A stretch of DNA of 64,000 nt. It comes from Straminergon stramineum (taxonomy: Eukaryota > Streptophyta > Bryopsida > Hypnales > Calliergonaceae). Each line of letters begins with the position of its first letter. Position 1 is the first letter of the stretch. Position numbers and translations under genes: made by a program. This document shows, one piece after another, positions 1-64,000 of the stretch. The stretch spans positions 34,894,547 to 34,958,546 of the forward strand of contig OY987263.1 of NCBI GenBank assembly GCA_963920665.1, read 5' to 3'. The notes below the pieces were generated by a model. It had not been told where the DNA came from. It worked only from the letters and a program-made list of their open reading frames with translations, and made no database searches.

Positions 1-172
1 ATTTCCTTTCTTTTCCTTTTTGGTGTTTTCTTTTGGCACGTTTTTTCTTTTTCTTTTTAATTTTTCTCTTTTTATGGCCAGGGAACAGAAGTGTTTTACG
101 TTAATAAGTTTTTTTGGTTTTTTTGAAACATACTGTACGGCCTTCAAGGACCGCAGCAAGGACTGACTTACG

Positions 173-401
173 TTAACCCCTGAACGCCTCAATCCTTTTC
201 TGAAGTTTTGCACATTTATGCTTATATCTTTGTACAGAAATATGATTTACTAAAATTTCATGAATTCAGTCATTAAGGATGGTTATCTGGTTTCGATTCA
301 AATATTACATTAAATGAATGAGAAGTTAGTTTGACTAAAAAGTGCCTTGAAGCCCTTTGTTCATCATCCAGAATATGGACGTCGGAGTGCTTCAGGGTTA
401 A
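173..401. mobile_element. TTAA-ended MITE (copy A, 229 bp)
   Basis: Inverted ends: left TTAACCCCTGAACGC, right (reverse complement) TTAACCCTGAAGCAC. Both termini are TTAA followed by CCC, so TTAA may be the duplicated target. The inside has no coding capacity and contains a segment (about 200-335) that recurs, diverged, at about 11450-11625. It resembles the other TTAA/CCC elements of this window at 6872, 15589 and 50528 in its ends only. A piggyBac-like non-autonomous origin is an inference. Confidence 0.55.
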
Positions 402-1935
402 TAAATTGGAGATCTTGCAGCTGCTGGTTTTGGAGGTGTATCATTCTCTTACGGGTGTCAATCAGCCCTTTTTTTTGGCACCACGGGGCTAGATTGCACC
501 ATTTCAAAATAACTACCTACTTTTTTCCAGAAAAAAGTAATCTTTTTTTGCCAGAATTTTTTCATTTCTATTTTAAAAGTGGATGAATTTGCCAAATTTG
601 GATGAAAATGCATGAATATGAATGAAAAGTTCTTTTTAGTCCAAAAGATGGATGAATGCAGCAATACAATACTTCAACAAATTTTGACACTTTCTCAAAA
701 AGTAAAAAAAAGGCTGGTGTCAATTAAAGATTGTTTGAGAACATCGGGGAACCTTGGGGGGGAACGTTGGGGAACATTGAGATTTGTCACCTCATATAAC
801 CGGGTCTTCTTGAATAAAGTTAGCTAACCTAAATTAGATGCTGAAGTTGCTCCGCAGTTCTGTGATTGATGCTTAATTTTGTTAATTCAGACTTTTTGAG
901 AAGCATCATTATTTGGGGGGATTAGTAAGTTAGGTGAGGGATTTTTGAGGAGTATGGGTCCATCTGCAAAGGTGTGATCATGTCCCCCACCCACTAATCT
1001 CCCCCTAATCAACTTTTAATTAATTTGTATTTTCTTATCCTAATCAAAATAATTCATACCACACATGATTCAAATATAAGGTAGGTAATAACGTCAATAA
1101 CGTCACTTTTTGGTACTTTGCCTAGTTGCTATTACTAGACTAGTCAAATCTTTCATCTTTTTTGGTTGGCAAGTGAAAGGAGGTTCCAACATAGCAAAGA
1201 ATGGGACATTTGGATATTATATGCAAAAGGTATGGAGGTTCAAAACATTGAAAATTTGGTAGAGTTTGGGGGATGGTTTCATCCACATAGGTATATATTG
1301 ATTTTGGAGATGTACATGGAGTGGTGATGGTGGTTTTAGGTAGGATGCAATTCTTGGTGTACTATCTTGATCCGGCTTGGAGGATTCTATAGGCCAAAAA
1401 TGTTTGATAGATGACTTGACTATTAACTGTAAAAACAAATAATGCACCTAAGTATTGGTCCAATAGTAGAAACATTTTGGTGACTACCTTGGTCTGATGG
1501 GGGACCACATCCTTTAAGGGTTAATGCATCTCTAATTAATGTGACTTTTGAATTTGATATGCATATGAGTTTCATATTCATTGAAATTTTAGTAGCTCCA
1601 AAAGAGTAGTGACTTCAAAAAGTAGCAATTTTAAGATTTTTTTTGAAACATTTATATATTTATTTCTAAAGAAGAAACTCACTTTAAATTAATTTGTTCT
1701 GATATGGATTTGCATTTATTAAGGGATTTTAATTCATATGCTATAAGTCTTGTGAGCTTCATATGACAATAACAAGGGGCTTATTTCCTGATGAATTGCA
1801 ATAGCATCTTTGGTATTTTATTGTGACTTTTTGAAAAATGTTGTTTTTTTAAATATCAAAAATGATGATTGTTGAGTTGAGATTTTTTTTGGAGAGCAAA
1901 GTGAAATTTTCAATTGTAAACCTAAACTTGGATTC
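402..1935. other. Gene-free AT-rich stretch
   Basis: No reading frame here resembles a known protein. The frames are short and of low complexity. Poly-T and poly-A runs are common. A weak inverted pair of GGGGGATTAGT-like words lies at about 916-1005, too degraded to call an element. Confidence 0.6.
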
Positions 1936-2290
1936 ACATTAGGGGAGAGTTAAACCCAAGAAGGGGTCACTTCATAGAGCAAAAAGTTGGGTAGGAAAAA
2001 GCCTTCTCAATTCATTAATTGGGCCAAGATTTGCATGATGGGCTCAAATATTTGTCATCATTACCCAATCCATCTCCACAATCTCATCTCCACTACCCAA
2101 TCTATCTCAAAGATTTCTTGACTTAGTGATGGAGGATGGCTAGCATACGCCTTTGACAAATTTCTACATACCAAGTGGCCACTACATTGATAGCAATGAT
2201 GATGTGGACAAAATCATACTCTCCTCAATTAGTACTCAAATTAGTATAAAATCTCAAAGACCTTTAATGGATTCATTTCTCCCCTAATGT
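1936..2290. mobile_element. MITE with 13-bp inverted ends (355 bp)
   Basis: The left end ACATTAGGGGAGA (1936-1948) is repeated exactly in inverted orientation as TCTCCCCTAATGT (2278-2290). The interior is non-coding. No clear target-site duplication is visible, so the superfamily is unassigned. Confidence 0.55.
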
Positions 2291-3910
2291 AAATAGCACA
2301 TCAAAAAAAAGATTTAAATCCACTTTATTAAAACCTTATACGTTTTATATTGCCGTGATCCTTTTGCAAAGTATATAATACTATTAAAAAAAATGCATTG
2401 TTGTATTAGGATACTAGGAAGTTGGAGGATGAAGGGTAGAAAGTTTATAAAATGTGTTTTCTATGGTATAAAAGATGAACTATTCTTCCTTGGCATATAA
2501 AGTGACTAAAAAATCATTAAATAATAATCTCTCACTAGTACTTCAATCCTTATAGAAAATTGATTTTTTGAACTTGAACATTTAATGATTCTTGGAAAAT
2601 GCATCCAAACTTCTTCATGCAATCATTATATTACCAAATTTGTAGTGAATAGCTATGTTCAAGAAAAGAAATTTGTGTACACAAACAAGTCAAAGGTGAA
2701 AATATGGCACTAGAGCAAAAAATTTAAAATTACAAAGCTAAGATCTTTGGGGTTATGCAAGTTGTTTCATTCAAAAATTAATATAATTTGAGTTCCATTC
2801 TTGAATTCAATTTTCAATATTTCTAAAGAAAAATACACTTTCATATTGTTCATAATTCATTAGGTTACAATTGAAATTGATATTTCTCAAATCCATATAC
2901 AAGTTATAACAATGTAGTGTTCTATAAGATGCCTTCCTTTTGTTTAAATGTTTTTAAGAAAATCAATATGAATTATTTTGAGATTAATCTTTTTTGTACA
3001 TATTCAAAACTTATTTTAACAAAATGTCTTTTAGTACAAGTTTCAAGACACAACACTCTTTTACTAAAAAGTTTTAAAGATGAAACCTCATTGTTTTGAA
3101 AGAATTGAATAAATTTATTCCATCTCACTTTGACTTTGAAGATCTTGCAATCTTCTAGGCCAAATTTTCTCAATTATTTTTTGGAAATTTCTATAATAAT
3201 TCAGTTCAAATTTCAGCTTGTTAAAAAATAAGAAATTGACTGAAATGAGGTATTCTTTATTACTGAGTGTTTTTAATAATGAAATTTGAATGAAAATTAG
3301 ACAAATGTAGACAAAAATGGTAAAAAATTCAGATGACAATTGCAATGATTGAAATCTTTTTAAAATAACATAGACCACATTATATTGATTTTTATCATAA
3401 ATACTTTGAATACTATTAAAAGTGTACTTCACAAATTTGCATAATTCTAAAATTGTTGCAAGCTTGTGACATTGCACCGATAAACTAACTCATATGGATC
3501 TCTTTAATAGTATTAAAGTCCTCAAAATATAATTTCAAGGGAGAGAATTAACCCTTATCTAAGCTAATGCAATAAGGCTACCTCACCCCTTCAACATTCT
3601 TTCCACAATACCAAAGCTCTCTTCAAGTTAATCCATAAACGTTGATACCAATGTTTTTTGTCCAATGAATGACAAAGAATCTTCCTATGTAGGACAAAAA
3701 TGAAAATTTTCATCTTTGGAATTTTGTGCAAAAAGGAGAGATCTTGCACAATAGTTTAACTTTCAATGAATATTTTTGGATTTTATAAAGTAGATGATGT
3801 CACACGGGAGGATTTCCACAGTCACCAATCTATCCTAAAAGGGTTTAAAGAAATCCTTCTACAACTAGTCAATAGTGTTTTGAGTTAATGTTATGAATTA
3901 GTGTTACTAC
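2291..3910. other. Gene-free AT-rich stretch
   Basis: No supported gene. The 120-codon minus-strand frame at 3115-3477 is AT-driven and without domain features. Part of 3640-3740 (AACGTTGATACC, then TTTTTTGTCCAATGAATGAC) resembles the interior of the TTAA-ended element at 15589-15958, so a relic of that family is likely here. Confidence 0.5.
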
Positions 3911-4100
3911 TACACTGAATAGGGGTATTAAGGGGACCAAAAAATTAAAGGGACTGATTGTAGAAAACTCTAGATGTTTGAAACATGATGTACATCCCTG
4001 GACACTTCAATACCTACTGATGTACAACAAAGGTAGATATTTATATAGTTTGGAATGTCGATTAATTAGTATGGGTCCCTTAATACCCCTATTCAGTGTA
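3911..4100. mobile_element. Short MITE with TA target site, just upstream of the DUF167 gene
   Basis: The near-perfect terminal inverted repeat CACTGAATAGGGGTATTAA (from 3913) is mirrored at 4080-4098, and TA dinucleotides flank both ends (3911-3912, 4099-4100). The total is 186 bp without the TA. The size, the TIR and the TA fit a Tc1/mariner (Stowaway-like) MITE. It ends about 190 bp before the start codon of the gene at 4290, so it lies in that gene's promoter region. Confidence 0.75.
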
Positions 4101-4181
4101 CAAAGCGCACTAATTGAATTAGCAATCGAATTAGTAAAATTCAATAGAGAACAACTACTCCGTCTCGCACGAATGGAAAAC

Positions 4182-4190
4182 TTAGGGTTT
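4182..4190 (+). promoter_or_regulatory. Telo-box (TTAGGGTTT)
   Basis: TTAGGGTTT (reverse complement AAACCCTAA) lies about 100 bp before the start codon of the DUF167 gene. Telo-boxes are known promoter elements of plant translation and housekeeping genes. The same word occurs next to the DRT111 and MetRS start codons here. Confidence 0.5.
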
Positions 4191-4289
4191 CCTTGCTTTG
4201 CCGAAGTGGAAAGTTGCTTTCTAATTAGGGTCTTTTCGCACAATCTGAGCTCGCGATTTCGCAAGCTCGTGTTGCGAAGCAAATAGGCT

Positions 4290-5292
4290 ATGACACGTCC
4301 AAGTAAGAGCGCTTCTTCAAAGACCACTGCTACCGTCGTAGTCTCGGAGAATTCTCTCATCCCAAGATGCGTCCGCTCCCTTCCTAACTCTGCTTCTGTG
4401 GCCATTTCCATCCACGCCAAACCCGGCAGCCGGTTGTCTGCAATCACGGGTGCGAATTCTCCTCTTATTTGGATCGATGTTATGTAAATTCAATGCTATG
4501 TACAGTACAGTACAGTACAGATTCTTTGGGAACTGGATTGCGCATCAGTCGGGGGTATTCGATATAGTGTAGTGTGATGACACTATGACCTCTGGAAATG
4601 TCAGTCTAATGCACGTGATAATTTGGAATGTTGTGGCATGGTGACGTTGTGACAAACTGACAGTGTAGGTTTGCATGTAGTAGCGAAACTAGTGTATTCG
4701 ATTGAGTGTGGTGTGATGGCACTATGACCTCTGTAAATGTCAGCGTAATACCCGTGATAATGTGGAATTTTGTGGCTGTGTAGGGTTGTATGTAAAATTG
4801 TGACGCAGTGACGAAATTAGAGAATGCAAGAAGTCGCTTGAGTTAGGAAAGTGGTGTAGAATTTTCACACTTGTTGAACTCCTTTTTTTTAACCTATATT
4901 TACTAGGGCATGCTTTGATCCTACACGTTTTCTTCTTCTTATACATTTATGCTGATAGATGTTCTTCAGACATAGGAGACGATGCAGTAGGTGTGCAAAT
5001 TGATGCTCCAGCGCGGGAAGGAGAGGCTAATGCCGCTTTGTTGGACTTCATGGCTGAGGTGAGATTGTTTGAAGCACCAGGTGTTTTCCCTAATTGTTTA
5101 AATTCTTTCACCAGTCAAGCCAACTATATCGTGCTTGCTGATCCAGTGATTTCCATGTTGCAGATCCTGGGCGTCAAGAAGAGGCAAGTGTCGTTAGGGG
5201 CAGGCTCACGGTCAAGGGAGAAGCTGGTGATGGTTGAGGGTATCGCATTGGACAAAGTGTATGAAGCACTTTGTAAAGCAACCACAACATAA
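4290..5292 (+). CDS. DUF167 / UPF0235 (C15orf40-like) protein, three exons
   Basis: The exons are 4290-4449, 4970-5058 and 5164-5292, joined by GT-AG introns (donors GTGCGA and GTGAGA, acceptors TTCAG and TGCAG). They give 125 residues in one frame. After a Ser/Thr-rich start (residues 1-35) comes the DUF167 fold: strand [12 protein letters not shown], then [19 protein letters not shown] (the conserved P-x-x-G-x-A-N motif) and [17 protein letters not shown]. These are the family hallmarks of bacterial YggU and human C15orf40, which is of similar length. The molecular function is unknown in the family. The N-terminus might be a short organelle signal, but that is a guess. The start was chosen because the upstream frame is cut by stops and a telo-box promoter precedes it. 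The gene stands alone, downstream of a MITE. Confidence 0.9.
4498..4521. repeat. Microsatellite (GTACA)n in intron 1
   Basis: Four to five tandem copies of GTACA/TACAG lie inside the first intron of the DUF167 gene. Confidence 0.7.
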
Positions 5293-6871
5293 CTTGGAAA
5301 ACAAGCAATGTTCTCTTAGTGAGCACGTCGACACTATAGCAAGGGCCATGACATTATATACGTGGCCCCATTACCTAATTGGGGCTACTACAGCACAGCT
5401 GCGCTGTCGAAGGTCCATACTCTCACCAATTAATGCTCCAAATAGAGTCTATCGGTGCTCTCCAAGGTTGAAATTCACTTGGATTCCAGAAAATAGAATC
5501 CAGAGGAAGGGTATTTAATCCTGCACTCAATTGTGTACATCATTGTCAAAGGAAGTCTTCTTGGAGGTTATACAATATTATGGCAGGCAGCACCACTTCT
5601 ACTCACCCTAGTCCACATAGCATGAACAATAATGCTATGTCAATTTATGCTTCTTCTTTATCTGAATTCCATAGACTTCCAAGCCAAGAAGATCATTTGC
5701 TTTTTCATTGGGATGTCATCTTCATATGCCACATAGCTTGCCCCAAGTTAGCCCAAAGAGAGACTTTCTTAATCTTTCGTGTTGGCCATGTGTTCTAATA
5801 GACCAATAAAATGCTACCACTTTAGTGCATTTCCATGTAGTTTTCCCTAGGTGTAGTAAGCCTCAGAGTTTGAGACCCTTCATTGCATTTGTAGTTCTTC
5901 ACCAAAATTTAAACTAACCACATATTTTGGAAGTTAGTTGTGAAAGAGGTTTAAATTTTGAGATGTATCAAACAAAGAGAACTATTAATAAAAAAATTTA
6001 GAAACAATAAATTACAATTATGGTTAGGAGGTTTTGGAAGTTGCACTTTAATCTATTACCAATTTTCCACCAATTTTTCACTCAATTATTGTCAATAAAT
6101 AAGATGTTTGCTTGATTTGAGGCAATTTCAAGTTCTAAAGAGCATTCTAAAGTCAAACAATGTTGGTGGATGGTAATGAGAATTGCACATTCCTTGGGAG
6201 TTATAGGTACAAAATTGTGCTTGCACAGGTCAAAAGTTAAAGGGATGATGAAGCAATAATCTACACCTCAAATGTTAATACATTTTGTCCCCCTATTTTA
6301 GCATTTAGAATTTGTAATTTCTTAGCTTGTAGTTTTATATTTGGTGAAGAATTGATTGTGTGGGAAAGGTCCAAGTGAAGAGTGGATCATTTTGTCCTTG
6401 ATTCTAGAAGCACCTTTGAAAATAGAAAGGTATTTTATATAAATGGTTGGTCATCCATTGATTAGGTGTGGAAATTCTAAGAGTTCAATAACATGCATTT
6501 TCAAAAAAGCATATTCATTTAAATGGTTCATTATTTATTGATCAAAGGTTCTAAAGGACTTTGGTAAGAAACTACCTTTGAATTGAAATCACGCAAAACT
6601 ACACAAAATTGTTGGTGTTTACATTCTTGACAAGCAAATTTCTATTGATAGTGTCTGCCAAAGTGCAATTAAACCATTCCCATCCTTAACTATGATTGTT
6701 GGACTATTGATTCTCTAGATTTTAGTTTTATAACCAAGCTATGTGACAAGGTTTTAAGTGGCCTAAAGAGCTATATTGAAAAAGGTACCTTTGACTCTAT
6801 TAAACTGCTTATTTTGACAAGTTAAGGTGTTTTCAATTAGCAATGACATTCTCAGAAGTAGATACAAATGT
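5293..6871. other. 3' UTR and gene-free stretch
   Basis: The first few hundred bases are probably the 3' UTR of the DUF167 gene. Beyond that the DNA is AT-rich with no convincing frame. The small frames at 5234-5518 and 5580-5798 lack homology features. Confidence 0.5.
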
Positions 6872-7516
6872 TTAACCCCTAAATGCCCAAGGCCTATTTG
6901 GAGCTTCTTGAAATTTGCTCTAAATTGAACAAAAAATCAACATTTTCATAAGCTATACCAATTTCTTTTGATTTGTAACTATAGAAATTCAAACTAGACA
7001 TGTTAGAGATCACATAGGAAAAGAAAACATAACAATATCACTTACAGATTGAAAGATTATAATGTTTGATCATGAGGGTGTAGAAACTATGAAAATTTTT
7101 CAATTCACTTTTTGCATGTCAACTCTAAAAATTTGGTTACTAAAAAAATATGAGGTTATAGGGCCTAGCATGCACAACCCCAATCAATTTACGTTTTTTC
7201 TAAATCTATTCTACAATTATTTTAAATGAATTTCTAATGTGATTTTGCCTCCAAGATCTAGTGTATTTGAGGCTCATTTCCAAGAGCCCTCAACACTATG
7301 GGAATTCAAGATTGCAATGGGTATCCTTGCACAAAATCTTCAATAGAAAAATCACAATCCTTTATTTTTAAGATCATCTTTTTGATCCTAAAACTAGACT
7401 TCAAAAAGAATTCTCCAAAAATATAAACTACTACTCATAGCAATTTGGTTGGGTTTTACTTAACTTCAAAGTTTTCAAAACACCAAAATCTGGTGCCTAG
7501 GGCATTTAGGGGTTAA
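6872..7516. mobile_element. TTAA-ended inverted-repeat element, 645 bp (copy 1)
   Basis: The ends are TTAACCCCTAAATGCCC (left) and its inverse (right, about 7500-7516). A second copy of exactly the same length lies in opposite orientation at 50528-51172, inside the hAT element, and can be aligned along its whole length. It codes for nothing. The CCC ends beside TTAA resemble piggyBac-type elements. Whether TTAA is a target duplication or part of the TIR cannot be decided from two copies. Confidence 0.8.
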
Positions 7517-8522
7517 AAATTGAGAACCGGGATTGAGACGTTCTCCATAGAAAGAAGGCTGAAATACCACACATAGAATCTATAACAGTGAAATTTTAAA
7601 TAGAGCTAAGCAGCAAGAAAACACACGAGCGCAGACAGGTGGATATGAAGCTGAACTCAATAATAAAACCCCAAATAATTCTAGATCGTTCACGTATCTT
7701 TGTGTACATCGCTCACATCTTACACGGTAGCCTCCACCATCGTTTTAACCTAGTCTTGACACATTCCAGTCAAGCTCTTGCAGCAGATAAGATGCAGTAT
7801 GTGAACAAGCTCTCGGAAGTGCATGAGGCAAGGATAGAGATGAACCGCTACTTGTAGAAATGGAAGGACCAAGAGTGAAACTACCGAATCTCTGAGTCCG
7901 TGAGCTCAACAGTGTTGTTATAGGTTATAGTATCAGCCAACCAGGAGCACATCACATAACGCTGGCGGTGAAGAATCTTGGAAGTCAGACATTAGAAATA
8001 TTTGGTTCCAGAAGTCCTCAAACCAGCATTAAATCCCTACTAACCTATTGCTGCAGATAATTTATGGTCTCCACTGTACCTATACAAGGATGGAGACCTC
8101 TTCAAAGATTGGGTACAGACTACAGAGTATGGATCCAGTGGTTTTCTAGGCAATTTAATGCCCAATTGCCTCCAAAAAACCACCCAAACTACAAGCCTAA
8201 AGAAAAAAAAGATGGCAAAATGTGTATTGAAATGCCAGACTGTAATCAAGGCCCTGCACACCGCTGCCACAATGTTTGCAAAACCTCATTTCATCAATCG
8301 CATACAAGAGACAGTACATACAAAAATTGCATATTCAAAATTGCACTCAAAATTGGATGCCTTCAATTCAAGCCCCCCAGAATGAAGAAGCCAGGAAACT
8401 CAAAACCTTCTTGAAAGAAAGGCCACATAACCATTGATCCGAAAACCCAAAACAGCAACACTAAATGGATCCCAAGGTGGAATATGCTACGCGCAAAATT
8501 GTGAGGAAAATCCATAGGTGTT
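7517..8522. other. Gene-free; probably 3' UTR of DRT111 at its right end
   Basis: No coding region is supported. The composition becomes less AT-rich from about 7640, next to the DRT111 stop codon at 8523. This may be the transcript's 3' UTR (minus strand) or the relic of an older gene. Frames at 7639-7857 and 8064-8414 show no family features. Confidence 0.45.
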
Positions 8523-10165
8523 TCAGGACTCGGGTAACGCAGCAGGAACCTCCCCTGGCGAGGGTGCCAGATCATTCCTATTGAACTTGTCCTCGTCATA
8601 AAAGCTGGCTCTCACTACACGGCCCCCAAAGAAACGACCATCCAAGTCTACAAGGGCTTTCGTGGTTTGTTCTGACCGTTCAAATTGCACGAAAATTCGA
8701 ACAGCTTCTGTGGCAGGGAAATTTGGCTCAGTAATCTCAAAAATGAGAACCCGCGTCACATTCCCATACTTCGAGCACTCTGACGAGATTTCGTCCTCCA
8801 GCTCAGAATCAACTTCCCCAGGTCCAACCTGCCAAGAAGAACAGTGAATGAAAGGTTACACATGTCTCTGAGTTCACGATCAATGCGTGTTACATGACGC
8901 ATTCCACTCCCCTGAACTTCAATTCTCAGCCTACCTTCATTCACGCGAACGATGTTCCAAATAGAAGATTTCGTAATTAAGCCCAGCTTAATCCCAGTGC
9001 AACCCCAGGTTCTAAACCCTAACGGACCAAGGGGCCCAAATTGAGCCTCATGCAATTTTAAGCACTTTTGAGTGGGTCACGTGGGGAACTTTCCTTTGTT
9101 CAATTCTATTTACTTACTGATCGCCAGTGATTCTGTCCGAATTAAAAATTTCAAATCTGATCAATCAAATTGGTCATTTTAAAACTAAGAAATCTAGGGG
9201 TTAGGGCTCAGACCACTGAACCAAAACAAGGGAAATAACTGAAAACAACATACCATGTTTCGAAGCAGTACAACTCGAGTAGGGGGCCCAGAGATGGAGA
9301 CCCCCTTCACAGCCGGCTTCTTCTCCGCAACAGCGGCCGTCTGAGCCGCATTCACGATGACCCCAGCCCTTTTATCCGTCTTCCTCGCCATCAAGGGCAC
9401 AGTGATCCCCTGCTCTTGTTTCCCAAGCCCCTGCCCTTCCTTCCACCCCATCCTCGCCATCATCCTTTGCGCGGCAGTCATGGAACTTTGCTTGCTCGCA
9501 CTACTAAATCCTTCGCCACTCTTTGGTGGCGACGGTGAGCGAGCCCGAGCCGGACTTGGACTTTCCCGAGCTGCAGACAGCATCGCCCTGCGTTTCCAAG
9601 CTTCCTCGCCACTGATCCGCAACGCCGCCCGCTGTTCAGGCCCCTGCTCCTTTTCTCTCTCGATCTCTCTCTCCTTCTCCACCTCTCTCTGCCTCATGGC
9701 CTCCTCCCGCTCCTCCTCTTCCTGCCGGCGCCTCTCGACCTCCATTCGCATCTCCTCCTCCACTTTGCGCCGTCGACGTTCCCTGCAATACTCGTCGTAA
9801 TCGTTCGGTCGCGCGGGATCGTACTCTTCCAGCACTCGGCTACTCACGGCCACCAGAGCTGGGTGATGTATCGCCGGCGGGGAATGTGGTCTCTCAGGCG
9901 TGGCAGGCACATTATCACTCGTCCATCGCGAAGCCGCCAACAACCCTTGCACTGCGGGGGCCGCTTTTAGCTTCGTTGCAGACCCCTGATTGCGCAAAAC
10001 CGACGTTGGAGGAGCGAAAAAACTCGGTTTCCGCACATTCGAAGGGGCTAGCTTGTTGTTACTCCACACAGAAGTCCCCAGAGTCCCGTTCAACGGCAAC
10101 CCCGAGCTTTCATCGTCGCCTGCCGCAGAGGGGGGCGGCAGGTCCCCATACAAACCTCCCAGCAT
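8523..10165 (-). CDS. DRT111: DRT111 / SPF45 (RBM17-like) splicing factor
   Basis: There are two exons, 10165-9254 and 8828-8523, with donor GTATGT and acceptor TTGGCAG, giving 405 residues (the Arabidopsis homologue is similar in size). The nuclear splicing factor family acts in 3' splice-site choice. The domain order is: MLGGLYGDLPPP start typical of plant DRT111; conserved EYDPARPNDYDEY (114-126); long Arg/Glu charged coiled stretch (129-178); SPSP-type Ser/Pro patch (202-214); G-patch (about 229-272, ARMGWKEGQGLGKQEQGI); and a C-terminal RRM of the U2AF-homology type (about 297-393) carrying the R-F-F motif (GRFFGGRVV) that binds Trp-containing ligand motifs. The intron splits the first beta strand of the RRM. 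The STMP1-like gene lies head-to-tail 298 bp upstream. No lesions are seen. Confidence 0.95.
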
Positions 10166-10175
10166 CGATCAAGCC

Positions 10176-10184
10176 AAACCCTAA
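10176..10184 (-). promoter_or_regulatory. Telo-box upstream of DRT111
   Basis: AAACCCTAA on the plus strand lies 11 bp before the DRT111 ATG, probably in the 5' UTR or core promoter. A second copy occurs in the intron near 9015-9023. Confidence 0.45.
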
Positions 10185-10463
10185 CCCGAAAACTTCCTTC
10201 GCGTCAAAGACCAGGGATGTGTCCCAAGAAATTCACTCTAAACTGAAATACCAGCATAGTCGACCGCAGAGGAACAAAGTAAAAAAACAAAACGAAGAAA
10301 CACCAGAGTCAACACCAACGCAGAATGAATTCCTACAAAGAGGTCAATAGCAATACAATTGCCGATTGCCAGAGTCCGGAGAACGCGGAGGACGATCGAG
10401 CAAGCCCTAAGAGTTTGGTGAATCTAGATTCTCGTCGCTAAGAGATGACAATTCTGACTACAC

Positions 10464-10643
10464 CTAGGGTTTGTCCTCCGGCTTGGAATTGGAGGGTTTT
10501 CGATATTGCTCCTCAAAATGCTTCGCAATGACCACGCCAGTGTTCACAAGCCCAGTGACATTCGGCACATTGTAATTCTGCGCCACGTAAACCCCGACTA
10601 ACGCGCCCACTGTGAAGTGGAAAGTAGTCTTTATCAAACCCAT
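10464..10643 (-). CDS. STMP1 / DUF4535-type mitochondrial micropeptide (59 residues)
   Basis: A single coding exon of 60 codons ends in TAG at 10464-10466. The protein begins MGLIKTTFHF and contains the family signature GVYVAQNYNVPN (about residues 17-28), which matches the G-x-Y-x-AQNY-x-x-PN core of human STMP1 (47 residues) and plant DUF4535 proteins. Residues 8-22 are hydrophobic and suit a single membrane helix. The C-terminal half is charged (KHFEEQYRKP) and ends in a Lys/Pro tail. Known members sit in the inner mitochondrial membrane and associate with respiratory complexes. Applying this to the plant protein is inference. Upstream, acceptor TTGTGCAG at 10678-10679 indicates a 5' UTR intron. 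The gene is too short for usual ORF cut-offs and easily missed. Confidence 0.85.
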   Translation of the reverse strand: MGLIKTTFHFTVGALVGVYVAQNYNVPNVTGLVNTGVVIAKHFEEQYRKPSNSKPEDKP

Positions 10644-11404
10644 CCTAGCAGATCACCGCACTGTCCACGCACACTGCCTGCACAACAGAACCACACACCA
10701 TACCCTAAAAACCTCAAAATTCCTTTCCCGCTCTATTATTCCTCTAAGATTCTCACCGATCAAGGATTCTTGGACAAATATATTTCTCTCGCAAACCAAT
10801 GAGCACGCAAAACATCTGCGCGCAATAATCAGAAGAACATAACGTCAAACTCTAACAACTTCAAACTTTGTTTTCCGCTCTATTATCCCGCTAAAATTCT
10901 CACTGGTCTAGGATTCCTACATGAACATCCCTCGCAAACAAATGAACACGCAAACCGCCTGCACGCCATAATCGTAAGACCATAACGTCAACTCCTAATA
11001 ATTCCTTCATCTCGAAATTCGTTACCCGTGCGATTGTTCCTAAACTTCTTCAATGAAATTCCGACATAAACTCTCTCGCAAATACATGAACAAACAAAAC
11101 CCATAAGAAGCCGAACTCACGAGATAGATGGCACTGAATAAACTCTCCAGAATTAGAGGGAGACGATTCATTACCTTGAAAAACGCCACACCGTACTCGC
11201 AAAGCGTGAAAAATTTCTAGGATGGATCCTCGAGCATCTCCTGATTCCTGCGCAGTCTACGAAGAATTAAAACTACATGCCTCCACCACCATCTCCACGG
11301 GATTCAAGGTTCCATTGCGATGCTTCGGGCTCAAGCAAGAGCAAGAGCAAGAGCACTGGGGGGAAGCAGGAGGAGCTGTGCTCAGTAGGGAGTTTAGCAT
11401 TTAG
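10644..11404 (-). other. 5' UTR, 5' UTR intron and promoter of the STMP1-like gene
   Basis: On the minus strand a probable non-coding exon ends at 11175 (TTTCAAG then GTAATG). A 497-bp intron runs to the acceptor before 10677, and 34 UTR bases precede the ATG. The exon contains an (AGAGCA)n-like run at about 11335-11356. No longer N-terminal coding extension fits, because frames upstream hit stops. Confidence 0.55.
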
Positions 11405-14400
11405 GGCTGACGTGTCGTAAACCACAACAGGTTTCTTTTAATGCCCAATTTTTTTTATTTTATAAAAAATTTGCATATTTTTGCTTATATCTTTGTACAA
11501 ATTACAGCAGTTACATTCATTCAATCAAATTGGTCGTATATTAACCATAAATTCAAATTAGATCATATTTTAAGTTTTTTCTTTCAAAAATTCAAGCAAT
11601 ACATTGGATGAATGAGAAGCTATTTGGATGGTTGCATTTTAATGTGTTTTTGTTACAAACCTCCTACTATGGACTCCAATTAAGAATACAAAAATATACC
11701 TATTCACAAAAATGCTTTTACAAAGTGTTAAAATCACTTAACTATAAAGAGAGATCAATCTCCAAAGAGAGTTCTCCTTACCCCCAAGCTCCTTCTTATA
11801 TAATAGAGACTATCAGTAGTAGAAGATTATTAATCCTTAAGATAGACTAGAACTTATTTTCTACTTTTAGCTTTCTATTATTGTTTCTATTTAAAACCAT
11901 ACATTGAAGTGAAAGCTTTAGTCATATTTAGAAGTATTCTAAGCATGAATTCATATCTTATCCAAATCTTGATCTTCTACTTGGAGTTGTCTAACTCCAA
12001 CTTCTATCATAGTTGTTTTTATTTAGGAGTTGTCTTGCTCCATTGCTTTATCTAATATACTTGTCATCCACATGGATTTATTGATGCCTAAATCCATATT
12101 TTATTTTGAGTTATCTATCACCAAACACTCTTACTAATGCATTTGTCCATCAAAGATTATGACACATTCAATCCTCATAAAGTAGTTCATCCATTATAGG
12201 TTATGACAAAGATTATGACAATTTTCTACTCATACAATGAAGAGAAGAAGAGAACAATTCAATTCTAATTTTATAACAAAGTATGAATTTGTTATGAACC
12301 TTTAAAGTGCTAAGTGGAAGCATAAAACAAATGTACTTTTTGTTGCATTCCAATAAAATTGGAGGCTACTATTATAGGTACCATTAGTATTAGGGTTACT
12401 TCTTACAACCATGTTTCTAATTGTGAACCTCTAATAACATTCTAGATCTCCATTATTTTTTATTAAATTTTAGTACTATATGTGGACTACTTTCAAGTAC
12501 CTTCAATTGAAGTACTATATGCAAAACTTGGGTTGTATAGATTGTAAAAAATTTGTGTTTAAAGTAAGGAAAACAATTTTTTTTGCACCTTACTTGACTA
12601 GATTATTTGACTTTGAACCTTCTTAATTAAAAAATTTTGCACTACAAAATTTGAATTAAAATTTTTTATAATGAGGAATCAATTTGAGAGTCTAGAAAAT
12701 AAAATAAAAATAAAATAAAAATAATTTTTCATTCTTAAAAGAATAAATCATGTAGCATTAGGTACAAGAAAGATAGAAAATTTTTAATTGATTAATAGCT
12801 CTAAGATGAAATTAGAACACAAAGAAGAAAAAAGATAACTCTATTCTAAAAGAATGGCATGAATGACTCAACTATTTAAGCCTCAAGGATTTAGATGGTG
12901 AAATTCCATTCTTGATGCCTTGGTTAGGAAATAGACCCTCTATTAATAAACTGACATATTTCTTTCCCTGAGAAATTCTTAGGTCCCTATATGAAGACAA
13001 AGTAGGTGGGAGAATTATGGTGGTAAGCACCGTGCCAATATCCAGGTTAGAAACTCATGACCACCTGACCCGTGTGCCAAGACCAAAGCCACTGAGTCAA
13101 AGCCATACACTATAAAAAAAACGTGCCTTTTTTATACGTTATCATCAAACAAGTATGCTTTTCAAAATAATAGTACAAAGATAAGATTGCAACCATGGAA
13201 GGTAGAATTCTATTGGATGTTCCAAAAAAAGTGTGGATGTCACAGGCAAAACAAGTTCATGTCTTGAGCGATAGGAATGTTCTCTAAGACATTGGAAAAA
13301 ACATAGGCATGTTTTGTACAACATCCAAGAAAACATAGACCTACCATGTTGGCAAGGGGGGTCAATTTTACTATAGGTAAGTTTCTAGAAGTTACTAGGG
13401 GTTGAGGTATTTTCATGTATAGTTGCCAAATACGGTATACTATATATGGTATACAAAGTATGATGTATTGTATACTCTATATTATGTACTATATATGGCA
13501 TATAATGTATTGTATAATGTGTGTGGTTTATTATGTATAGTATATGTCTAAGTTGATATCACAAAATGTCAAGATGTTAAAGTTGATGTCTCAAAAAACT
13601 AAGACATGCACATCAAGTATGTCTTAGAGGACATTGTTTGTGACATTTTCATGTCTCCATAGACATGTCATAACACATAGTGGATGCTACATGATGTTCA
13701 AAAGAATTAACCTTGTGTCATAATTGACACTCGAAAAAACATGTGTGTGTCACAGCGGATGTCCAAACAGACAAGACTTAGGGTACAATGGATTCGCCAC
13801 GTTATGAATTTTCATTTGCCACATTATGTTCTACGTCAGCAAAGGACTAGATGAAAAAGTTGTTGATATGGGCATTACCCACCCACACGGCGATGAGTGG
13901 TTGCCACATGGTGCTCTTCTGGCACCTTTTTCGACCATGTCTAAGCAAATTTCGTACAAAAAACGTAGCCTGTTTTCTTAGATTTTCGCATGTTTTTGTT
14001 GCATCAATCTAAATGGATTTTGTTGGACATCTGCAAAGGCATGCATGATGTTAGAAAAAACGCATTTCCATATTCCTTAACTTGTTAGAAAACCTAGGGG
14101 TTTAGGGTAGTGATAAGTGCCTCTAAAATGAAAACACACTAATTCCCATGGTGAAATTGTTCTAAAAATCATTGGAACTTTTTTATTTGAAAAAGTGTAA
14201 AAATTGAGCTCTAAAGCACATCTTCTCCATTATTTTTCCCATCAAAAAAATGCTTTGAATTGATTGCCTACAAAACAAGATGGTCTATAACTAGTTTCTC
14301 ATCATTCATTAATCCAAATGGAATGAATAAAAGCTTCCCATATAGACAAAAATATGGTTTAGAAGAATTTTTTTTTAATTATTTCAAGTTTTTGTGAATT

Positions 14401-15588
14401 TCTATTTTCACTTGGCGTAGTGAAATTAGTACAAAGAGTGGCATAACTTTTGCTCTTGGTCACTGATTGAAAAGAAAAATTATATTCCTTGGAATCTAAT
14501 GTATTGTTCTATCTTTAAAAAAATTCAAAAAATTATGACAAAAATTGAGATTGTGGAAGCCTATCTAAAATCCATTTTGTTTGTTGTGGAAACAATGGGA
14601 CTTTTAGGGTTAAAAAACAATCGAGCATTGGTTTGGATGAATGAGAATTTTGCGGTAAAAAAAAGGCCTTGAAAAATCTCTATTTTGGACATCAAGGCAC
14701 TATGGGGTAAGGGCCTTCACCTTGAAGTGTTGCTAAGCCTTTCAAAGTGTGTTATTCCTACCAAAAAAAAGAGCATGGGCTTATAATTATCTCCAATGAA
14801 GAATTTTTTTTCAAAAGTGAACTATATAGATGTTTAAAGGGCTTGCTTATTAGTGTGTGTACAATTTTGAGAGTGAAATTGCATTGTAGTTGTGAGATTA
14901 TAACAAGAGAAATGTATCTATCCTAATTTTAGTATGTTGTCCCTCTTGACACAATGTTAGAGAATTTGCATATAAAAACTTTTGAAATTGAAGGTGACAT
15001 GAACAACTAAGAAATTGTGTTATTGCATGAAAATGCACTTCCAAAATCCTTAAGTTAAAATAAAGAGATATCAAACTCATTACACAATCCACCTTGCAAT
15101 TATTGAAATGCAATTTTTTTTATGATTAGAAATTGCAAATAACTCCAAATTAACACTTGGATGTTGAAATTTTCAATGGTACATATCATGAAAATACTTT
15201 GATCTTTCCATTAGGACCATTGTCCAAGCAAATGGATAAGAACATTTTTTTAGATCTTAATTAAATCAAGTCAAATTGGCAAACATTGCTCAAAGCTGGG
15301 AAATGATGTAAAATTGGCAAGCTTTATTCTTCCACCAATGGTACATGCATTTCAAGACCTCTCAAGAATCATTAGTTCACCTTCAAAACTACCCTTAAGT
15401 TTTTTTAAATGGTCAAAGGAATTTAATTGCCTACACAAAAAATAAGCCTGAAATTTTAGATTGACCACATATGATTGGTTAGGCAGCTATGGGTTATAAG
15501 AGTTGCCTAATTCTGGGATGCCGATAAATTTGTAAAAGTTGTGCATCTCTACAGTAGTTCAAGAGAACTACAATAGTGTTGGGGATAT
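11405..15588. other. Gene-free, AT-rich repeat relics
   Basis: Nothing coding is supported over about 4.2 kb. Seen: a diverged copy of the 200-335 repeat at about 11450-11625; (AAAAT)n at about 12705-12725; an alternating pyrimidine/purine stretch rich in GTATAC and TATATG at 13430-13550; scattered TTTAGGG words near 14095 and 14605 that may be worn element ends. Confidence 0.5.
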
Positions 15589-15958
15589 TTAACCCTTGAA
15601 GGACGTTGTGAACGTTTTTTGTCTAATGGATGACAAAATTTTCATTTGTAGAATGTAAGAAGCCCATTTTTCATCCATTTTATTTTTGAATGTGATAGTA
15701 GAGTTGGGTTGCATCATATAAGGCAGAAAATAGCGTCATTGACTTCTTTCATATTTTTAGGTAGCTTATTGAGTTCACAGATTCATGTACACGGTGGTGG
15801 TTCCTTGTTGCCCTCCTTGCAAATTGCCATGAGGGCAATATGGAATGATCACTTATACAACTCATGAATAGTGCTTTTCCTCATGGTCAACCTTGGCACT
15901 ACCTACTATTCACAGCCCGCTTTTGTCTACGGTGACCTGCCTGTCGTTCAAGGGTTAA
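15589..15958. mobile_element. TTAA-ended MITE (370 bp)
   Basis: The ends are TTAACCCTTGAAGGACG and, inverted, TTAACCCTTGAACGACAG. TTAA is at both limits. The interior word TTTTTTGTCTAATGGATGAC recurs in diverged form near 3660 and 56255. It is non-coding. Confidence 0.65.
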
Positions 15959-17907
15959 TCACTTGACAAGAGTTTGAAGCTATCAGTTGCTAAAAACTTG
16001 CCAAATAGACACAAACAAGATTTCAAAAATGCAAGCCTCTAATTTCTAAATAAATTGAGGTTAATCCCTCATCGTTCAAGGGGACAAAAAGTGTGCTCAC
16101 ATTGTTTGGCAATCAAATTCAAAGTGCTATTACTTCTACATCCAATGTCCAAATTCAATAAAACTTGTTGAAAAAGTTGACTAGTTTCATTGGTAAAATT
16201 TTCAGATCAATACAAGATTTCTTGAGTTTTTAAGAGCCCTTCAAAGTTCACAGGTTCAATTTGAGTTCACCACATTGCATTTTGATGGTTGCAACTTCGG
16301 GGGCTTGTAACTTTTTCATAAAATGTTTTTTTCAATAAAATTTGTTGTTTATCTTAAGGTCTACTTATTGTGGTAAAATTTTCATGTCAATCTAAGTTAT
16401 TTTGAATGTTTGGGAGCAATTCGAAGTTCAAAATCTAGAGATTTTTGCATTATAGTGAACTTCCGTGGCTTATAACTTCCTCATACGTGGTCCGTTTTCA
16501 ATAATTTTTGTTGGAAAAGTTTTACATACTAGTCTAGTTTGTGTGGTTAAAATTTCATATCAATACAAGAGGTAATGAGTGACTAAGAAGCATTTTAGTA
16601 GAGGGAGGTTCAACCATAGATGTGATTTTTTCTACTTTTTTCACTGTTTTTTGACATTTCAAAACAATTTTGCAGACACAATGAGTCATTGGAATGATGT
16701 TTTTTTTCCACTAGAGTGTTTGTCTTTTGGTTTTGAATCACTCTGTAGTTTAAGGTTTTTTCATTTGAGTAGGTTTAGAAATCAAATTTCACCTATAAAT
16801 GTGTTTTTAAGAAAATTTCAGCATCTTTTTTCAACACTAAAACATTATAATCATTCAATCTATACGGTCAAATCACCCCAAATTTATTTCACACCATCTA
16901 CAAACATTCCCACTACAAGATTGTACAATTGAGATTTTCATACTTCACTAAGATTTAGGCTTTTAGCACTTGAAAAGCAAGGATGCTTCTACACATGTTT
17001 GGACTTTGGTCAATGAGGGGTTAAGCTTGGCTTGGATTGAGTTGATTACCTTGTTGAGATTAAGGTTCTATAAAAGTCAACGAAACAATGCAGACTATCC
17101 AAAGCATTCAAAGTTGCAACAAGCAAAAAGTGCAGAAAGAGATTCATTAAAGGAGGCAACCCATTCTTGATCACCATCCCATTTTGACGTCAAAGGGTGG
17201 AGCATTGTCAATCAGGAGGTGATTAACATAATTAATATTGGCATACTTCCCGATGCAATTGTAGCCCACTATGATTGGCTACAAGACTCTCAATATAACA
17301 ACCCTTGTTGGATTTTGCAAAATTGCAACCAACCCTTGGTAAAAAATTGGAAGGTCTATATGACCAATATGGGTGGAATAAAATCTTCAGTTGAAAAATT
17401 CATAGTAATTCTCTTTTGAGAAATATAAATCTGAAAAATTATGGAAACCTCATGAACTCTATTTGTGCACATGGGAAAATTTCCCCACTATTGAAACCTC
17501 CCTTACACATACATGTATCTACTTAAGTGGTCAAAAATGGGTTGTCTCCCTTAAGTTTGTGTTATTCTAAAGTGCTAAAGCAATGATTATATACCTTACC
17601 ATTTGTGATACAAACTATGGACAAGTATAAAATGAGATAGCAACTTTCTTGTCTCTAATAAAATTGCAACCATTGAGGATGCATTAGCTTTGAGCAAATT
17701 GTCAGCCCTAATCTAACCCAACCAAGCAATATGAGACTACCAATCAATCTACACACTCTCACATGAAAGATGTTAGCAATCCAAGATTGCTCACACCACA
17801 AACACAATGAACAATCCATAAAAGATGTTAGACGACCATAGAAAACCAAACATGTAGTCAACAACAAAAACATCAACCAATACCAAATAACACCCAAATA
17901 TGGTAAT
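15959..17907. other. Gene-free stretch left of the copia element
   Basis: No gene is supported. The 117-codon plus frame at 16579-16932 is Phe-rich and without domain features. The segment includes a worn tandem array (separate entry). Confidence 0.5.
16185..16575. repeat. Diverged tandem repeat, about 170-180 bp unit
   Basis: The phrase TGGTAAAATTTTCA-ATCAATACAAG appears with changes at about 16191, 16371 and 16541, each followed by a similar downstream block (CTTCAAAGTTCA / ATTCGAAGTTCAAA). This gives roughly two and a half copies. Confidence 0.55.
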
Positions 17908-18114
17908 AATTAATGACAGTTCTCCTCAATGATAGTCGTACAGTTAGATTATTCATTAGTTGTATGGTAGCTCATTATCTTGTACATATTTAAAGCCTTG
18001 TGCTTCTCTGTTTAATCAAGTTGTGAAGCTTAAGTATGTATGTGTGTGTCTTGGTTTAGTTTGTGTATTCTAGTGTAGTGTATTGATGATGTTATCTTTG
18101 AAGTATCTTGAACA
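17908..18114 (+). repeat. Copia 5' LTR
   Basis: 207 bp, aligned along its length with 28518-28724. Its start has decayed (AATTAATGA against TGTTAATGA in the right LTR). It ends in CTTGAACA. Confidence 0.85.
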
Positions 18115-18126
18115 TAGTATCAGAGC
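18115..18126 (+). promoter_or_regulatory. Primer-binding site (initiator Met-tRNA type)
   Basis: TAGTATCAGAGC directly after the LTR differs by one base from TGGTATCAGAGC, which is complementary to the 3' end of plant initiator Met-tRNA and is the usual primer site of Ty1/copia elements. Confidence 0.85.
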
Positions 18127-18266
18127 AATGTCATTGAGTCTTGAAAGATTGCTTTAGTATTCCGTATATGATCTCATATGTTTGTTTGTTGATTACTGTA
18201 AGCACCAAAAGACCTGAATACAAAACATTTTTTGACTACTTGATTCCTGGTGTAGTTAGATAACTA

Positions 18267-18268
18267 CT

Positions 18269-18308
<40 letters not shown>

Positions 18309-18310
18309 TT
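18267..18310. repeat. Microsatellite (TTTC)n
   Basis: About ten tandem TTTC units lie in the copia leader between the primer site and gag. Confidence 0.95.
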
Positions 18311-18328
18311 CCTATACATCTAGTACCA

Positions 18329-18460
18329 TGTCAAAAGATAACTTGATTCTAGAGGAAGCTAAACTTTTTGGTTCATTGAACTTCCATTTATAGCAATATA
18401 TGCTAATTGGAATCGCCAAGAAAGAAAAGCTATAGTTGATACTCTCTGACTAGTAGTTTG
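18329..18460 (+). pseudogene. Copia gag, N-terminal fragment
   Basis: From ATG 18329 the frame reads MSKDNLILEEAKLFGSLNF and continues with stops into QYMLIGIAKKEKL. The layout fits the start of copia gag (an L-x-G-x-N-F-x-x-W-like block followed by a short helix). It is separated from the rest of gag at 22100 by foreign sequence. Confidence 0.55.
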
Positions 18461-18559
18461 TAGCGTAGGAAAAAGCTTAGGAAACCAAACCCAAGGAATC
18501 CTCTAGTGGTGGTTCTTTCATTTGGAAAAAGTCCAATAGTCTATCGTTTTGTATCTAAG

Positions 18560-21500
18560 CCTCAAAGATCACATTTATTGTAAGAAATCACTCAATTTTG
18601 ATAAGAAAATGTGAAAAATTTTATAAATTAATTTTAGGGAATGTCTAGGGATTTCTCTAGCTGATTCTAATAACAATCCAATTCCCATGGATATAGACTC
18701 ACAATATACTATCCCGGTCTTACACTCAAATTCTAATGTCAATTTGTCAAGGATATGTCAAATAGTCATGGCTCTTGTTCTATCGACCTAATCAAGCCCA
18801 CAAAATTTGTATACATTCCTTAATTACCTTTCCAATTTAATTTATTGTCAATTGGTCCAATGTGCAAAACATCCTAAAGTAAAGATTAGTCATGTTAAAT
18901 TATGTTTTGGTCAAATGGTCTTGTCATCTTTCCTTCTTCCAATTTTCCAATAGTGAATCAATTGATCCCAGGTCCACATATTGCATTTATAATTTCACAA
19001 TTTGCTACTTAATCAAATTGTTTCACTAAACTACTACAATATCTAATTCTATCTATCTATAATGAGTTGTCAAAATTGTCCAAACTTTCACATAATATCA
19101 CATCAAAAGATACACAGAGATTCTATCTACAACAAAGGATCTTGTTCCTTATTTCTCTTGCATCAAAAACTTGTCACACAATGTCAATTTGCTATTTTGA
19201 TACCAATTTAACCGCAAGATAATTTGACTATACTTTAATTCTATAACCAAAGCATTTAGACCATCAACTTAATGAAACACACCTACTGATTTGATCAAAT
19301 AGGTTTAGTTCTTTCATCATAGACTAATGGAATTCTCCATTAATTACAGCCAAAAATATTTTATCGATTATTTCATCTCTATTATTCTCATTTTCATTTA
19401 ATTTGACTATGATGACACACTCTCATGCACACCGAGTCAATTACACAAAATATTTCAATACCCACTCTTGGGTATCCATTGAACACAAAGAATCATTATA
19501 ATCAAAACTTTAAACAATTAGATATCAACAATTTTTGTTGGACTATTAGACATGACAACAGGAACCTGAGGCCAATCATTGGCTAGATCAAATTTATTAC
19601 AGACTTAATCTTCTTGTGTAAAAGCTCTCTTATAGACAATTAAAAATCAAACACCACAACTTCATACTCTCACAACAAATTTTGATAGAGTTTCCATTAA
19701 GACTCATAGTTCAAATCTAACCCACAAACTGAAACCAATTACTAGTAATTTGACTACTTCATAAATTAATAAAAATTAATTGTAATGAAAGAATTAATTG
19801 AACCCTTGACTATTAGACAAATTCAGAGAACAATTGTCAATCCCTGGCTAATTGATCTTAACATCAAGTATTACCAATCACTAGCCACTTAAGAAATATC
19901 TACTCTAAAATAAACCCAATTGTCAAAATGAAACTATTACAAAAATCAACAAGAACAATTCTTTGACAATTGGACCGCTCGACAAAACAGTAGGAAAAAT
20001 TTGAGCTCAAAAAAGGTTGTCTAAGGGTTGGTTCCCTAGACTGTGAACCTTTTGACTGTTGTCTAGAATACTAAATAATTAAAAAATGAAAGAATAATTT
20101 TTAAAATTAACTCGTAAACACATTGACGTCCATTTTCTAGACAATGAATAGATTGAAACTCCACTTTCATCCTCCTAACTACTTGGATGAAAGTTATTTT
20201 AATTTGTGAAGATACATTATCAAGTTGCTATGCTATCTAAGGGCTGGATTTGGTGTTACTAGAGTTCATATTTTTCTAAAATTACAAATGTGCAAGTATG
20301 TCAAGTGGTCAAACTGCATTGACTTTAGTTCAAAACTGGATTAGCCAAAATGAGGTCATAGATAAGAAGAATACAAAAATTTCAAAAAATCACTATATGA
20401 AGAGAACTTCATTTCAAATCCATTCCAACAAATTTTATTCAAAAAATGATAATATTTTACTTGCAATCGAATTTTGAAGGAATTTTGGAATTTCTCTTTC
20501 AAAATTTATAAAAAAGTATAAGTGATAGCATTGGTAAATCTAACCATATAGATGGAATCTACAAATTAAACTCTATAACTTTTATTTGCATTTCAATTCC
20601 AAAATATGCTTCCAAGTAGTACTTTCTAATGATTTTTCTCAAATTGTCATTTCTAGAGATGAATTTGGACGTTTAGGGGTTAAAAAATAATTTTAAAATT
20701 AAAAAATTAAAAAATTAAAAATAATAATAATAACTTTAATAATAACTTTAATAAAAAATACAAAAAAACAATAAAATAATCATAGCCCGATGTAGCACTA
20801 GTAGAATAGTAGTGCCACATCAAATATTTGATAGTTTTCTAGCTTTTGTAATTTCGGATTTATTTTAGTAAAGAAAAAAAATTCTATAAATTTTTTTTTT
20901 AACATTTTTAAAAATTGTCCCTATAGCCTACAAGTCCTTCAAGCCCTATAGTTCACTGAATTTAAAATTAAATTTAAAAATTAATCAATCAATTAATTTT
21001 TTCCATGTATCTAGCTGGTGTTCTCCGCTACTCGGGAATTGATAGCCTTTTTATGAGCTCAAACTTTTGCTAATGTATGTTAAAACAACTACAGCGTGTT
21101 GACCAATTATTTAGTTGATAGGCACTTACAATACATTTCTCTTTCAACTTTTCAGTCTTGTAACTTGATTCCCAATGTTCATTCTTTGATTATTGGTTCA
21201 TAAACAACAATTTTGTGCTCCAAGGATTTGACAACCACTATTCTCCAAATAGCAAAGACCAAAGAAATAATCCTTTGCTAATTGATTCAATTGCCCAAAT
21301 AAAGCCAATCCGTGGCTAATAACTCAAATACTAAAATTGCCAATCCTTAGCTTCTCTACTTTACTCCTCGGTTGCACTCATTGTCTATTTGACCTTACAA
21401 CACACTTTCTCTCTCAAACAATTTGACAAGAATTGATACCAATTGATTTTAAGTACTTCACTATTTGACTTCAACAATAATAATCAAAACAATTGTAACA

Positions 21501-22080
21501 ACAAGGAACTCACACACAAATAGATTGAGGCGAAAGAAAACGACAACGCCAATCCCTAGTTAAATGTCCAAAAACTCTAACTACACCTAATCATTGGCAA
21601 CATCAAAGAATACAAATACACGCATAGATTGATAGCCAAAAAAAATGTTCGTTTGAAGAAAACACACGTACACATACATTGGAGACAAGGGCAAGCAATC
21701 GCTGTGAGCTGAGAGAGAGAAAAGAGAAAGATGATTTGTCCTTATACTTTCTTGGCTGTAACCAACTAGAAGTTTAGTCTATTTGTCTAACCAACTGTAA
21801 CTTCCCTAATTGGTTGTTTATTAGTCCTTTTCACATTAACATTAGGGCTTTTTTTATGGTGAAATTTTGTTAGATTTGTTAGAATTTGACCATTGTGAAT
21901 TTGTCCCTCTAAAATCTAGCTTGTGCTATGAAGCCAATACATGGGACACTAGTCTAAAAAAAAGCCTTGATTAACATGTATATTTGACTTCATTCACACA
22001 CTATACTTTAACTTCTAATTAACTTTGGCTATTTTGTTTTACTTCTATTTATAAAAGCTTCAAAAATTCTCAAAAATTCT
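18560..22080. other. Non-coding insertion inside copia gag, AATTG-rich
   Basis: About 3.5 kb without reading frames separates two parts of gag. It is AT-rich and unusually rich in CAATTTGAC, CAATTGG and CCAATCC words, a vocabulary shared with 22930-24110, 28780-29390 and 53230-54600. It is probably a nested retroelement leader or LTR that has lost its coding part. Exact borders and target duplication are not visible. Confidence 0.4.
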
Positions 22081-22099
22081 ATCTATACAATTCTACCTC

Positions 22100-22604
22100 T
22101 GGCTCAAAGAAGATAGTCTTAGATGATTCACCTAGTGATGAATCTGATGAAGATAGATCAGAACGTCTGATGTACATTATAACAATGTCCATCAAGCTAG
22201 CACTTCTTACTCAACTCACAAAGTTTCAAGACCCCAAAAGTCTATGGGAATCATTGTGTAGATCGTTTGAAGTAGATAAAGACAATTGCAAGTTCGATCT
22301 CAAAAATAGACTAACTCTCATTCCTTTCTCAAAGAGTTCTAGTGTAGAAGTCTATTTTTCACAATTCAAACAAACTTTGGCTCAGTTATCCACAATTGGA
22401 GTCAAGATTGACGACTTAGATCTTGTGCAAATTGTCATGAAATCCTTACTTGATAGCTTTGACTACTGGTTGCAAAATTATACTAGCTCAAGAAGTTTCC
22501 CAACACTTGATCAACTACAAGCTTGCTTGATGTTGGAAGAAAGTAGTAGACAGTTACTATTTGGGGGCAAGCAATCAATTACACAAACCATCTCTGATAA
22601 TTAA
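22100..22604 (+). pseudogene. Copia gag, central part (UBN2-like)
   Basis: The open frame 22170-22604 reads LTKFQDPKSLWESLCRSFE, then LKNRLTLIPFSKSSSVEVYF and DDLDLVQIVMKSLLDSFDYW. These are the gag W-x-x-L, L-x-x-L-x-x-L-x-x-x-x-x-x-S-V-x-x-Y and I-x-x-x-L-L-x-S-L/F blocks typical of copia-type gag (UBN2 family). It lacks its start because of the insertion at 18560-22080. Confidence 0.75.
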
Positions 22605-22709
22605 GCTCTTTACTTTCGCAACAACTACTCTTCTCAACAGACTAACCAATCAAGATGATACCTCAGAGTTGGACAATCGAATTAGAACCAGATCATTCGA
22701 TATCAAGGT

Positions 22710-22919
22710 TTGAACTCTAACAATGCCAATCAAGGCATTAGGTGCTTTTATCATGGGCGTTTTGGTCACCCAAAAGATATGTGTCCCAAACGCTTAGTTG
22801 ACATGAGGAAACTTAAAGGCGACTTCTTGAAGAAGGATAATGACCGAATTGGAAACTATCCTATTAGTATAATAAGTTCGTTCCAAGGGAGATGGTCAAG
22901 TAGAATATTTCTATGCTAA
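22710..22919 (+). pseudogene. Copia nucleocapsid zinc knuckle, damaged
   Basis: IRCFYHGRFGHPKDMCPK shows the C-x2-C-x4-H-x4-C knuckle with the second Cys replaced by His (C-x2-H-x4-H-x4-C). It is in a different frame from the gag part before it, after stops at about 22604-22710. Confidence 0.7.
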
Positions 22920-22929
22920 TAGGTTCTAT

Positions 22930-24110
22930 ATCTAAAATCAAATATCTTGACTTATTCAATAACCCAACTTGGAATTCCAAACCCCAAAACATAACTACAA
23001 CGATACTACAAACCCAATTTGGATGTTGACTTAAATTAGTACAAGTCACATTCCATCAAACACACCAATTTAGCTTAAATATTCTATTATTTTTATTTCT
23101 AAATTGGTGATTAAATCACCGTTACAATCAATGTTTCCTCTTAGCAATCTCCAATCCGCTCTACTCTTTGCTTCACAACAATCCAACTTGGAACATTCTC
23201 CACACTCATTCTCATCACCCAAACATACATTTTTATTTTTATTTCTTATTTTATTTTAATTTTTCTCTTTATCCTAGTTGGAATACTTAATTCTCCTCAC
23301 TACAACTTCCAACTAGGTTCTCATAAATCTCCGATTAGATTACTTCGCCATCTTCTTCACAGCACAACCACCACATATTTAAATTCCACTTTAACACATA
23401 ATCTTCTCAATTTTCAGTCCTTCCCAACTAGGACACAAACATCTCCATCTTGAACCATACAGACACATTCCTCAATTAAATCAATTAACACACACAATCA
23501 CACATAAAACTCCAAATTGACATGAGCATTCCCTCACTCACAAACACAACCATGCACACATAAAATAAACTCAAATACACAACACTACTTGGTTGGGACT
23601 CCAACTGGAACTCTCATCAGTGGGTAAAGACAAATGAAATAAAAATCAGACCAAATAGGAATTCCAAACTTGGTAGTTACCAAATTGGAAGTGACAACCC
23701 AACCACCGGTTAACTACCAAATTGGAACTGCACAAGCAACTGTCTAACTACACAAAAAATCCCAAATTGGAATTAACTCTCAAAATAGCCAACTGGACTA
23801 TACACTCACCCCACATACAATCTGACTTGGCATAAACATCACCCAATTTGGATGACACATTAAAAAATTTGGAACTTGGTTGGACAGCCAGACCACTCCA
23901 ATTAGGAAACCAACTACCCAAACTAACACATACATATCCAACATTCATTCACCATCCAATAACACACCAAATAGAATTCAATCAGCCTAAGAAATCACAC
24001 AATTAAGACAAACAATTCAGAAACAATAGGTCAAATACAATAAAAGACATATAAAAATCAACCAAAAATTTATAAACTTAAGTCCTAATTGGTATTCTAC
24101 ACGACTGAAG
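22930..24110. other. Non-coding insertion between zinc knuckle and protease
   Basis: About 1.2 kb without coding capacity, full of CCAAATTGGAA / AACTTGGAATTCC-like words. It splits the copia polyprotein. The composition matches the other AATTG-rich segments of the window. Confidence 0.4.
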
Positions 24111-24114
24111 AGCT

Positions 24115-24906
24115 AAACTCAGCATCAACTACTCAGCAAATGTTGCTTGTAACAATGAAAATTGGCCACAATCAGAGAATTGTGCGGTAATTGACACTAT
24201 AAAATCTACAAACGATGGAAATTATGCAATGTTTGAAGTAATGATCTCATCTCTGGATTTGAACAACTCAGAATCAGGTTGGTATCTAGATTTAGGAGCA
24301 ACTCAGCACATTAGTAACTGAGAAAAAAATTCTACTTTCGATGAGTTTAGTGGTGTTGGTAGTGTCAAAACAGCTAGATGACAGAGTCATCCCATTTCCG
24401 GTAAAGGAATTGTGCATTTCACATTCCCATCTAGAAAAATAAAGGATGTTCACTGTGTTTTGTATGTGCCTAGTTTACAAAAAAATTTGTTTTCAATTGG
24501 CTCATTTATTGACAAAGGCATGATTGCATTTTTTGATGAACACAAATGTATTATTTATAGCAAGAATCACAAGTAAGTTATAGCAAAAGGCACACACAAC
24601 AAGAAGAATGGACTTTATCAACTTACAACATTCAATCTAAATATTACAGCAGGGATTATTCAAACTGATATTGATATTGCTCGACTTTGGCATTATCGCT
24701 TGGGACATATTGAATTCAATCAACTTCACGATCTGGCATCAAGAAGCATAGTTTCAAGAAACCCGTATATTTCGGTTTACAATGAAGTATGTGTTGGCTA
24801 TCAAGCTGGTAAACAAATAAGGGAGAGTTTTCCACAACAAAGTCAATCCAGAGCTACACAACTACTGAAACTTTTGCATATGGATCTTTGCAAACCATTG
24901 CCCTAA
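24115..24906 (+). pseudogene. Copia protease and pre-integrase region
   Basis: GWYLDLGATQHISN (24277-24318) is the protease active-site region W-x-x-D-S-G-A-T/S-x-H with Ser replaced by Leu (DLG). Downstream are VHCVLYVPSLQKNLFSIG, a conserved copia block, and ARLWHYRLGHIEFNQL, the zinc-binding H-x-R-L-G-H of the GAG-pre-integrase domain. Stops at about 24319, 24380 and 24574 inactivate it. Confidence 0.85.
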
Positions 24907-25570
24907 GCGTCTCTCAATGGATCATGATATTTTCTTGTTATTGTAGATTTGTAGATGATTGTAGTCGAAATGTTAGGATGTAGTTTTTGAAGGAAAAATC
25001 ATATACCTTTCGAAGCTTTAAGTCCTTCAAGATTATGATTGAATTGCAACTAAATGCAAAAATTCAGATTATTAGATGTGACAAAGGAGGAGAATTTCTA
25101 TATGATGAATTCTCAGAATTTTGCACAAATACTAGCCTAAGATGCCAACTCACTAATGCTGGCACACCCGAGTAAAACGGAGTCGCAGAGTGGACAACTC
25201 ACAAATGATTAGAAACGGCTAAATGTATGGCCCTATAGGCCACAACACCGAGATTCTTATGGACAGAGGCAATCAATACTACGACCTTTCTAACAAATCA
25301 ATCCCCAACTATCGCAATTTCCTTTCACGTAATGCCTTTCCAACTACTCTTTGGAAAAAAGCCAAATGTATCATTTCTCCGTATTTATGGTTCTCGAGTC
25401 CATATTTGAGTAGATGCATAAGAACAAGACAAACTCCAATTGAAAACCAAGTTGGGAATGCTTGTGGGTTACAATAGTCAAACAAAAAGATACCATATTT
25501 GGATACCTAGTGACTACAAACTTGTGATTACTAGAAATGTGTACTTTGATGAGACTAGTATTTTATAGAA
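24907..25570 (+). pseudogene. Copia integrase core, broken
   Basis: Fragments FLVIVD (first Asp of the DDE triad), IIRCDKGGEFLYDEFSEFC (second Asp) and TPE-stop-NGVAEW (third, Glu, region; TPQQNGVAER in intact copies, Gln codon now TAA) follow in order. Frameshifts lie between them. The tail ends with IPSDYKLVITRNVYFDE, the usual copia post-integrase block. Confidence 0.85.
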
Positions 25571-26009
25571 AAAGATAGAAGAAAATTCAGCGCCTATCAT
25601 ACTATCGATTCCACTGCACACCTTATCACCAGAATGTGAGCCTATTTGCCTAGCTATAGACCCATCCTTACACACATAAGAAGTCGACACACCTTTAGAA
25701 CCTAATAATAGTCCTATTCTAGAACCTTATACTAGTGAATCCAATTGTCCTGACATAACTCAGAATACACCTTGCATAGAGATCCCCTCAAATCCGGATC
25801 CCAACAACAAATTCCTCGTCAAACTAGAATACAACCACCTAGAAATAGACAACCATCCATTCGTTTTTGCAATTGTGTTACCTACTTATGTAACCACGTA
25901 CTAGTATGATGTAATGACACTTCACCACAATCGTCCATAGATCTTATTGAATTTTTTTCACTTGTAGAAGTCGATTGTTTCTTTAGAGTAATTGAAGAAC
26001 CTGCCAAGC

Positions 26010-26728
26010 CAAACAACTTCTAGGAAGCAAACTCACACAAGAGATGGCGCCCAACCATGCAATCAAAGAAAGATTCCCTGATTAAGATTGACATTTAGGA
26101 ATTATGCAATCAAACCCCAGGAATATTGACTATAACAACTCGATGGATATATAAAACTAAAATAGGATCCTAAGGCAAACCAAAAAAACTCAAACCAAAG
26201 CTAGTTGTGTAAGGATTTCAGCAAACTAAGGGAATTGACTTCAACAAAGTCTTTGCACTTGTTGCAAAATTGAAAGCCATGAGAATGATAGTTGCTCTAT
26301 CAACTAGTAGTGAGTGGATTTTGATCCATTTGGATGTAAAAATAGCCTTTCTAAATGGAGACAGAAATGAGATTGTTTCTATGGAAGTGCCCAAAGGATT
26401 TGGAAATTCCACCACACAAAACAAAGTTTGTAGATTAAAAAAATCCCTATATGGCCTTAGACAAGCCCAAAGAGCTTGGTTTGAAAAAATAAACACCGTC
26501 CTTGAAGAGCTTGGCCTTTCTCAAACAAAGGCAAATTACAATTTGTTCCACTTTACAAATGGTAACAACATTATTATACTTGTTCTTTATGTCGACAATT
26601 TACTTATCATTGGTTCCAACCCAAGCTATGTCAATCAAATCAAAGGACAACTTATGCAGAGGTTCAAAATAACCAATTTGGGAAACGTTGCTCTATACTT
26701 GGAAATTGATTCAGTGATTGTCATATAG
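26010..26728 (+). pseudogene. Copia reverse transcriptase, broken
   Basis: The blocks run in order: RWIYKTKIGS, QTKGIDFNKVFALVAK, HLDVKIAFLNGD (first catalytic Asp), KVCRLKKSLYGLRQAQRAWF and LYVDNLLIIGSN. The active-site YVDD is changed to YVDN, a G-to-A change removing a catalytic Asp. Stops occur near 26096, 26173 and 26211. Confidence 0.9.
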
Positions 26729-26860
26729 TATACTCTTATTGCAAAGTCTTATGCCACTCAAATCCTATGAGATTTTGATATGATGACTTGTACTCCAACG
26801 TCAATACCTATGGTTGAAGGTTCATAGCTAGGAACAAAATACAACTTGCCAAGCATTGAT

Positions 26861-27018
26861 CACTATAAGAAACTTACATTTTTGGTGACGTGCTTTGATT
26901 TTTTGGAACATATGATGTTTTTCTTGACATAAAAACATGGGCTTGTTGAATTGGGCATTCCAAAAATCTGTTCCAAAAAATCAAGGCACGTCACCAAAAA
27001 CGTAGGTTTCTTCTAGTA
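26861..27018. mobile_element. CACTA-type MITE nested in copia pol (158 bp)
   Basis: Terminal inverted repeats of about 48 bp start CACTATAAGAAAC and (inverted right end) TACTAGAAGAAAC, and both continue TTTTTGGTGACGTGC. The 3-bp flanks GAT are identical on both sides (26858-26860, 27019-27021), the target size expected for CACTA elements. It separates the reverse transcriptase and RNase H remnants. Confidence 0.85.
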
Positions 27019-27024
27019 GATGCA

Positions 27025-27666
27025 AAATGCTTTCAACGACTTTTGGGTATGCTAATCTATCTAGTGAATACCAAACCAAAGATTTTGTTTGTTATTGGTG
27101 TTTTTAGTAGATTCATGCATAGTCTAAGAATTCCACACTTAGAGGTAGCAAACCAAGTCCTCAAATACAAAAGAGGAATTCTTGATTTGGGAATTTTCTA
27201 TGGCAAAAGCAAGAGTCTAAGTGTAGTGGATTACACTGATTTAGATTGGGGAAATTGTAAGATAGATAGGAAGTCCATAACTAGGTGGCTCTTCAAATCT
27301 GCTAGTGGACCAATTTTCTAGTTATTAAAAAAGAAAATTACCATAGTAGTTTCCTCTACCAATGCCAAGGCAAAGGCCTTATTAGAGGGAATTCGAGAAG
27401 ACATTTGGATTCGTACCTTATCTTCTAAGATTCTAGAACCTATCCTAGATCTAGGTATTGTGCTTGATTCTATCACTATTTTTTGTGATAATCAAAGTAC
27501 CTTGAAGGCAACCTGAAATCCAATGCATCATGAATAACTTAAACACATAGAATTATGGTTGCACTTTATTAGAGAAAATGTGCTTACAAAAATAGTGGAT
27601 ACACTTTATATTCCAACCCATGATCCAATTGTAGATTTGTTCATGAAACCATTAGAAGAGATTTGA
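27025..27666 (+). pseudogene. Copia RNase H, broken
   Basis: HLEVANQVLKYKRGILDLGI, DYTDLDWGNCKIDRKSITRW (catalytic D-x-D-W block, G-D changed to D-L-D), SSTNAKAKALLEGIREDIW, IFCDNQSTLKAT and HIELWLHFIRENV are the canonical copia RNase H blocks in order. Stops occur at about 27319, 27514 and 27535. Confidence 0.9.
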
Positions 27667-27813
27667 GGCTTGCAAAGTGACGTTTCAAACTTGTTCCCTT
27701 TGTTGTTACCAATGTAGTGAGGTAATGACTAGCTGATGTTAGAATTTTTTCTTAAATTAAAAAAAATTAATTTTTAAATTAATTTTTAAAAAAAAAATTA
27801 ATTTAAAAAAAAT

Positions 27814-27838
27814 GATGTGGCCAATCTTTGGCCACATC
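27814..27838. repeat. Perfect 11-bp stem hairpin
   Basis: GATGTGGCCAA, loop TCT, TTGGCCACATC. It follows an A/T-only low-complexity run just after the RNase H remnant. Confidence 0.7.
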
Positions 27839-27847
27839 AGACTACTA

Positions 27848-28309
27848 CTATAGTATAGTTCCAACATTCCTTGTTGTCCTAGAACTCGCAGCCTTCCGCG
27901 GGTGTAAAATCTCCTCTAATGCTTTAGGAAAATAGAGATTTGTGAAACTAAGAGATGAACTAGGAGTCAAGAGTTTGAACCTATTGAATTCAAACCAAAC
28001 CTCTTGCAGATAATACTTAGCCTCTTCTAAATTCCTGAAGTTATAAAACTCCACCTTACTATAATCCTTGACCTTTTGCTTACAATGGAGCTAAGTATAA
28101 TATATTCTCAATTTGAAAGTATGCTTTACAATGTAGTATTTTTTAACATTCATCGCAGGTGGAGTATCTCCTCGTAGCACAATCCTTGAATTACACTCCA
28201 AAGTTCCAATTGTCATGTCTTGTAATTCAATCACACCTGCCGATCTAGATGCCCATCTTAGGCACTTGTCAAAGATTCGTTGAAGTAGTGTCAAGAACAC
28301 AGCAAGCAA
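27848..28309 (-). pseudogene. Antisense coding relic between copia pol and 3' LTR
   Basis: On the minus strand one frame runs from 28309 to 27848 with a single in-frame TAG (28091-28093), about 150 codons. It begins with a hydrophobic stretch (MLAVFLTLLQRIF), then RWASRSAGVIELQDMTIGTL, and after the stop VEFYNFRNLEEAKYYLQEVW. The composition is less AT-biased than the flanks. I do not recognise the family. It could be a captured host-gene piece or an extra retroelement gene in reverse orientation. Confidence 0.35.
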
Positions 28310-28507
28310 AAGGATCTCTATCTGTAGATCAACAACATTGATTCAGTAATCAAATCTCTTCAAGCTTCAAATGTAAAATGCAAAATTGTTTTCTCTTTGT
28401 TCTTACTAGTGACTTATTGATTATTTTCTCACAAAAGACTTTACTTACTTGGAGACCCTTCTCCTCATTCTTTCTTTGAAACTTATATGAAAGTATTAGT
28501 GCATCTC

Positions 28508-28517
28508 GGCAGAGGGG
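28508..28517 (+). promoter_or_regulatory. Polypurine tract
   Basis: GGCAGAGGGG lies immediately before the TG that starts the 3' LTR, the expected place for the plus-strand primer of the copia element. Confidence 0.7.
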
Positions 28518-28724
28518 TGTTAATGAAATTTCTCCTCAATGATAGCCGTACAATTAGATCATTTGTTAGTTGTGCAATAGCTCCTTATCTTATATACATT
28601 TAAAGCCTTGTGCTTCTTTGATTAATCAAGTTGTTAAGCTCAAGTATATATGTATGTATCTCAATTCAGTCTGAGTATTTTGATGTAGTGTATTGATGTT
28701 GTTATCTTTGAAGTATCTTGGACA
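28518..28724 (+). repeat. Copia 3' LTR
   Basis: 207 bp, from TGTTAATGA to CTTGGACA, the same length as the 5' LTR and diverged from it by many substitutions. Confidence 0.85.
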
Positions 28725-28729
28725 GTAAC

Positions 28730-29391
28730 AACTCATACATTTATGATAAAAGAGGTTCCAATAGGTCGCCTACTATCATACTCTAAATTTTCAATTTGAT
28801 TGTCAATTTGATTGTCATGTGTAAATAGGGTTATCAACTTGTTCTATTTTCATTACCAAGTCAATTCGAATTATAATTTATTTTATAAGAATTGAATTGG
28901 TGGTTTCTTAAGATTTAGAAGAGTCAAGTTGATAGGATTTGAAAAGCGTCAAATTGACTTTATAACTTTTCAAGTGAAAAGTTGTCTTCACAAGTTTTGG
29001 GACTATAAGTTTAAAGGTCTATTTTCTTTTTCTTAGTTCATATAGGTAGTATGACTCATGTGCAAACTCATTTTAAATTTGCGAATATATTTTTGAGCAT
29101 TTGAAAACTTGAGAAATTATCTCATTGTTCCAATTGTAAATTGTGCTTGCATGTCTATTTGGCTTAGAGATTTGACCTATGGCAGTGTGTGTGTGGACTA
29201 TGGAGCTTTGGTCCAATTGACTTGGAGCTGCTGTGTGATTGTGCTATGGATTAATTGACCATTGTGGTATTTATGCTTGTGTTCCACACTAATGTTAAAT
29301 CATTATACGGGTGTGTGTTTGGAATTACAAGCTAATTGATTGTGTCATACAGTTATGTGTGTGTTGAACTTGTGAAATACTAAAGTATTGT
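28730..29391. other. Gene-free, AATTG-rich
   Basis: No frame is supported. It contains CAATTTGATTGT twice in tandem (about 28793-28818) and many AATTGACC words, as in 53230-54600. Confidence 0.45.
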
Positions 29392-30610
29392 CACTACAAG
29401 AAACTGAGCAAAAAAATGACTGCAAAAAATGACTAGATAGCAATCACTTTGGACATTTTCGACTTGGAAATGACTAGGGGGTCTTGCTGTCATTTCGGAC
29501 AAGTCATTCACGTAAATGACTATGGGTGTATTATCACCATCCATTCTTGTCTTGGATGTAGAAATGGATGATAGAAGTACATGTGGAGGCTGAGGTGGAA
29601 AGGGCGTGTGTTTGGCACATGCCCTAATTGGATGATGTGGTAGTTGCTAATTAGCTATGGTCGACCATGTGTCCAATCATTTATCAATCATTCTTCAGTG
29701 ACCTAGCCACCTTGGCAATCATTAGGAAGTCATTTTTTAATTATGATAGACTCATTACAAATATGACGTGGACTGCCACGTCACAGTCATTATGCAGTCT
29801 TTTAGAAGTTGTGATGGAGTGATTGTGTCATTCAAAAGTGTTGGCAAGTGGCAAATTATTTCCTAGTCATTTTCAAGTGATGTGGATTTTGGATTTAGGT
29901 CACTCCCTGAGGATGTGGGAAGTCATTATCTTGTCATTTACAAGTTACAACAATGTGCACAGAAAAGATTAGTCATTCTACAATCACATATGGGTTCATT
30001 CAAGATTCCAAAGCAATAGACCATACACAAAGTACCATACACCATACATAATATACACTATACAATATATTTGACATATGAATTACACAACTTTCCAACC
30101 ACTCAATGTAATAGCATGAGGTCAAATGACAAGGGTTTTAGACATGTGGGGTGGTAGGAAGCAAGACAAACCATGTGGGATTTATAGAATGCAGGAATTG
30201 TGTTACAAGTAATATTTCAAACCTCATTTAGGCATAGAAGATTAATTTTTTTCAAAAAAATCCGAACTAATAAAAGTTGTAAAATAAATGTCACTTTCAT
30301 CTCCAAAAATCTGTTTTAGATTTTGATCCTCAAATCAAAAGTTATGTACAAATTTGGGAAATGAATTGGAAAGACATTTTCTTTAACATTTTTTACCATC
30401 CTCTTTGAATTTTGTCCATCCTTGTTATATGTGTCATATATGAAAATGTGCTATAGATGAAGGATAAGTGTGATGAAAGATATGCAAGATGTTTGGAAAT
30501 CATGTAGTGCATCACAATGGACAAGGCACTGAAGTAGTAGTAGAATAGGTGTGTAGTAGTCTGAGACATTTTGAACTCATTCTGTAGTCTTAGGAAGTCA
30601 TTTTGTAGTG
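29392..30610. mobile_element. CACTA-like non-autonomous element (1.2 kb)
   Basis: The left end CACTACAAGAAACTG and the inverted right end CACTACAAAATGAC share the CACTACAA terminus. The first and last several hundred bases carry many copies of AATGAC/GTCATT (for example 29415, 29431, 29468, 29496, 29722, 29927, 30597), which look like subterminal transposase-binding repeats. No transposase is present. The 3-bp flanks do not match (TGT against GCA), so one border may be wrong or decayed. Confidence 0.5.
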
Positions 30611-31557
30611 GCAACGGAGAGACAAAATTGTTGTCTATGTAAAGGGGAAAGAAGACTTAATGATTGCCTTTAGCATCATTAGAGTACCTTTGTGTTAGTA
30701 TGTTGGGACCTCTAAATATTAATTTTGAATCACTTTAACTATCTGGAAGTAGTGTATTCACTCCTACTAGTATAGAAGCAATGATAGAAATGGACAAAAA
30801 TCATTGCTTCTATATTAGTAGGAGTTTAAATGAACCTTGAAGTTGACTCTAAATAAGAAATTTATATACACCAATGAAGCAAAAAGGCCATTCAAAATGC
30901 ATGATTTCAAATAAAAAGACAAAAGAACTTTTTTTTAAAGATAAATAAAGGTTAGAGAATTGAGAAGATAAAAAAAACTTTCAAGAAATGAAGATGACAA
31001 GAGAAAAGAAAAAAAGAAAAAGAAAATTATAAGAAGTGAAAGAAAAAAAGCTTAAAGAATTATATAAAATATCCAAAAAGGAGAAATAATTGAATTGTCG
31101 ATGGAAGAGGACTTATTGGCACAAGAAGAATACTAGGGTGCTAAGCCACAATTGCTTCTAAAGTAGATGCTTGGACAAGTTTTGGATTCCACAAAGCTTT
31201 CGTAGTTCTCTATGTACTTGGCAATGGAAGTCATCTACGATGTAGGTAAATCACAAACCAAATTGCAATGCAATAGATAGTGAAGTAGAAGAACAATAGT
31301 AGCGAAGTAGTGCATGATCTTCTCTAGTCCAATATGCGTCATCTGAAGTCATTCTTTAGTAATGCTAGAGAGGCAATGTAGTAGTAAATGTAATAGAGAA
31401 CCGGTAGTGCATGATAATGCTGTAAGTGGCGATGGGAACCAAAATGAAATCGATTGTAAATTTCTTGAAATGTGGCAAACTTTTGTCCCTACGATGTCCA
31501 CAAATATTTGCTACCATCTTCACTTCATGTAGTTTCCATAGTTCTGTCAAACTTTTG
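30611..31557. other. Gene-free flank left of the hAT element
   Basis: AT-rich. The stretch 31270-31400 resembles 30490-30630 (both have GAAGTCATT followed by TAGT and GAGAG), suggesting a duplicated or second CACTA-like end. There is no gene. Confidence 0.4.
30760..30825. repeat. Long hairpin (26-bp arms, 14-nt loop)
   Basis: The arms at 30760-30785 and 30800-30825 pair at 25 of 26 positions (arm core TAGAAGCAATGAT). Such a foldback may be a tiny MITE relic or a small-RNA precursor-like hairpin. There is no other evidence for an RNA gene. Confidence 0.6.
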
Positions 31558-31565
31558 TGCTAAAC
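31558..31565. repeat. hAT target-site duplication, left
   Basis: TGCTAAAC, identical to 52301-52308. The surrounding bases extend the direct repeat to TGTGCTAAACCA (12 bp) because TG and CA flanks happen to match the element's own ends. Confidence 0.9.
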
Positions 31566-31575
31566 CAGGGTTGAC

Positions 31576-31725
31576 GAAAGTGAGCGTCCTAGGCAAAATC
31601 GCGTCCGAAAATTGGACGTCCGGACGTCTAGACTCTGTAGACACTGTGTCTCCGGTGGGTAAAATATGTCGTTCGCAAATTTACCCTGGGTAAATGCGGT
31701 CGGGCGGACGGGCGGTCGCTAGTTT
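31576..31725. repeat. Left subterminal GC island of the hAT element
   Basis: GC-rich sequence in an AT-rich setting with GGACGTCCGGACGTC, GGTCGGGCGGACGGGCGG and the palindromic TTTACCCTGGGTAA. It mirrors the right end (51985-52290). It is a probable transposase-binding region. Confidence 0.7.
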
Positions 31726-32182
31726 TTTAATATAAAGCTTCAAGTAAACCTTGATTCTTTGAATGCTTTTTACAATAACATATGGAATTATGGACTATCC
31801 TTTGTAGTGTACTCAACCAAAGAGATTGTACACTATAATTGCAATTATGAATTATCAAAAGAAAGGATTAAAAAAAAATTCAACATTCTCTTCCCCTTGA
31901 AAACTACCAAATCTATGATTCTATGACAATCATGAAGTCCAAATTGTTGCATTATATATGTATCCTGCAATGTATCATGCTTCATACAAAGAAAGAGGAA
32001 CACAATCAATTTTGGGGGGACTTCTTCTTGGTTTTGCAATTAAAAAAAAGTAATCATATTTTCAACATCACTAAGGAAACTCCAAGTCTCCAATTGCAAT
32101 GAAAGCTTCAAACAATCAATTGACATTACATGCTCGATGTATCATAAACACCTAAACACCTAAGCCTACATCCCTTGAATCT
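31726..32182 (-). other. 3' flank of the hAT transposase gene
   Basis: AT-rich and non-coding. It would hold the transposase 3' UTR and end (minus strand). The small frame at 31845-32039 has no support. Confidence 0.5.
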
Positions 32183-35100
32183 CTAAGGCTTGTAATCACT
32201 ATCTCTTTTCACCTCAGCCCCACTACTCTCACATTTAGTTCCCCATTGGTCGTCTTCATCGCTAGATGTCTCTTCCATGTCGTTTGATGAAGATTGTACA
32301 ATTTTCACTCCTTCTTGTACTTATGTAGATGTCAATGATCTCATTGATCTACCGGTCTTCTTCTCCATTTTGGCTCTTAACATAGCTTTACCAATGCCTT
32401 CCTTAAGACTAGGGATTGTTTTCATTTTCTTCTTTGAAGAAACTTGATAGGTATCAAGTGGGGTTCTACCCACATTCGGTCTCTTGCTTGGAGAGGTAGC
32501 AAAGGATTGCATTATTCTTTTTTTACGAGCTTTGATGGAGTCTTCACCCTTTGATATCTCTGCTTTTGGCGCTCCTTGAATAATTAATTGCATTGCATTC
32601 AAAGATTGCGATGTTTGGCCTAATGATTTCAAGGAATGGCGTGGTGGATGGCCCCGATGTTGAATAAACATTGAAGCCAATGTCTCATCCTTATCATCAT
32701 CATCGGTACATGATAAAATGGTTTGACTTGGATTGCCTCCAGAACCCATCTCTTTCATAGGAGACAAATGTCTTTTTCCAAGTTGTGATTTCCTTGAACC
32801 ATCCAATGTCGTGGCACCGGTTTAAATAGTGCATGTGGGGGAGCGCTACGTGGTGGTTCGGGAGAATCTTCCATGAGGTGCATTTTGCCAACACCATTGT
32901 TGACAAAAATTGGGCTGCCTGATTCCATCGAACGTCCTTCAACATTGTCTTGTACTTCGTGTGGTTTGGCATTTCCAATATTTGCTTCCCCACATTTCTT
33001 GCTTGCCGATACCACTATTGATGCACCAATTGCATTGCACACGTTCATCTCAACGTTCACCTCACATCCTCCTTTGTCTTCATGTTGGTCATTTTTTTCT
33101 ACCGCCATTATCAGGGATGGAGCATCAGAAATGGGAATCACTTCATCTTTTTCAAGACTCCCATCATTTGCAAACGTTGTCCTATTGGTTGCCCTTATTT
33201 CTACATATGTATCCTCTGTTTGGTAGAAGATTTTTGCTACTCATGAATCCGGTTCCATCCACAAATCTAGCTATTGAAGGTACATCATCATCAAGCCCGC
33301 AATCATCCTCATGTGATCAAAACTCATACATGTCTCCATCCGCGACTCTGAAGTCTTCATTGTTTTGATTAGGAGTCTCAAATATTTCGTTGTCAAAATT
33401 GTGCATATCATAATTCACAGCATCTCTATCATCAGATACAGATTCATCATCTTTGTCTTCTGAGATAGGCCCTTCCGAATCTTTGGACTCCACGTTGTCA
33501 TGGTACCACTTCTTTTCATCCTTCTCCTTCGATGCGGCTATGATTTTGGAATTGGTGTATACATACACCAAATCGGCTGCTCTCTGTGGCCTCAACTTGT
33601 TCCGGGATTTGTTGTGAACAAAAGAGTAGCTACTCCAATTTCGTTCACATGAAGATGATGACACCGGTTGGGCCAAAATCCTCTTTTCAATTGGAGCAAT
33701 GAGCTTGCCACATGCACCCTCAAAATCCCACTAAGCATGTGCCGACAATTTCTGCTCGGCCGGATCCAACATGTCGTGGAATGGAGGATCTTGGTGTCGA
33801 AATGCTAGAAACTCCTTCACTACGTCAGGATAAGTTCCCGGTTGACATATTTTCTTGATAACGCGCTTGCATGCATCTGTTGCATCTTGATCGTTAGCTA
33901 GTTCTTTATCGTGAAGAAGATAAGGGTTTAAAAGAGCTCTTGCATAATGTAGATCAGTCTCTACCATTTCCCGTCGCTTACTAAACGACTTTTCGATATG
34001 AATGGCTAAGTCCAAGGACAAACCAAAGGGCTCTTTTCGTAAAGACAAGACATGCTTCTCTAAATTCCTCATGATATGCAACACCTTGCCCATGCATGGT
34101 ATCTTTGCATCCAAATCACGTAGACCAAACACCACAGGAGCCATCAATTCTCAGAAATTAGTGGCACGGGCCCAAAAATGCTCATCTAAAATTGTCTTCT
34201 TCACCTCTCAAGACTTCGTACGAGATTTTGCATTCTTCATGTCCCGTAACTTGAGGACATATTCTACCCATTGTAGATCCACCACAATTTGTTGCAATCC
34301 AATCTTGACCTTCAACAAATGAGAAATCATGAAGAAATTTGAGGCAAATCTTGTTTTCACCGACATCAATAAGCTATTCTTTGTTTCGTGCTTTTGAAAT
34401 ATAGCTAGCGGCATATGCCGCAATCTGAAGAACTTCACAATGGTTTGGGCCTTTTCCACTAGCTCCTTCAACCATTTTTGCTTCCCCCAATCTTGAAGCA
34501 ATAAATTCAAGGCGTGCACTACACAACCTTGAAAGAAAATGTGCGGATATTTACTCGACACCATATTCCATGCTGCCGGATTTACAAGAGCGTTATCTGC
34601 AGTCACTTGCACAACATTTGTGGGGCCTACTTGTTCTATAAAATTTTCTAAGACAAAGGCCAAAAAAGGAGCATTCTTTTCGATTCCACTTGTATCCACC
34701 GATCCTAAAAATTGCTCACCCGTAGAAGATACAAGCATGGCATTTATCAATGGTCAATTGGTAACTGAGCTCCATCCATCAATAGACAATGTTGCTCCAA
34801 ACTTCCGAATACTATCTTTGGTCCGACTATAAAGCTTTGTCTTGATGTTGGTCTTCGCTTGGTCAAGCAATTTATGGCATAAATCATGATACGATGGTGG
34901 AGCATAGGGCTCACGGTACTCAGCTGTTTTTTTCACTACTTTAAATGTCGAATTTCGAGCTACGACAAATGGTATGTTTGTTGCATAGAAGAAATTGGCC
35001 CACACTGCATTCAAATTGCATTTTGCTACGGAATCAAAGCCATCCACTAGACTACTCTGTCTTTGAGGTCTACTGCTTGATGCCCTTGGAGTGTCATGAT

Positions 35101-35500
35101 CACTGGATGTTTTTGTAGTTCGGTTTACTTCGGATCCTACACCAACAAATTCTTCCGGTGCTGCGCATGAGTCCTCTTGAGTAGAACGCACCATATCCCT
35201 CTCATTTGAAAAATTGCTCCCAACCATACGCATGCTACCAACATCTACATTGTCAATGATCCGTCTCTGCGGTAATGCCCCATTAGATCAAAGAAATAGG
35301 ATTCGAACATCCGGCGTCAATTGTGAACAAAGACTCATTCCCGTATCACGAACACCTGATGGGCCTTCATATCCTAAATGGCTCAACATACGGCTTATCT
35401 TCTTGGCAAACACCAAGTTGCAAGCCTTGCACTTTACCTTACCGATTGATGGGGTACCATACCAACCAGACCAATCCTTGCTCATAGTGGCAAGGCACAA
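32183..35500 (-). pseudogene. hAT transposase (BED finger, DUF659, hAT dimerisation) with long C-terminal extension
   Basis: One frame can be followed from 35500 to 33226 with only stop codons in it: TGA at 35288, 34754, 34208, 34151 and 33317, TAG at 33731 (lowest coordinate of each). In order it shows: a BED-type finger (WYGTPSIGKVKCKACNLVF, then H-L-G-Y); a Ser/Arg-rich linker; DUF659 (ATLSIDGWSSVTN, ADNALVNPAAWNMV, GCVVHALNLLLQDWGK); a middle catalytic-type region; and the C-terminal hAT dimerisation block (AQPVSSSSCERNWSSYSFVH, then RAADLVYVY). Beyond this an acidic then basic extension of about 350 codons continues to 32183, with frameshifts near 33225 and 32806 and a TAA at 32321. The extension holds KKKMK/KKTGR basic patches. 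It would cut and paste the element. A GC island (35790-36050) lies upstream as its probable promoter. Confidence 0.8.
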
Positions 35501-35789
35501 ATTTTAATTCCATATATTGGAATAAAATTCAAAATGTGAAAACCAGATGAACAATGTCCAAATATAATAAAAAATGAGTGCACAAAGCCTTGAAAATCAA
35601 GGCCCTCCCGTCCACTGAACTATACATTACCAAGCAAGGGACACAAAAATTGAAGCTCCTAGCCCTTGGAAATCTTAGCGTTCAGTTTTCAAGAGTGCTC
35701 TCAAATGACTTCTTTCCTATAGTTATAGTCTCTCAAACTGGCCTGACCGTTGGAGACCATTTTTGAATCCACAGAACATACAATCCAAT

Positions 35790-36050
35790 GTCGCTTGATT
35801 CCGCGACGGATGGGCGGACGGAAATTGCAGACAAGTGGACAGGTGGACGGGAGGTTGGGTGGACGGCTGATTTAGGGCGGACGGGAGCTCTGGCGGATGG
35901 CTGGCTTAGTGCGGACGGGCAGACGGGCAATTTAGGTGAACGGGCGGTCGGGTGGACGGCTAATTTAGGGCAGACGGGAGCTCTGGTGGATGGCTGGTTT
36001 AGCGCGGACGGGCGGACGGGCAATTTAGGTGAACGGGCGGTTGGGCGGGG
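35790..36050 (-). promoter_or_regulatory. GC island upstream of the transposase gene
   Basis: CGGACGG/GGACGGGCGG-rich. It contains two tandem 93-bp units (35857-35949 and 35950-36042). It sits about 290 bp upstream of the transposase start at 35500 and about 380 bp from the end of the RING gene. Because 93 is a multiple of three it stays open as a frame, but it is not protein-like. Confidence 0.55.
35857..36042. repeat. Tandem repeat, 93 bp x 2
   Basis: Units start GGGTGGACGGCT and differ at a handful of positions. They are part of the GC island. Confidence 0.85.
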
Positions 36051-36431
36051 TAGATCGTGTCCAATGCTTCAAGAGAGGTGGAAAATAATATGGATTTATG
36101 GATGGAATGAGGAGATTTCAGAAAATTATGGTTTTATCAAAGGGTCTTATAATTTAAAATTTCTAGATTAGCATGAAAATAATACATACTTCACAAAAAG
36201 GTGTTCTTCATAAATCATAATAGCATGAATTTAAAAGAAAGAAAAACAAATGATTCATTCAAAGATATATATATAGATATAGATATAGATATTTAGAACT
36301 TCAAAACAAATCAAAATTCATCATGAATACAATGAATTACTAGTAGTACTCAACCCTTATAACATTCAAGCCACACTCGGTATACTTCTATACTATTAAA
36401 CATAATAAAATAAGGAAAGCCTCTATTATAT
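36051..36431 (-). other. 3' flank of the RING gene
   Basis: AT-rich with an (ATAGAT)n microsatellite at about 36268-36292. No gene. It is probably the RING gene's 3' UTR on the minus strand. Confidence 0.5.
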
Positions 36432-39400
36432 TTAAGAACCACTACTCTCTCCTAAATCATGAGATGGCCCCTCCTTAGCCAAAAGTCTTGCACTCATTCG
36501 TTGAGTATTTGGCCCAGGACTATAGACAACACCTCCTCCGGATCTAACCTCCATGTCAACCGCTAAAAATTGTCGTTTGGTTTCCGGAGAGTGGTCATCA
36601 TCATTGTCATCCTCTCTCTTCCGTTTTGAAGTTCACTTTGGAGACAAATCTACTTCTTCAACCTTCAAGGCCCTCAACGCAGCATCCACTCGATCTACAA
36701 ACACATTGACCTGTTCGTCATCAGCTTCGATGGGTAACCCTATTGGTCGAAAATCGGCCAATAGAAACCCCCTCCATTCAGCTATGATGTCACCTATCCT
36801 CTTGTCAAATGCCCCAGCTACCTCCACAAATGAATGCCCTATAGTTGTTTCCCCATCTATTTCCACAACAGCACGAGCTTTGGCAGCTTCTTCCAACTTT
36901 GACAAGAAAAGGGCCCTACCAATCAAAGTGTGATTATAAGCCCCATATTGCTCATTGAACTCTTGAGCATGCTCCACCTCTACCCAAGTGTTGTTTGGCC
37001 CTTCCTTCACTTCTTTGTCGGGAAAGCGAAAAAACTTATTGTGTTGCACACTCCAATGGCCCCCCATGTTGCGACAAAACAATTCACAAGCCTCGCCATC
37101 TTCAATATCCCTGGCCCGCAACTCCACCTCTCTATTGACAGTCATCCACATGAAAGGATCCACTAGCTCTCCAGACTCCTCATACAATCCATGTCGGCAT
37201 TCAATTGAATCCCATGTGAGAGGTCGCCCCCAATGCAAGAAATTCTGGAACTGGTATGGCCCTTGATCAAGAGGAAGGGTCCATCGGTTGTATTTGTGGC
37301 CGGGGGGCATATCTTCCAAGATCCCAAGCATTTCGTAGAATCGAGGGCTTAGAGGAGAACGACACTCGGCACAAACCTAACAGATGAGTGATGCTTTCAC
37401 GATGCATGTCACGTGAAAAGTGTGGTGACATTGGCCCATGGTTAGGGCTCCTTCAAGGCCAAAAGGACCCTGGCAAAGGCTACAATGACTCTTCAAGATT
37501 CCTGGAGCTGGATCGCAAGCATGCACTACTGTCTTCTCTTTCTCCTTGATGTGCGCTGAAAGCGTGTTGTAAGGGACCCACCCTTCCTCTACTTCCAAGG
37601 CCCAATCGATGTGTGCAACATTGTCCTTCTTTGCGTGGTTCAACCGCTCAAACATGTCATCCATGTCCCCCAACATGTAATTTCGGTGGAACCCCTTAGA
37701 TGTTCATAATACACCTTCTTGAACCGAGCCAAAGAGTTCTCCACGGCATTGCATTCTTCATCCGACTTCATTGCCAATTTCATAAGCCCTTTCATTACTC
37801 GAGATACTACAAAGGGTTTGTCTTGGAGTTTCTATACCCATGCCAACCATCGAGACTCTAATCTGCTCTTTGGCATGCATTCCTCCATGCCCATGATTCT
37901 TTGAAATCGGTCCAACTCCAACTCAATAAGGATTTTCTCTTGAATTGCTTCATCTAATTTCAACTGTAGCTCTTCCACTTCACTACCTTTCGTTTTCGTC
38001 GAAGCATCCTGCAATGTACGAGAAACATTAGGAATGATGGTCCGTAGTGCTTCTTCACATTTCTTGTCATTCCCAACCTCATCCACATTTAAGATGATGG
38101 ACGGCTCCACCACTTTTGCCTTCTCAAAAGAAAGAGAGAGTTGATCACTCTCTTGACTTTCTTGCACAAATGGAATGTTCACGGAGTCCGTGGTAGGCCT
38201 ACCCCTCTTCAACTCTTGTACTTTGAGCTCCAATTCTTCAATGCGCTTTCTTTGAACAACCTTGTTACAACGTTCTTGCTCCATGTTTTTCTACGACATT
38301 TGCAGCTTCATTTCCAATTCCTCACACTTCATCTTCAACCGATGAATGTCTTCTTCTAAGGCCATCAAACTTTTTAAGTTCATCACGCCACCTTCAAGAA
38401 TTGGTGCCACTTTCTCAGTGAAATTGCAAAAAGCCAAGGCACCAGTCAACAATTCAGGTGCCATTTTGGAAAATTCCTCTACCACGTCCCTAACCCAAGA
38501 AGTAATTTCAGCTACCATTTGAGCTGAAGTTCTCAATCTGTATGTGGTTTGCGAAATAGTACCCCAGCCCCCTTTTCCTGTGGGCTGACTAGAGCTGCCT
38601 GCCTCATTTTCGGGATTAGAATGAAGATGTTGTTCTGCTAGTACTCACCAATGACTACAACATTCTAACAACTTTTCCAATTGATTGGTGGTGGGTATGG
38701 AACAAAGAATCTCTAATTGCACCGAGCTTAAAGTTGCCAAATGTGGATGCCCTCCAGTTCTTGCGCTTAATATTTGTCTTGGGCTCAACCTTCGACTCGG
38801 GCTTACGTTTTGATGCGGACTCAACATTCGAATTGGGATCAATATTTGGCTTCGCCTTGGCATTGTTGGCAGCTGAGAAATCGGAGTTGCATATTCCACC
38901 AAGCTCTCAAGAGCTTTACTATCTATGTAACCCTGAATTCTAGCATTGGTCCTTGCAAGTTGTTCCTCATTGACCTCTCCATCTAGCGAAAAAGGTGAAC
39001 CACGTTCTTCTACTAGTGTTTCCTTGTTTGCAACCATGTCTAGACCGCCCAAGGTTGTTTCATTCGTTGTAGTTTCCTTGCTTGGAGCCATGCTTTGTTC
39101 ACCCAATGTTATCACATTCGATGTGGATGTGAAGCATGTTGGAGGAGTTGCAAAAACCTCTCCGTCGACACCTCCCGAGGAGACATTGCTCACTTCTGTG
39201 CAAGGTTGTGCCACTTCTATGAGCCTTAATTGTATTGCATCACCTAAAACCTCGGAGACCTTTGTTGTACGCATTGTAGTATTTTTTAATACTTTTGGGG
39301 TCTTCGTTGGTTCACTTGGTTCTGCCTGAGAATCGTACAGATCGGGAATGTCTTTTTGATTGGGTTGCAGTAAAAGTGGAGAATCCACCTTGGATGGATA

Positions 39401-39823
39401 AGTGCTCCAATCTACCTTGCGGTTTAAAATGAGTTCTGCATACACCATGGATGCCACACTGTAATTTATGCATCCCTTACTCCTTGGCTTGTCCCCAAAT
39501 AGCGTCTGCCACACCTCCTCCGATCAATACACAAAATGCTTATTGTTGCAAGTATGTGGCTTACAACAAAAACCATGTGTATGCACCACATGGCAATCCC
39601 AAGGCCACAACTTGTCAATGTGGTACATTTTAACATACTTCTTGCATGTTTTGAAGGTCCAATATTCCCCTTCCTCCTCCTCCCAACTGCTCTCCGCTTT
39701 GATATTTGGGTCATCTAAAATCTCATAGTGAAGCCCATGAGGGGCCCCCTTCGCTTTAGTCTCCTTCTTTTTTTCACCTCCTGAAGTCTTCCCGTCGTTG
39801 GTAGAAACACCTTGATCCGCCAT
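36432..39823 (-). pseudogene. Transposon cargo gene: Cys/His domain, coiled coil, RING-H2 finger (about 1130 codons)
   Basis: From ATG 39823 a frame runs to TAA 36432 with stops at 39524 (TGA), 38645 (TGA), 38291, 37832 and 37377 (TAG) and 36633 (TGA), and one frameshift near 37690. N-terminal residues 50-140 hold the Cys/His domain shared with the gene at 45838 (TCKKYVKMYHIDKLW, HTCNNKHFV, VYAELILNRKVDW). A Ser/Thr/Pro linker follows, then a helical/coiled-coil stretch (SAQMVAEITSWVRDVVEEF, EELELKVQEL). Next is a C-x2-C-x14-C-x-H-x2-H-x2-C-x9-C-x2-C RING-H2 pattern (37484-37362; QCHHTFHVTC), broken by the TAG at 37377. The C-terminal region of about 300 codons ends with a KRKRE nuclear signal. 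A RING suggests ubiquitin ligase activity. The remainder is unrecognised. Promoter-type GC island at 40010-40390. Confidence 0.65.
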
Positions 39824-40009
39824 GATAGATGATTTGAATTTTTGAGCCCTTCGAAAAATAGTACCACGGCACATGAGTACCATGAGATGTGTGTAAATAA
39901 GTAACAGTGTAAATCAGCAATAGTAACAAAAGCTCAAGGACCCCCACTCTCCACCCTGTAGGAACAACTGACATTTAAAGCAGTAGTAGCACATCCACCC
40001 TAGCGCCGA

Positions 40010-40390
40010 AGGAGAGTAGAAGTGAGAGCAAATGAAGAGGCCGTCCCCCCATATACCCGTCCGCCACCAAACCTAAAAAACGTTCGCCCCGAAGCGGACC
40101 CGGACCTGTCGTCTGCCGTAGCGGACGCCGGGCGACCGCTGGGATTGGTGGACGGGCAGCTGTCCACCCGCTTCGGTGGCAGACGGGCAACTATCTGCCC
40201 GCTTCGGTGGCAGACAGGCAACTGTCCGTCTACTTCGGACCATGACCGGACCTCCCCTCCACCAATCCCAACCGCGGGCCACTCTCGGACCATCCCATCC
40301 GCTCAGGCCGTCCGCCGTCGCCAACCGACCAGACGCAAGACTGTTCACCTCGCTGGGGACCCCACTTGACCTCAGTCCGCCAGCAGTCCT
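40010..40390 (-). promoter_or_regulatory. GC island upstream of the RING gene
   Basis: Dense CCGTCCGCC / CGGACGG / CGGTGGCAGACGGGCAACT words, with a short tandem copy of GCTTCGGTGGCAGAC at about 40170 and 40201. It lies about 190 bp upstream of the gene start. Frames within it are composition artefacts. Confidence 0.55.
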
Positions 40391-43349
40391 AAAGCATTGA
40401 ATTCAGAGAAGGATAGATTCATGTACCAAAAAAACCTCTTCAATACTAGAAGTATCCAATGTAGTATTAATGTAAGAAAAGGTAATTCCAGATATTCCTT
40501 CTCACATTTAAACATGCTCTCCAAACCCTATACCCTAAACCCCAAACCCTAAGTCATGTTGTGCATCAAGTAATGTGCTTGGGTATGTATTATTTTTAAA
40601 AAAGTGAAGTGTTGTTCTTCCACTTTTTAGATTGATTTTGAATTATTTACTAAGAAAGAGGTACTTTCTTTGGTAAATATAGTAACCTAAGTAGCTTAAT
40701 ACTCTTATTAAAGTATTAAATACTTTTGTACTTATCCATAATATAGCTGATACAGGTATGGGTTAATACCCCACCTTCCAGCCTTTCATTTGCACTAATC
40801 CAAGGCTTTAAGCTGGATTAGCAGGACATCAGTTATAATTTAATGTAACTCCAGCCAATAGTAATCAAGAATTAGTGAGCTAGTGGAAACAGGGTTGAAT
40901 TACATTGATGGGGGCCTTCATTTACTACCCTGTACCCCTGTTCGGCTTCATTTGATGGGGCCTAATTGACCAGCTCATGTGGATTTCGGCCAAGCCTTAG
41001 TCCACCTCATGTATCCCTGTGCCAAGTCATCTGATTGGATTAGGGTATAAATTAAGCTCAACTGGTCTTGGGTTGTCACTACTTGTTGGCTCTTGCTTGA
41101 TTTTACTTGAACGAGTTGGAATCTGGTGTCTCTGGGCTCGCAAAGAAGGATGGCAACTTCTCAGGTTCCTCTTATGCATTTGTGATTTTAGAAAGTAGAA
41201 TATATTGTCTTGAGTGTTTGTTTTAAGCCTTTCTGATTATATTTTCATTGTGACAGTGATAACAAATTGCCAAGGGCTGTAGACACCTTGTTTGCGACTA
41301 ACATAACATTTTGTGTGTTGTGTTTTTCATGGGGACAGGTGAGGTCCTTGGCTTCTTTGAAATTATTTCTCAAGGATGGATTTTCCCAAGACAATGAAGA
41401 TATACTACTTGGGGGTGTTTATGTTTAAAGTTTATATTCTTGAACAGTACATGATTTACTATGATGCTTCATTTGCTGTTGGAACATGTAGAAACTGATG
41501 AATAGTAATTTGTCAATTATGTGACAAATAGCTAGTAGTACTTACAACATGTATTGATCCTATCAGGATCTATCCTTATTATACAACATTGGAAAGTTGA
41601 CTAATTATTGAGTGTGGAAGTGTAGCATGCTTGAAATTTGTGGCATTACTGGCTACTACTGTCAAAAACTTGTTGGAAAGATTATGGTTCTCTAAGTTTA
41701 GGTAGGAAATGCCCTGATAAGGGGTGTCCCACCCACCCTCCCGGTTGCAAAAATCAGAATTATACAACCCTCAATTGTACATACTGAATTTATAGCATTG
41801 CATGAATTTTCAACATTATTGATGCGATGTGTGGAATATGTTTTACCTATGAGGCTATGATTCCTTTGTAGTTTGGAATGCAACCATGACAATATAATGT
41901 AGATGTAGACCTTACTTAGTTTGTCAATTGTCATGTACTTGTGTTAGTATGTTACTCATGTAGATTTCAATTTTTCTTAAGATTTAGCACCTAAATTATC
42001 ACTTTATTATGAGCCATTAAATAAATGTGGATCATTCAATTATAACTTGGAGTGTGTCTTCAATTTTTGTTGTTGAATGTATTCATAGTTTAGAACATCA
42101 ATATGAATATACTAAAAGAAATTATATTATCTCATTATTCTATTATAACATTTATTGAATGTATAGGATGGTGCTAAAATGATTCAAGCATTTTAATGTA
42201 ATGTGAAATGTTGTGAACAAGATTAAAGTAAGCAGTTATACAACAAAATGAATTGAAAATTCATATCATACACACTTTGACACTTATACCTATGTATACT
42301 TGTGTGCATCCTAAATTGTAAACCAATCATAAATTTATCACAACCCAAAAATATTAGAGCTTAGGTAATGTACAATGTGATTGACCTTCAAATATGATGA
42401 GTCTTCAATTACAAGAAATTAGAAATGGTCATACTTCAATGATTACAAGTGTGTTTCATCTCAAAACTTTTTTGCGAATAATAATATAGAGAGGTTCATA
42501 ATATCATATCTTTTAAATTATAAATTTACATTATTGATTAAATTGCTTATATAGTTATGTAGGCCTAGGATTTTGTAAAATCTTGAACCCCTAAAGCCTT
42601 CATGCTTTTTTTCCCATCAAATATCACTCAAAACTGCCATTTCGAATGCAAAGAGACAAAAATCTTAAAAATTGATTTTTGGGCATATTTAACCATAGGA
42701 ATTTATACTAGACTAGTATAAAAGTTAATTGAGTTATCTTGTCATCTTGAAAACTTTGAGTACATACATTGCATGGTATTTGCATTTAAAGTAAGCCCCC
42801 AATTTTTTTTCTTCCATCTTGCCATACTAGATTATTGGGCTTCTCATTTTCTTCACTTTAGATTTTTGGCACTAGTGAATTTCATTTTAGAATATCTTGT
42901 ATTGAAAAATTTAACTCTTAAGTGAAGACTAAAGAATCTTGAACCAAAAATTTAGAAATAAATCATTTAATTGAGATCATATATCATAAGAGTCCCGTAT
43001 AAGAATGTAGGGCCTTTGGGACTTTAGGGATTAATTATTTTCCTTGAAAGGCATGAAAAAGAATAATAAATTGAACCCTAAAGGCTTTTGTTACAATCTT
43101 AACATCGAATTTCTTTTGCTATTAGTCAAAAAGTATTGTTGACATCACAAACTTATACAAAAGCACCAATGTAAAACAAAATTTCTTTCCACACTAATTT
43201 GAATTCTTTATTTACAAATCAAATGATTTTCCAAACAAGAGACTTTGGGATGTCACTTTTGATAGTTGTATCAATTTAAGACCTCATGACATAACATATT
43301 AAAAATAATTTCTCTACTTTTCTTAATTCACCATGTAATGCAATCTCTA
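40391..43349. other. Central gene-poor region of the hAT element
   Basis: About 3 kb without a supported gene between the leftward and rightward gene pairs. It includes telomere-like CCCTATACCCTAAACCCC at about 40527, a promoter-like segment (separate entry) and worn TTTAGGG/CCCTAAA words near 42590, 43020 and 43075 that may be old TTAA-family ends. Confidence 0.5.
41043..41340 (+). other. Promoter-like and exon-like fragment, possibly captured
   Basis: A TATA-like GGTATAAATTA (41044-41054) is followed about 95 bp later by an ATG (41150) with a short exon ending CTCAG before GTTCCT. Further on, a block bounded by GTGACAG and GGACAG/GTGAGG (41262-41338) is open in one frame (DNKLPRAVDTLFATNI). 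Phases of the two pieces do not join cleanly. It could be the 5' end of a captured host gene. No family is recognised. Confidence 0.25.
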
Positions 43350-43562
43350 CCTGTTGCCCCGTCCGTCCATCCATCTCCACAAAGTTCAAAACACCTCTCC
43401 TGACAGTCCGCCCAACCACCAATTCAGAAATTGAAAAATACCTCTCTCCCGCAATCCCGCCCACCTCTCCCCTCCCATGCTCCTCTCCGTCTACCCGACC
43501 GCCGGTCCGCCCAACCACCAATTCAGAAATTGAAAAACTCCTCCCTCCCGCAGTCCCGCTGT
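43350..43562. repeat. Central GC island with a 99-bp direct repeat
   Basis: GTCCGCCCAACCACCAATTC occurs at 43406 and 43505 followed by the same AGAAATTGAAAAA. It also contains CCACCTCTCCCCTCCCATGC, shared exactly (29 bp in all) with the island at 44940. No gene starts immediately beside it. Confidence 0.65.
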
Positions 43563-44939
43563 CGTATTGTAAATGTGTTCATTATGTGAAAATGCATAAT
43601 TGTTTGTTAAATTGGAGGGTTTTTTTTTGTAGAGTTTCAAGAAACAAATGGGGTTATACTCCACTTGAACTCTTTTTTTTTACCTCTATTTGACAAACAC
43701 TTAGTTCTTTGATTTCTATACTAGAGATATTTTAATATGTTAGTTAGTTAAGTTGAAGTTGTAAAAACAAAAGGTAAAGCTTGTTTTACCTTTTTCCTTA
43801 TTTTTATTTTTATTTTAATGGATTAGAAATCCACATAGATGATATGGATAGACTTATCGAGAAGAGGAAGTGGCCCATGTGGGTATTATGGCCCATGTGG
43901 CCTCTTAGTGGCCAAAATCCACTAACTTGAGTGGTTGGCATGGAGGTTGAGTTGGCGGATGAGGTTGAGGATTATCTTCTTCCTCCTCCTTGTTTGCTTA
44001 AGGAAGCCGTCACTTTGGGGGGGAATAGCACTTTGTACATGGAGAATTTGGTAATGAGATTTTGAGAGCTTGTGTATCTTGTTTTTGTGTTTCCGAAAAG
44101 CTATCACTCATGAAGTTTGGAGTTGGTATGTGTAAGTTATGATTTTGGGAGTGAGGTGTTGTGAAGCTGCCTCAAACTTTCAAGAGAGTGAGCTTTGAAA
44201 GGGTATGAAATGTGAACAGTATTTTTTATTTGAGTGAAACTTGGGAAGCTTGTAGATATTCATGTTAGCTTTCCAAAATGGGTTTATTTTCTTGATTTGG
44301 AGGTAGTATGAGAAAGTTATGGGCTTGAAAGTGAAAGGGTGAAGGAATACTTTCGGGTTTTCAAGTGAGTGAGTTTTGAAAGGGTTTGAAATGTGGACAG
44401 TACTTTGTATTTGAGTGAAAATTGAGGAGCTTGTAGATGTTCATGTTAACTTTCCAAAATGGGTTTATTTTCTTGATTTGGAGGTAGTATGAAAAAGTTA
44501 TGGTCTTGAGAGTGAAGTATAGGTGAGCTGCCTTTGAGTTGGGAAGGGTGAACTTTGACCGACCATAAAAGTCGGACAGTATCTTAGTTTTGAGTGAATT
44601 TTGAGAGGTTGTAGAAATTTTTATTAGCTTTCTAGAGGCATATCACACTCTTAGTTTGGAGTTGTATAGCGAACGTGGCACTCAATAAACTATCAGACAC
44701 TTCTTCGAGGGGAGTTCATGAAGGATATGACTTTGTTTCCACAATTTTTTACCATGCATGGGGTATATTGAGACTCCATGACATCTTTGGAGGGGTGTAT
44801 GGAAGGGTGATAGTATTTTGGTTCATATGGCATCATTGGGGGAATTTATTGTTATGTTTGTGACTTTGGCCACAGGATCTTTCATTATTTGAACCACATC
44901 TAGTTGCAGCTAGAAGCCCCGCGTTTTCCCAAGGCAAGG
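43563..44939. other. Gene-free interval with tandem repeats
   Basis: AT-rich with no supported gene. It holds the 181-bp tandem array (separate entry) and a CT-rich patch (CTTCTTCCTCCTCC, about 43976). Confidence 0.5.
44100..44670. repeat. Tandem repeat, about 181-bp unit, three diverged copies
   Basis: TTTCCAAAATGGGTTTATTT recurs at 44270 and 44451, with matching GAGCTTTGAAAGGGTATGAA / GAGTTTTGAAAGGGTTTGAA before it. A third, more diverged copy follows to about 44660. Confidence 0.75.
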
Positions 44940-45435
44940 CCTCTCTACTCGACACCACCCACCTCTCCCCTCCCATGCTCCTCTCCGTGAGCCCATCCGC
45001 CCATCCGCCCGTCCGCCGTAAACCAAACCCCAACTCCCAAACTCAAAAACGCCTCCCTCCCTCCTGCCCATCCACCCGACCGCCCAACCACCCGTCCGCT
45101 GTAAAGGAAACACGAATTCCCAAAGTCAAAAACGCCTCCCTCCTTCCTTCGGTCCCACACTCCCTCCCACGCTCCTCTCCGTCCGCCCGTCCGCAGTCCC
45201 CGTCTGCACCTCAGTAGTCCCCATCCGCATTGTCCGTCCGCCTATCCGGAATCTGTCCGCATTTCCCGTCTGCGTCCGCGCTGCTCCGTCCGCTACTTGT
45301 CGGTGACCGTGTGATCCAGCGGACAGCGATTTTAGACCGCCCGATCTGCCCATTCGCCTACATGCTGTCCGATGCGGACGGCAGCGTTCGCATACCCTAA
45401 AGCGCCGACCGCATAAATGCCGGCGCGGTCGGCTC
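44940..45435 (+). promoter_or_regulatory. GC island upstream of the Cys/His gene
   Basis: CCGTCCGCC-rich with repeated AAAACGCCTCCCTCC blocks (about 45046 and 45130), then GTCCGC-spaced words to 45320. It lies about 400 bp upstream of ATG 45838. It shares a 29-bp exact block with the central island. Confidence 0.55.
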
Positions 45436-45837
45436 ATTTCTTCACAATCATTTCCCTTCCGGAGTGGGTGATCCAGTGCCTTTGAGAATCTGCGCGCCCC
45501 TTCTGGCTTGGTGCATGAACGATTGTGTTCGTATTAACTTTTTTTTATCACATATTGGTTTGAGTGATTAGGGGGTTGCCCCAACTTATAAGTCTTTAAT
45601 TTTACAAAGTTCATTTGAGTGTTCTTAATTACTTGAATTGTGTTTGAGTTGATTGGGTTGTCAGAAACTCAAGGTGTTCAAGTTTACGGTTGATTTGGTT
45701 GTCAATAACAATAGGTGCAATTTGTTTTAATCCAAATTCTTACTTTTCATTTGGTACATTTAGCCAAAGCAGGCGGAAATTGCATTTAAACTTTGTAATC
45801 CTTTTGGTTCATTATTAATTGAGGTCTGGAGGTTATC

Positions 45838-46935
45838 ATGTCGCGCGCAAGTGGTGGAGGAAGTAAGAAGGGGAAATCACAAGAGATCAATTGGAAAGAT
45901 TTGGGAGACGTAACCTGCGTTGCGGAGAAGGGATGGAAAAAGGAGCCCAAGAAAGAATGGGATTGCACAACATGCAAGAAGTACGTCAAAATGACGCACC
46001 TCTCCAAACTATGGTCACGTGATCGCGCAGAGGTGCAAGTTCATCGTTGGGAAGGACAAATGTCCACATGTAAGAGCGAACACTTTGTTCGCTGCTACGA
46101 GGAGATAACATCTGCATCAAGTTTACCAAGCTCCAAGCCAAACGTCATGAACTATTCGAACATGGCTATGATTTGGGCGGAGATAGTACTCCATAAAGAA
46201 ATAGATTGGCACACGGTTGTAGGGTGCAATGTCAAGAATTTAACTCGTGGGGAAGCCATAATTCCTACTAACTGGGTTGGACCAAGCGATTGCATGCCAG
46301 AGTGGTCCAATCAAGGCTATGGAGAACTTCCTTCGGTCGTCTTGAAGGATGCTGAAGATGATTGGTCAGATGAAGATGAAGATGATGATGATCCAGCACC
46401 CGTGACATTTGGTGAGAGACACGAACGTCGAGAAGATTGGGAAGACATTGAGTACCAACAACAAATGCAGGAGGCCATGCGCCGAAGCGTGGAAGACCGG
46501 GGTCAGCAACATGATGGGTCCTACTACCATGACTATAATGCATGTGGATCACGAGATGGGACAGGTGGTTCAGATTATGGTAACGCCCCCCAAGTTGGCT
46601 CTCAAAGTATAGGAGGAAGCCATAGACCGACATACTATGGTCAGTATGGTGGTTCTAGCAAAGGAGGCTCTCAATACTACTCTGGATCGACTACACATGG
46701 TTCATATGGGCATCAGGGAGGCCCTTATTATGGCGGATCAAGTGAAAGAAGGTCTTGGGAGAGTGCTCCAATTCCTCCTCCAACCTTTGGAGGTCCTTCT
46801 TATGGAAATGAATATGGACAAGGAGGTGCATCAAGTGGATATGGTTACAACTATGGGGGTGGACCATATATTGGGGTACATCCTTTAGGCCCAAATGACA
46901 ACAAGGATTCCAATTCCGATTCAGATTTAGAGTGA
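45838..46935 (+). CDS. Transposon cargo protein: Cys/His domain, UIM-like helix, Gly/Tyr-rich tail (365 residues, intact)
   Basis: An uninterrupted frame from ATG to TGA. Residues 40-125 form the domain shared with the RING gene: conserved C46-x7-H54-x14-H69-x8-C78-x3-H82, the string CKKYVKM-x-H, KLW, EHFV and (M/V)-x-(W/Y)-AE-I-V-L-x-K-x-(I/V)-DW. The Cys/His spacing suggests metal binding, and nucleic-acid binding is a guess. An acidic run (172-188) is followed by DIEYQQQMQEAMRRSVED (203-220), which fits the ubiquitin-interacting motif pattern (hydrophobic-x-x-Ala-x3-Ser-x2-acidic). Residues 225-345 are Gly/Tyr/Ser/Gln-rich, a prion-like low-complexity tail. The end is acidic (DSNSDSDLE). 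It is the only gene of the element without a premature stop. The function is unknown. Confidence 0.65.
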   Translation: MSRASGGGSKKGKSQEINWKDLGDVTCVAEKGWKKEPKKEWDCTTCKKYVKMTHLSKLWSRDRAEVQVHRWEGQMSTCKSEHFVRCYEEITSASSLPSSKPNVMNYSNMAMIWAEIVLHKEIDWHTVVGCNVKNLTRGEAIIPTNWVGPSDCMPEWSNQGYGELPSVVLKDAEDDWSDEDEDDDDPAPVTFGERHERREDWEDIEYQQQMQEAMRRSVEDRGQQHDGSYYHDYNACGSRDGTGGSDYGNAPQVGSQSIGGSHRPTYYGQYGGSSKGGSQYYSGSTTHGSYGHQGGPYYGGSSERRSWESAPIPPPTFGGPSYGNEYGQGGASSGYGYNYGGGPYIGVHPLGPNDNKDSNSDSDLE

Positions 46936-47989
46936 AGGAGTTAAGTAGAGTATGGTATTCTAGTCATCTTATGTTTGTTTTCGTGTATGGTTCACTCATT
47001 GTAATGTACATAGATGGTAGAGTGCGGCAAATATAGCACAATGCTCTCGACGAGTTGTAATCACCTTTTTTGTGATTTTGATAGAAATACATTGTATTTT
47101 TATATTTTAATAAAGCGATATTTATGTCACGTAATTTATAGGATTTAATACCATTGATGCATGACTATGGGCTAATGGGTATTTGTGAAAATGAAAAATG
47201 TATTGGACCACTTTCTACAATATTTTCATTCCAATCATTCAATGTGAATAGGTGAATTGCAAATGCAAAGGATGTCCCAAATATACAATAGAGGTTTGTA
47301 GAATAGCGAGAACCACCATTTTAGTTCCATTTGCTATTAAAAATTGAATTGTAAACCCTAGAAGTCCAAAGGCTTTTTTCCATCCAAGACCATTTAGTGA
47401 TTTAGAATTGCCATTTCAATTACAAAGAACTAGAAAATGTAGGAACAATGTTCTTGGCATGTCGGATTGTACGATTTTGTACTATAGCAATTTATGAACG
47501 TGTAGAAGCAATTTCAAAAACTTAACGCACATAGATTGTAAGATATTTGCATTCAAGGTGACTGAAACAAATTATTTTGATGTTTGCTTGACTAGATTTT
47601 TGGCTTCTAATTATTGAAACAATAAATATTTCCACTTGTGAGTGTGATTTTATAATTTTGTATGTTGAAGACTTGAAGAATTTAGATGAGAGCATGAGAA
47701 CATAGGAAGAAAAATTCCACCAAAAGATGTTTAGTTTTTATTCATAAGATAATTGATAAGTTGAGTATATTCAAGATCAAAACTAGAACATTATTAATTT
47801 TAAGATAAAATGATGTAAACATGAGAATCTCAATAGTGAGAGTATTTCAACAAGCAAACCTCACCAGCTATCCCTCTATAAATTTTTTTCATTTCCATGA
47901 TAAATGATTTACTTGATTCTTACTTTCGTTTGAAACTGAAATGTTGAATATGATACATATATTTGGCTTAGAGATGTTCAAGAGAAATG
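46936..47989 (+). other. 3' flank of the Cys/His gene; gene-free
   Basis: AATAAA at 47109-47114 could be the polyadenylation signal of the gene ending at 46935. Further right it is AT-rich, with a block (47345-47410) resembling 42585-42650 (CCCTA-AAG-CTTTTTTCC then CATCAA). Confidence 0.5.
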
Positions 47990-48430
47990 AAAATCTCTGA
48001 TCGTAGGGACGGTCTGCCATCCGTTCGATTGGACGAGCTGGCAGCGTCCGCGACAAGCTGGCCGTCAGATCTGGCGGACACTGATCGCCCGATTGTCCTG
48101 CTGATCGGCCGGCCGGCCCGAGGCGGACGAATGACCGTCCACAAAATCGGATGGCCAAGACAAGGCGGACGGCCATCTCGAGGCGGTCGAAATGCGCCCA
48201 AACCATCGGACGACTGCGACAAGGCGGACGGAATGCCGTTCGCATGATCGAACGGCTGTGACGGGGCAGACAGAAGGCCGTTTGCACAATCAGATGGCCA
48301 CGAGGAGGCGATCGAGGAAGAGGCGGACGGAAGGCCGTCCGCATGATCGGACGGCCAAGAGGAGGCGGATGGGGACGAGCCGTCTGTCCCGTATAAGAGG
48401 GGCGGACGACCTGTCCACAATCACTTTTGC
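47990..48430 (+). promoter_or_regulatory. GC island upstream of the kinase-like gene
   Basis: Repeated GGCGGACGGAA / GATCGGACGGCCA / GAGGCGGACGG words. It lies about 170 bp upstream of ATG 48601. Long open frames on both strands here are caused by GC composition and repetition. Confidence 0.55.
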
Positions 48431-48600
48431 CTTGCCCCTTGCGTTTCGCAAGTGTGGAGTGGAGAGCTTGGTGGTTCGTCTTCCATTGGTTCCTCTCCTC
48501 GGGAAGGCGGACGTCTTATTTTGGGGCCCCATTATTGCCATTTTTTGTAGCGAACTTCTAAGTTTTAGTTACAAATTTCGGGTATTAAAAATTTATCACG

Positions 48601-50082
48601 ATGCTAAGATCGAAGAAGGTGACGAAGGGAAAACAAGTGGTACAAGAGGTGGCAAGTAAGAAAATTCCATCCGATGCATGCAAAGCATTCATGACCGAAT
48701 GCATTGCAAAATTCTATGAATCGGAAACCACTGTGTCTCTTGACACAAAATATGTATGATATGGAGAGGAGTGTCCATCCAAATTCAAGGCAGACATGAC
48801 GCATAGAATGTTGAATGCCTTATATGTTCCGCAATGGCAACATGAGACGGAGAAGAGGGGTTTCAACAAATGTTTGGAAAATATGGTGCATGATGCATTG
48901 TGGAACGCTAATGTGGTTCTCGCAAAATACGACAAACAACACCGTGCAAATGATGAAGCCTTTGAGCAAGTCATTCTCAAAGCTCAATTGTTTATTGGGC
49001 GTTGCGCCCCATATGCAAAGAGGCGTAATAGACGAGGGTCATTGGGTTGGTGGACTAGCGCTGAGGGTCTTACTGAATTGGATATGGGTAGACGTCATCT
49101 TATAGCGCTTCCGAACACCGCACAGGTGATTCCCTAAGATGGCTTAATCATGAGGAGAGGATATGCAACAATTCGAAGGGTGAGAATTGAAGGATGTCCA
49201 GGGATAGCTCCATCTTGGGAGTTCGCAACAAAGATATCCAACCACCACAGTACGCAGCCTCAGCTTGCAAAGTTGGAACATCAAAATGAATCAATGGTAG
49301 TGAGGATTCCACATTCAGGAGTCATACAGTTTGTTGCACTTCATGCAAGAACAAATGAAGGGTACTCGTATTGGTGGAATGGTGGAACACTTCGGCAAAT
49401 GTTGAACCTGGATAACGATTATCCAGACAACATATATGTTCGGTTACAGTATTCGAACCCAACAGAGTCAAATGTGACTAAAGCTTTTCATCTCGCTCGG
49501 TTTCGGAAGAAGCGCACCGAGCTTGCTTGGGCATTGGTGCATATCATGAATGCAGTACATGTGTCTGGACATCTACACAATGATATTTCTCCAGACAATA
49601 TCATGTTTCATTTTCCTGATGATGAATCATGTGTCTACATTGGCATTTGCGATTGGGGCATGACTACTGTAGCTACCGAACCAATGAAATCCTTGTATAT
49701 GTTCACATCTGCAAGTGAAATGAACGAAGCTTTAACAAGGAGGTGGTGGATGGATCGAAGCATTGCATATTTGCATAGAAGAGATGCAAATGTAGAAATC
49801 ATTCCACATTTATCACGTGCATGGGAGGAATATGCAATTAGTAAAATAGCTCAAAGGATCAATAAACAATGCATGTTAGAAAACTACAGCAGATTGCAAC
49901 GGGAAACTAATGCAATGGCCATATTTAGCCACCACCAATTGGGAATTGTGTTTCACCAATACTTGGACCGGCTTTGTCAAAGAGGTGATGGTTATCAGGG
50001 TGGTTTGGCCCACATCATCAATCAGTTCACTAGCCAATTCAATTGGCCTATGTCGGATGAACACTTTCGACATTCATATTAG
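48601..50082 (+). pseudogene. Transposon cargo gene: protein-kinase-like, two in-frame stops
   Basis: One frame of 494 codons from ATG 48601 to the stop at 50080-50082, interrupted only by TGA at 48757 and TAA at 49135. The N-terminal part (to about residue 178) is unrecognised, basic, with WWTSAEGLTELDMG near its end. The C-terminal part resembles a protein kinase: Gly-loop-like GYATIRRVRIEG (about 187), FATK with a candidate ATP-binding Lys (about 211), hinge-like GGTLRQML, catalytic loop HLHNDISPDNI (Asp about 328; HRD is HND here, Asn kept), and a metal-binding D-W-G (about 351) in place of DFG. The downstream helices are divergent. A kinase is not expected in a hAT element. Its substrate is unknown, and the stops leave it probably non-functional unless the kinase part starts at ATG 49150. 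Confidence 0.6.
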
Positions 50083-50527
50083 TAATATAGTGCAAGAGTG
50101 TACTATATAGAGTTTTATAAATATTTGATAAATGTAGAACTTTGGATTTATGCATGTAGATTGCTTAGTATATATGCACCCCTAGAGTATGTCAATATAT
50201 GTGAAATTAGACATACATTTTGAATTTTTCAATGTATTTGAATTGTTTTTGAATGAATATCAGTTTTTGACAAATCAAGAATATCTCTTGTTTGAGTGCA
50301 AAGTGAAATATTTCTTCTTGAATGTAGATGGCTATTTAGTTGACAAGCTTGTATGACAAATTGCATGATGTATGATGTGTGGGTGCAAAAGTTTCTAAGC
50401 CCGTTCAATTTCATTTGGAATAAGTCTTGGAAGAAGACCATTTCATTTATGATATGGAATTACTTGGACCTTCTTAGAAGTTGTGTTCCATCAATTTCAT
50501 TGATATTTGAATTATCATGCCGACCCG
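50083..50527. other. 3' flank of the kinase-like gene
   Basis: AT-rich and non-coding up to the nested TTAA-ended element. Confidence 0.5.
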
Positions 50528-51172
50528 TTAACCCCTAAATGCCCAAGGCACCAAATTTTGGTGTTTCGAAAACTTTGAAGTTAAGTAAAACCCAACCAAA
50601 TTGCTATTATTAGTAGTTTGTATTTTTGGAGAATTCTTTTTGAAGTCTAGTTTTAGGATCAAAAAGCCGATCTGAAAAATAAAGGATTATGATTTTTCTA
50701 TAGAAGATTTAGTGCAAGGATGCCCATTGCAATCTTGACTTCCCATAGTGTTGAGGGCTCTTGAAAATGAGCCTCAAATACACTAGATCTTGAAGGCAAA
50801 ATCACATTAGAAATTCATTTTAAAAAATTGTAGAATAGATTTTGGAAAATCGTAAATTGATTGGGGTTGTGCATGCTGGGCCTTATAACCTCATATTTTT
50901 TTAGTGACCAACTTTTTAGAGTTGACATGCAATAAGTGAATTGAAAAATTTTCACAATTTTTACACCCTCATGATCAAACATTATAATCTTTCAATCTAT
51001 AAGTGATACTGTTATGTTTTCTTTTCCTATGTGATCTCTAACATGTCTAGTTTGAATTTGTATGGTTACAATTCAAAAGAAATTGGTACAACTTATGAAA
51101 ATGTTGACTTTTTGTTCAATTTAGATCAAATTTCAAGGAGCTCCAAACACGCCTTGGGCATTTAGGGGTTAA
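50528..51172. mobile_element. TTAA-ended inverted-repeat element, 645 bp (copy 2, nested in hAT)
   Basis: Same length as copy 1 at 6872-7516 and aligned with it in inverted orientation. Ends TTAACCCCTAAATGCCC at both limits. It inserted into the hAT element, so it is younger than that insertion or its progenitor. Confidence 0.8.
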
Positions 51173-51984
51173 AGCAATTGTGGTTTTGTTGTTTTAGTGT
51201 GTATACTTATAATGAATCAACTATGAAGAGACGTAATTAGTAAATTCATCACAAATTTACAATGAAGGATTTTAAAGTAATTTATATAAATGATTTGTTT
51301 GAAAAAGGAAGTTGTATCTTATTCACATGAAATCTTTGGAAGCAAACATGAAGCATGTGACCGTATGTCCGTATTTTTGTAGGCATGTAATTTTGAGATT
51401 AAATTGTTATATGTTGTTTTTTTAAGAGAATTTTCTAGTAGCAAATGATTTTATCAATTCAAACAAAATTCTAACGTGATTCATGAAGTGAAATCGAAAA
51501 ACAAAGAGAGTGATTCAATTTTAGTGTTTTTTCAAAAAGGTCAAGGACTTTAGTACTTTTACAGTACTTGGATTTTTAAAAGCCTTTGGGTTTCCAATTT
51601 AGACCCTCAATTTTTTTTTCATTGCATTGTTTTCATAAAATGAACAAAGGAAAATAGGAAATTAAGCTCTAAATGAATGGGTTACAAACTGTATGTATGT
51701 CCAATATTTTCCTAAACCCGAACCCATAATTAATTTGTTATTTTGAGTACTGGTTCTTTGTATATTTATTAAAAAAATCCTTTGAAATTCTATTGCAGCA
51801 CTTGAAAATGAATTATGAAAATAAATGACTTTTCTCTTTACAAATTTGTAAAGTGCAATGTTCTTTTTGTTCATTGCTAAGGACTCTTAGAAATGAGCAT
51901 GAATTGTACCAAATTTCAAAAATAAAATCGCATTCGAAATTCTCTTAGAATAAAAAAATAAAGATAGAGACTAAATTCGGGGAG
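51173..51984. other. Gene-free right interior of the hAT element
   Basis: AT-rich, with no frame of interest. Leads into the right GC-rich terminus. Confidence 0.5.
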
Positions 51985-52290
51985 TCTTAAGCGGTCGGAC
52001 GGGTTGGCGGACGGTCGGACGGGATGGCGAATGGGCTGCATAAATCACGGACGGGGTCGCGGACGGGTGGACGGGATGGCGAACGGGCTGCAGAAACCGC
52101 AGACGGGATGGCGGACAGGCTATAGAAATCGCGGACAAGGCTGCAAACAGGATGGCGGATGAGCTGCAGAAACTGCGGACGGGGTCGCGGACGGGAAATT
52201 ACCCTAGGGTAAAACTGAAATTTTCCGAATGTCACAGGACGTTCAGGGGGGTCGCGGATGAGGACGCTAGCGGCTGCGTCAAGACGCCCT
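51985..52290. repeat. Right subterminal GC island of the hAT element
   Basis: Direct repeats of GCGGACGGGATGGCGAA-CGGGCTGCAGAAA-CGC-like units (spacing about 30-50 bp) over 250 bp. Then TTACCCTAGGGTAAAA, the counterpart of the left-end palindrome, and the terminal GTCAACCCTG. Confidence 0.75.
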
Positions 52291-52300
52291 GTCAACCCTG

Positions 52301-52308
52301 TGCTAAAC
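52301..52308. repeat. hAT target-site duplication, right
   Basis: TGCTAAAC, the perfect partner of 31558-31565, 20.7 kb away. Confidence 0.9.
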
Positions 52309-55144
52309 CATTATATTCAACATGCTATGACAAATTGAAGAGCCCACCAATTTCACAGCATTTTCAATACCCAAAAGAATTAAAAGAAACTAGATGAATG
52401 AAAAAAAATTGAAAAACATTTTGAAGTACGAGGAAAAAAAATCAAGGAAGACTAGCCTTATAAGAAGATACAAATTAGCATTAGAGGAATGTGAAGGGTG
52501 AAAAAAGGACTACAGATAAAATAAAAAGGCGGGTGGAAAATGTTTTCAAATGTAATGCTCAAGAATTCGGAATGGAAGTTGAAAAAATAAAAAAAAGTGG
52601 GGAAAAATGATGAAGATTCTAAGCAAACGAAGATTAGGCTGTTCCAATAAAATTTTACAAGCTTTTGGCAAACGGTCCATGAATATAAGAAAGGCAAACC
52701 AAAAAAAAGGAAGTACAAAAGAAATAAACCACCCTGAACCTAAAAACAAAATGAAGGATCAAAATTCCATTAATGGAAGTAAATGAATTAGTGGAAAATA
52801 GGTCCTACATACCTTCCTCTTGCATCTCTTCCTTCACTGTTCATACAAGAAGTAAAAGAAGAGTCAAAGGACACGTCAGCCATCTTTTAGCTTGTCATTT
52901 CTCATTCGTAGCTGTCCTAGCCATCTTAGTCATTCTTGAGTCCTATTTCAATCATTTCGTATGTGACTGTGGCCTCCTCATTGGAAATTACAGCGCCTAC
53001 GTCACATAGTTGACGAAGTTCTGAACGGAATGCAGGGGATGAAAAGTAAACCTCCTACGGTCCTCATCCTTCAGTCATGCTAATGATTGCAAAATGACTT
53101 GGGCGTTGTTGGACCTTCATTGTTGGTGCAATTAGAGAGCGCAAGTCATTTTCTAATCACATTTTTCAAGGAATCACGTCTTGCAGTTGCATTTGTGCCC
53201 ATTTTCTTGTATTGAATGGGTCAATTAGACTAAATTATATTGTATGGAATATAGATAGTAAGTTGTTGAATTGGTATAATGGAGCTTAGTGTATTTGGGC
53301 TCAAGTCTATGAGTTTGATACTATCTAATTGACTGAAATAACAAATTACTGAAATATTGAAATATGTGAGTAAATTGAGAGTTTGAGCTAGAGTCTAAGG
53401 TGAAAGGAACCATTGTGATCAATTCAACTTGTGATAATTTGACCATTGTTATGATCTTAGATTTAATATGCAATTGTTTGGAATTTGCTAGATGATGTTT
53501 TAACTTGGTAGAATTCTCGATACCTAAAGGTGAATGGTTAACTAGTTGGTGAGATTGCATTGGTAATTTGACCAGTTTAAGATTGAGAAATCCAAGTGCT
53601 ATTAGATTATTGTTATGTTTGTGAGTGACCATAACTGGTGGAAATTTGAGGGAAGTAAATTAGCGGTCTTAGTGTGTATATTCTTTTGAACTAATAGACT
53701 AGAGTTCTTTTATTGATGAGTGGAATTTTATATGTCCAAGTCAATTATAGATGGAAGTTAATAAGATATGTAATTGGTGAAAGTGTTATTGTGAATGCAC
53801 ATGGATATGGATGGACACTTGATCAATAGGGTCTACTTGACAAATATAAGTTTCATTTAGATTCAATTCGAAGAATTAATTACAGTAATTCGTGGATCCT
53901 AGTATGTTCACAGTCAATTGAGAAATCCTAGTTGTCTATTTTCTTTAGTCAATTTGCTAATCCATTATGAAGGATAATTGAGAGAGCTAGTTGTTGTGGG
54001 ACATGGTATCACAAGTAATTGACAATGTCTAATTTCATTTGTAGTTATGTCAATTATCCAAATAAATCACTTCCGTTTACTGTACATAGTTAATTGAGGA
54101 TGTTGGCCGTGGTAAGATCAAGTCTAATTGATAGAAAACTGGGGAAATTCTACTTGTCAATCCCAAGTAGACATGGTCTAGTTGCAACTAAGATAGCTTG
54201 TGAAGCAAATGGACAGATTCTACTTTGGATTAAATTAAGTTACATGGTTTCATGCTAGAATTATTATACTTGAAATGTGTAATTATGTCAAATCCCATGT
54301 ACAATATATCTAGTAGTTGGGATTTGCCTTTGTTGATAGGAAGTGGTCCAATCAATAGTTTATAATAGTACTTGTCAAGTCGATAGTGGAGTTTGTGGTA
54401 GGTGACAAGTCAATTGAGCATAGTATTTGGATCAAGGCATGGTCATAGGTCCTGTTCCATAGTTGGAAAGTTGTAAATTTGGTACAAATCTAATTGATCC
54501 AACTACTTCCAAGTAACAAAGACTAAGCCTAATTGACCATAAAGGAAGAAGAAGCGAATGGGTTGACATGAAGAATTGATCAAGCCTCGGGAAAAGAATT
54601 AACCCTTCTTTTTAAATATTTATGATTGCACAGAAATAGGGGACCAAATTCTTTTATGAAATAAAATTGTAATTAAATTAATATTGATTAGACTAATGAG
54701 AGAAAATAAAGAGGATTCATGAATAAATGTTATGAAATTCCATAAAATATATCTATGCAATATTATTAAGTGGCTAGAACATGCATAAAGACAAATTGAC
54801 AATTCCCTATAAATTGACTTGAGATTTGACATGAGCCATACACTAGACAAGAGTGTGAACTCATACATGGAGTCTATAATATAGCATTGGGAATTTAAAT
54901 TGTGGAAAATTTTCATTAGAAGTATCTTTTGGGGTCTATTTCTTAAAACAAATCTAAAAACACGAAGATAAATATCCAAAATACAAAAATGAGTGACTTT
55001 AGTCATACAAATGTTACACTTATTGATCTTTCTTTAGGAATTCATCCCCTATACTATATTTCCTTGGGTTTTGTTGAGTAGACAAAATTTACATTACACC
55101 TACCAAGGGCAGGGGCCACCCAACAACTTAGCTTATACAGTGAA
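52309..55144. other. Gene-free; AATTG-rich from about 53230
   Basis: No gene is supported. 53230-54600 carries a high density of AATTGA, CAATTGAG and TAATTGACC words, like the insertions within the copia element, suggesting relics of the same repeat family. Frames here are short. Confidence 0.45.
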
Positions 55145-55660
55145 CTACATACTCTCCTCTTGCCCAAGCTCTTCAATCTTACGCAAAAGCTTCGCCATGT
55201 TCTCATACAAACCACCATCCTCGTAAATCTCCACCACTGACTTCATAATATGAGCATTGACTTGGATGCCGAATTTTGGAAGTTCCTCCAACAACTCCGG
55301 TCCGCCAACTTCGAGTACTATTGCCTCACCTTCCTAAACACCTTCACCATAATGGCCACTAGGATCCAGTCCAACTTTAAACCCAACGCATGGTGTTGCT
55401 CAAACATGTGGATGCACTTGTCTAAGCGATCAACCCATGTAGTTGTATGCATTGATCAAAGTCGTCTAAGTCACAGTGTCAGGGCACAATCGCAAATCTT
55501 TTAGTTCCACCAACAGACGCTCATTGTTGTTGATTTGACCCACCTTCCCATACATGTCCAAGATCATGTTGTACACCACCAAGTTCTGCTTGCACCCATC
55601 TTGCTTCATTGCATCTTAAATCTTACCCACTTTCTCGTATATGTCGATCAAAAATTTGGT
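55145..55660 (-). pseudogene. PPR (pentatricopeptide repeat) protein fragment
   Basis: On the minus strand, LIDIYEKVGKI, QNLVVYNMILDMYGKVGQ, LRLCPDTVT-stop-TTLINAYN and VNAHIMKSVVEIYEDGGLYE follow the 35-residue PPR pattern (V-x-Y-N-x-x-I/L-x-x-Y-x-K-x-G). Stops (for example after DTVT and in the KI-stop-DAMKQDG region) and frameshifts break it. It ends at TAG 55145. Plant PPR proteins bind organelle RNA. This copy is dead and lacks most repeats. Confidence 0.7.
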
Positions 55661-57131
55661 AGCACAAAACAATTTTCTAGCATTTGTTCTTCGATGTCAA
55701 CATTCCCCTATGCTAAAGTTCCCCCCCCCCCAAAAAAAAAATAGATGACATAATTTTTGGGACATAAATCATTTAAATAAATAAAGCAATTTGAAAAAAG
55801 AAGAAGTGTAAAGAGGGAAAATTATTTTAAGAAATTTTTAGCCTTATTTTCTAGGAAATGAAGTATTTGGTAGAAGAGTGTCAAAACTATGAACTACATA
55901 CAATACTCATACCTCAACATTGTGTGATTAGAGGAGGTAATTGTAAAACCAACCATGACCTCAATTCCATCTAAATTTGTAGTGAATGCTTTCATCCTAA
56001 AATACTAATCTAGAATTGTTCAAGAAATCTTATTGTTGGAGCAACCCAAAATAAGAGATGTTGAATGGCCTTAGATTGACATTTTAGAATAGCATGCCCA
56101 TGCACCTAGATTTGGACACATCAAATTGGGTCATTTGCTTAAAAAAATCCAAGAACACTCATTGGAAGTCAAACTATTTTACAAGACCTTTCTTTTTCAT
56201 ACAATTTCTCAAGATGAACATACGCACTTTTGTTCTACATAAAAGGATTCTTTGTCATCCATCAAGCACTTAGTATCCATAGAGTTATTCTAGGGTTAAT
56301 GTATCATTCCCTACATGTTTGATATCTATGATGGATCTTTTGCCCCTATGATGGATCTTTTGCCCCTATGATGGACTAATTTCCCTTATACTTCAAATTA
56401 AGGTAGTTTGGTCTAATAGCAATCATACTCTAATTATAGCAAATGTAATAGAGGAATAGTTTGCTTACTTCAATGTAACAATAGTGTGCATTTGAGGAGG
56501 TGGCCACTTTAGTGACCATTGTGTTTCAACTTCAAAAATTCATAAGTAATTCCACAAAGTAATTTCACAAAGGTCCAAAATATATGAAACAACTCCTGTT
56601 AAATGCCAATTCCATTTTCCTTCCTATGAGTTTTCAATGAGTTCAGCTTCCCCCCAAAAGGGTCTTAAGAGCAGGCGTCCTTACACAGGTATTAGTCCAA
56701 ATCCATGGCTTTTATTGAAAATAGACAAATTACAATTGAGACAATCTCAAGAGCTAAAGAGAAAATGATCCCCAGATTGCTCTATAAAATAAGGCGTCCA
56801 GCGATTCAACAACAGTACCGTAGTCAATTCTTCTTCCAAGTTGCAATTCGAAGTCACAGATCTTCACAAATGTTCAGATCTAGAATACCGCAAGAATGTT
56901 TGGAGGGCACAGCACCTTTCCAATCGAGTTCAAACTCTTTCGTAAACACTAAACGTTTACACTAAAATGAATTGAATAGCCGGTGGCAGGTACAGCCGCA
57001 CAAGTCATGCCAGACTACATACAACTGTTAGAGATATCCGTGAAGTAGCGCAAACACGGTACGAGGTCTGCATGGTGGAAAACTCTGCGTGGAACTCCGC
57101 ATTAAACTCCCCAGGTACTTAACAGATATCT
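55661..57131. other. Gene-free interval and MetRS 3' UTR
   Basis: It holds a poly-C/poly-A run (about 55720-55741), a 20-bp tandem repeat (separate entry), and a patch near 56226-56300 resembling the interior of the TTAA MITE at 15589. From about 56690 the composition is less AT-rich and is probably the 3' UTR of the synthetase on the minus strand. Confidence 0.45.
56327..56375. repeat. 20-bp tandem repeat, 2.4 copies
   Basis: The unit TATGATGGATCTTTTGCCCC is repeated exactly at 56327 and 56347, with a partial third copy. Confidence 0.95.
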
Positions 57132-60100
57132 CTATTTAATTCCACCATTACCAATAGAGACAACCCTACAGATGCCAGAGGACGTGGTGAAAGGCACGTC
57201 TTTGTACTGCGCAACAAGATCACTTCCCGTATGCAGATCAGGTTGCACACTCTCCCAAATCTTCTTCTTGGGGTTGAGGACATCATCAGGCTCGCCAGGA
57301 AAGCCGGGGAATGTCACCCTCTCACCAACTTTGGCATCTTCAGGAGGAGACACCAGCTCAACCTCTGTATGATCAGCATTCGAAGCTGCCAACACCATGG
57401 CTTGAGACTTGATACCCCTCATTGCTGCTGGCTTCAAATTGCAAAGCACACACACCTTCCGGTTCTGTATACCAACATGATGCAACATTTTTAGTCCTCA
57501 TATTCAAGAGAGGATTCCAAAGCACTGAATTATGTGTTATTAGAATACAGAAAGAATAGGTTATGTATTGATGAAGTTCGGAGAAGTAGAGTCCCAGTCA
57601 AAAGCCTAGACTATTCCTGAAGCATGAGTACTACGTCTACGAGGTTATCACATGGAAGCATCTCTGAACGTGAAACAACACAAGAATCTCAATTCTTAGA
57701 AGTCCCGAGTCTAAATGAAACTGGTATCATAAATTAAGTGACATTTGAACCCACAGGAAATGGACCCCCTTACTAGCTTTGTATGTGACTAAAGCCCCCG
57801 TCACGAATGTCCACCACAGACTAATACTCTCCATAACACGAGTCGAGAGCAGTAAATCACATACCTGCATCTTTTCAAGAGGGATAAACTTGACAAGACC
57901 ACTGACAACTGTCCTGGGAGTTGGCTCTCCAACATCAATTTGCTCCACGTACAATGAGTCAGCATCTGGATGCTTCTTCACATCTGTAATGAGACCAACT
58001 CGGATATCCAGTCTGGAGACATCCACAGGCAGATCCTTGACCACAGCTGGGGTTTTCTTTCCTGTTGCGCCACCTTTTCCACCCTTCTTTCCTTTTGTTG
58101 CATTGTCTGGTGCAAAATACCCAAATGGCGATAAGTAGGGAGAACCAGTTCCATACATCTAGAAAAGAGAGACAATCTCAAAAGAAAACCAATACTAACC
58201 AACAGCTAACCAAGGAGTGATATTTCAGATATCATTTCATAACTTATCATAACCAGAACATGTCTCGTCCCAGATAGAGGACGTACCTGTGGTTGCATTT
58301 GACACCGACAGAGCCGCTGTTGCAGACTCCAATGCTGCAGCTCGGTCTGCCTGGCTGCCTGCAAACTTTTCTCTGTAACTCTCCATCTCTTCATCTTTCT
58401 GAAATAACAAATATGAAATCAGCTCTAATTAGAATTGCCGTCTACTGAACAAGGTGCTCATGCTATAGCAACAAAACACTAACAAAGCTAAACACTCTAC
58501 CGTTGCACTATTTAAAAAGAGACGACTTGCCCTTTTACATAGAAAGCAGTAAGACGTGCAAGAGACCTATCCTTGTGATTGTTAAGACTGAACACTAATG
58601 TGGAGGTAGTGGGACAATTACCATTTCTGCAAATATCGGCTCAGGATTGCCGATAGTGTGACCAGATTGGACCAGAGTCCACGGCTTAGAAGCTCGTTCC
58701 AAATCACCGTCATCTTCCACAAGCTTCATGGTCGATATCGGAAGATTCAACTGCCCAAGAACCTGCATATGCAACAACAGGTAAGCCCAACAACATCTTT
58801 GTAGAACTTGGTCAGAGATAATTGCAACTATCATCAATGGACCCCTTACTAGAAGCCGCATCCGTTCAGTCTCTCAGCAGCAAATACGAACACCATATGA
58901 GAACTGGCCAAACTTAAAACAACAAGACACATTAGGATGCCAGACAAGCAGCTGAAAACAATTGAAATGCACACTGGCATCAATTAAAGCCTTACCTTCT
59001 GGGAGAATGACGGCATGAAAGGCTCAAGAAGCGTAGCCAAAAGGTGCACCACCCCAACTGATGTCTTCAACACAATGGCACATGAAGGTCGATCCTCCTT
59101 ATACAGCTTCCAAAATTGACTCTCCTGTCATTGGCATAATTTGACAAGACAAAAGATAAGTTGTCACTCAACAGTGGAACAACCAAAGCATCCAGTACAA
59201 TGAGATGGCAAAGAACTCTTCTACCGTCAAAATGTACCATCCATCCTTCAAACAAATTAATTATTCAATCAACATACCTGCAAATACAGATTGCCAAGAC
59301 TGGATACTTGCAACGCAGCTTTGAGACCACCCTTCAATTTCACTGCCTCCATACTCTTAATATAGTCATCAAGAGCGGCACTGATCTTAATAGCAAAGTT
59401 CTTGGTGAGTTCGTGTTCCTCGGGATTGCCGACTTCTGGAATAACTTTTCCATAACCTCCTTCCCCTGCAATCACAGGAAATACTTCAGCTATTTCAAAA
59501 TACTACGAGTTCAGAAACTGAATATTTTACATCTCCCTACGATCTGATTCAGCCTCGAAGTCAGCCTCGAAGTCATTTCAAATCGAGATCTGCCAAGCTT
59601 CTGAAAAGAAAAATTTATACGCTACGTAATAAGAATTCGTCGAGAAGTCGAAAGCTACGAACCTGCTGGCTTTGCTAGAAATGAAAGTGTTCGATGGACA
59701 AAGTTGCCGAGATTCTTAAGTAACTCATTGTTCTGTTTTGCTTGCAAGTCTACCCACGTAAACATTGTGTCGGATACCTACACAATTACATTAATTGCCG
59801 TTGGTTAGCAACGAAGCACATGGTTAACATAAGGGCTAACCTCCCATAACCTTGAATGTAAAGCGACATTCAATAAGAACAAGCATATGTAGGGGCGTCT
59901 CAGAGAAAATCAACGGTCAACTTAGACAATGTGTAAGACAACAACAACAAGAAGGTACCTCTGGCCGGTTTGTCAGAAGGTAGTATCTCCAAACTTCCAC
60001 GGGTATGTTTGTGCTCTTCACATCGTTTCCAAAGATACCGACTCCTCGACTCTTCGAGAACTTGCCTGCACAACACCCGACGCCGCAATGAGTTTAAATA

Positions 60101-62708
60101 TTACAGTGCCTACTCTACAGAAATAAAGGCATTCAAAATATGATACAGAACACAAGACTGCCAACAGTCCAAGAAGAGTACACACCTGACTCATAATTCA
60201 GATATTCAGTGACACTGATTGTCTTCATTAAAGTCCATGGCTCTTCAGTGCCCAAAAGCGTGGATGGGAAGATAACCTGAAAGAAAGAAACACATTAATC
60301 AGACATCCGACTACAGGTTCTCAAATTCCAAACATAAAGGAAATCATGTTTATGCTCGCATACAACACATCAAACTCTAGCAAGAAGAATTTGGAGACAA
60401 TGCATGCAAGTGGAAGAAGTTAATATCTGCATTACCGTATGGAATGGCACGTTGTCTTTTCCCATAAACTGAACAAGCTCCACATCCTCGGGAGATTTCC
60501 ACCACTTCTCCCATTCAGCAGTGTAATTAGCCGTGATTGAAATATACCCAATAGGAGCATCGAACCAGACATAAAACACCTGAAAACTCCGCAGAGAAAC
60601 AAGGAGTTAAGACTCACCGTGCATTTTTACGATATTCCACACTAAAACAAACATTCTACAGTCCCAGTACCTGGCTATTGGAGACTGCCTTCGATAACTT
60701 CTGAGAAAACCTATTCTCGAAGAATGCTTTTACAGAAATAGATCATATAATACATTTTTACCGAATTTCTCTCCGCCTCCAGTGCATAAGAAGAAGAAGA
60801 ACCATATGAAGCACTAGCTCTAGACTTTAAAGTCAATGTTATACATTGCAAAATGTTACCTTTTCTTTATACTTTTCAAGTGGAACTGGGACGCCCCACT
60901 TAAGATCTCGTGTGATGCACCGCTCTTTCAGCCCGTCCCGAATCCAGGCGTTAGTTTGCTGGATAGAGTTGGAACTCCAGCCTCCTTTTTTCGACGTGCT
61001 AGTAATGTAGGACTGCAGTTGGTCATTGAGACCAGGGAGGTCCAGAAAAAGGTGGTCCGTTGGCCGCATCTCTGGAGTGTTACCACACACCTGTGACAGC
61101 AACGGAACACCTGTTAACTAAAAAAATTGATATGAGAACTTGAAAACCATGCTGCAAGCCGTATGTACCAAACAGAATGATTAGGAGAAAATTTAACACC
61201 GTGATTACACTAGTACATAAAAGTCTATCAAGAGAAAAAAACCCATATAAGCTAGTATATTATGGTTTGAAAGTGACCATTCCAATCGTATTGTGAAAAT
61301 TACAATTCACATGGGTCCAAATACTCTTTCAATAGAACCACTGAAGAACCTTGCATGTGCAGATAAACAAATAGATCAAACTGGACAAATAAAAGTCTTC
61401 ATATGATGTACTCAAAAGTGCACAAAGACCATGAAGCTCAAATTGGTACTCGTGGTCACTTAGGGGTTCACACAAATAAAAACCTCACCTTGCACCTAGG
61501 ATTGATCAGCTCATTAGCATTCAGAAGCTTCCCACACACATCGCACTGATCTCCTCGAGCATCTTCGTAACCGCAACCAGGAGTTGGACATGTACCCTCC
61601 ACCAGTCTGTCAGATAAAAACCGGTTGCAGGTGGTGCAAAATGGCTGCATAAATCCAACCCGAAAGACATGAGATGTTGCATAACGCATCATGCATATCA
61701 TTGACACGCGTCACCTCCCAAAATCCAACCCTAAGAAATTTCTTCTCAATGCTCTTATCTAAATGGTGATCGCTCCTAGCCCTAGAACTGACTTCGCCAG
61801 ATAAAAAATATAACCATTACACTGGTTGAATGTTTGAGAGGATGAAAAATTAGATCTTAAATAGAAGCTCGAGCTCACAAACCTGAATCATAGTATTTTC
61901 GTTCAATCGCTTCTTCTCGTACAAAGACAAGAAAATTGATTGCGCAATTTCAGTCTGCTGAGGGGTGGAAGTCCGTCCAAATTTATCAAAATCGATATCA
62001 AACCACTCGTAAATATCTTTATGAATAGTGTGGTATCTGCAGCACAAACATTCAAAAATGAGCCGATAAACCCTAACGAACGATCGCCTTCATGAATAGC
62101 GTGGTATCCACGGCAGACATACAAGTTCAGTCAATGAACCCTAACAACCACAAAAACGTCAGCGACTCTATCAAAACACGAGAAAGGCACATGAAACTAT
62201 CAAATCAGTTCGAGAAAGCTCAAATTCTGAACCCGATTGAAGAACCCTACTTGTCACAAATTTGGCGCGGAGTGAGCCCCTCCTCCATAGCCTTAGTCTC
62301 GGTGGCAGTCCCATACTCATCAGTTCCACACATGTAGATAATATTGTAACCCCGTCTCCGACAGTAACGAGCGTACACATCGGCACTCAACACACCTGCA
62401 GGCGAATTCATCAAATTTTCAGCTCAATCCAATTTTGGGAATAAAATTAATTCTGCACAGCTAACTAGAGTTCAGAGCTCAAATTCTTGTGCCTATAGAC
62501 AGAAACGAAGAGGAAGATCGCGACACAGACTAGGTGACTACGAAATCAAGCTAGAGTCAAATTGCTCACATCCGATTATGTTTCCCAAGTGCGGCACATT
62601 GTTCACGTAAGGAAGGGCGCTTGTGACCATGATGTTGCGTTTCCCAGGCAGTGGCGCCCGCACAGCGCGAGGCTCTCGCACGGCATGGAAGCAATCCGGG
62701 TTCCCCAT
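57132..62708 (-). CDS. MetRS: Cytosolic methionyl-tRNA synthetase, 15 exons, 808 residues
   Basis: The exons (minus) are 62708-62570, 62395-62251, 62036-61883, 61644-61489, 61090-60860, 60579-60436, 60276-60186, 60065-59959, 59777-59663, 59465-59278, 59124-58996, 58762-58622, 58398-58287, 58106-57865 and 57464-57132. All junctions are GT-AG and keep frame. The enzyme charges tRNA-Met with methionine for cytosolic translation. Visible: class I HIGH-like PHLGN (39-43) in [29 protein letters not shown]; zinc-binding Cys pairs (C149/C152, C165/C170, C180/C183); KFSKS (355-359); anticodon-binding helical domain (about 390-580); linker KFAGSQADR plus a Lys/Gly-rich stretch; and a C-terminal EMAP-II/Arc1p-type tRNA-binding domain (about 645-808, [36 protein letters not shown]). 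Length and order equal plant cytosolic MetRS. The start is the first in-frame ATG. No lesion is seen. Confidence 0.96.
62017..62153. repeat. 71-bp tandem duplication over the exon 3 acceptor of MetRS
   Basis: 62017-62087 (real exon 3 start with its acceptor) is repeated, diverged, at 62088-about 62153 inside intron 2. Both contain TATGAATAG/CATGAATAG, GTGGTATC and AACCCTAAC in register. The intronic copy has lost the AG of the acceptor. Confidence 0.65.
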
Positions 62709-62803
62709 TTTCGTTTCCAACGATGAAGGAGCGGCAAATGCCAACACTGAAAACAGAAAGTTTGCAAACGTAGGCAGGGACTCAGGGTTTATGAGTTCTG
62801 GAA

Positions 62804-62812
62804 TTAGGGTTT
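62804..62812 (-). promoter_or_regulatory. Telo-box upstream of MetRS
   Basis: TTAGGGTTT on the plus strand (AAACCCTAA in gene orientation) lies about 95 bp before the ATG, the usual setting in plant translation-machinery genes. Confidence 0.55.
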
Positions 62813-64000
62813 CCGAGAGCTCGTGTTCTCTGTCACGATCCCAGGGGTCTCGAACGTTTTCGAACTTTCGTCGAATTTTCGGAGTAAGATAAGAAAATAT
62901 AATTACAGTGAACTCTTAATTTGTGCCGTGAATGGAAATGAAATTAAAATAATACTCAAACTTCTGAATGCTCAAAAATTTATATTTATCATTTTACTTT
63001 TACTTTTTTCCTTGAATTTGTTGTGAAGGATGAGTTGCTAGATTTACATTTATATTTTTACTCTTACTTTTTTCTAAAATTCATTATCAAGGTTTAGTTG
63101 CTAGATTTATATTTGATGCATATTCTCAATACATCTATTGGTTTACATATAGAAAGAAGATATGTGTAATGAAATTTAACAAATGCAAATGATGCATTTG
63201 CTTTCAAGAACCAATATATATAATTTTTTTTTAATGGAAAAATACTTGTTAAGGATTCCCATCTTTCCACCTATTGTGGAATAGTTGGATTTTGAAAGCT
63301 TTGGTATATCTTATGACCATTGAGTTTTTTTACCAAATAAGCCACCATGTTTTAGATGCTACCATATTGGAGCTCTAAGGTCAATTTGATATAGTGTACA
63401 AATTCAATTCAACATTGTATTTAACCAACCTTGCACTTTGATACTCTAGTGGATACACTAAATTGTCGCCTTGGTGAGTCATTATAATTATTTTATTGTC
63501 TTTGGAAACAAGATCACAATGGCAACATCAACACAATGCCCCCCATGCACCTAAGTTTACAAATTGGTTAACATTGTAGGTTGTTTTTTGAGTGGATAGT
63601 GAGGAAGGCATGTTGAGGCAATCAAATTATTTTTCAAAACCGAGTACCCCTCACTCTTGTATTTTTGAAAACGAAGTCGTTTGACAATCAATATCAGGAT
63701 CAACAGCAAGGAAGGGGGTGTTTTTATTTTTTTTCAAAAATGATCAATGGCTACTAATTTTTTGGGGGAGGGGGGGGGGGGCTAATTAATTGAGTAGGAA
63801 GTGGAGGTTGTCTTTTGAGTGGATAGTAGTATGCTAGAATTTGTTCGAATGATCTTTTTGCTCCTTAGTATGAAGGCAATAATAAGCATACATAGATTGA
63901 AGACACCTATTGCATCCTCACTAAATTTATAATTTTTTTTATCTTCTTTTTAAGATGGGCATAGGAGAGGTCCACTACTTCTTGGAGTGATTTCAATATT
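62813..64000. other. MetRS 5' flank then gene-free AT-rich DNA
   Basis: The first 80 bases are probably the promoter or 5' UTR. A possible 5' UTR acceptor TTCTGTTTTCAG lies at about 62747-62758. Beyond about 62890 there is no gene. A poly-G run of 12 lies at about 63770-63781 and poly-T/A runs are frequent. Confidence 0.5.

What the first reader, a model, noticed from the sequence alone, without database searches (positions are those of the whole stretch)
31566..52300. A 20.7-kb hAT transposon carrying four genes
Seen: exact 10-bp inverted ends CAGGGTTGAC, an exact 8-bp flanking duplication TGCTAAAC, matching subterminal palindromes, and a BED/DUF659/hAT-C transposase inside. Known: hAT superfamily elements make 8-bp duplications and usually measure a few kb with one main gene. 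Inferred: one insertion brought a transposase plus three extra genes as a unit. I know of no described plant hAT with this gene set.
Basis: partly seen in the sequence, partly recalled or inferred. Interest (0 to 1): 0.95.

Follow-up and report, generated by a model that had tools for sequence, protein, structure and literature searches.

The report
Giant four-gene plant hAT transposon family
This is one of many copies of an unusually large plant jumping gene that carries its own transposase plus three further genes, including a kinase, and puts the same short DNA motif in front of all four genes and near its ends, which suggests a self-regulating element rather than a chance pick-up of host genes.

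Summary
In detail: 10-bp inverted ends and an exact 8-bp duplication bound a 20,735-bp unit. The interpretation also holds. In the host's own genome (326 Mb) the left end recurs: 40 places among 40 scored of 290 candidates. Six other copies were read; all six carry the same four genes in the same order and strands (hAT transposase A, B with a RING-like part, C, kinase D), 18.2-24.9 kb long in the five whose right end was reached. Of six copies with both ends seen, window included, five have their own exact 8-bp duplication. B and C share a Cys/His-rich, perhaps zinc-binding domain. New: GGACGG clusters precede all four genes, at least two motifs in 27 of 28 upstream regions in seven copies, against 0.12-0.22 per 900 bp elsewhere inside. 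The window copy is decayed: A, B and D have premature stops. An empty site was not tested; genome-wide counts of A, C, D and the right end were not obtained. The helper role of B, C and D is inferred.

The parts
31558..31565 (.). 8-bp target site duplication TGCTAAAC, left
31566..31575 (+). left terminal inverted repeat CAGGGTTGAC
   Evidence: similar ends at 40 scored genome places
31566..31730 (+). left subterminal GC-rich region (CpG o/e 1.51 over 31566-31720)
32186..35485 (-). gene A, hAT transposase (DUF659, Dimer_Tnp_hAT, D-D-E, about 350-aa C-terminal tail); this copy has premature stops at 35290, 34756, 34210, 34153, 33733 and frame changes in the tail
35600..36050 (.). GGACGG cluster upstream of A
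36635..39823 (-). gene B: N-terminal domain shared with C, coiled-coil-like middle (by eye), RING-like part, C-terminal part without Pfam match; stops at 39526, 38647, 38293, 37834, 37379 and a frame change near 37.8 kb
39792..40402 (.). GGACGG cluster upstream of B
43280..43560 (.). weaker GC-rich repeat block in the B-C spacer
44860..45540 (.). GGACGG cluster upstream of C
45838..46935 (+). gene C, 365 aa, open; conserved Cys/His-rich N-terminal domain and variable G/S/Y-rich tail
47890..48515 (.). GGACGG cluster upstream of D
48601..50082 (+). gene D, protein kinase (491 aa in relative P0024); stops at 48757 and 49135 in this copy
51990..52300 (+). right subterminal GACGGG repeats
52291..52300 (-). 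right terminal inverted repeat
52301..52308 (.). 8-bp target site duplication TGCTAAAC, right

Best explanation
The 20.7-kb stretch is one decayed copy of a multicopy family of giant hAT transposons that moved as a unit carrying four own genes: transposase A, B (shared Cys/His-rich domain plus RING-like part), C (the same domain plus a variable tail) and kinase D. Shown: ends, duplications, gene order and strands in several copies, homologous genes in other assemblies, and GGACGG clusters upstream of each gene and near the ends. Inferred: A cuts and pastes the unit. Inferred and less sure (about 0.4): B and/or C binds the GGACGG clusters and keeps the element expressed or un-silenced, much as VANC does for VANDAL elements, with B acting through a RING-type ubiquitin ligase activity and D by phosphorylating element or host proteins.
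For: Exact ends and duplication, 0 of 154,250 by chance. A(-) B(-) C(+) D(+) in 6 of 6 other copies read. Exact own duplications in 5 of 6 copies with both ends seen, window included. Left end at 40 scored places; B at 20 of 40 of them in the window's geometry, 15 within 4.4-5.3 kb; A's 3' part in place at 21 of 30 (all three counts include the window). Shared contig lengths elsewhere: A+C 17,649 and A+D 27,639; two or more coincidences in 1 of 20,000 simulated draws. Relatives: C 22, D 72, A 46. D-D-E residues invariant in 15 of 15 A sequences; in 25 D relatives the kinase K, E, N and DWG are invariant and the HxD Asp is present in 24. GGACGG counts upstream of 28 genes.
Against: No empty site tested. 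Genome-wide counts of A, C, D and the right end were not obtained (tool busy). Most long contigs in the protein tables show only one of the genes: of 13 A, 1 C and 10 D contigs of 10 kb or more, only two lengths are shared. dN/dS among the seven copies gives no sign of selection on C and D (0.77 and 0.64, higher than in the shifted frames), only a weak one for A and B. By the same count all seven copies have in-frame stops in at least two of the four genes. 20 of 40 left ends have no listed B and 9 of 30 lack A in place; B scoring was cut at 150 of 506 candidates. L010 has no matching duplication and the right end of L003 was not found. The mechanism for B, C and D rests on domains and motif placement only.
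Confidence: 0.92

Rival explanations
1. A hAT that captured host genes by chance (Pack-type or transduplication).
For: Plant hATs are known to capture gene fragments (PMC8903248, passages seen).
Against: Same four genes and order in 6 of 6 copies; B is repetitive, 150 listed places; relatives of C and D share contig lengths with A in other assemblies; Pack-type elements are described as non-autonomous, without a functional transposase, whereas a transposase gene, though broken here, sits in each copy read.
Confidence: 0.04
2. A composite: a small hAT with later nested insertions of other elements carrying B, C or D.
For: Spacer lengths vary between copies (18.2 to 24.9 kb, longer in L003; L009 has insertions inside B and C), a nested 637-bp element lies at 50532-51168, some left ends lack A or B, and two 14-15-bp inverted pairs of the GC-rich repeat bracket B with only 2-3-bp direct matches (35942-45085 and 36006-45192).
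Against: No internal exact inverted pair of 11 bp or more with a duplication of 5 bp or more brackets a gene; the gene order is fixed across copies at different target sites; the same GGACGG clusters precede all four genes and mark the ends.
Confidence: 0.03
3. The unit is real, but B, C and D are cargo that serves the host, as proposed for Starship cargo, not the element.
For: The kinase family is large and also annotated in Ceratodon purpureus.
Against: All seven copies have in-frame stops in at least two genes, as expected for selfish genes kept only in active lineages; the genes carry the element's own motif clusters. Neither point is decisive.
Confidence: 0.1
4. The GGACGG clusters are only CpG-rich low-complexity repeats shared by descent, without a regulatory role.
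For: The copies are fairly close (left ends 81-88% identical), so conservation is partly shared ancestry; the permutation test on the window was made after seeing the pattern (379 of 200,000).
Against: Density is 1-15 motifs per upstream region against 0.12-0.22 per 900 bp elsewhere inside; clusters keep CpG o/e of 0.9-1.2 while the B-C spacer has 0.15.
Confidence: 0.3

Closest known systems
Plant hAT elements (Ac, Tam3 and others; survey of 276 sequences, PMC6027215, passages seen)
   Same: 8-bp duplication, TIR matching the survey's pattern [T/C]AGNGNNG, hAT transposase
   Different: The longest plant consensus in that survey is 7,144 bp and it found no Physcomitrella hAT; here 18-25 kb with three further genes
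ToxhAT of wheat-infecting fungi (PMC6737239, passages seen)
   Same: hAT-like transposase with several extra genes in about 14 kb
   Different: 74-bp TIRs, other genes named in the paper, contains a nested transposon, fungal; not compared here by sequence
Enlarged CACTA elements of Chondrus crispus, 16-20 kb with 4-5 ORFs (cited in PMC6431247, passage seen)
   Same: cut-and-paste element enlarged with own extra ORFs
   Different: CACTA superfamily, red alga
VANDAL/VANC elements of Arabidopsis (PMC5735166, passages seen)
   Same: own accessory genes; short motif in dense tandem repeats, some upstream of a gene; accessory protein with conserved and variable parts
   Different: Mutator-like (recalled); motif YAGTATTAY, repeats also in introns; no sequence test of B or C against VANC was made
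Starship elements (search listing and passage only)
   Same: giant eukaryotic transposons with extra genes
   Different: tyrosine recombinase, fungal, 27 to several hundred kb

Membership tests
hAT superfamily | 8-bp target site duplication | tested here: met
   exact in window, L006, L009, L027, L030; not in L010; L003 right end not found
hAT superfamily | short TIR of 8 bp or more, pattern [T/C]AGNGNNG | tested here: met
   CAGGGTTGAC fits; the same or close variants (one to three substitutions) start all 30 left-end loci
hAT superfamily | transposase with hAT C-terminal dimerisation region and DUF659 | tested here: met
   15 of 15 sequences match both at E <= 0.1
hAT superfamily | D-D-E catalytic residues | tested here: met
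   D236, D297, E614 invariant in 15 of 15; their assignment as the triad is recalled, by motif
hAT superfamily | BED-type zinc finger | tested here: inconclusive
   no Pfam BED hit at E <= 0.1 in 15; C-x2-C (14 of 14 with letters) and H, C (15 of 15) conserved
hAT superfamily | excision and reinsertion | not testable with these tools
   needs empty sites or an assay
Pack-type (captured host gene fragments, no functional transposase of its own) | no transposase gene | tested here: not met
   a transposase gene, though interrupted in most, lies in every copy read
protein kinase (gene D) | kinase fold and catalytic residues | tested here: met
   Pfam 18 of 18, residues, model of relative P0024 and its PDB matches; the window piece itself scores below Pfam's cut-off
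RING finger (gene B) | Pfam RING model above cut-off | tested here: inconclusive
   best E 1.9e-5, below curated cut-off; the stop at 37379 splits it
VANC anti-silencing proteins (genes B, C) | sequence homology to VANC | not tested
   no comparison made
Starship | tyrosine recombinase, no hAT transposase | tested here: not met
   the element encodes a hAT transposase; no recombinase hit in the 18 ORF pieces scanned

The most novel reading that the evidence does not exclude
A hAT lineage has become a small self-governing genome: a transposase, a kinase, a RING-type ligase and a motif-binding anti-silencing protein (B and C, a domain family of possibly new fold), all four genes driven from promoters built of the same GGACGG repeats that mark its ends, so that one self-encoded factor couples expression, anti-silencing and transposition. 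It is probably spread through mosses, with at least 150 B copies in this genome alone.
Probability: 0.35. Interest if true: 0.9.

Novelty: new variant of a known kind. Interest (0 to 1): 0.82.

Why it matters
DNA transposons of the hAT type are thought of as a few kilobases with one gene. A multicopy family of 18-25 kb with the same four genes shows that hAT transposition can carry and spread such loads repeatedly, and that these elements can have their own accessory proteins. The common motif in ends and promoters makes a concrete test of transposon anti-silencing outside the VANDAL elements possible, probably in mosses, where a 2018 survey found no hAT in Physcomitrella (PMC6027215, passages). 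It also ties a kinase family and a Cys/His-rich domain family, members of which stand in databases as hypothetical proteins, to a transposon.

Tried and rejected
Host-gene capture, nested composite and chance ends were considered and rejected as above. Searches without result: relatives of C in plasmids, in genome contigs (for kinase D) and in viral contigs (for D, for A); Rfam and tRNA scans of the window; fold matches of C in PDB and in viral models, where the whole C model of mean pLDDT 59 was given, a weak test; PDB sequences at E <= 0.001 for C, at E <= 0.01 for A and at E <= 1 for the B C-terminal piece; inverted-end boundaries of the CpG-poor spacer. Selection tests among copies did not support constraint on C or D. 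In the listings of nine paper searches (open-licence PubMed Central only, titles and starts of abstracts seen) I recognised no such element; a 2026 review of gene capture in plants has no 'hAT' in its main text. So absence from print is not shown.

Method limits: linkage in other assemblies rests on equal contig lengths read from tables (46 A, 21 of 22 C and 71 of 72 D rows had a length), not on seen contigs. The six copies were picked for a B hit near the left end. The 9 of 30 left-end loci without A in place were not followed further. Two B matches of 152 were not printed and are not in the count of 150. For one search a few gene starts were extrapolated from partial matches. The host is called a moss by inference (nearest named kinase relatives are Ceratodon purpureus).
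Full report
Observation. The window holds CAGGGTTGAC at 31566 and its reverse complement ending at 52300, flanked by TGCTAAAC on both sides. Of 156 possible CAGGG/CCCTG pairs only this one has both an exact 10-bp inverted end and an exact 8-bp duplication, and none of 154,250 pairs did in 200 simulated sequences. CGGACGG occurs 28 times inside the unit and never in the 43.3 kb outside.

Genes. A is a hAT transposase: DUF659 and Dimer_Tnp_hAT, D-D-E residues invariant in 15 of 15 sequences. Alignment to relatives extends it from 35485 to 32186, including a tail of about 350 residues. B spans 39823-36635 and joins an N-terminal domain, a long middle part and a RING-like part below Pfam cut-off. 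C (45838-46935) is open, and its N-terminal domain is related to that of B (four relatives of C match B at 38-42% identity). In that domain C43, C46, H54, C78 and H82 are the same in 20 of 20 sequences with letters there and C152 in 22 of 22; zinc binding is inferred from this. In the C model ten-residue blocks have mean pLDDT of 77-94 over residues 11-130, the whole model 59; no PDB match reached E 0.001 (best 4.3). The only recurrent Pfam hint is zf-C3HC, in 8 of 22 members at E <= 0.1 (best 0.0054). D is a kinase: Pkinase in 18 of 18 members at E <= 0.01; in 25 relatives K, E, N and DWG are invariant and the HxD Asp is present in 24; the model of relative P0024 matches kinase structures (best E 4e-8). 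In this copy A, B and D have premature stops, so it does not look autonomous.

Relatives elsewhere. C has 22, D 72 and A 46 relatives in the protein collection. D relatives include Ceratodon purpureus proteins, one a cluster of 126 member sequences. A relative of A and one of C both lie on a contig of 17,649 bases, and a relative of A and one of D on a contig of 27,639 bases; two or more such coincidences came up in 1 of 20,000 simulated draws. Against this, of 13 A, 1 C and 10 D contigs of 10 kb or more these are the only shared lengths.

Copies in the host genome. The genome is 326 Mb in 59 contigs. The left end gave 41 matches, 40 of them separate places (40 of 290 candidates scored), and the B C-terminal piece 152 matches (150 listed; 150 of 506 candidates scored). 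B lies inward on the opposite strand, as in the window, at 20 of 40 left ends, 15 of them within 4.4-5.3 kb; shifted controls gave 0 five times and the same-strand control 2. A's 3' part is in place at 21 of 30 left-end loci. Both counts include the window's own copy. Six copies were read over about 30 kb each: all six have A(-) B(-) C(+) D(+) (with D of L003 completed); in L009 B and C are split by inserted DNA. Left-to-right lengths are 18.15, 18.19, 19.07, 19.24 and 24.90 kb; the right end of L003 was not found within 37.7 kb. Own exact duplications are seen in L006, L009 and L027 and, by eye in the printed ends, in L030, whose right TIR has one changed base. L010 has none. All 30 left-end loci start with the TIR or a close variant, after 29 different 8-mers; L016 and L027 share theirs and are probably one insertion duplicated with its surroundings.

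Motif clusters. In seven copies, window included, 27 of 28 regions of 900 bp upstream of A, B, C and D hold two or more GGACGG/CCGTCC (range 1-15; the exception is A in L006), against 0.12-0.22 per 900 bp elsewhere inside. In the window the four clusters have CpG o/e of 0.9-1.2, the ends 1.3-1.5, the flanks 0.44-0.55 and the B-C spacer 0.15. A permutation of four clusters in the window gave 379 of 200,000, a test made after seeing the pattern. Shared ancestry of the copies explains part of the conservation.

Selection. Among the seven copies the median dN/dS was 0.46 for A, 0.34 and 0.43 for two parts of B, 0.77 for C and 0.64 for D; shifted frames gave 0.50-0.74 for A, 0.55-0.79 for B, 0.53-0.58 for C and 0.47 for D. 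So A and B look weakly constrained and C and D do not, as expected if most differences arose after insertion. All seven copies have in-frame stops in at least two of the four genes. Long-term constraint on C and D is inferred only from their open, alignable relatives in other assemblies.

Mechanism. Shown: units with the same ends and genes, five of them with their own duplications at different places. Inferred: A acts on the ends. Proposed: a B/C domain protein binds the GGACGG arrays at the ends and in front of the four genes, coupling expression and relief from silencing, with the RING-like part of B and kinase D acting on silencing or repair factors. The nearest precedent is VANC, which binds a short motif found in tandem repeats of VANDAL21 and induces loss of methylation (PMC5735166, abstract and passages seen). 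No homology to VANC was tested.

Comparison and novelty. A 2018 survey of 276 plant hAT sequences gives 7,144 bp as the longest consensus and reports no Physcomitrella hAT (PMC6027215, passages). ToxhAT (about 14 kb, fungi; PMC6737239, passages) and 16-20 kb CACTA elements of a red alga (PMC6431247, passage) are the closest large relatives in kind. The family is a hAT by the defining features tested, except the unconfirmed BED finger, and a new variant by size, gene set and motif clusters.

Noticed in passing
window 50532-51168: A 637-bp insertion inside the element with perfect 18-bp inverted ends CCCCTAAATGCCCAAGGC and TTAA on both sides, a piggyBac-like signature (recalled).
   Followed up: no
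host genome contig C11: 44 of 150 listed B copies lie on C11, which is 5.4% of the genome; it could be a sex chromosome or a heterochromatic one.
   Followed up: no
window 40403-43275: B-C spacer is strongly CpG-poor (o/e 0.15) next to CpG-rich clusters; no inverted-end boundary of a nested element was found.
   Followed up: partly
L016 and L027 (C11:14277349 and C11:14195290); B pairs on C2, C3, C7 and C11: Copies with the same flanking 8-mer or identical B scores in opposite orientation, suggesting inverted segmental duplications.
   Followed up: no
L005, L007, L015, L017, L018, L021, L024, L028, L029: Left ends without A in place, possibly shorter non-autonomous derivatives; L019 is broken by an inverted right-end-like stretch.
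   Followed up: no
window 22023-26725: Copia-type gag and reverse transcriptase pieces.
   Followed up: no
window 44178-44516: A 181-bp tandem duplication in the B-C spacer.
   Followed up: no
protein P0026: A kinase D relative filed under a Bacilli metagenome assembly, probably plant DNA misassigned.
   Followed up: no
window 57132-62915 (-) and 9194-10168 (-): Pieces of a methionyl-tRNA synthetase-like gene (tRNA_bind hits; the synthetase hit is below cut-off) and a G-patch gene lie in the flanks.
   Followed up: no
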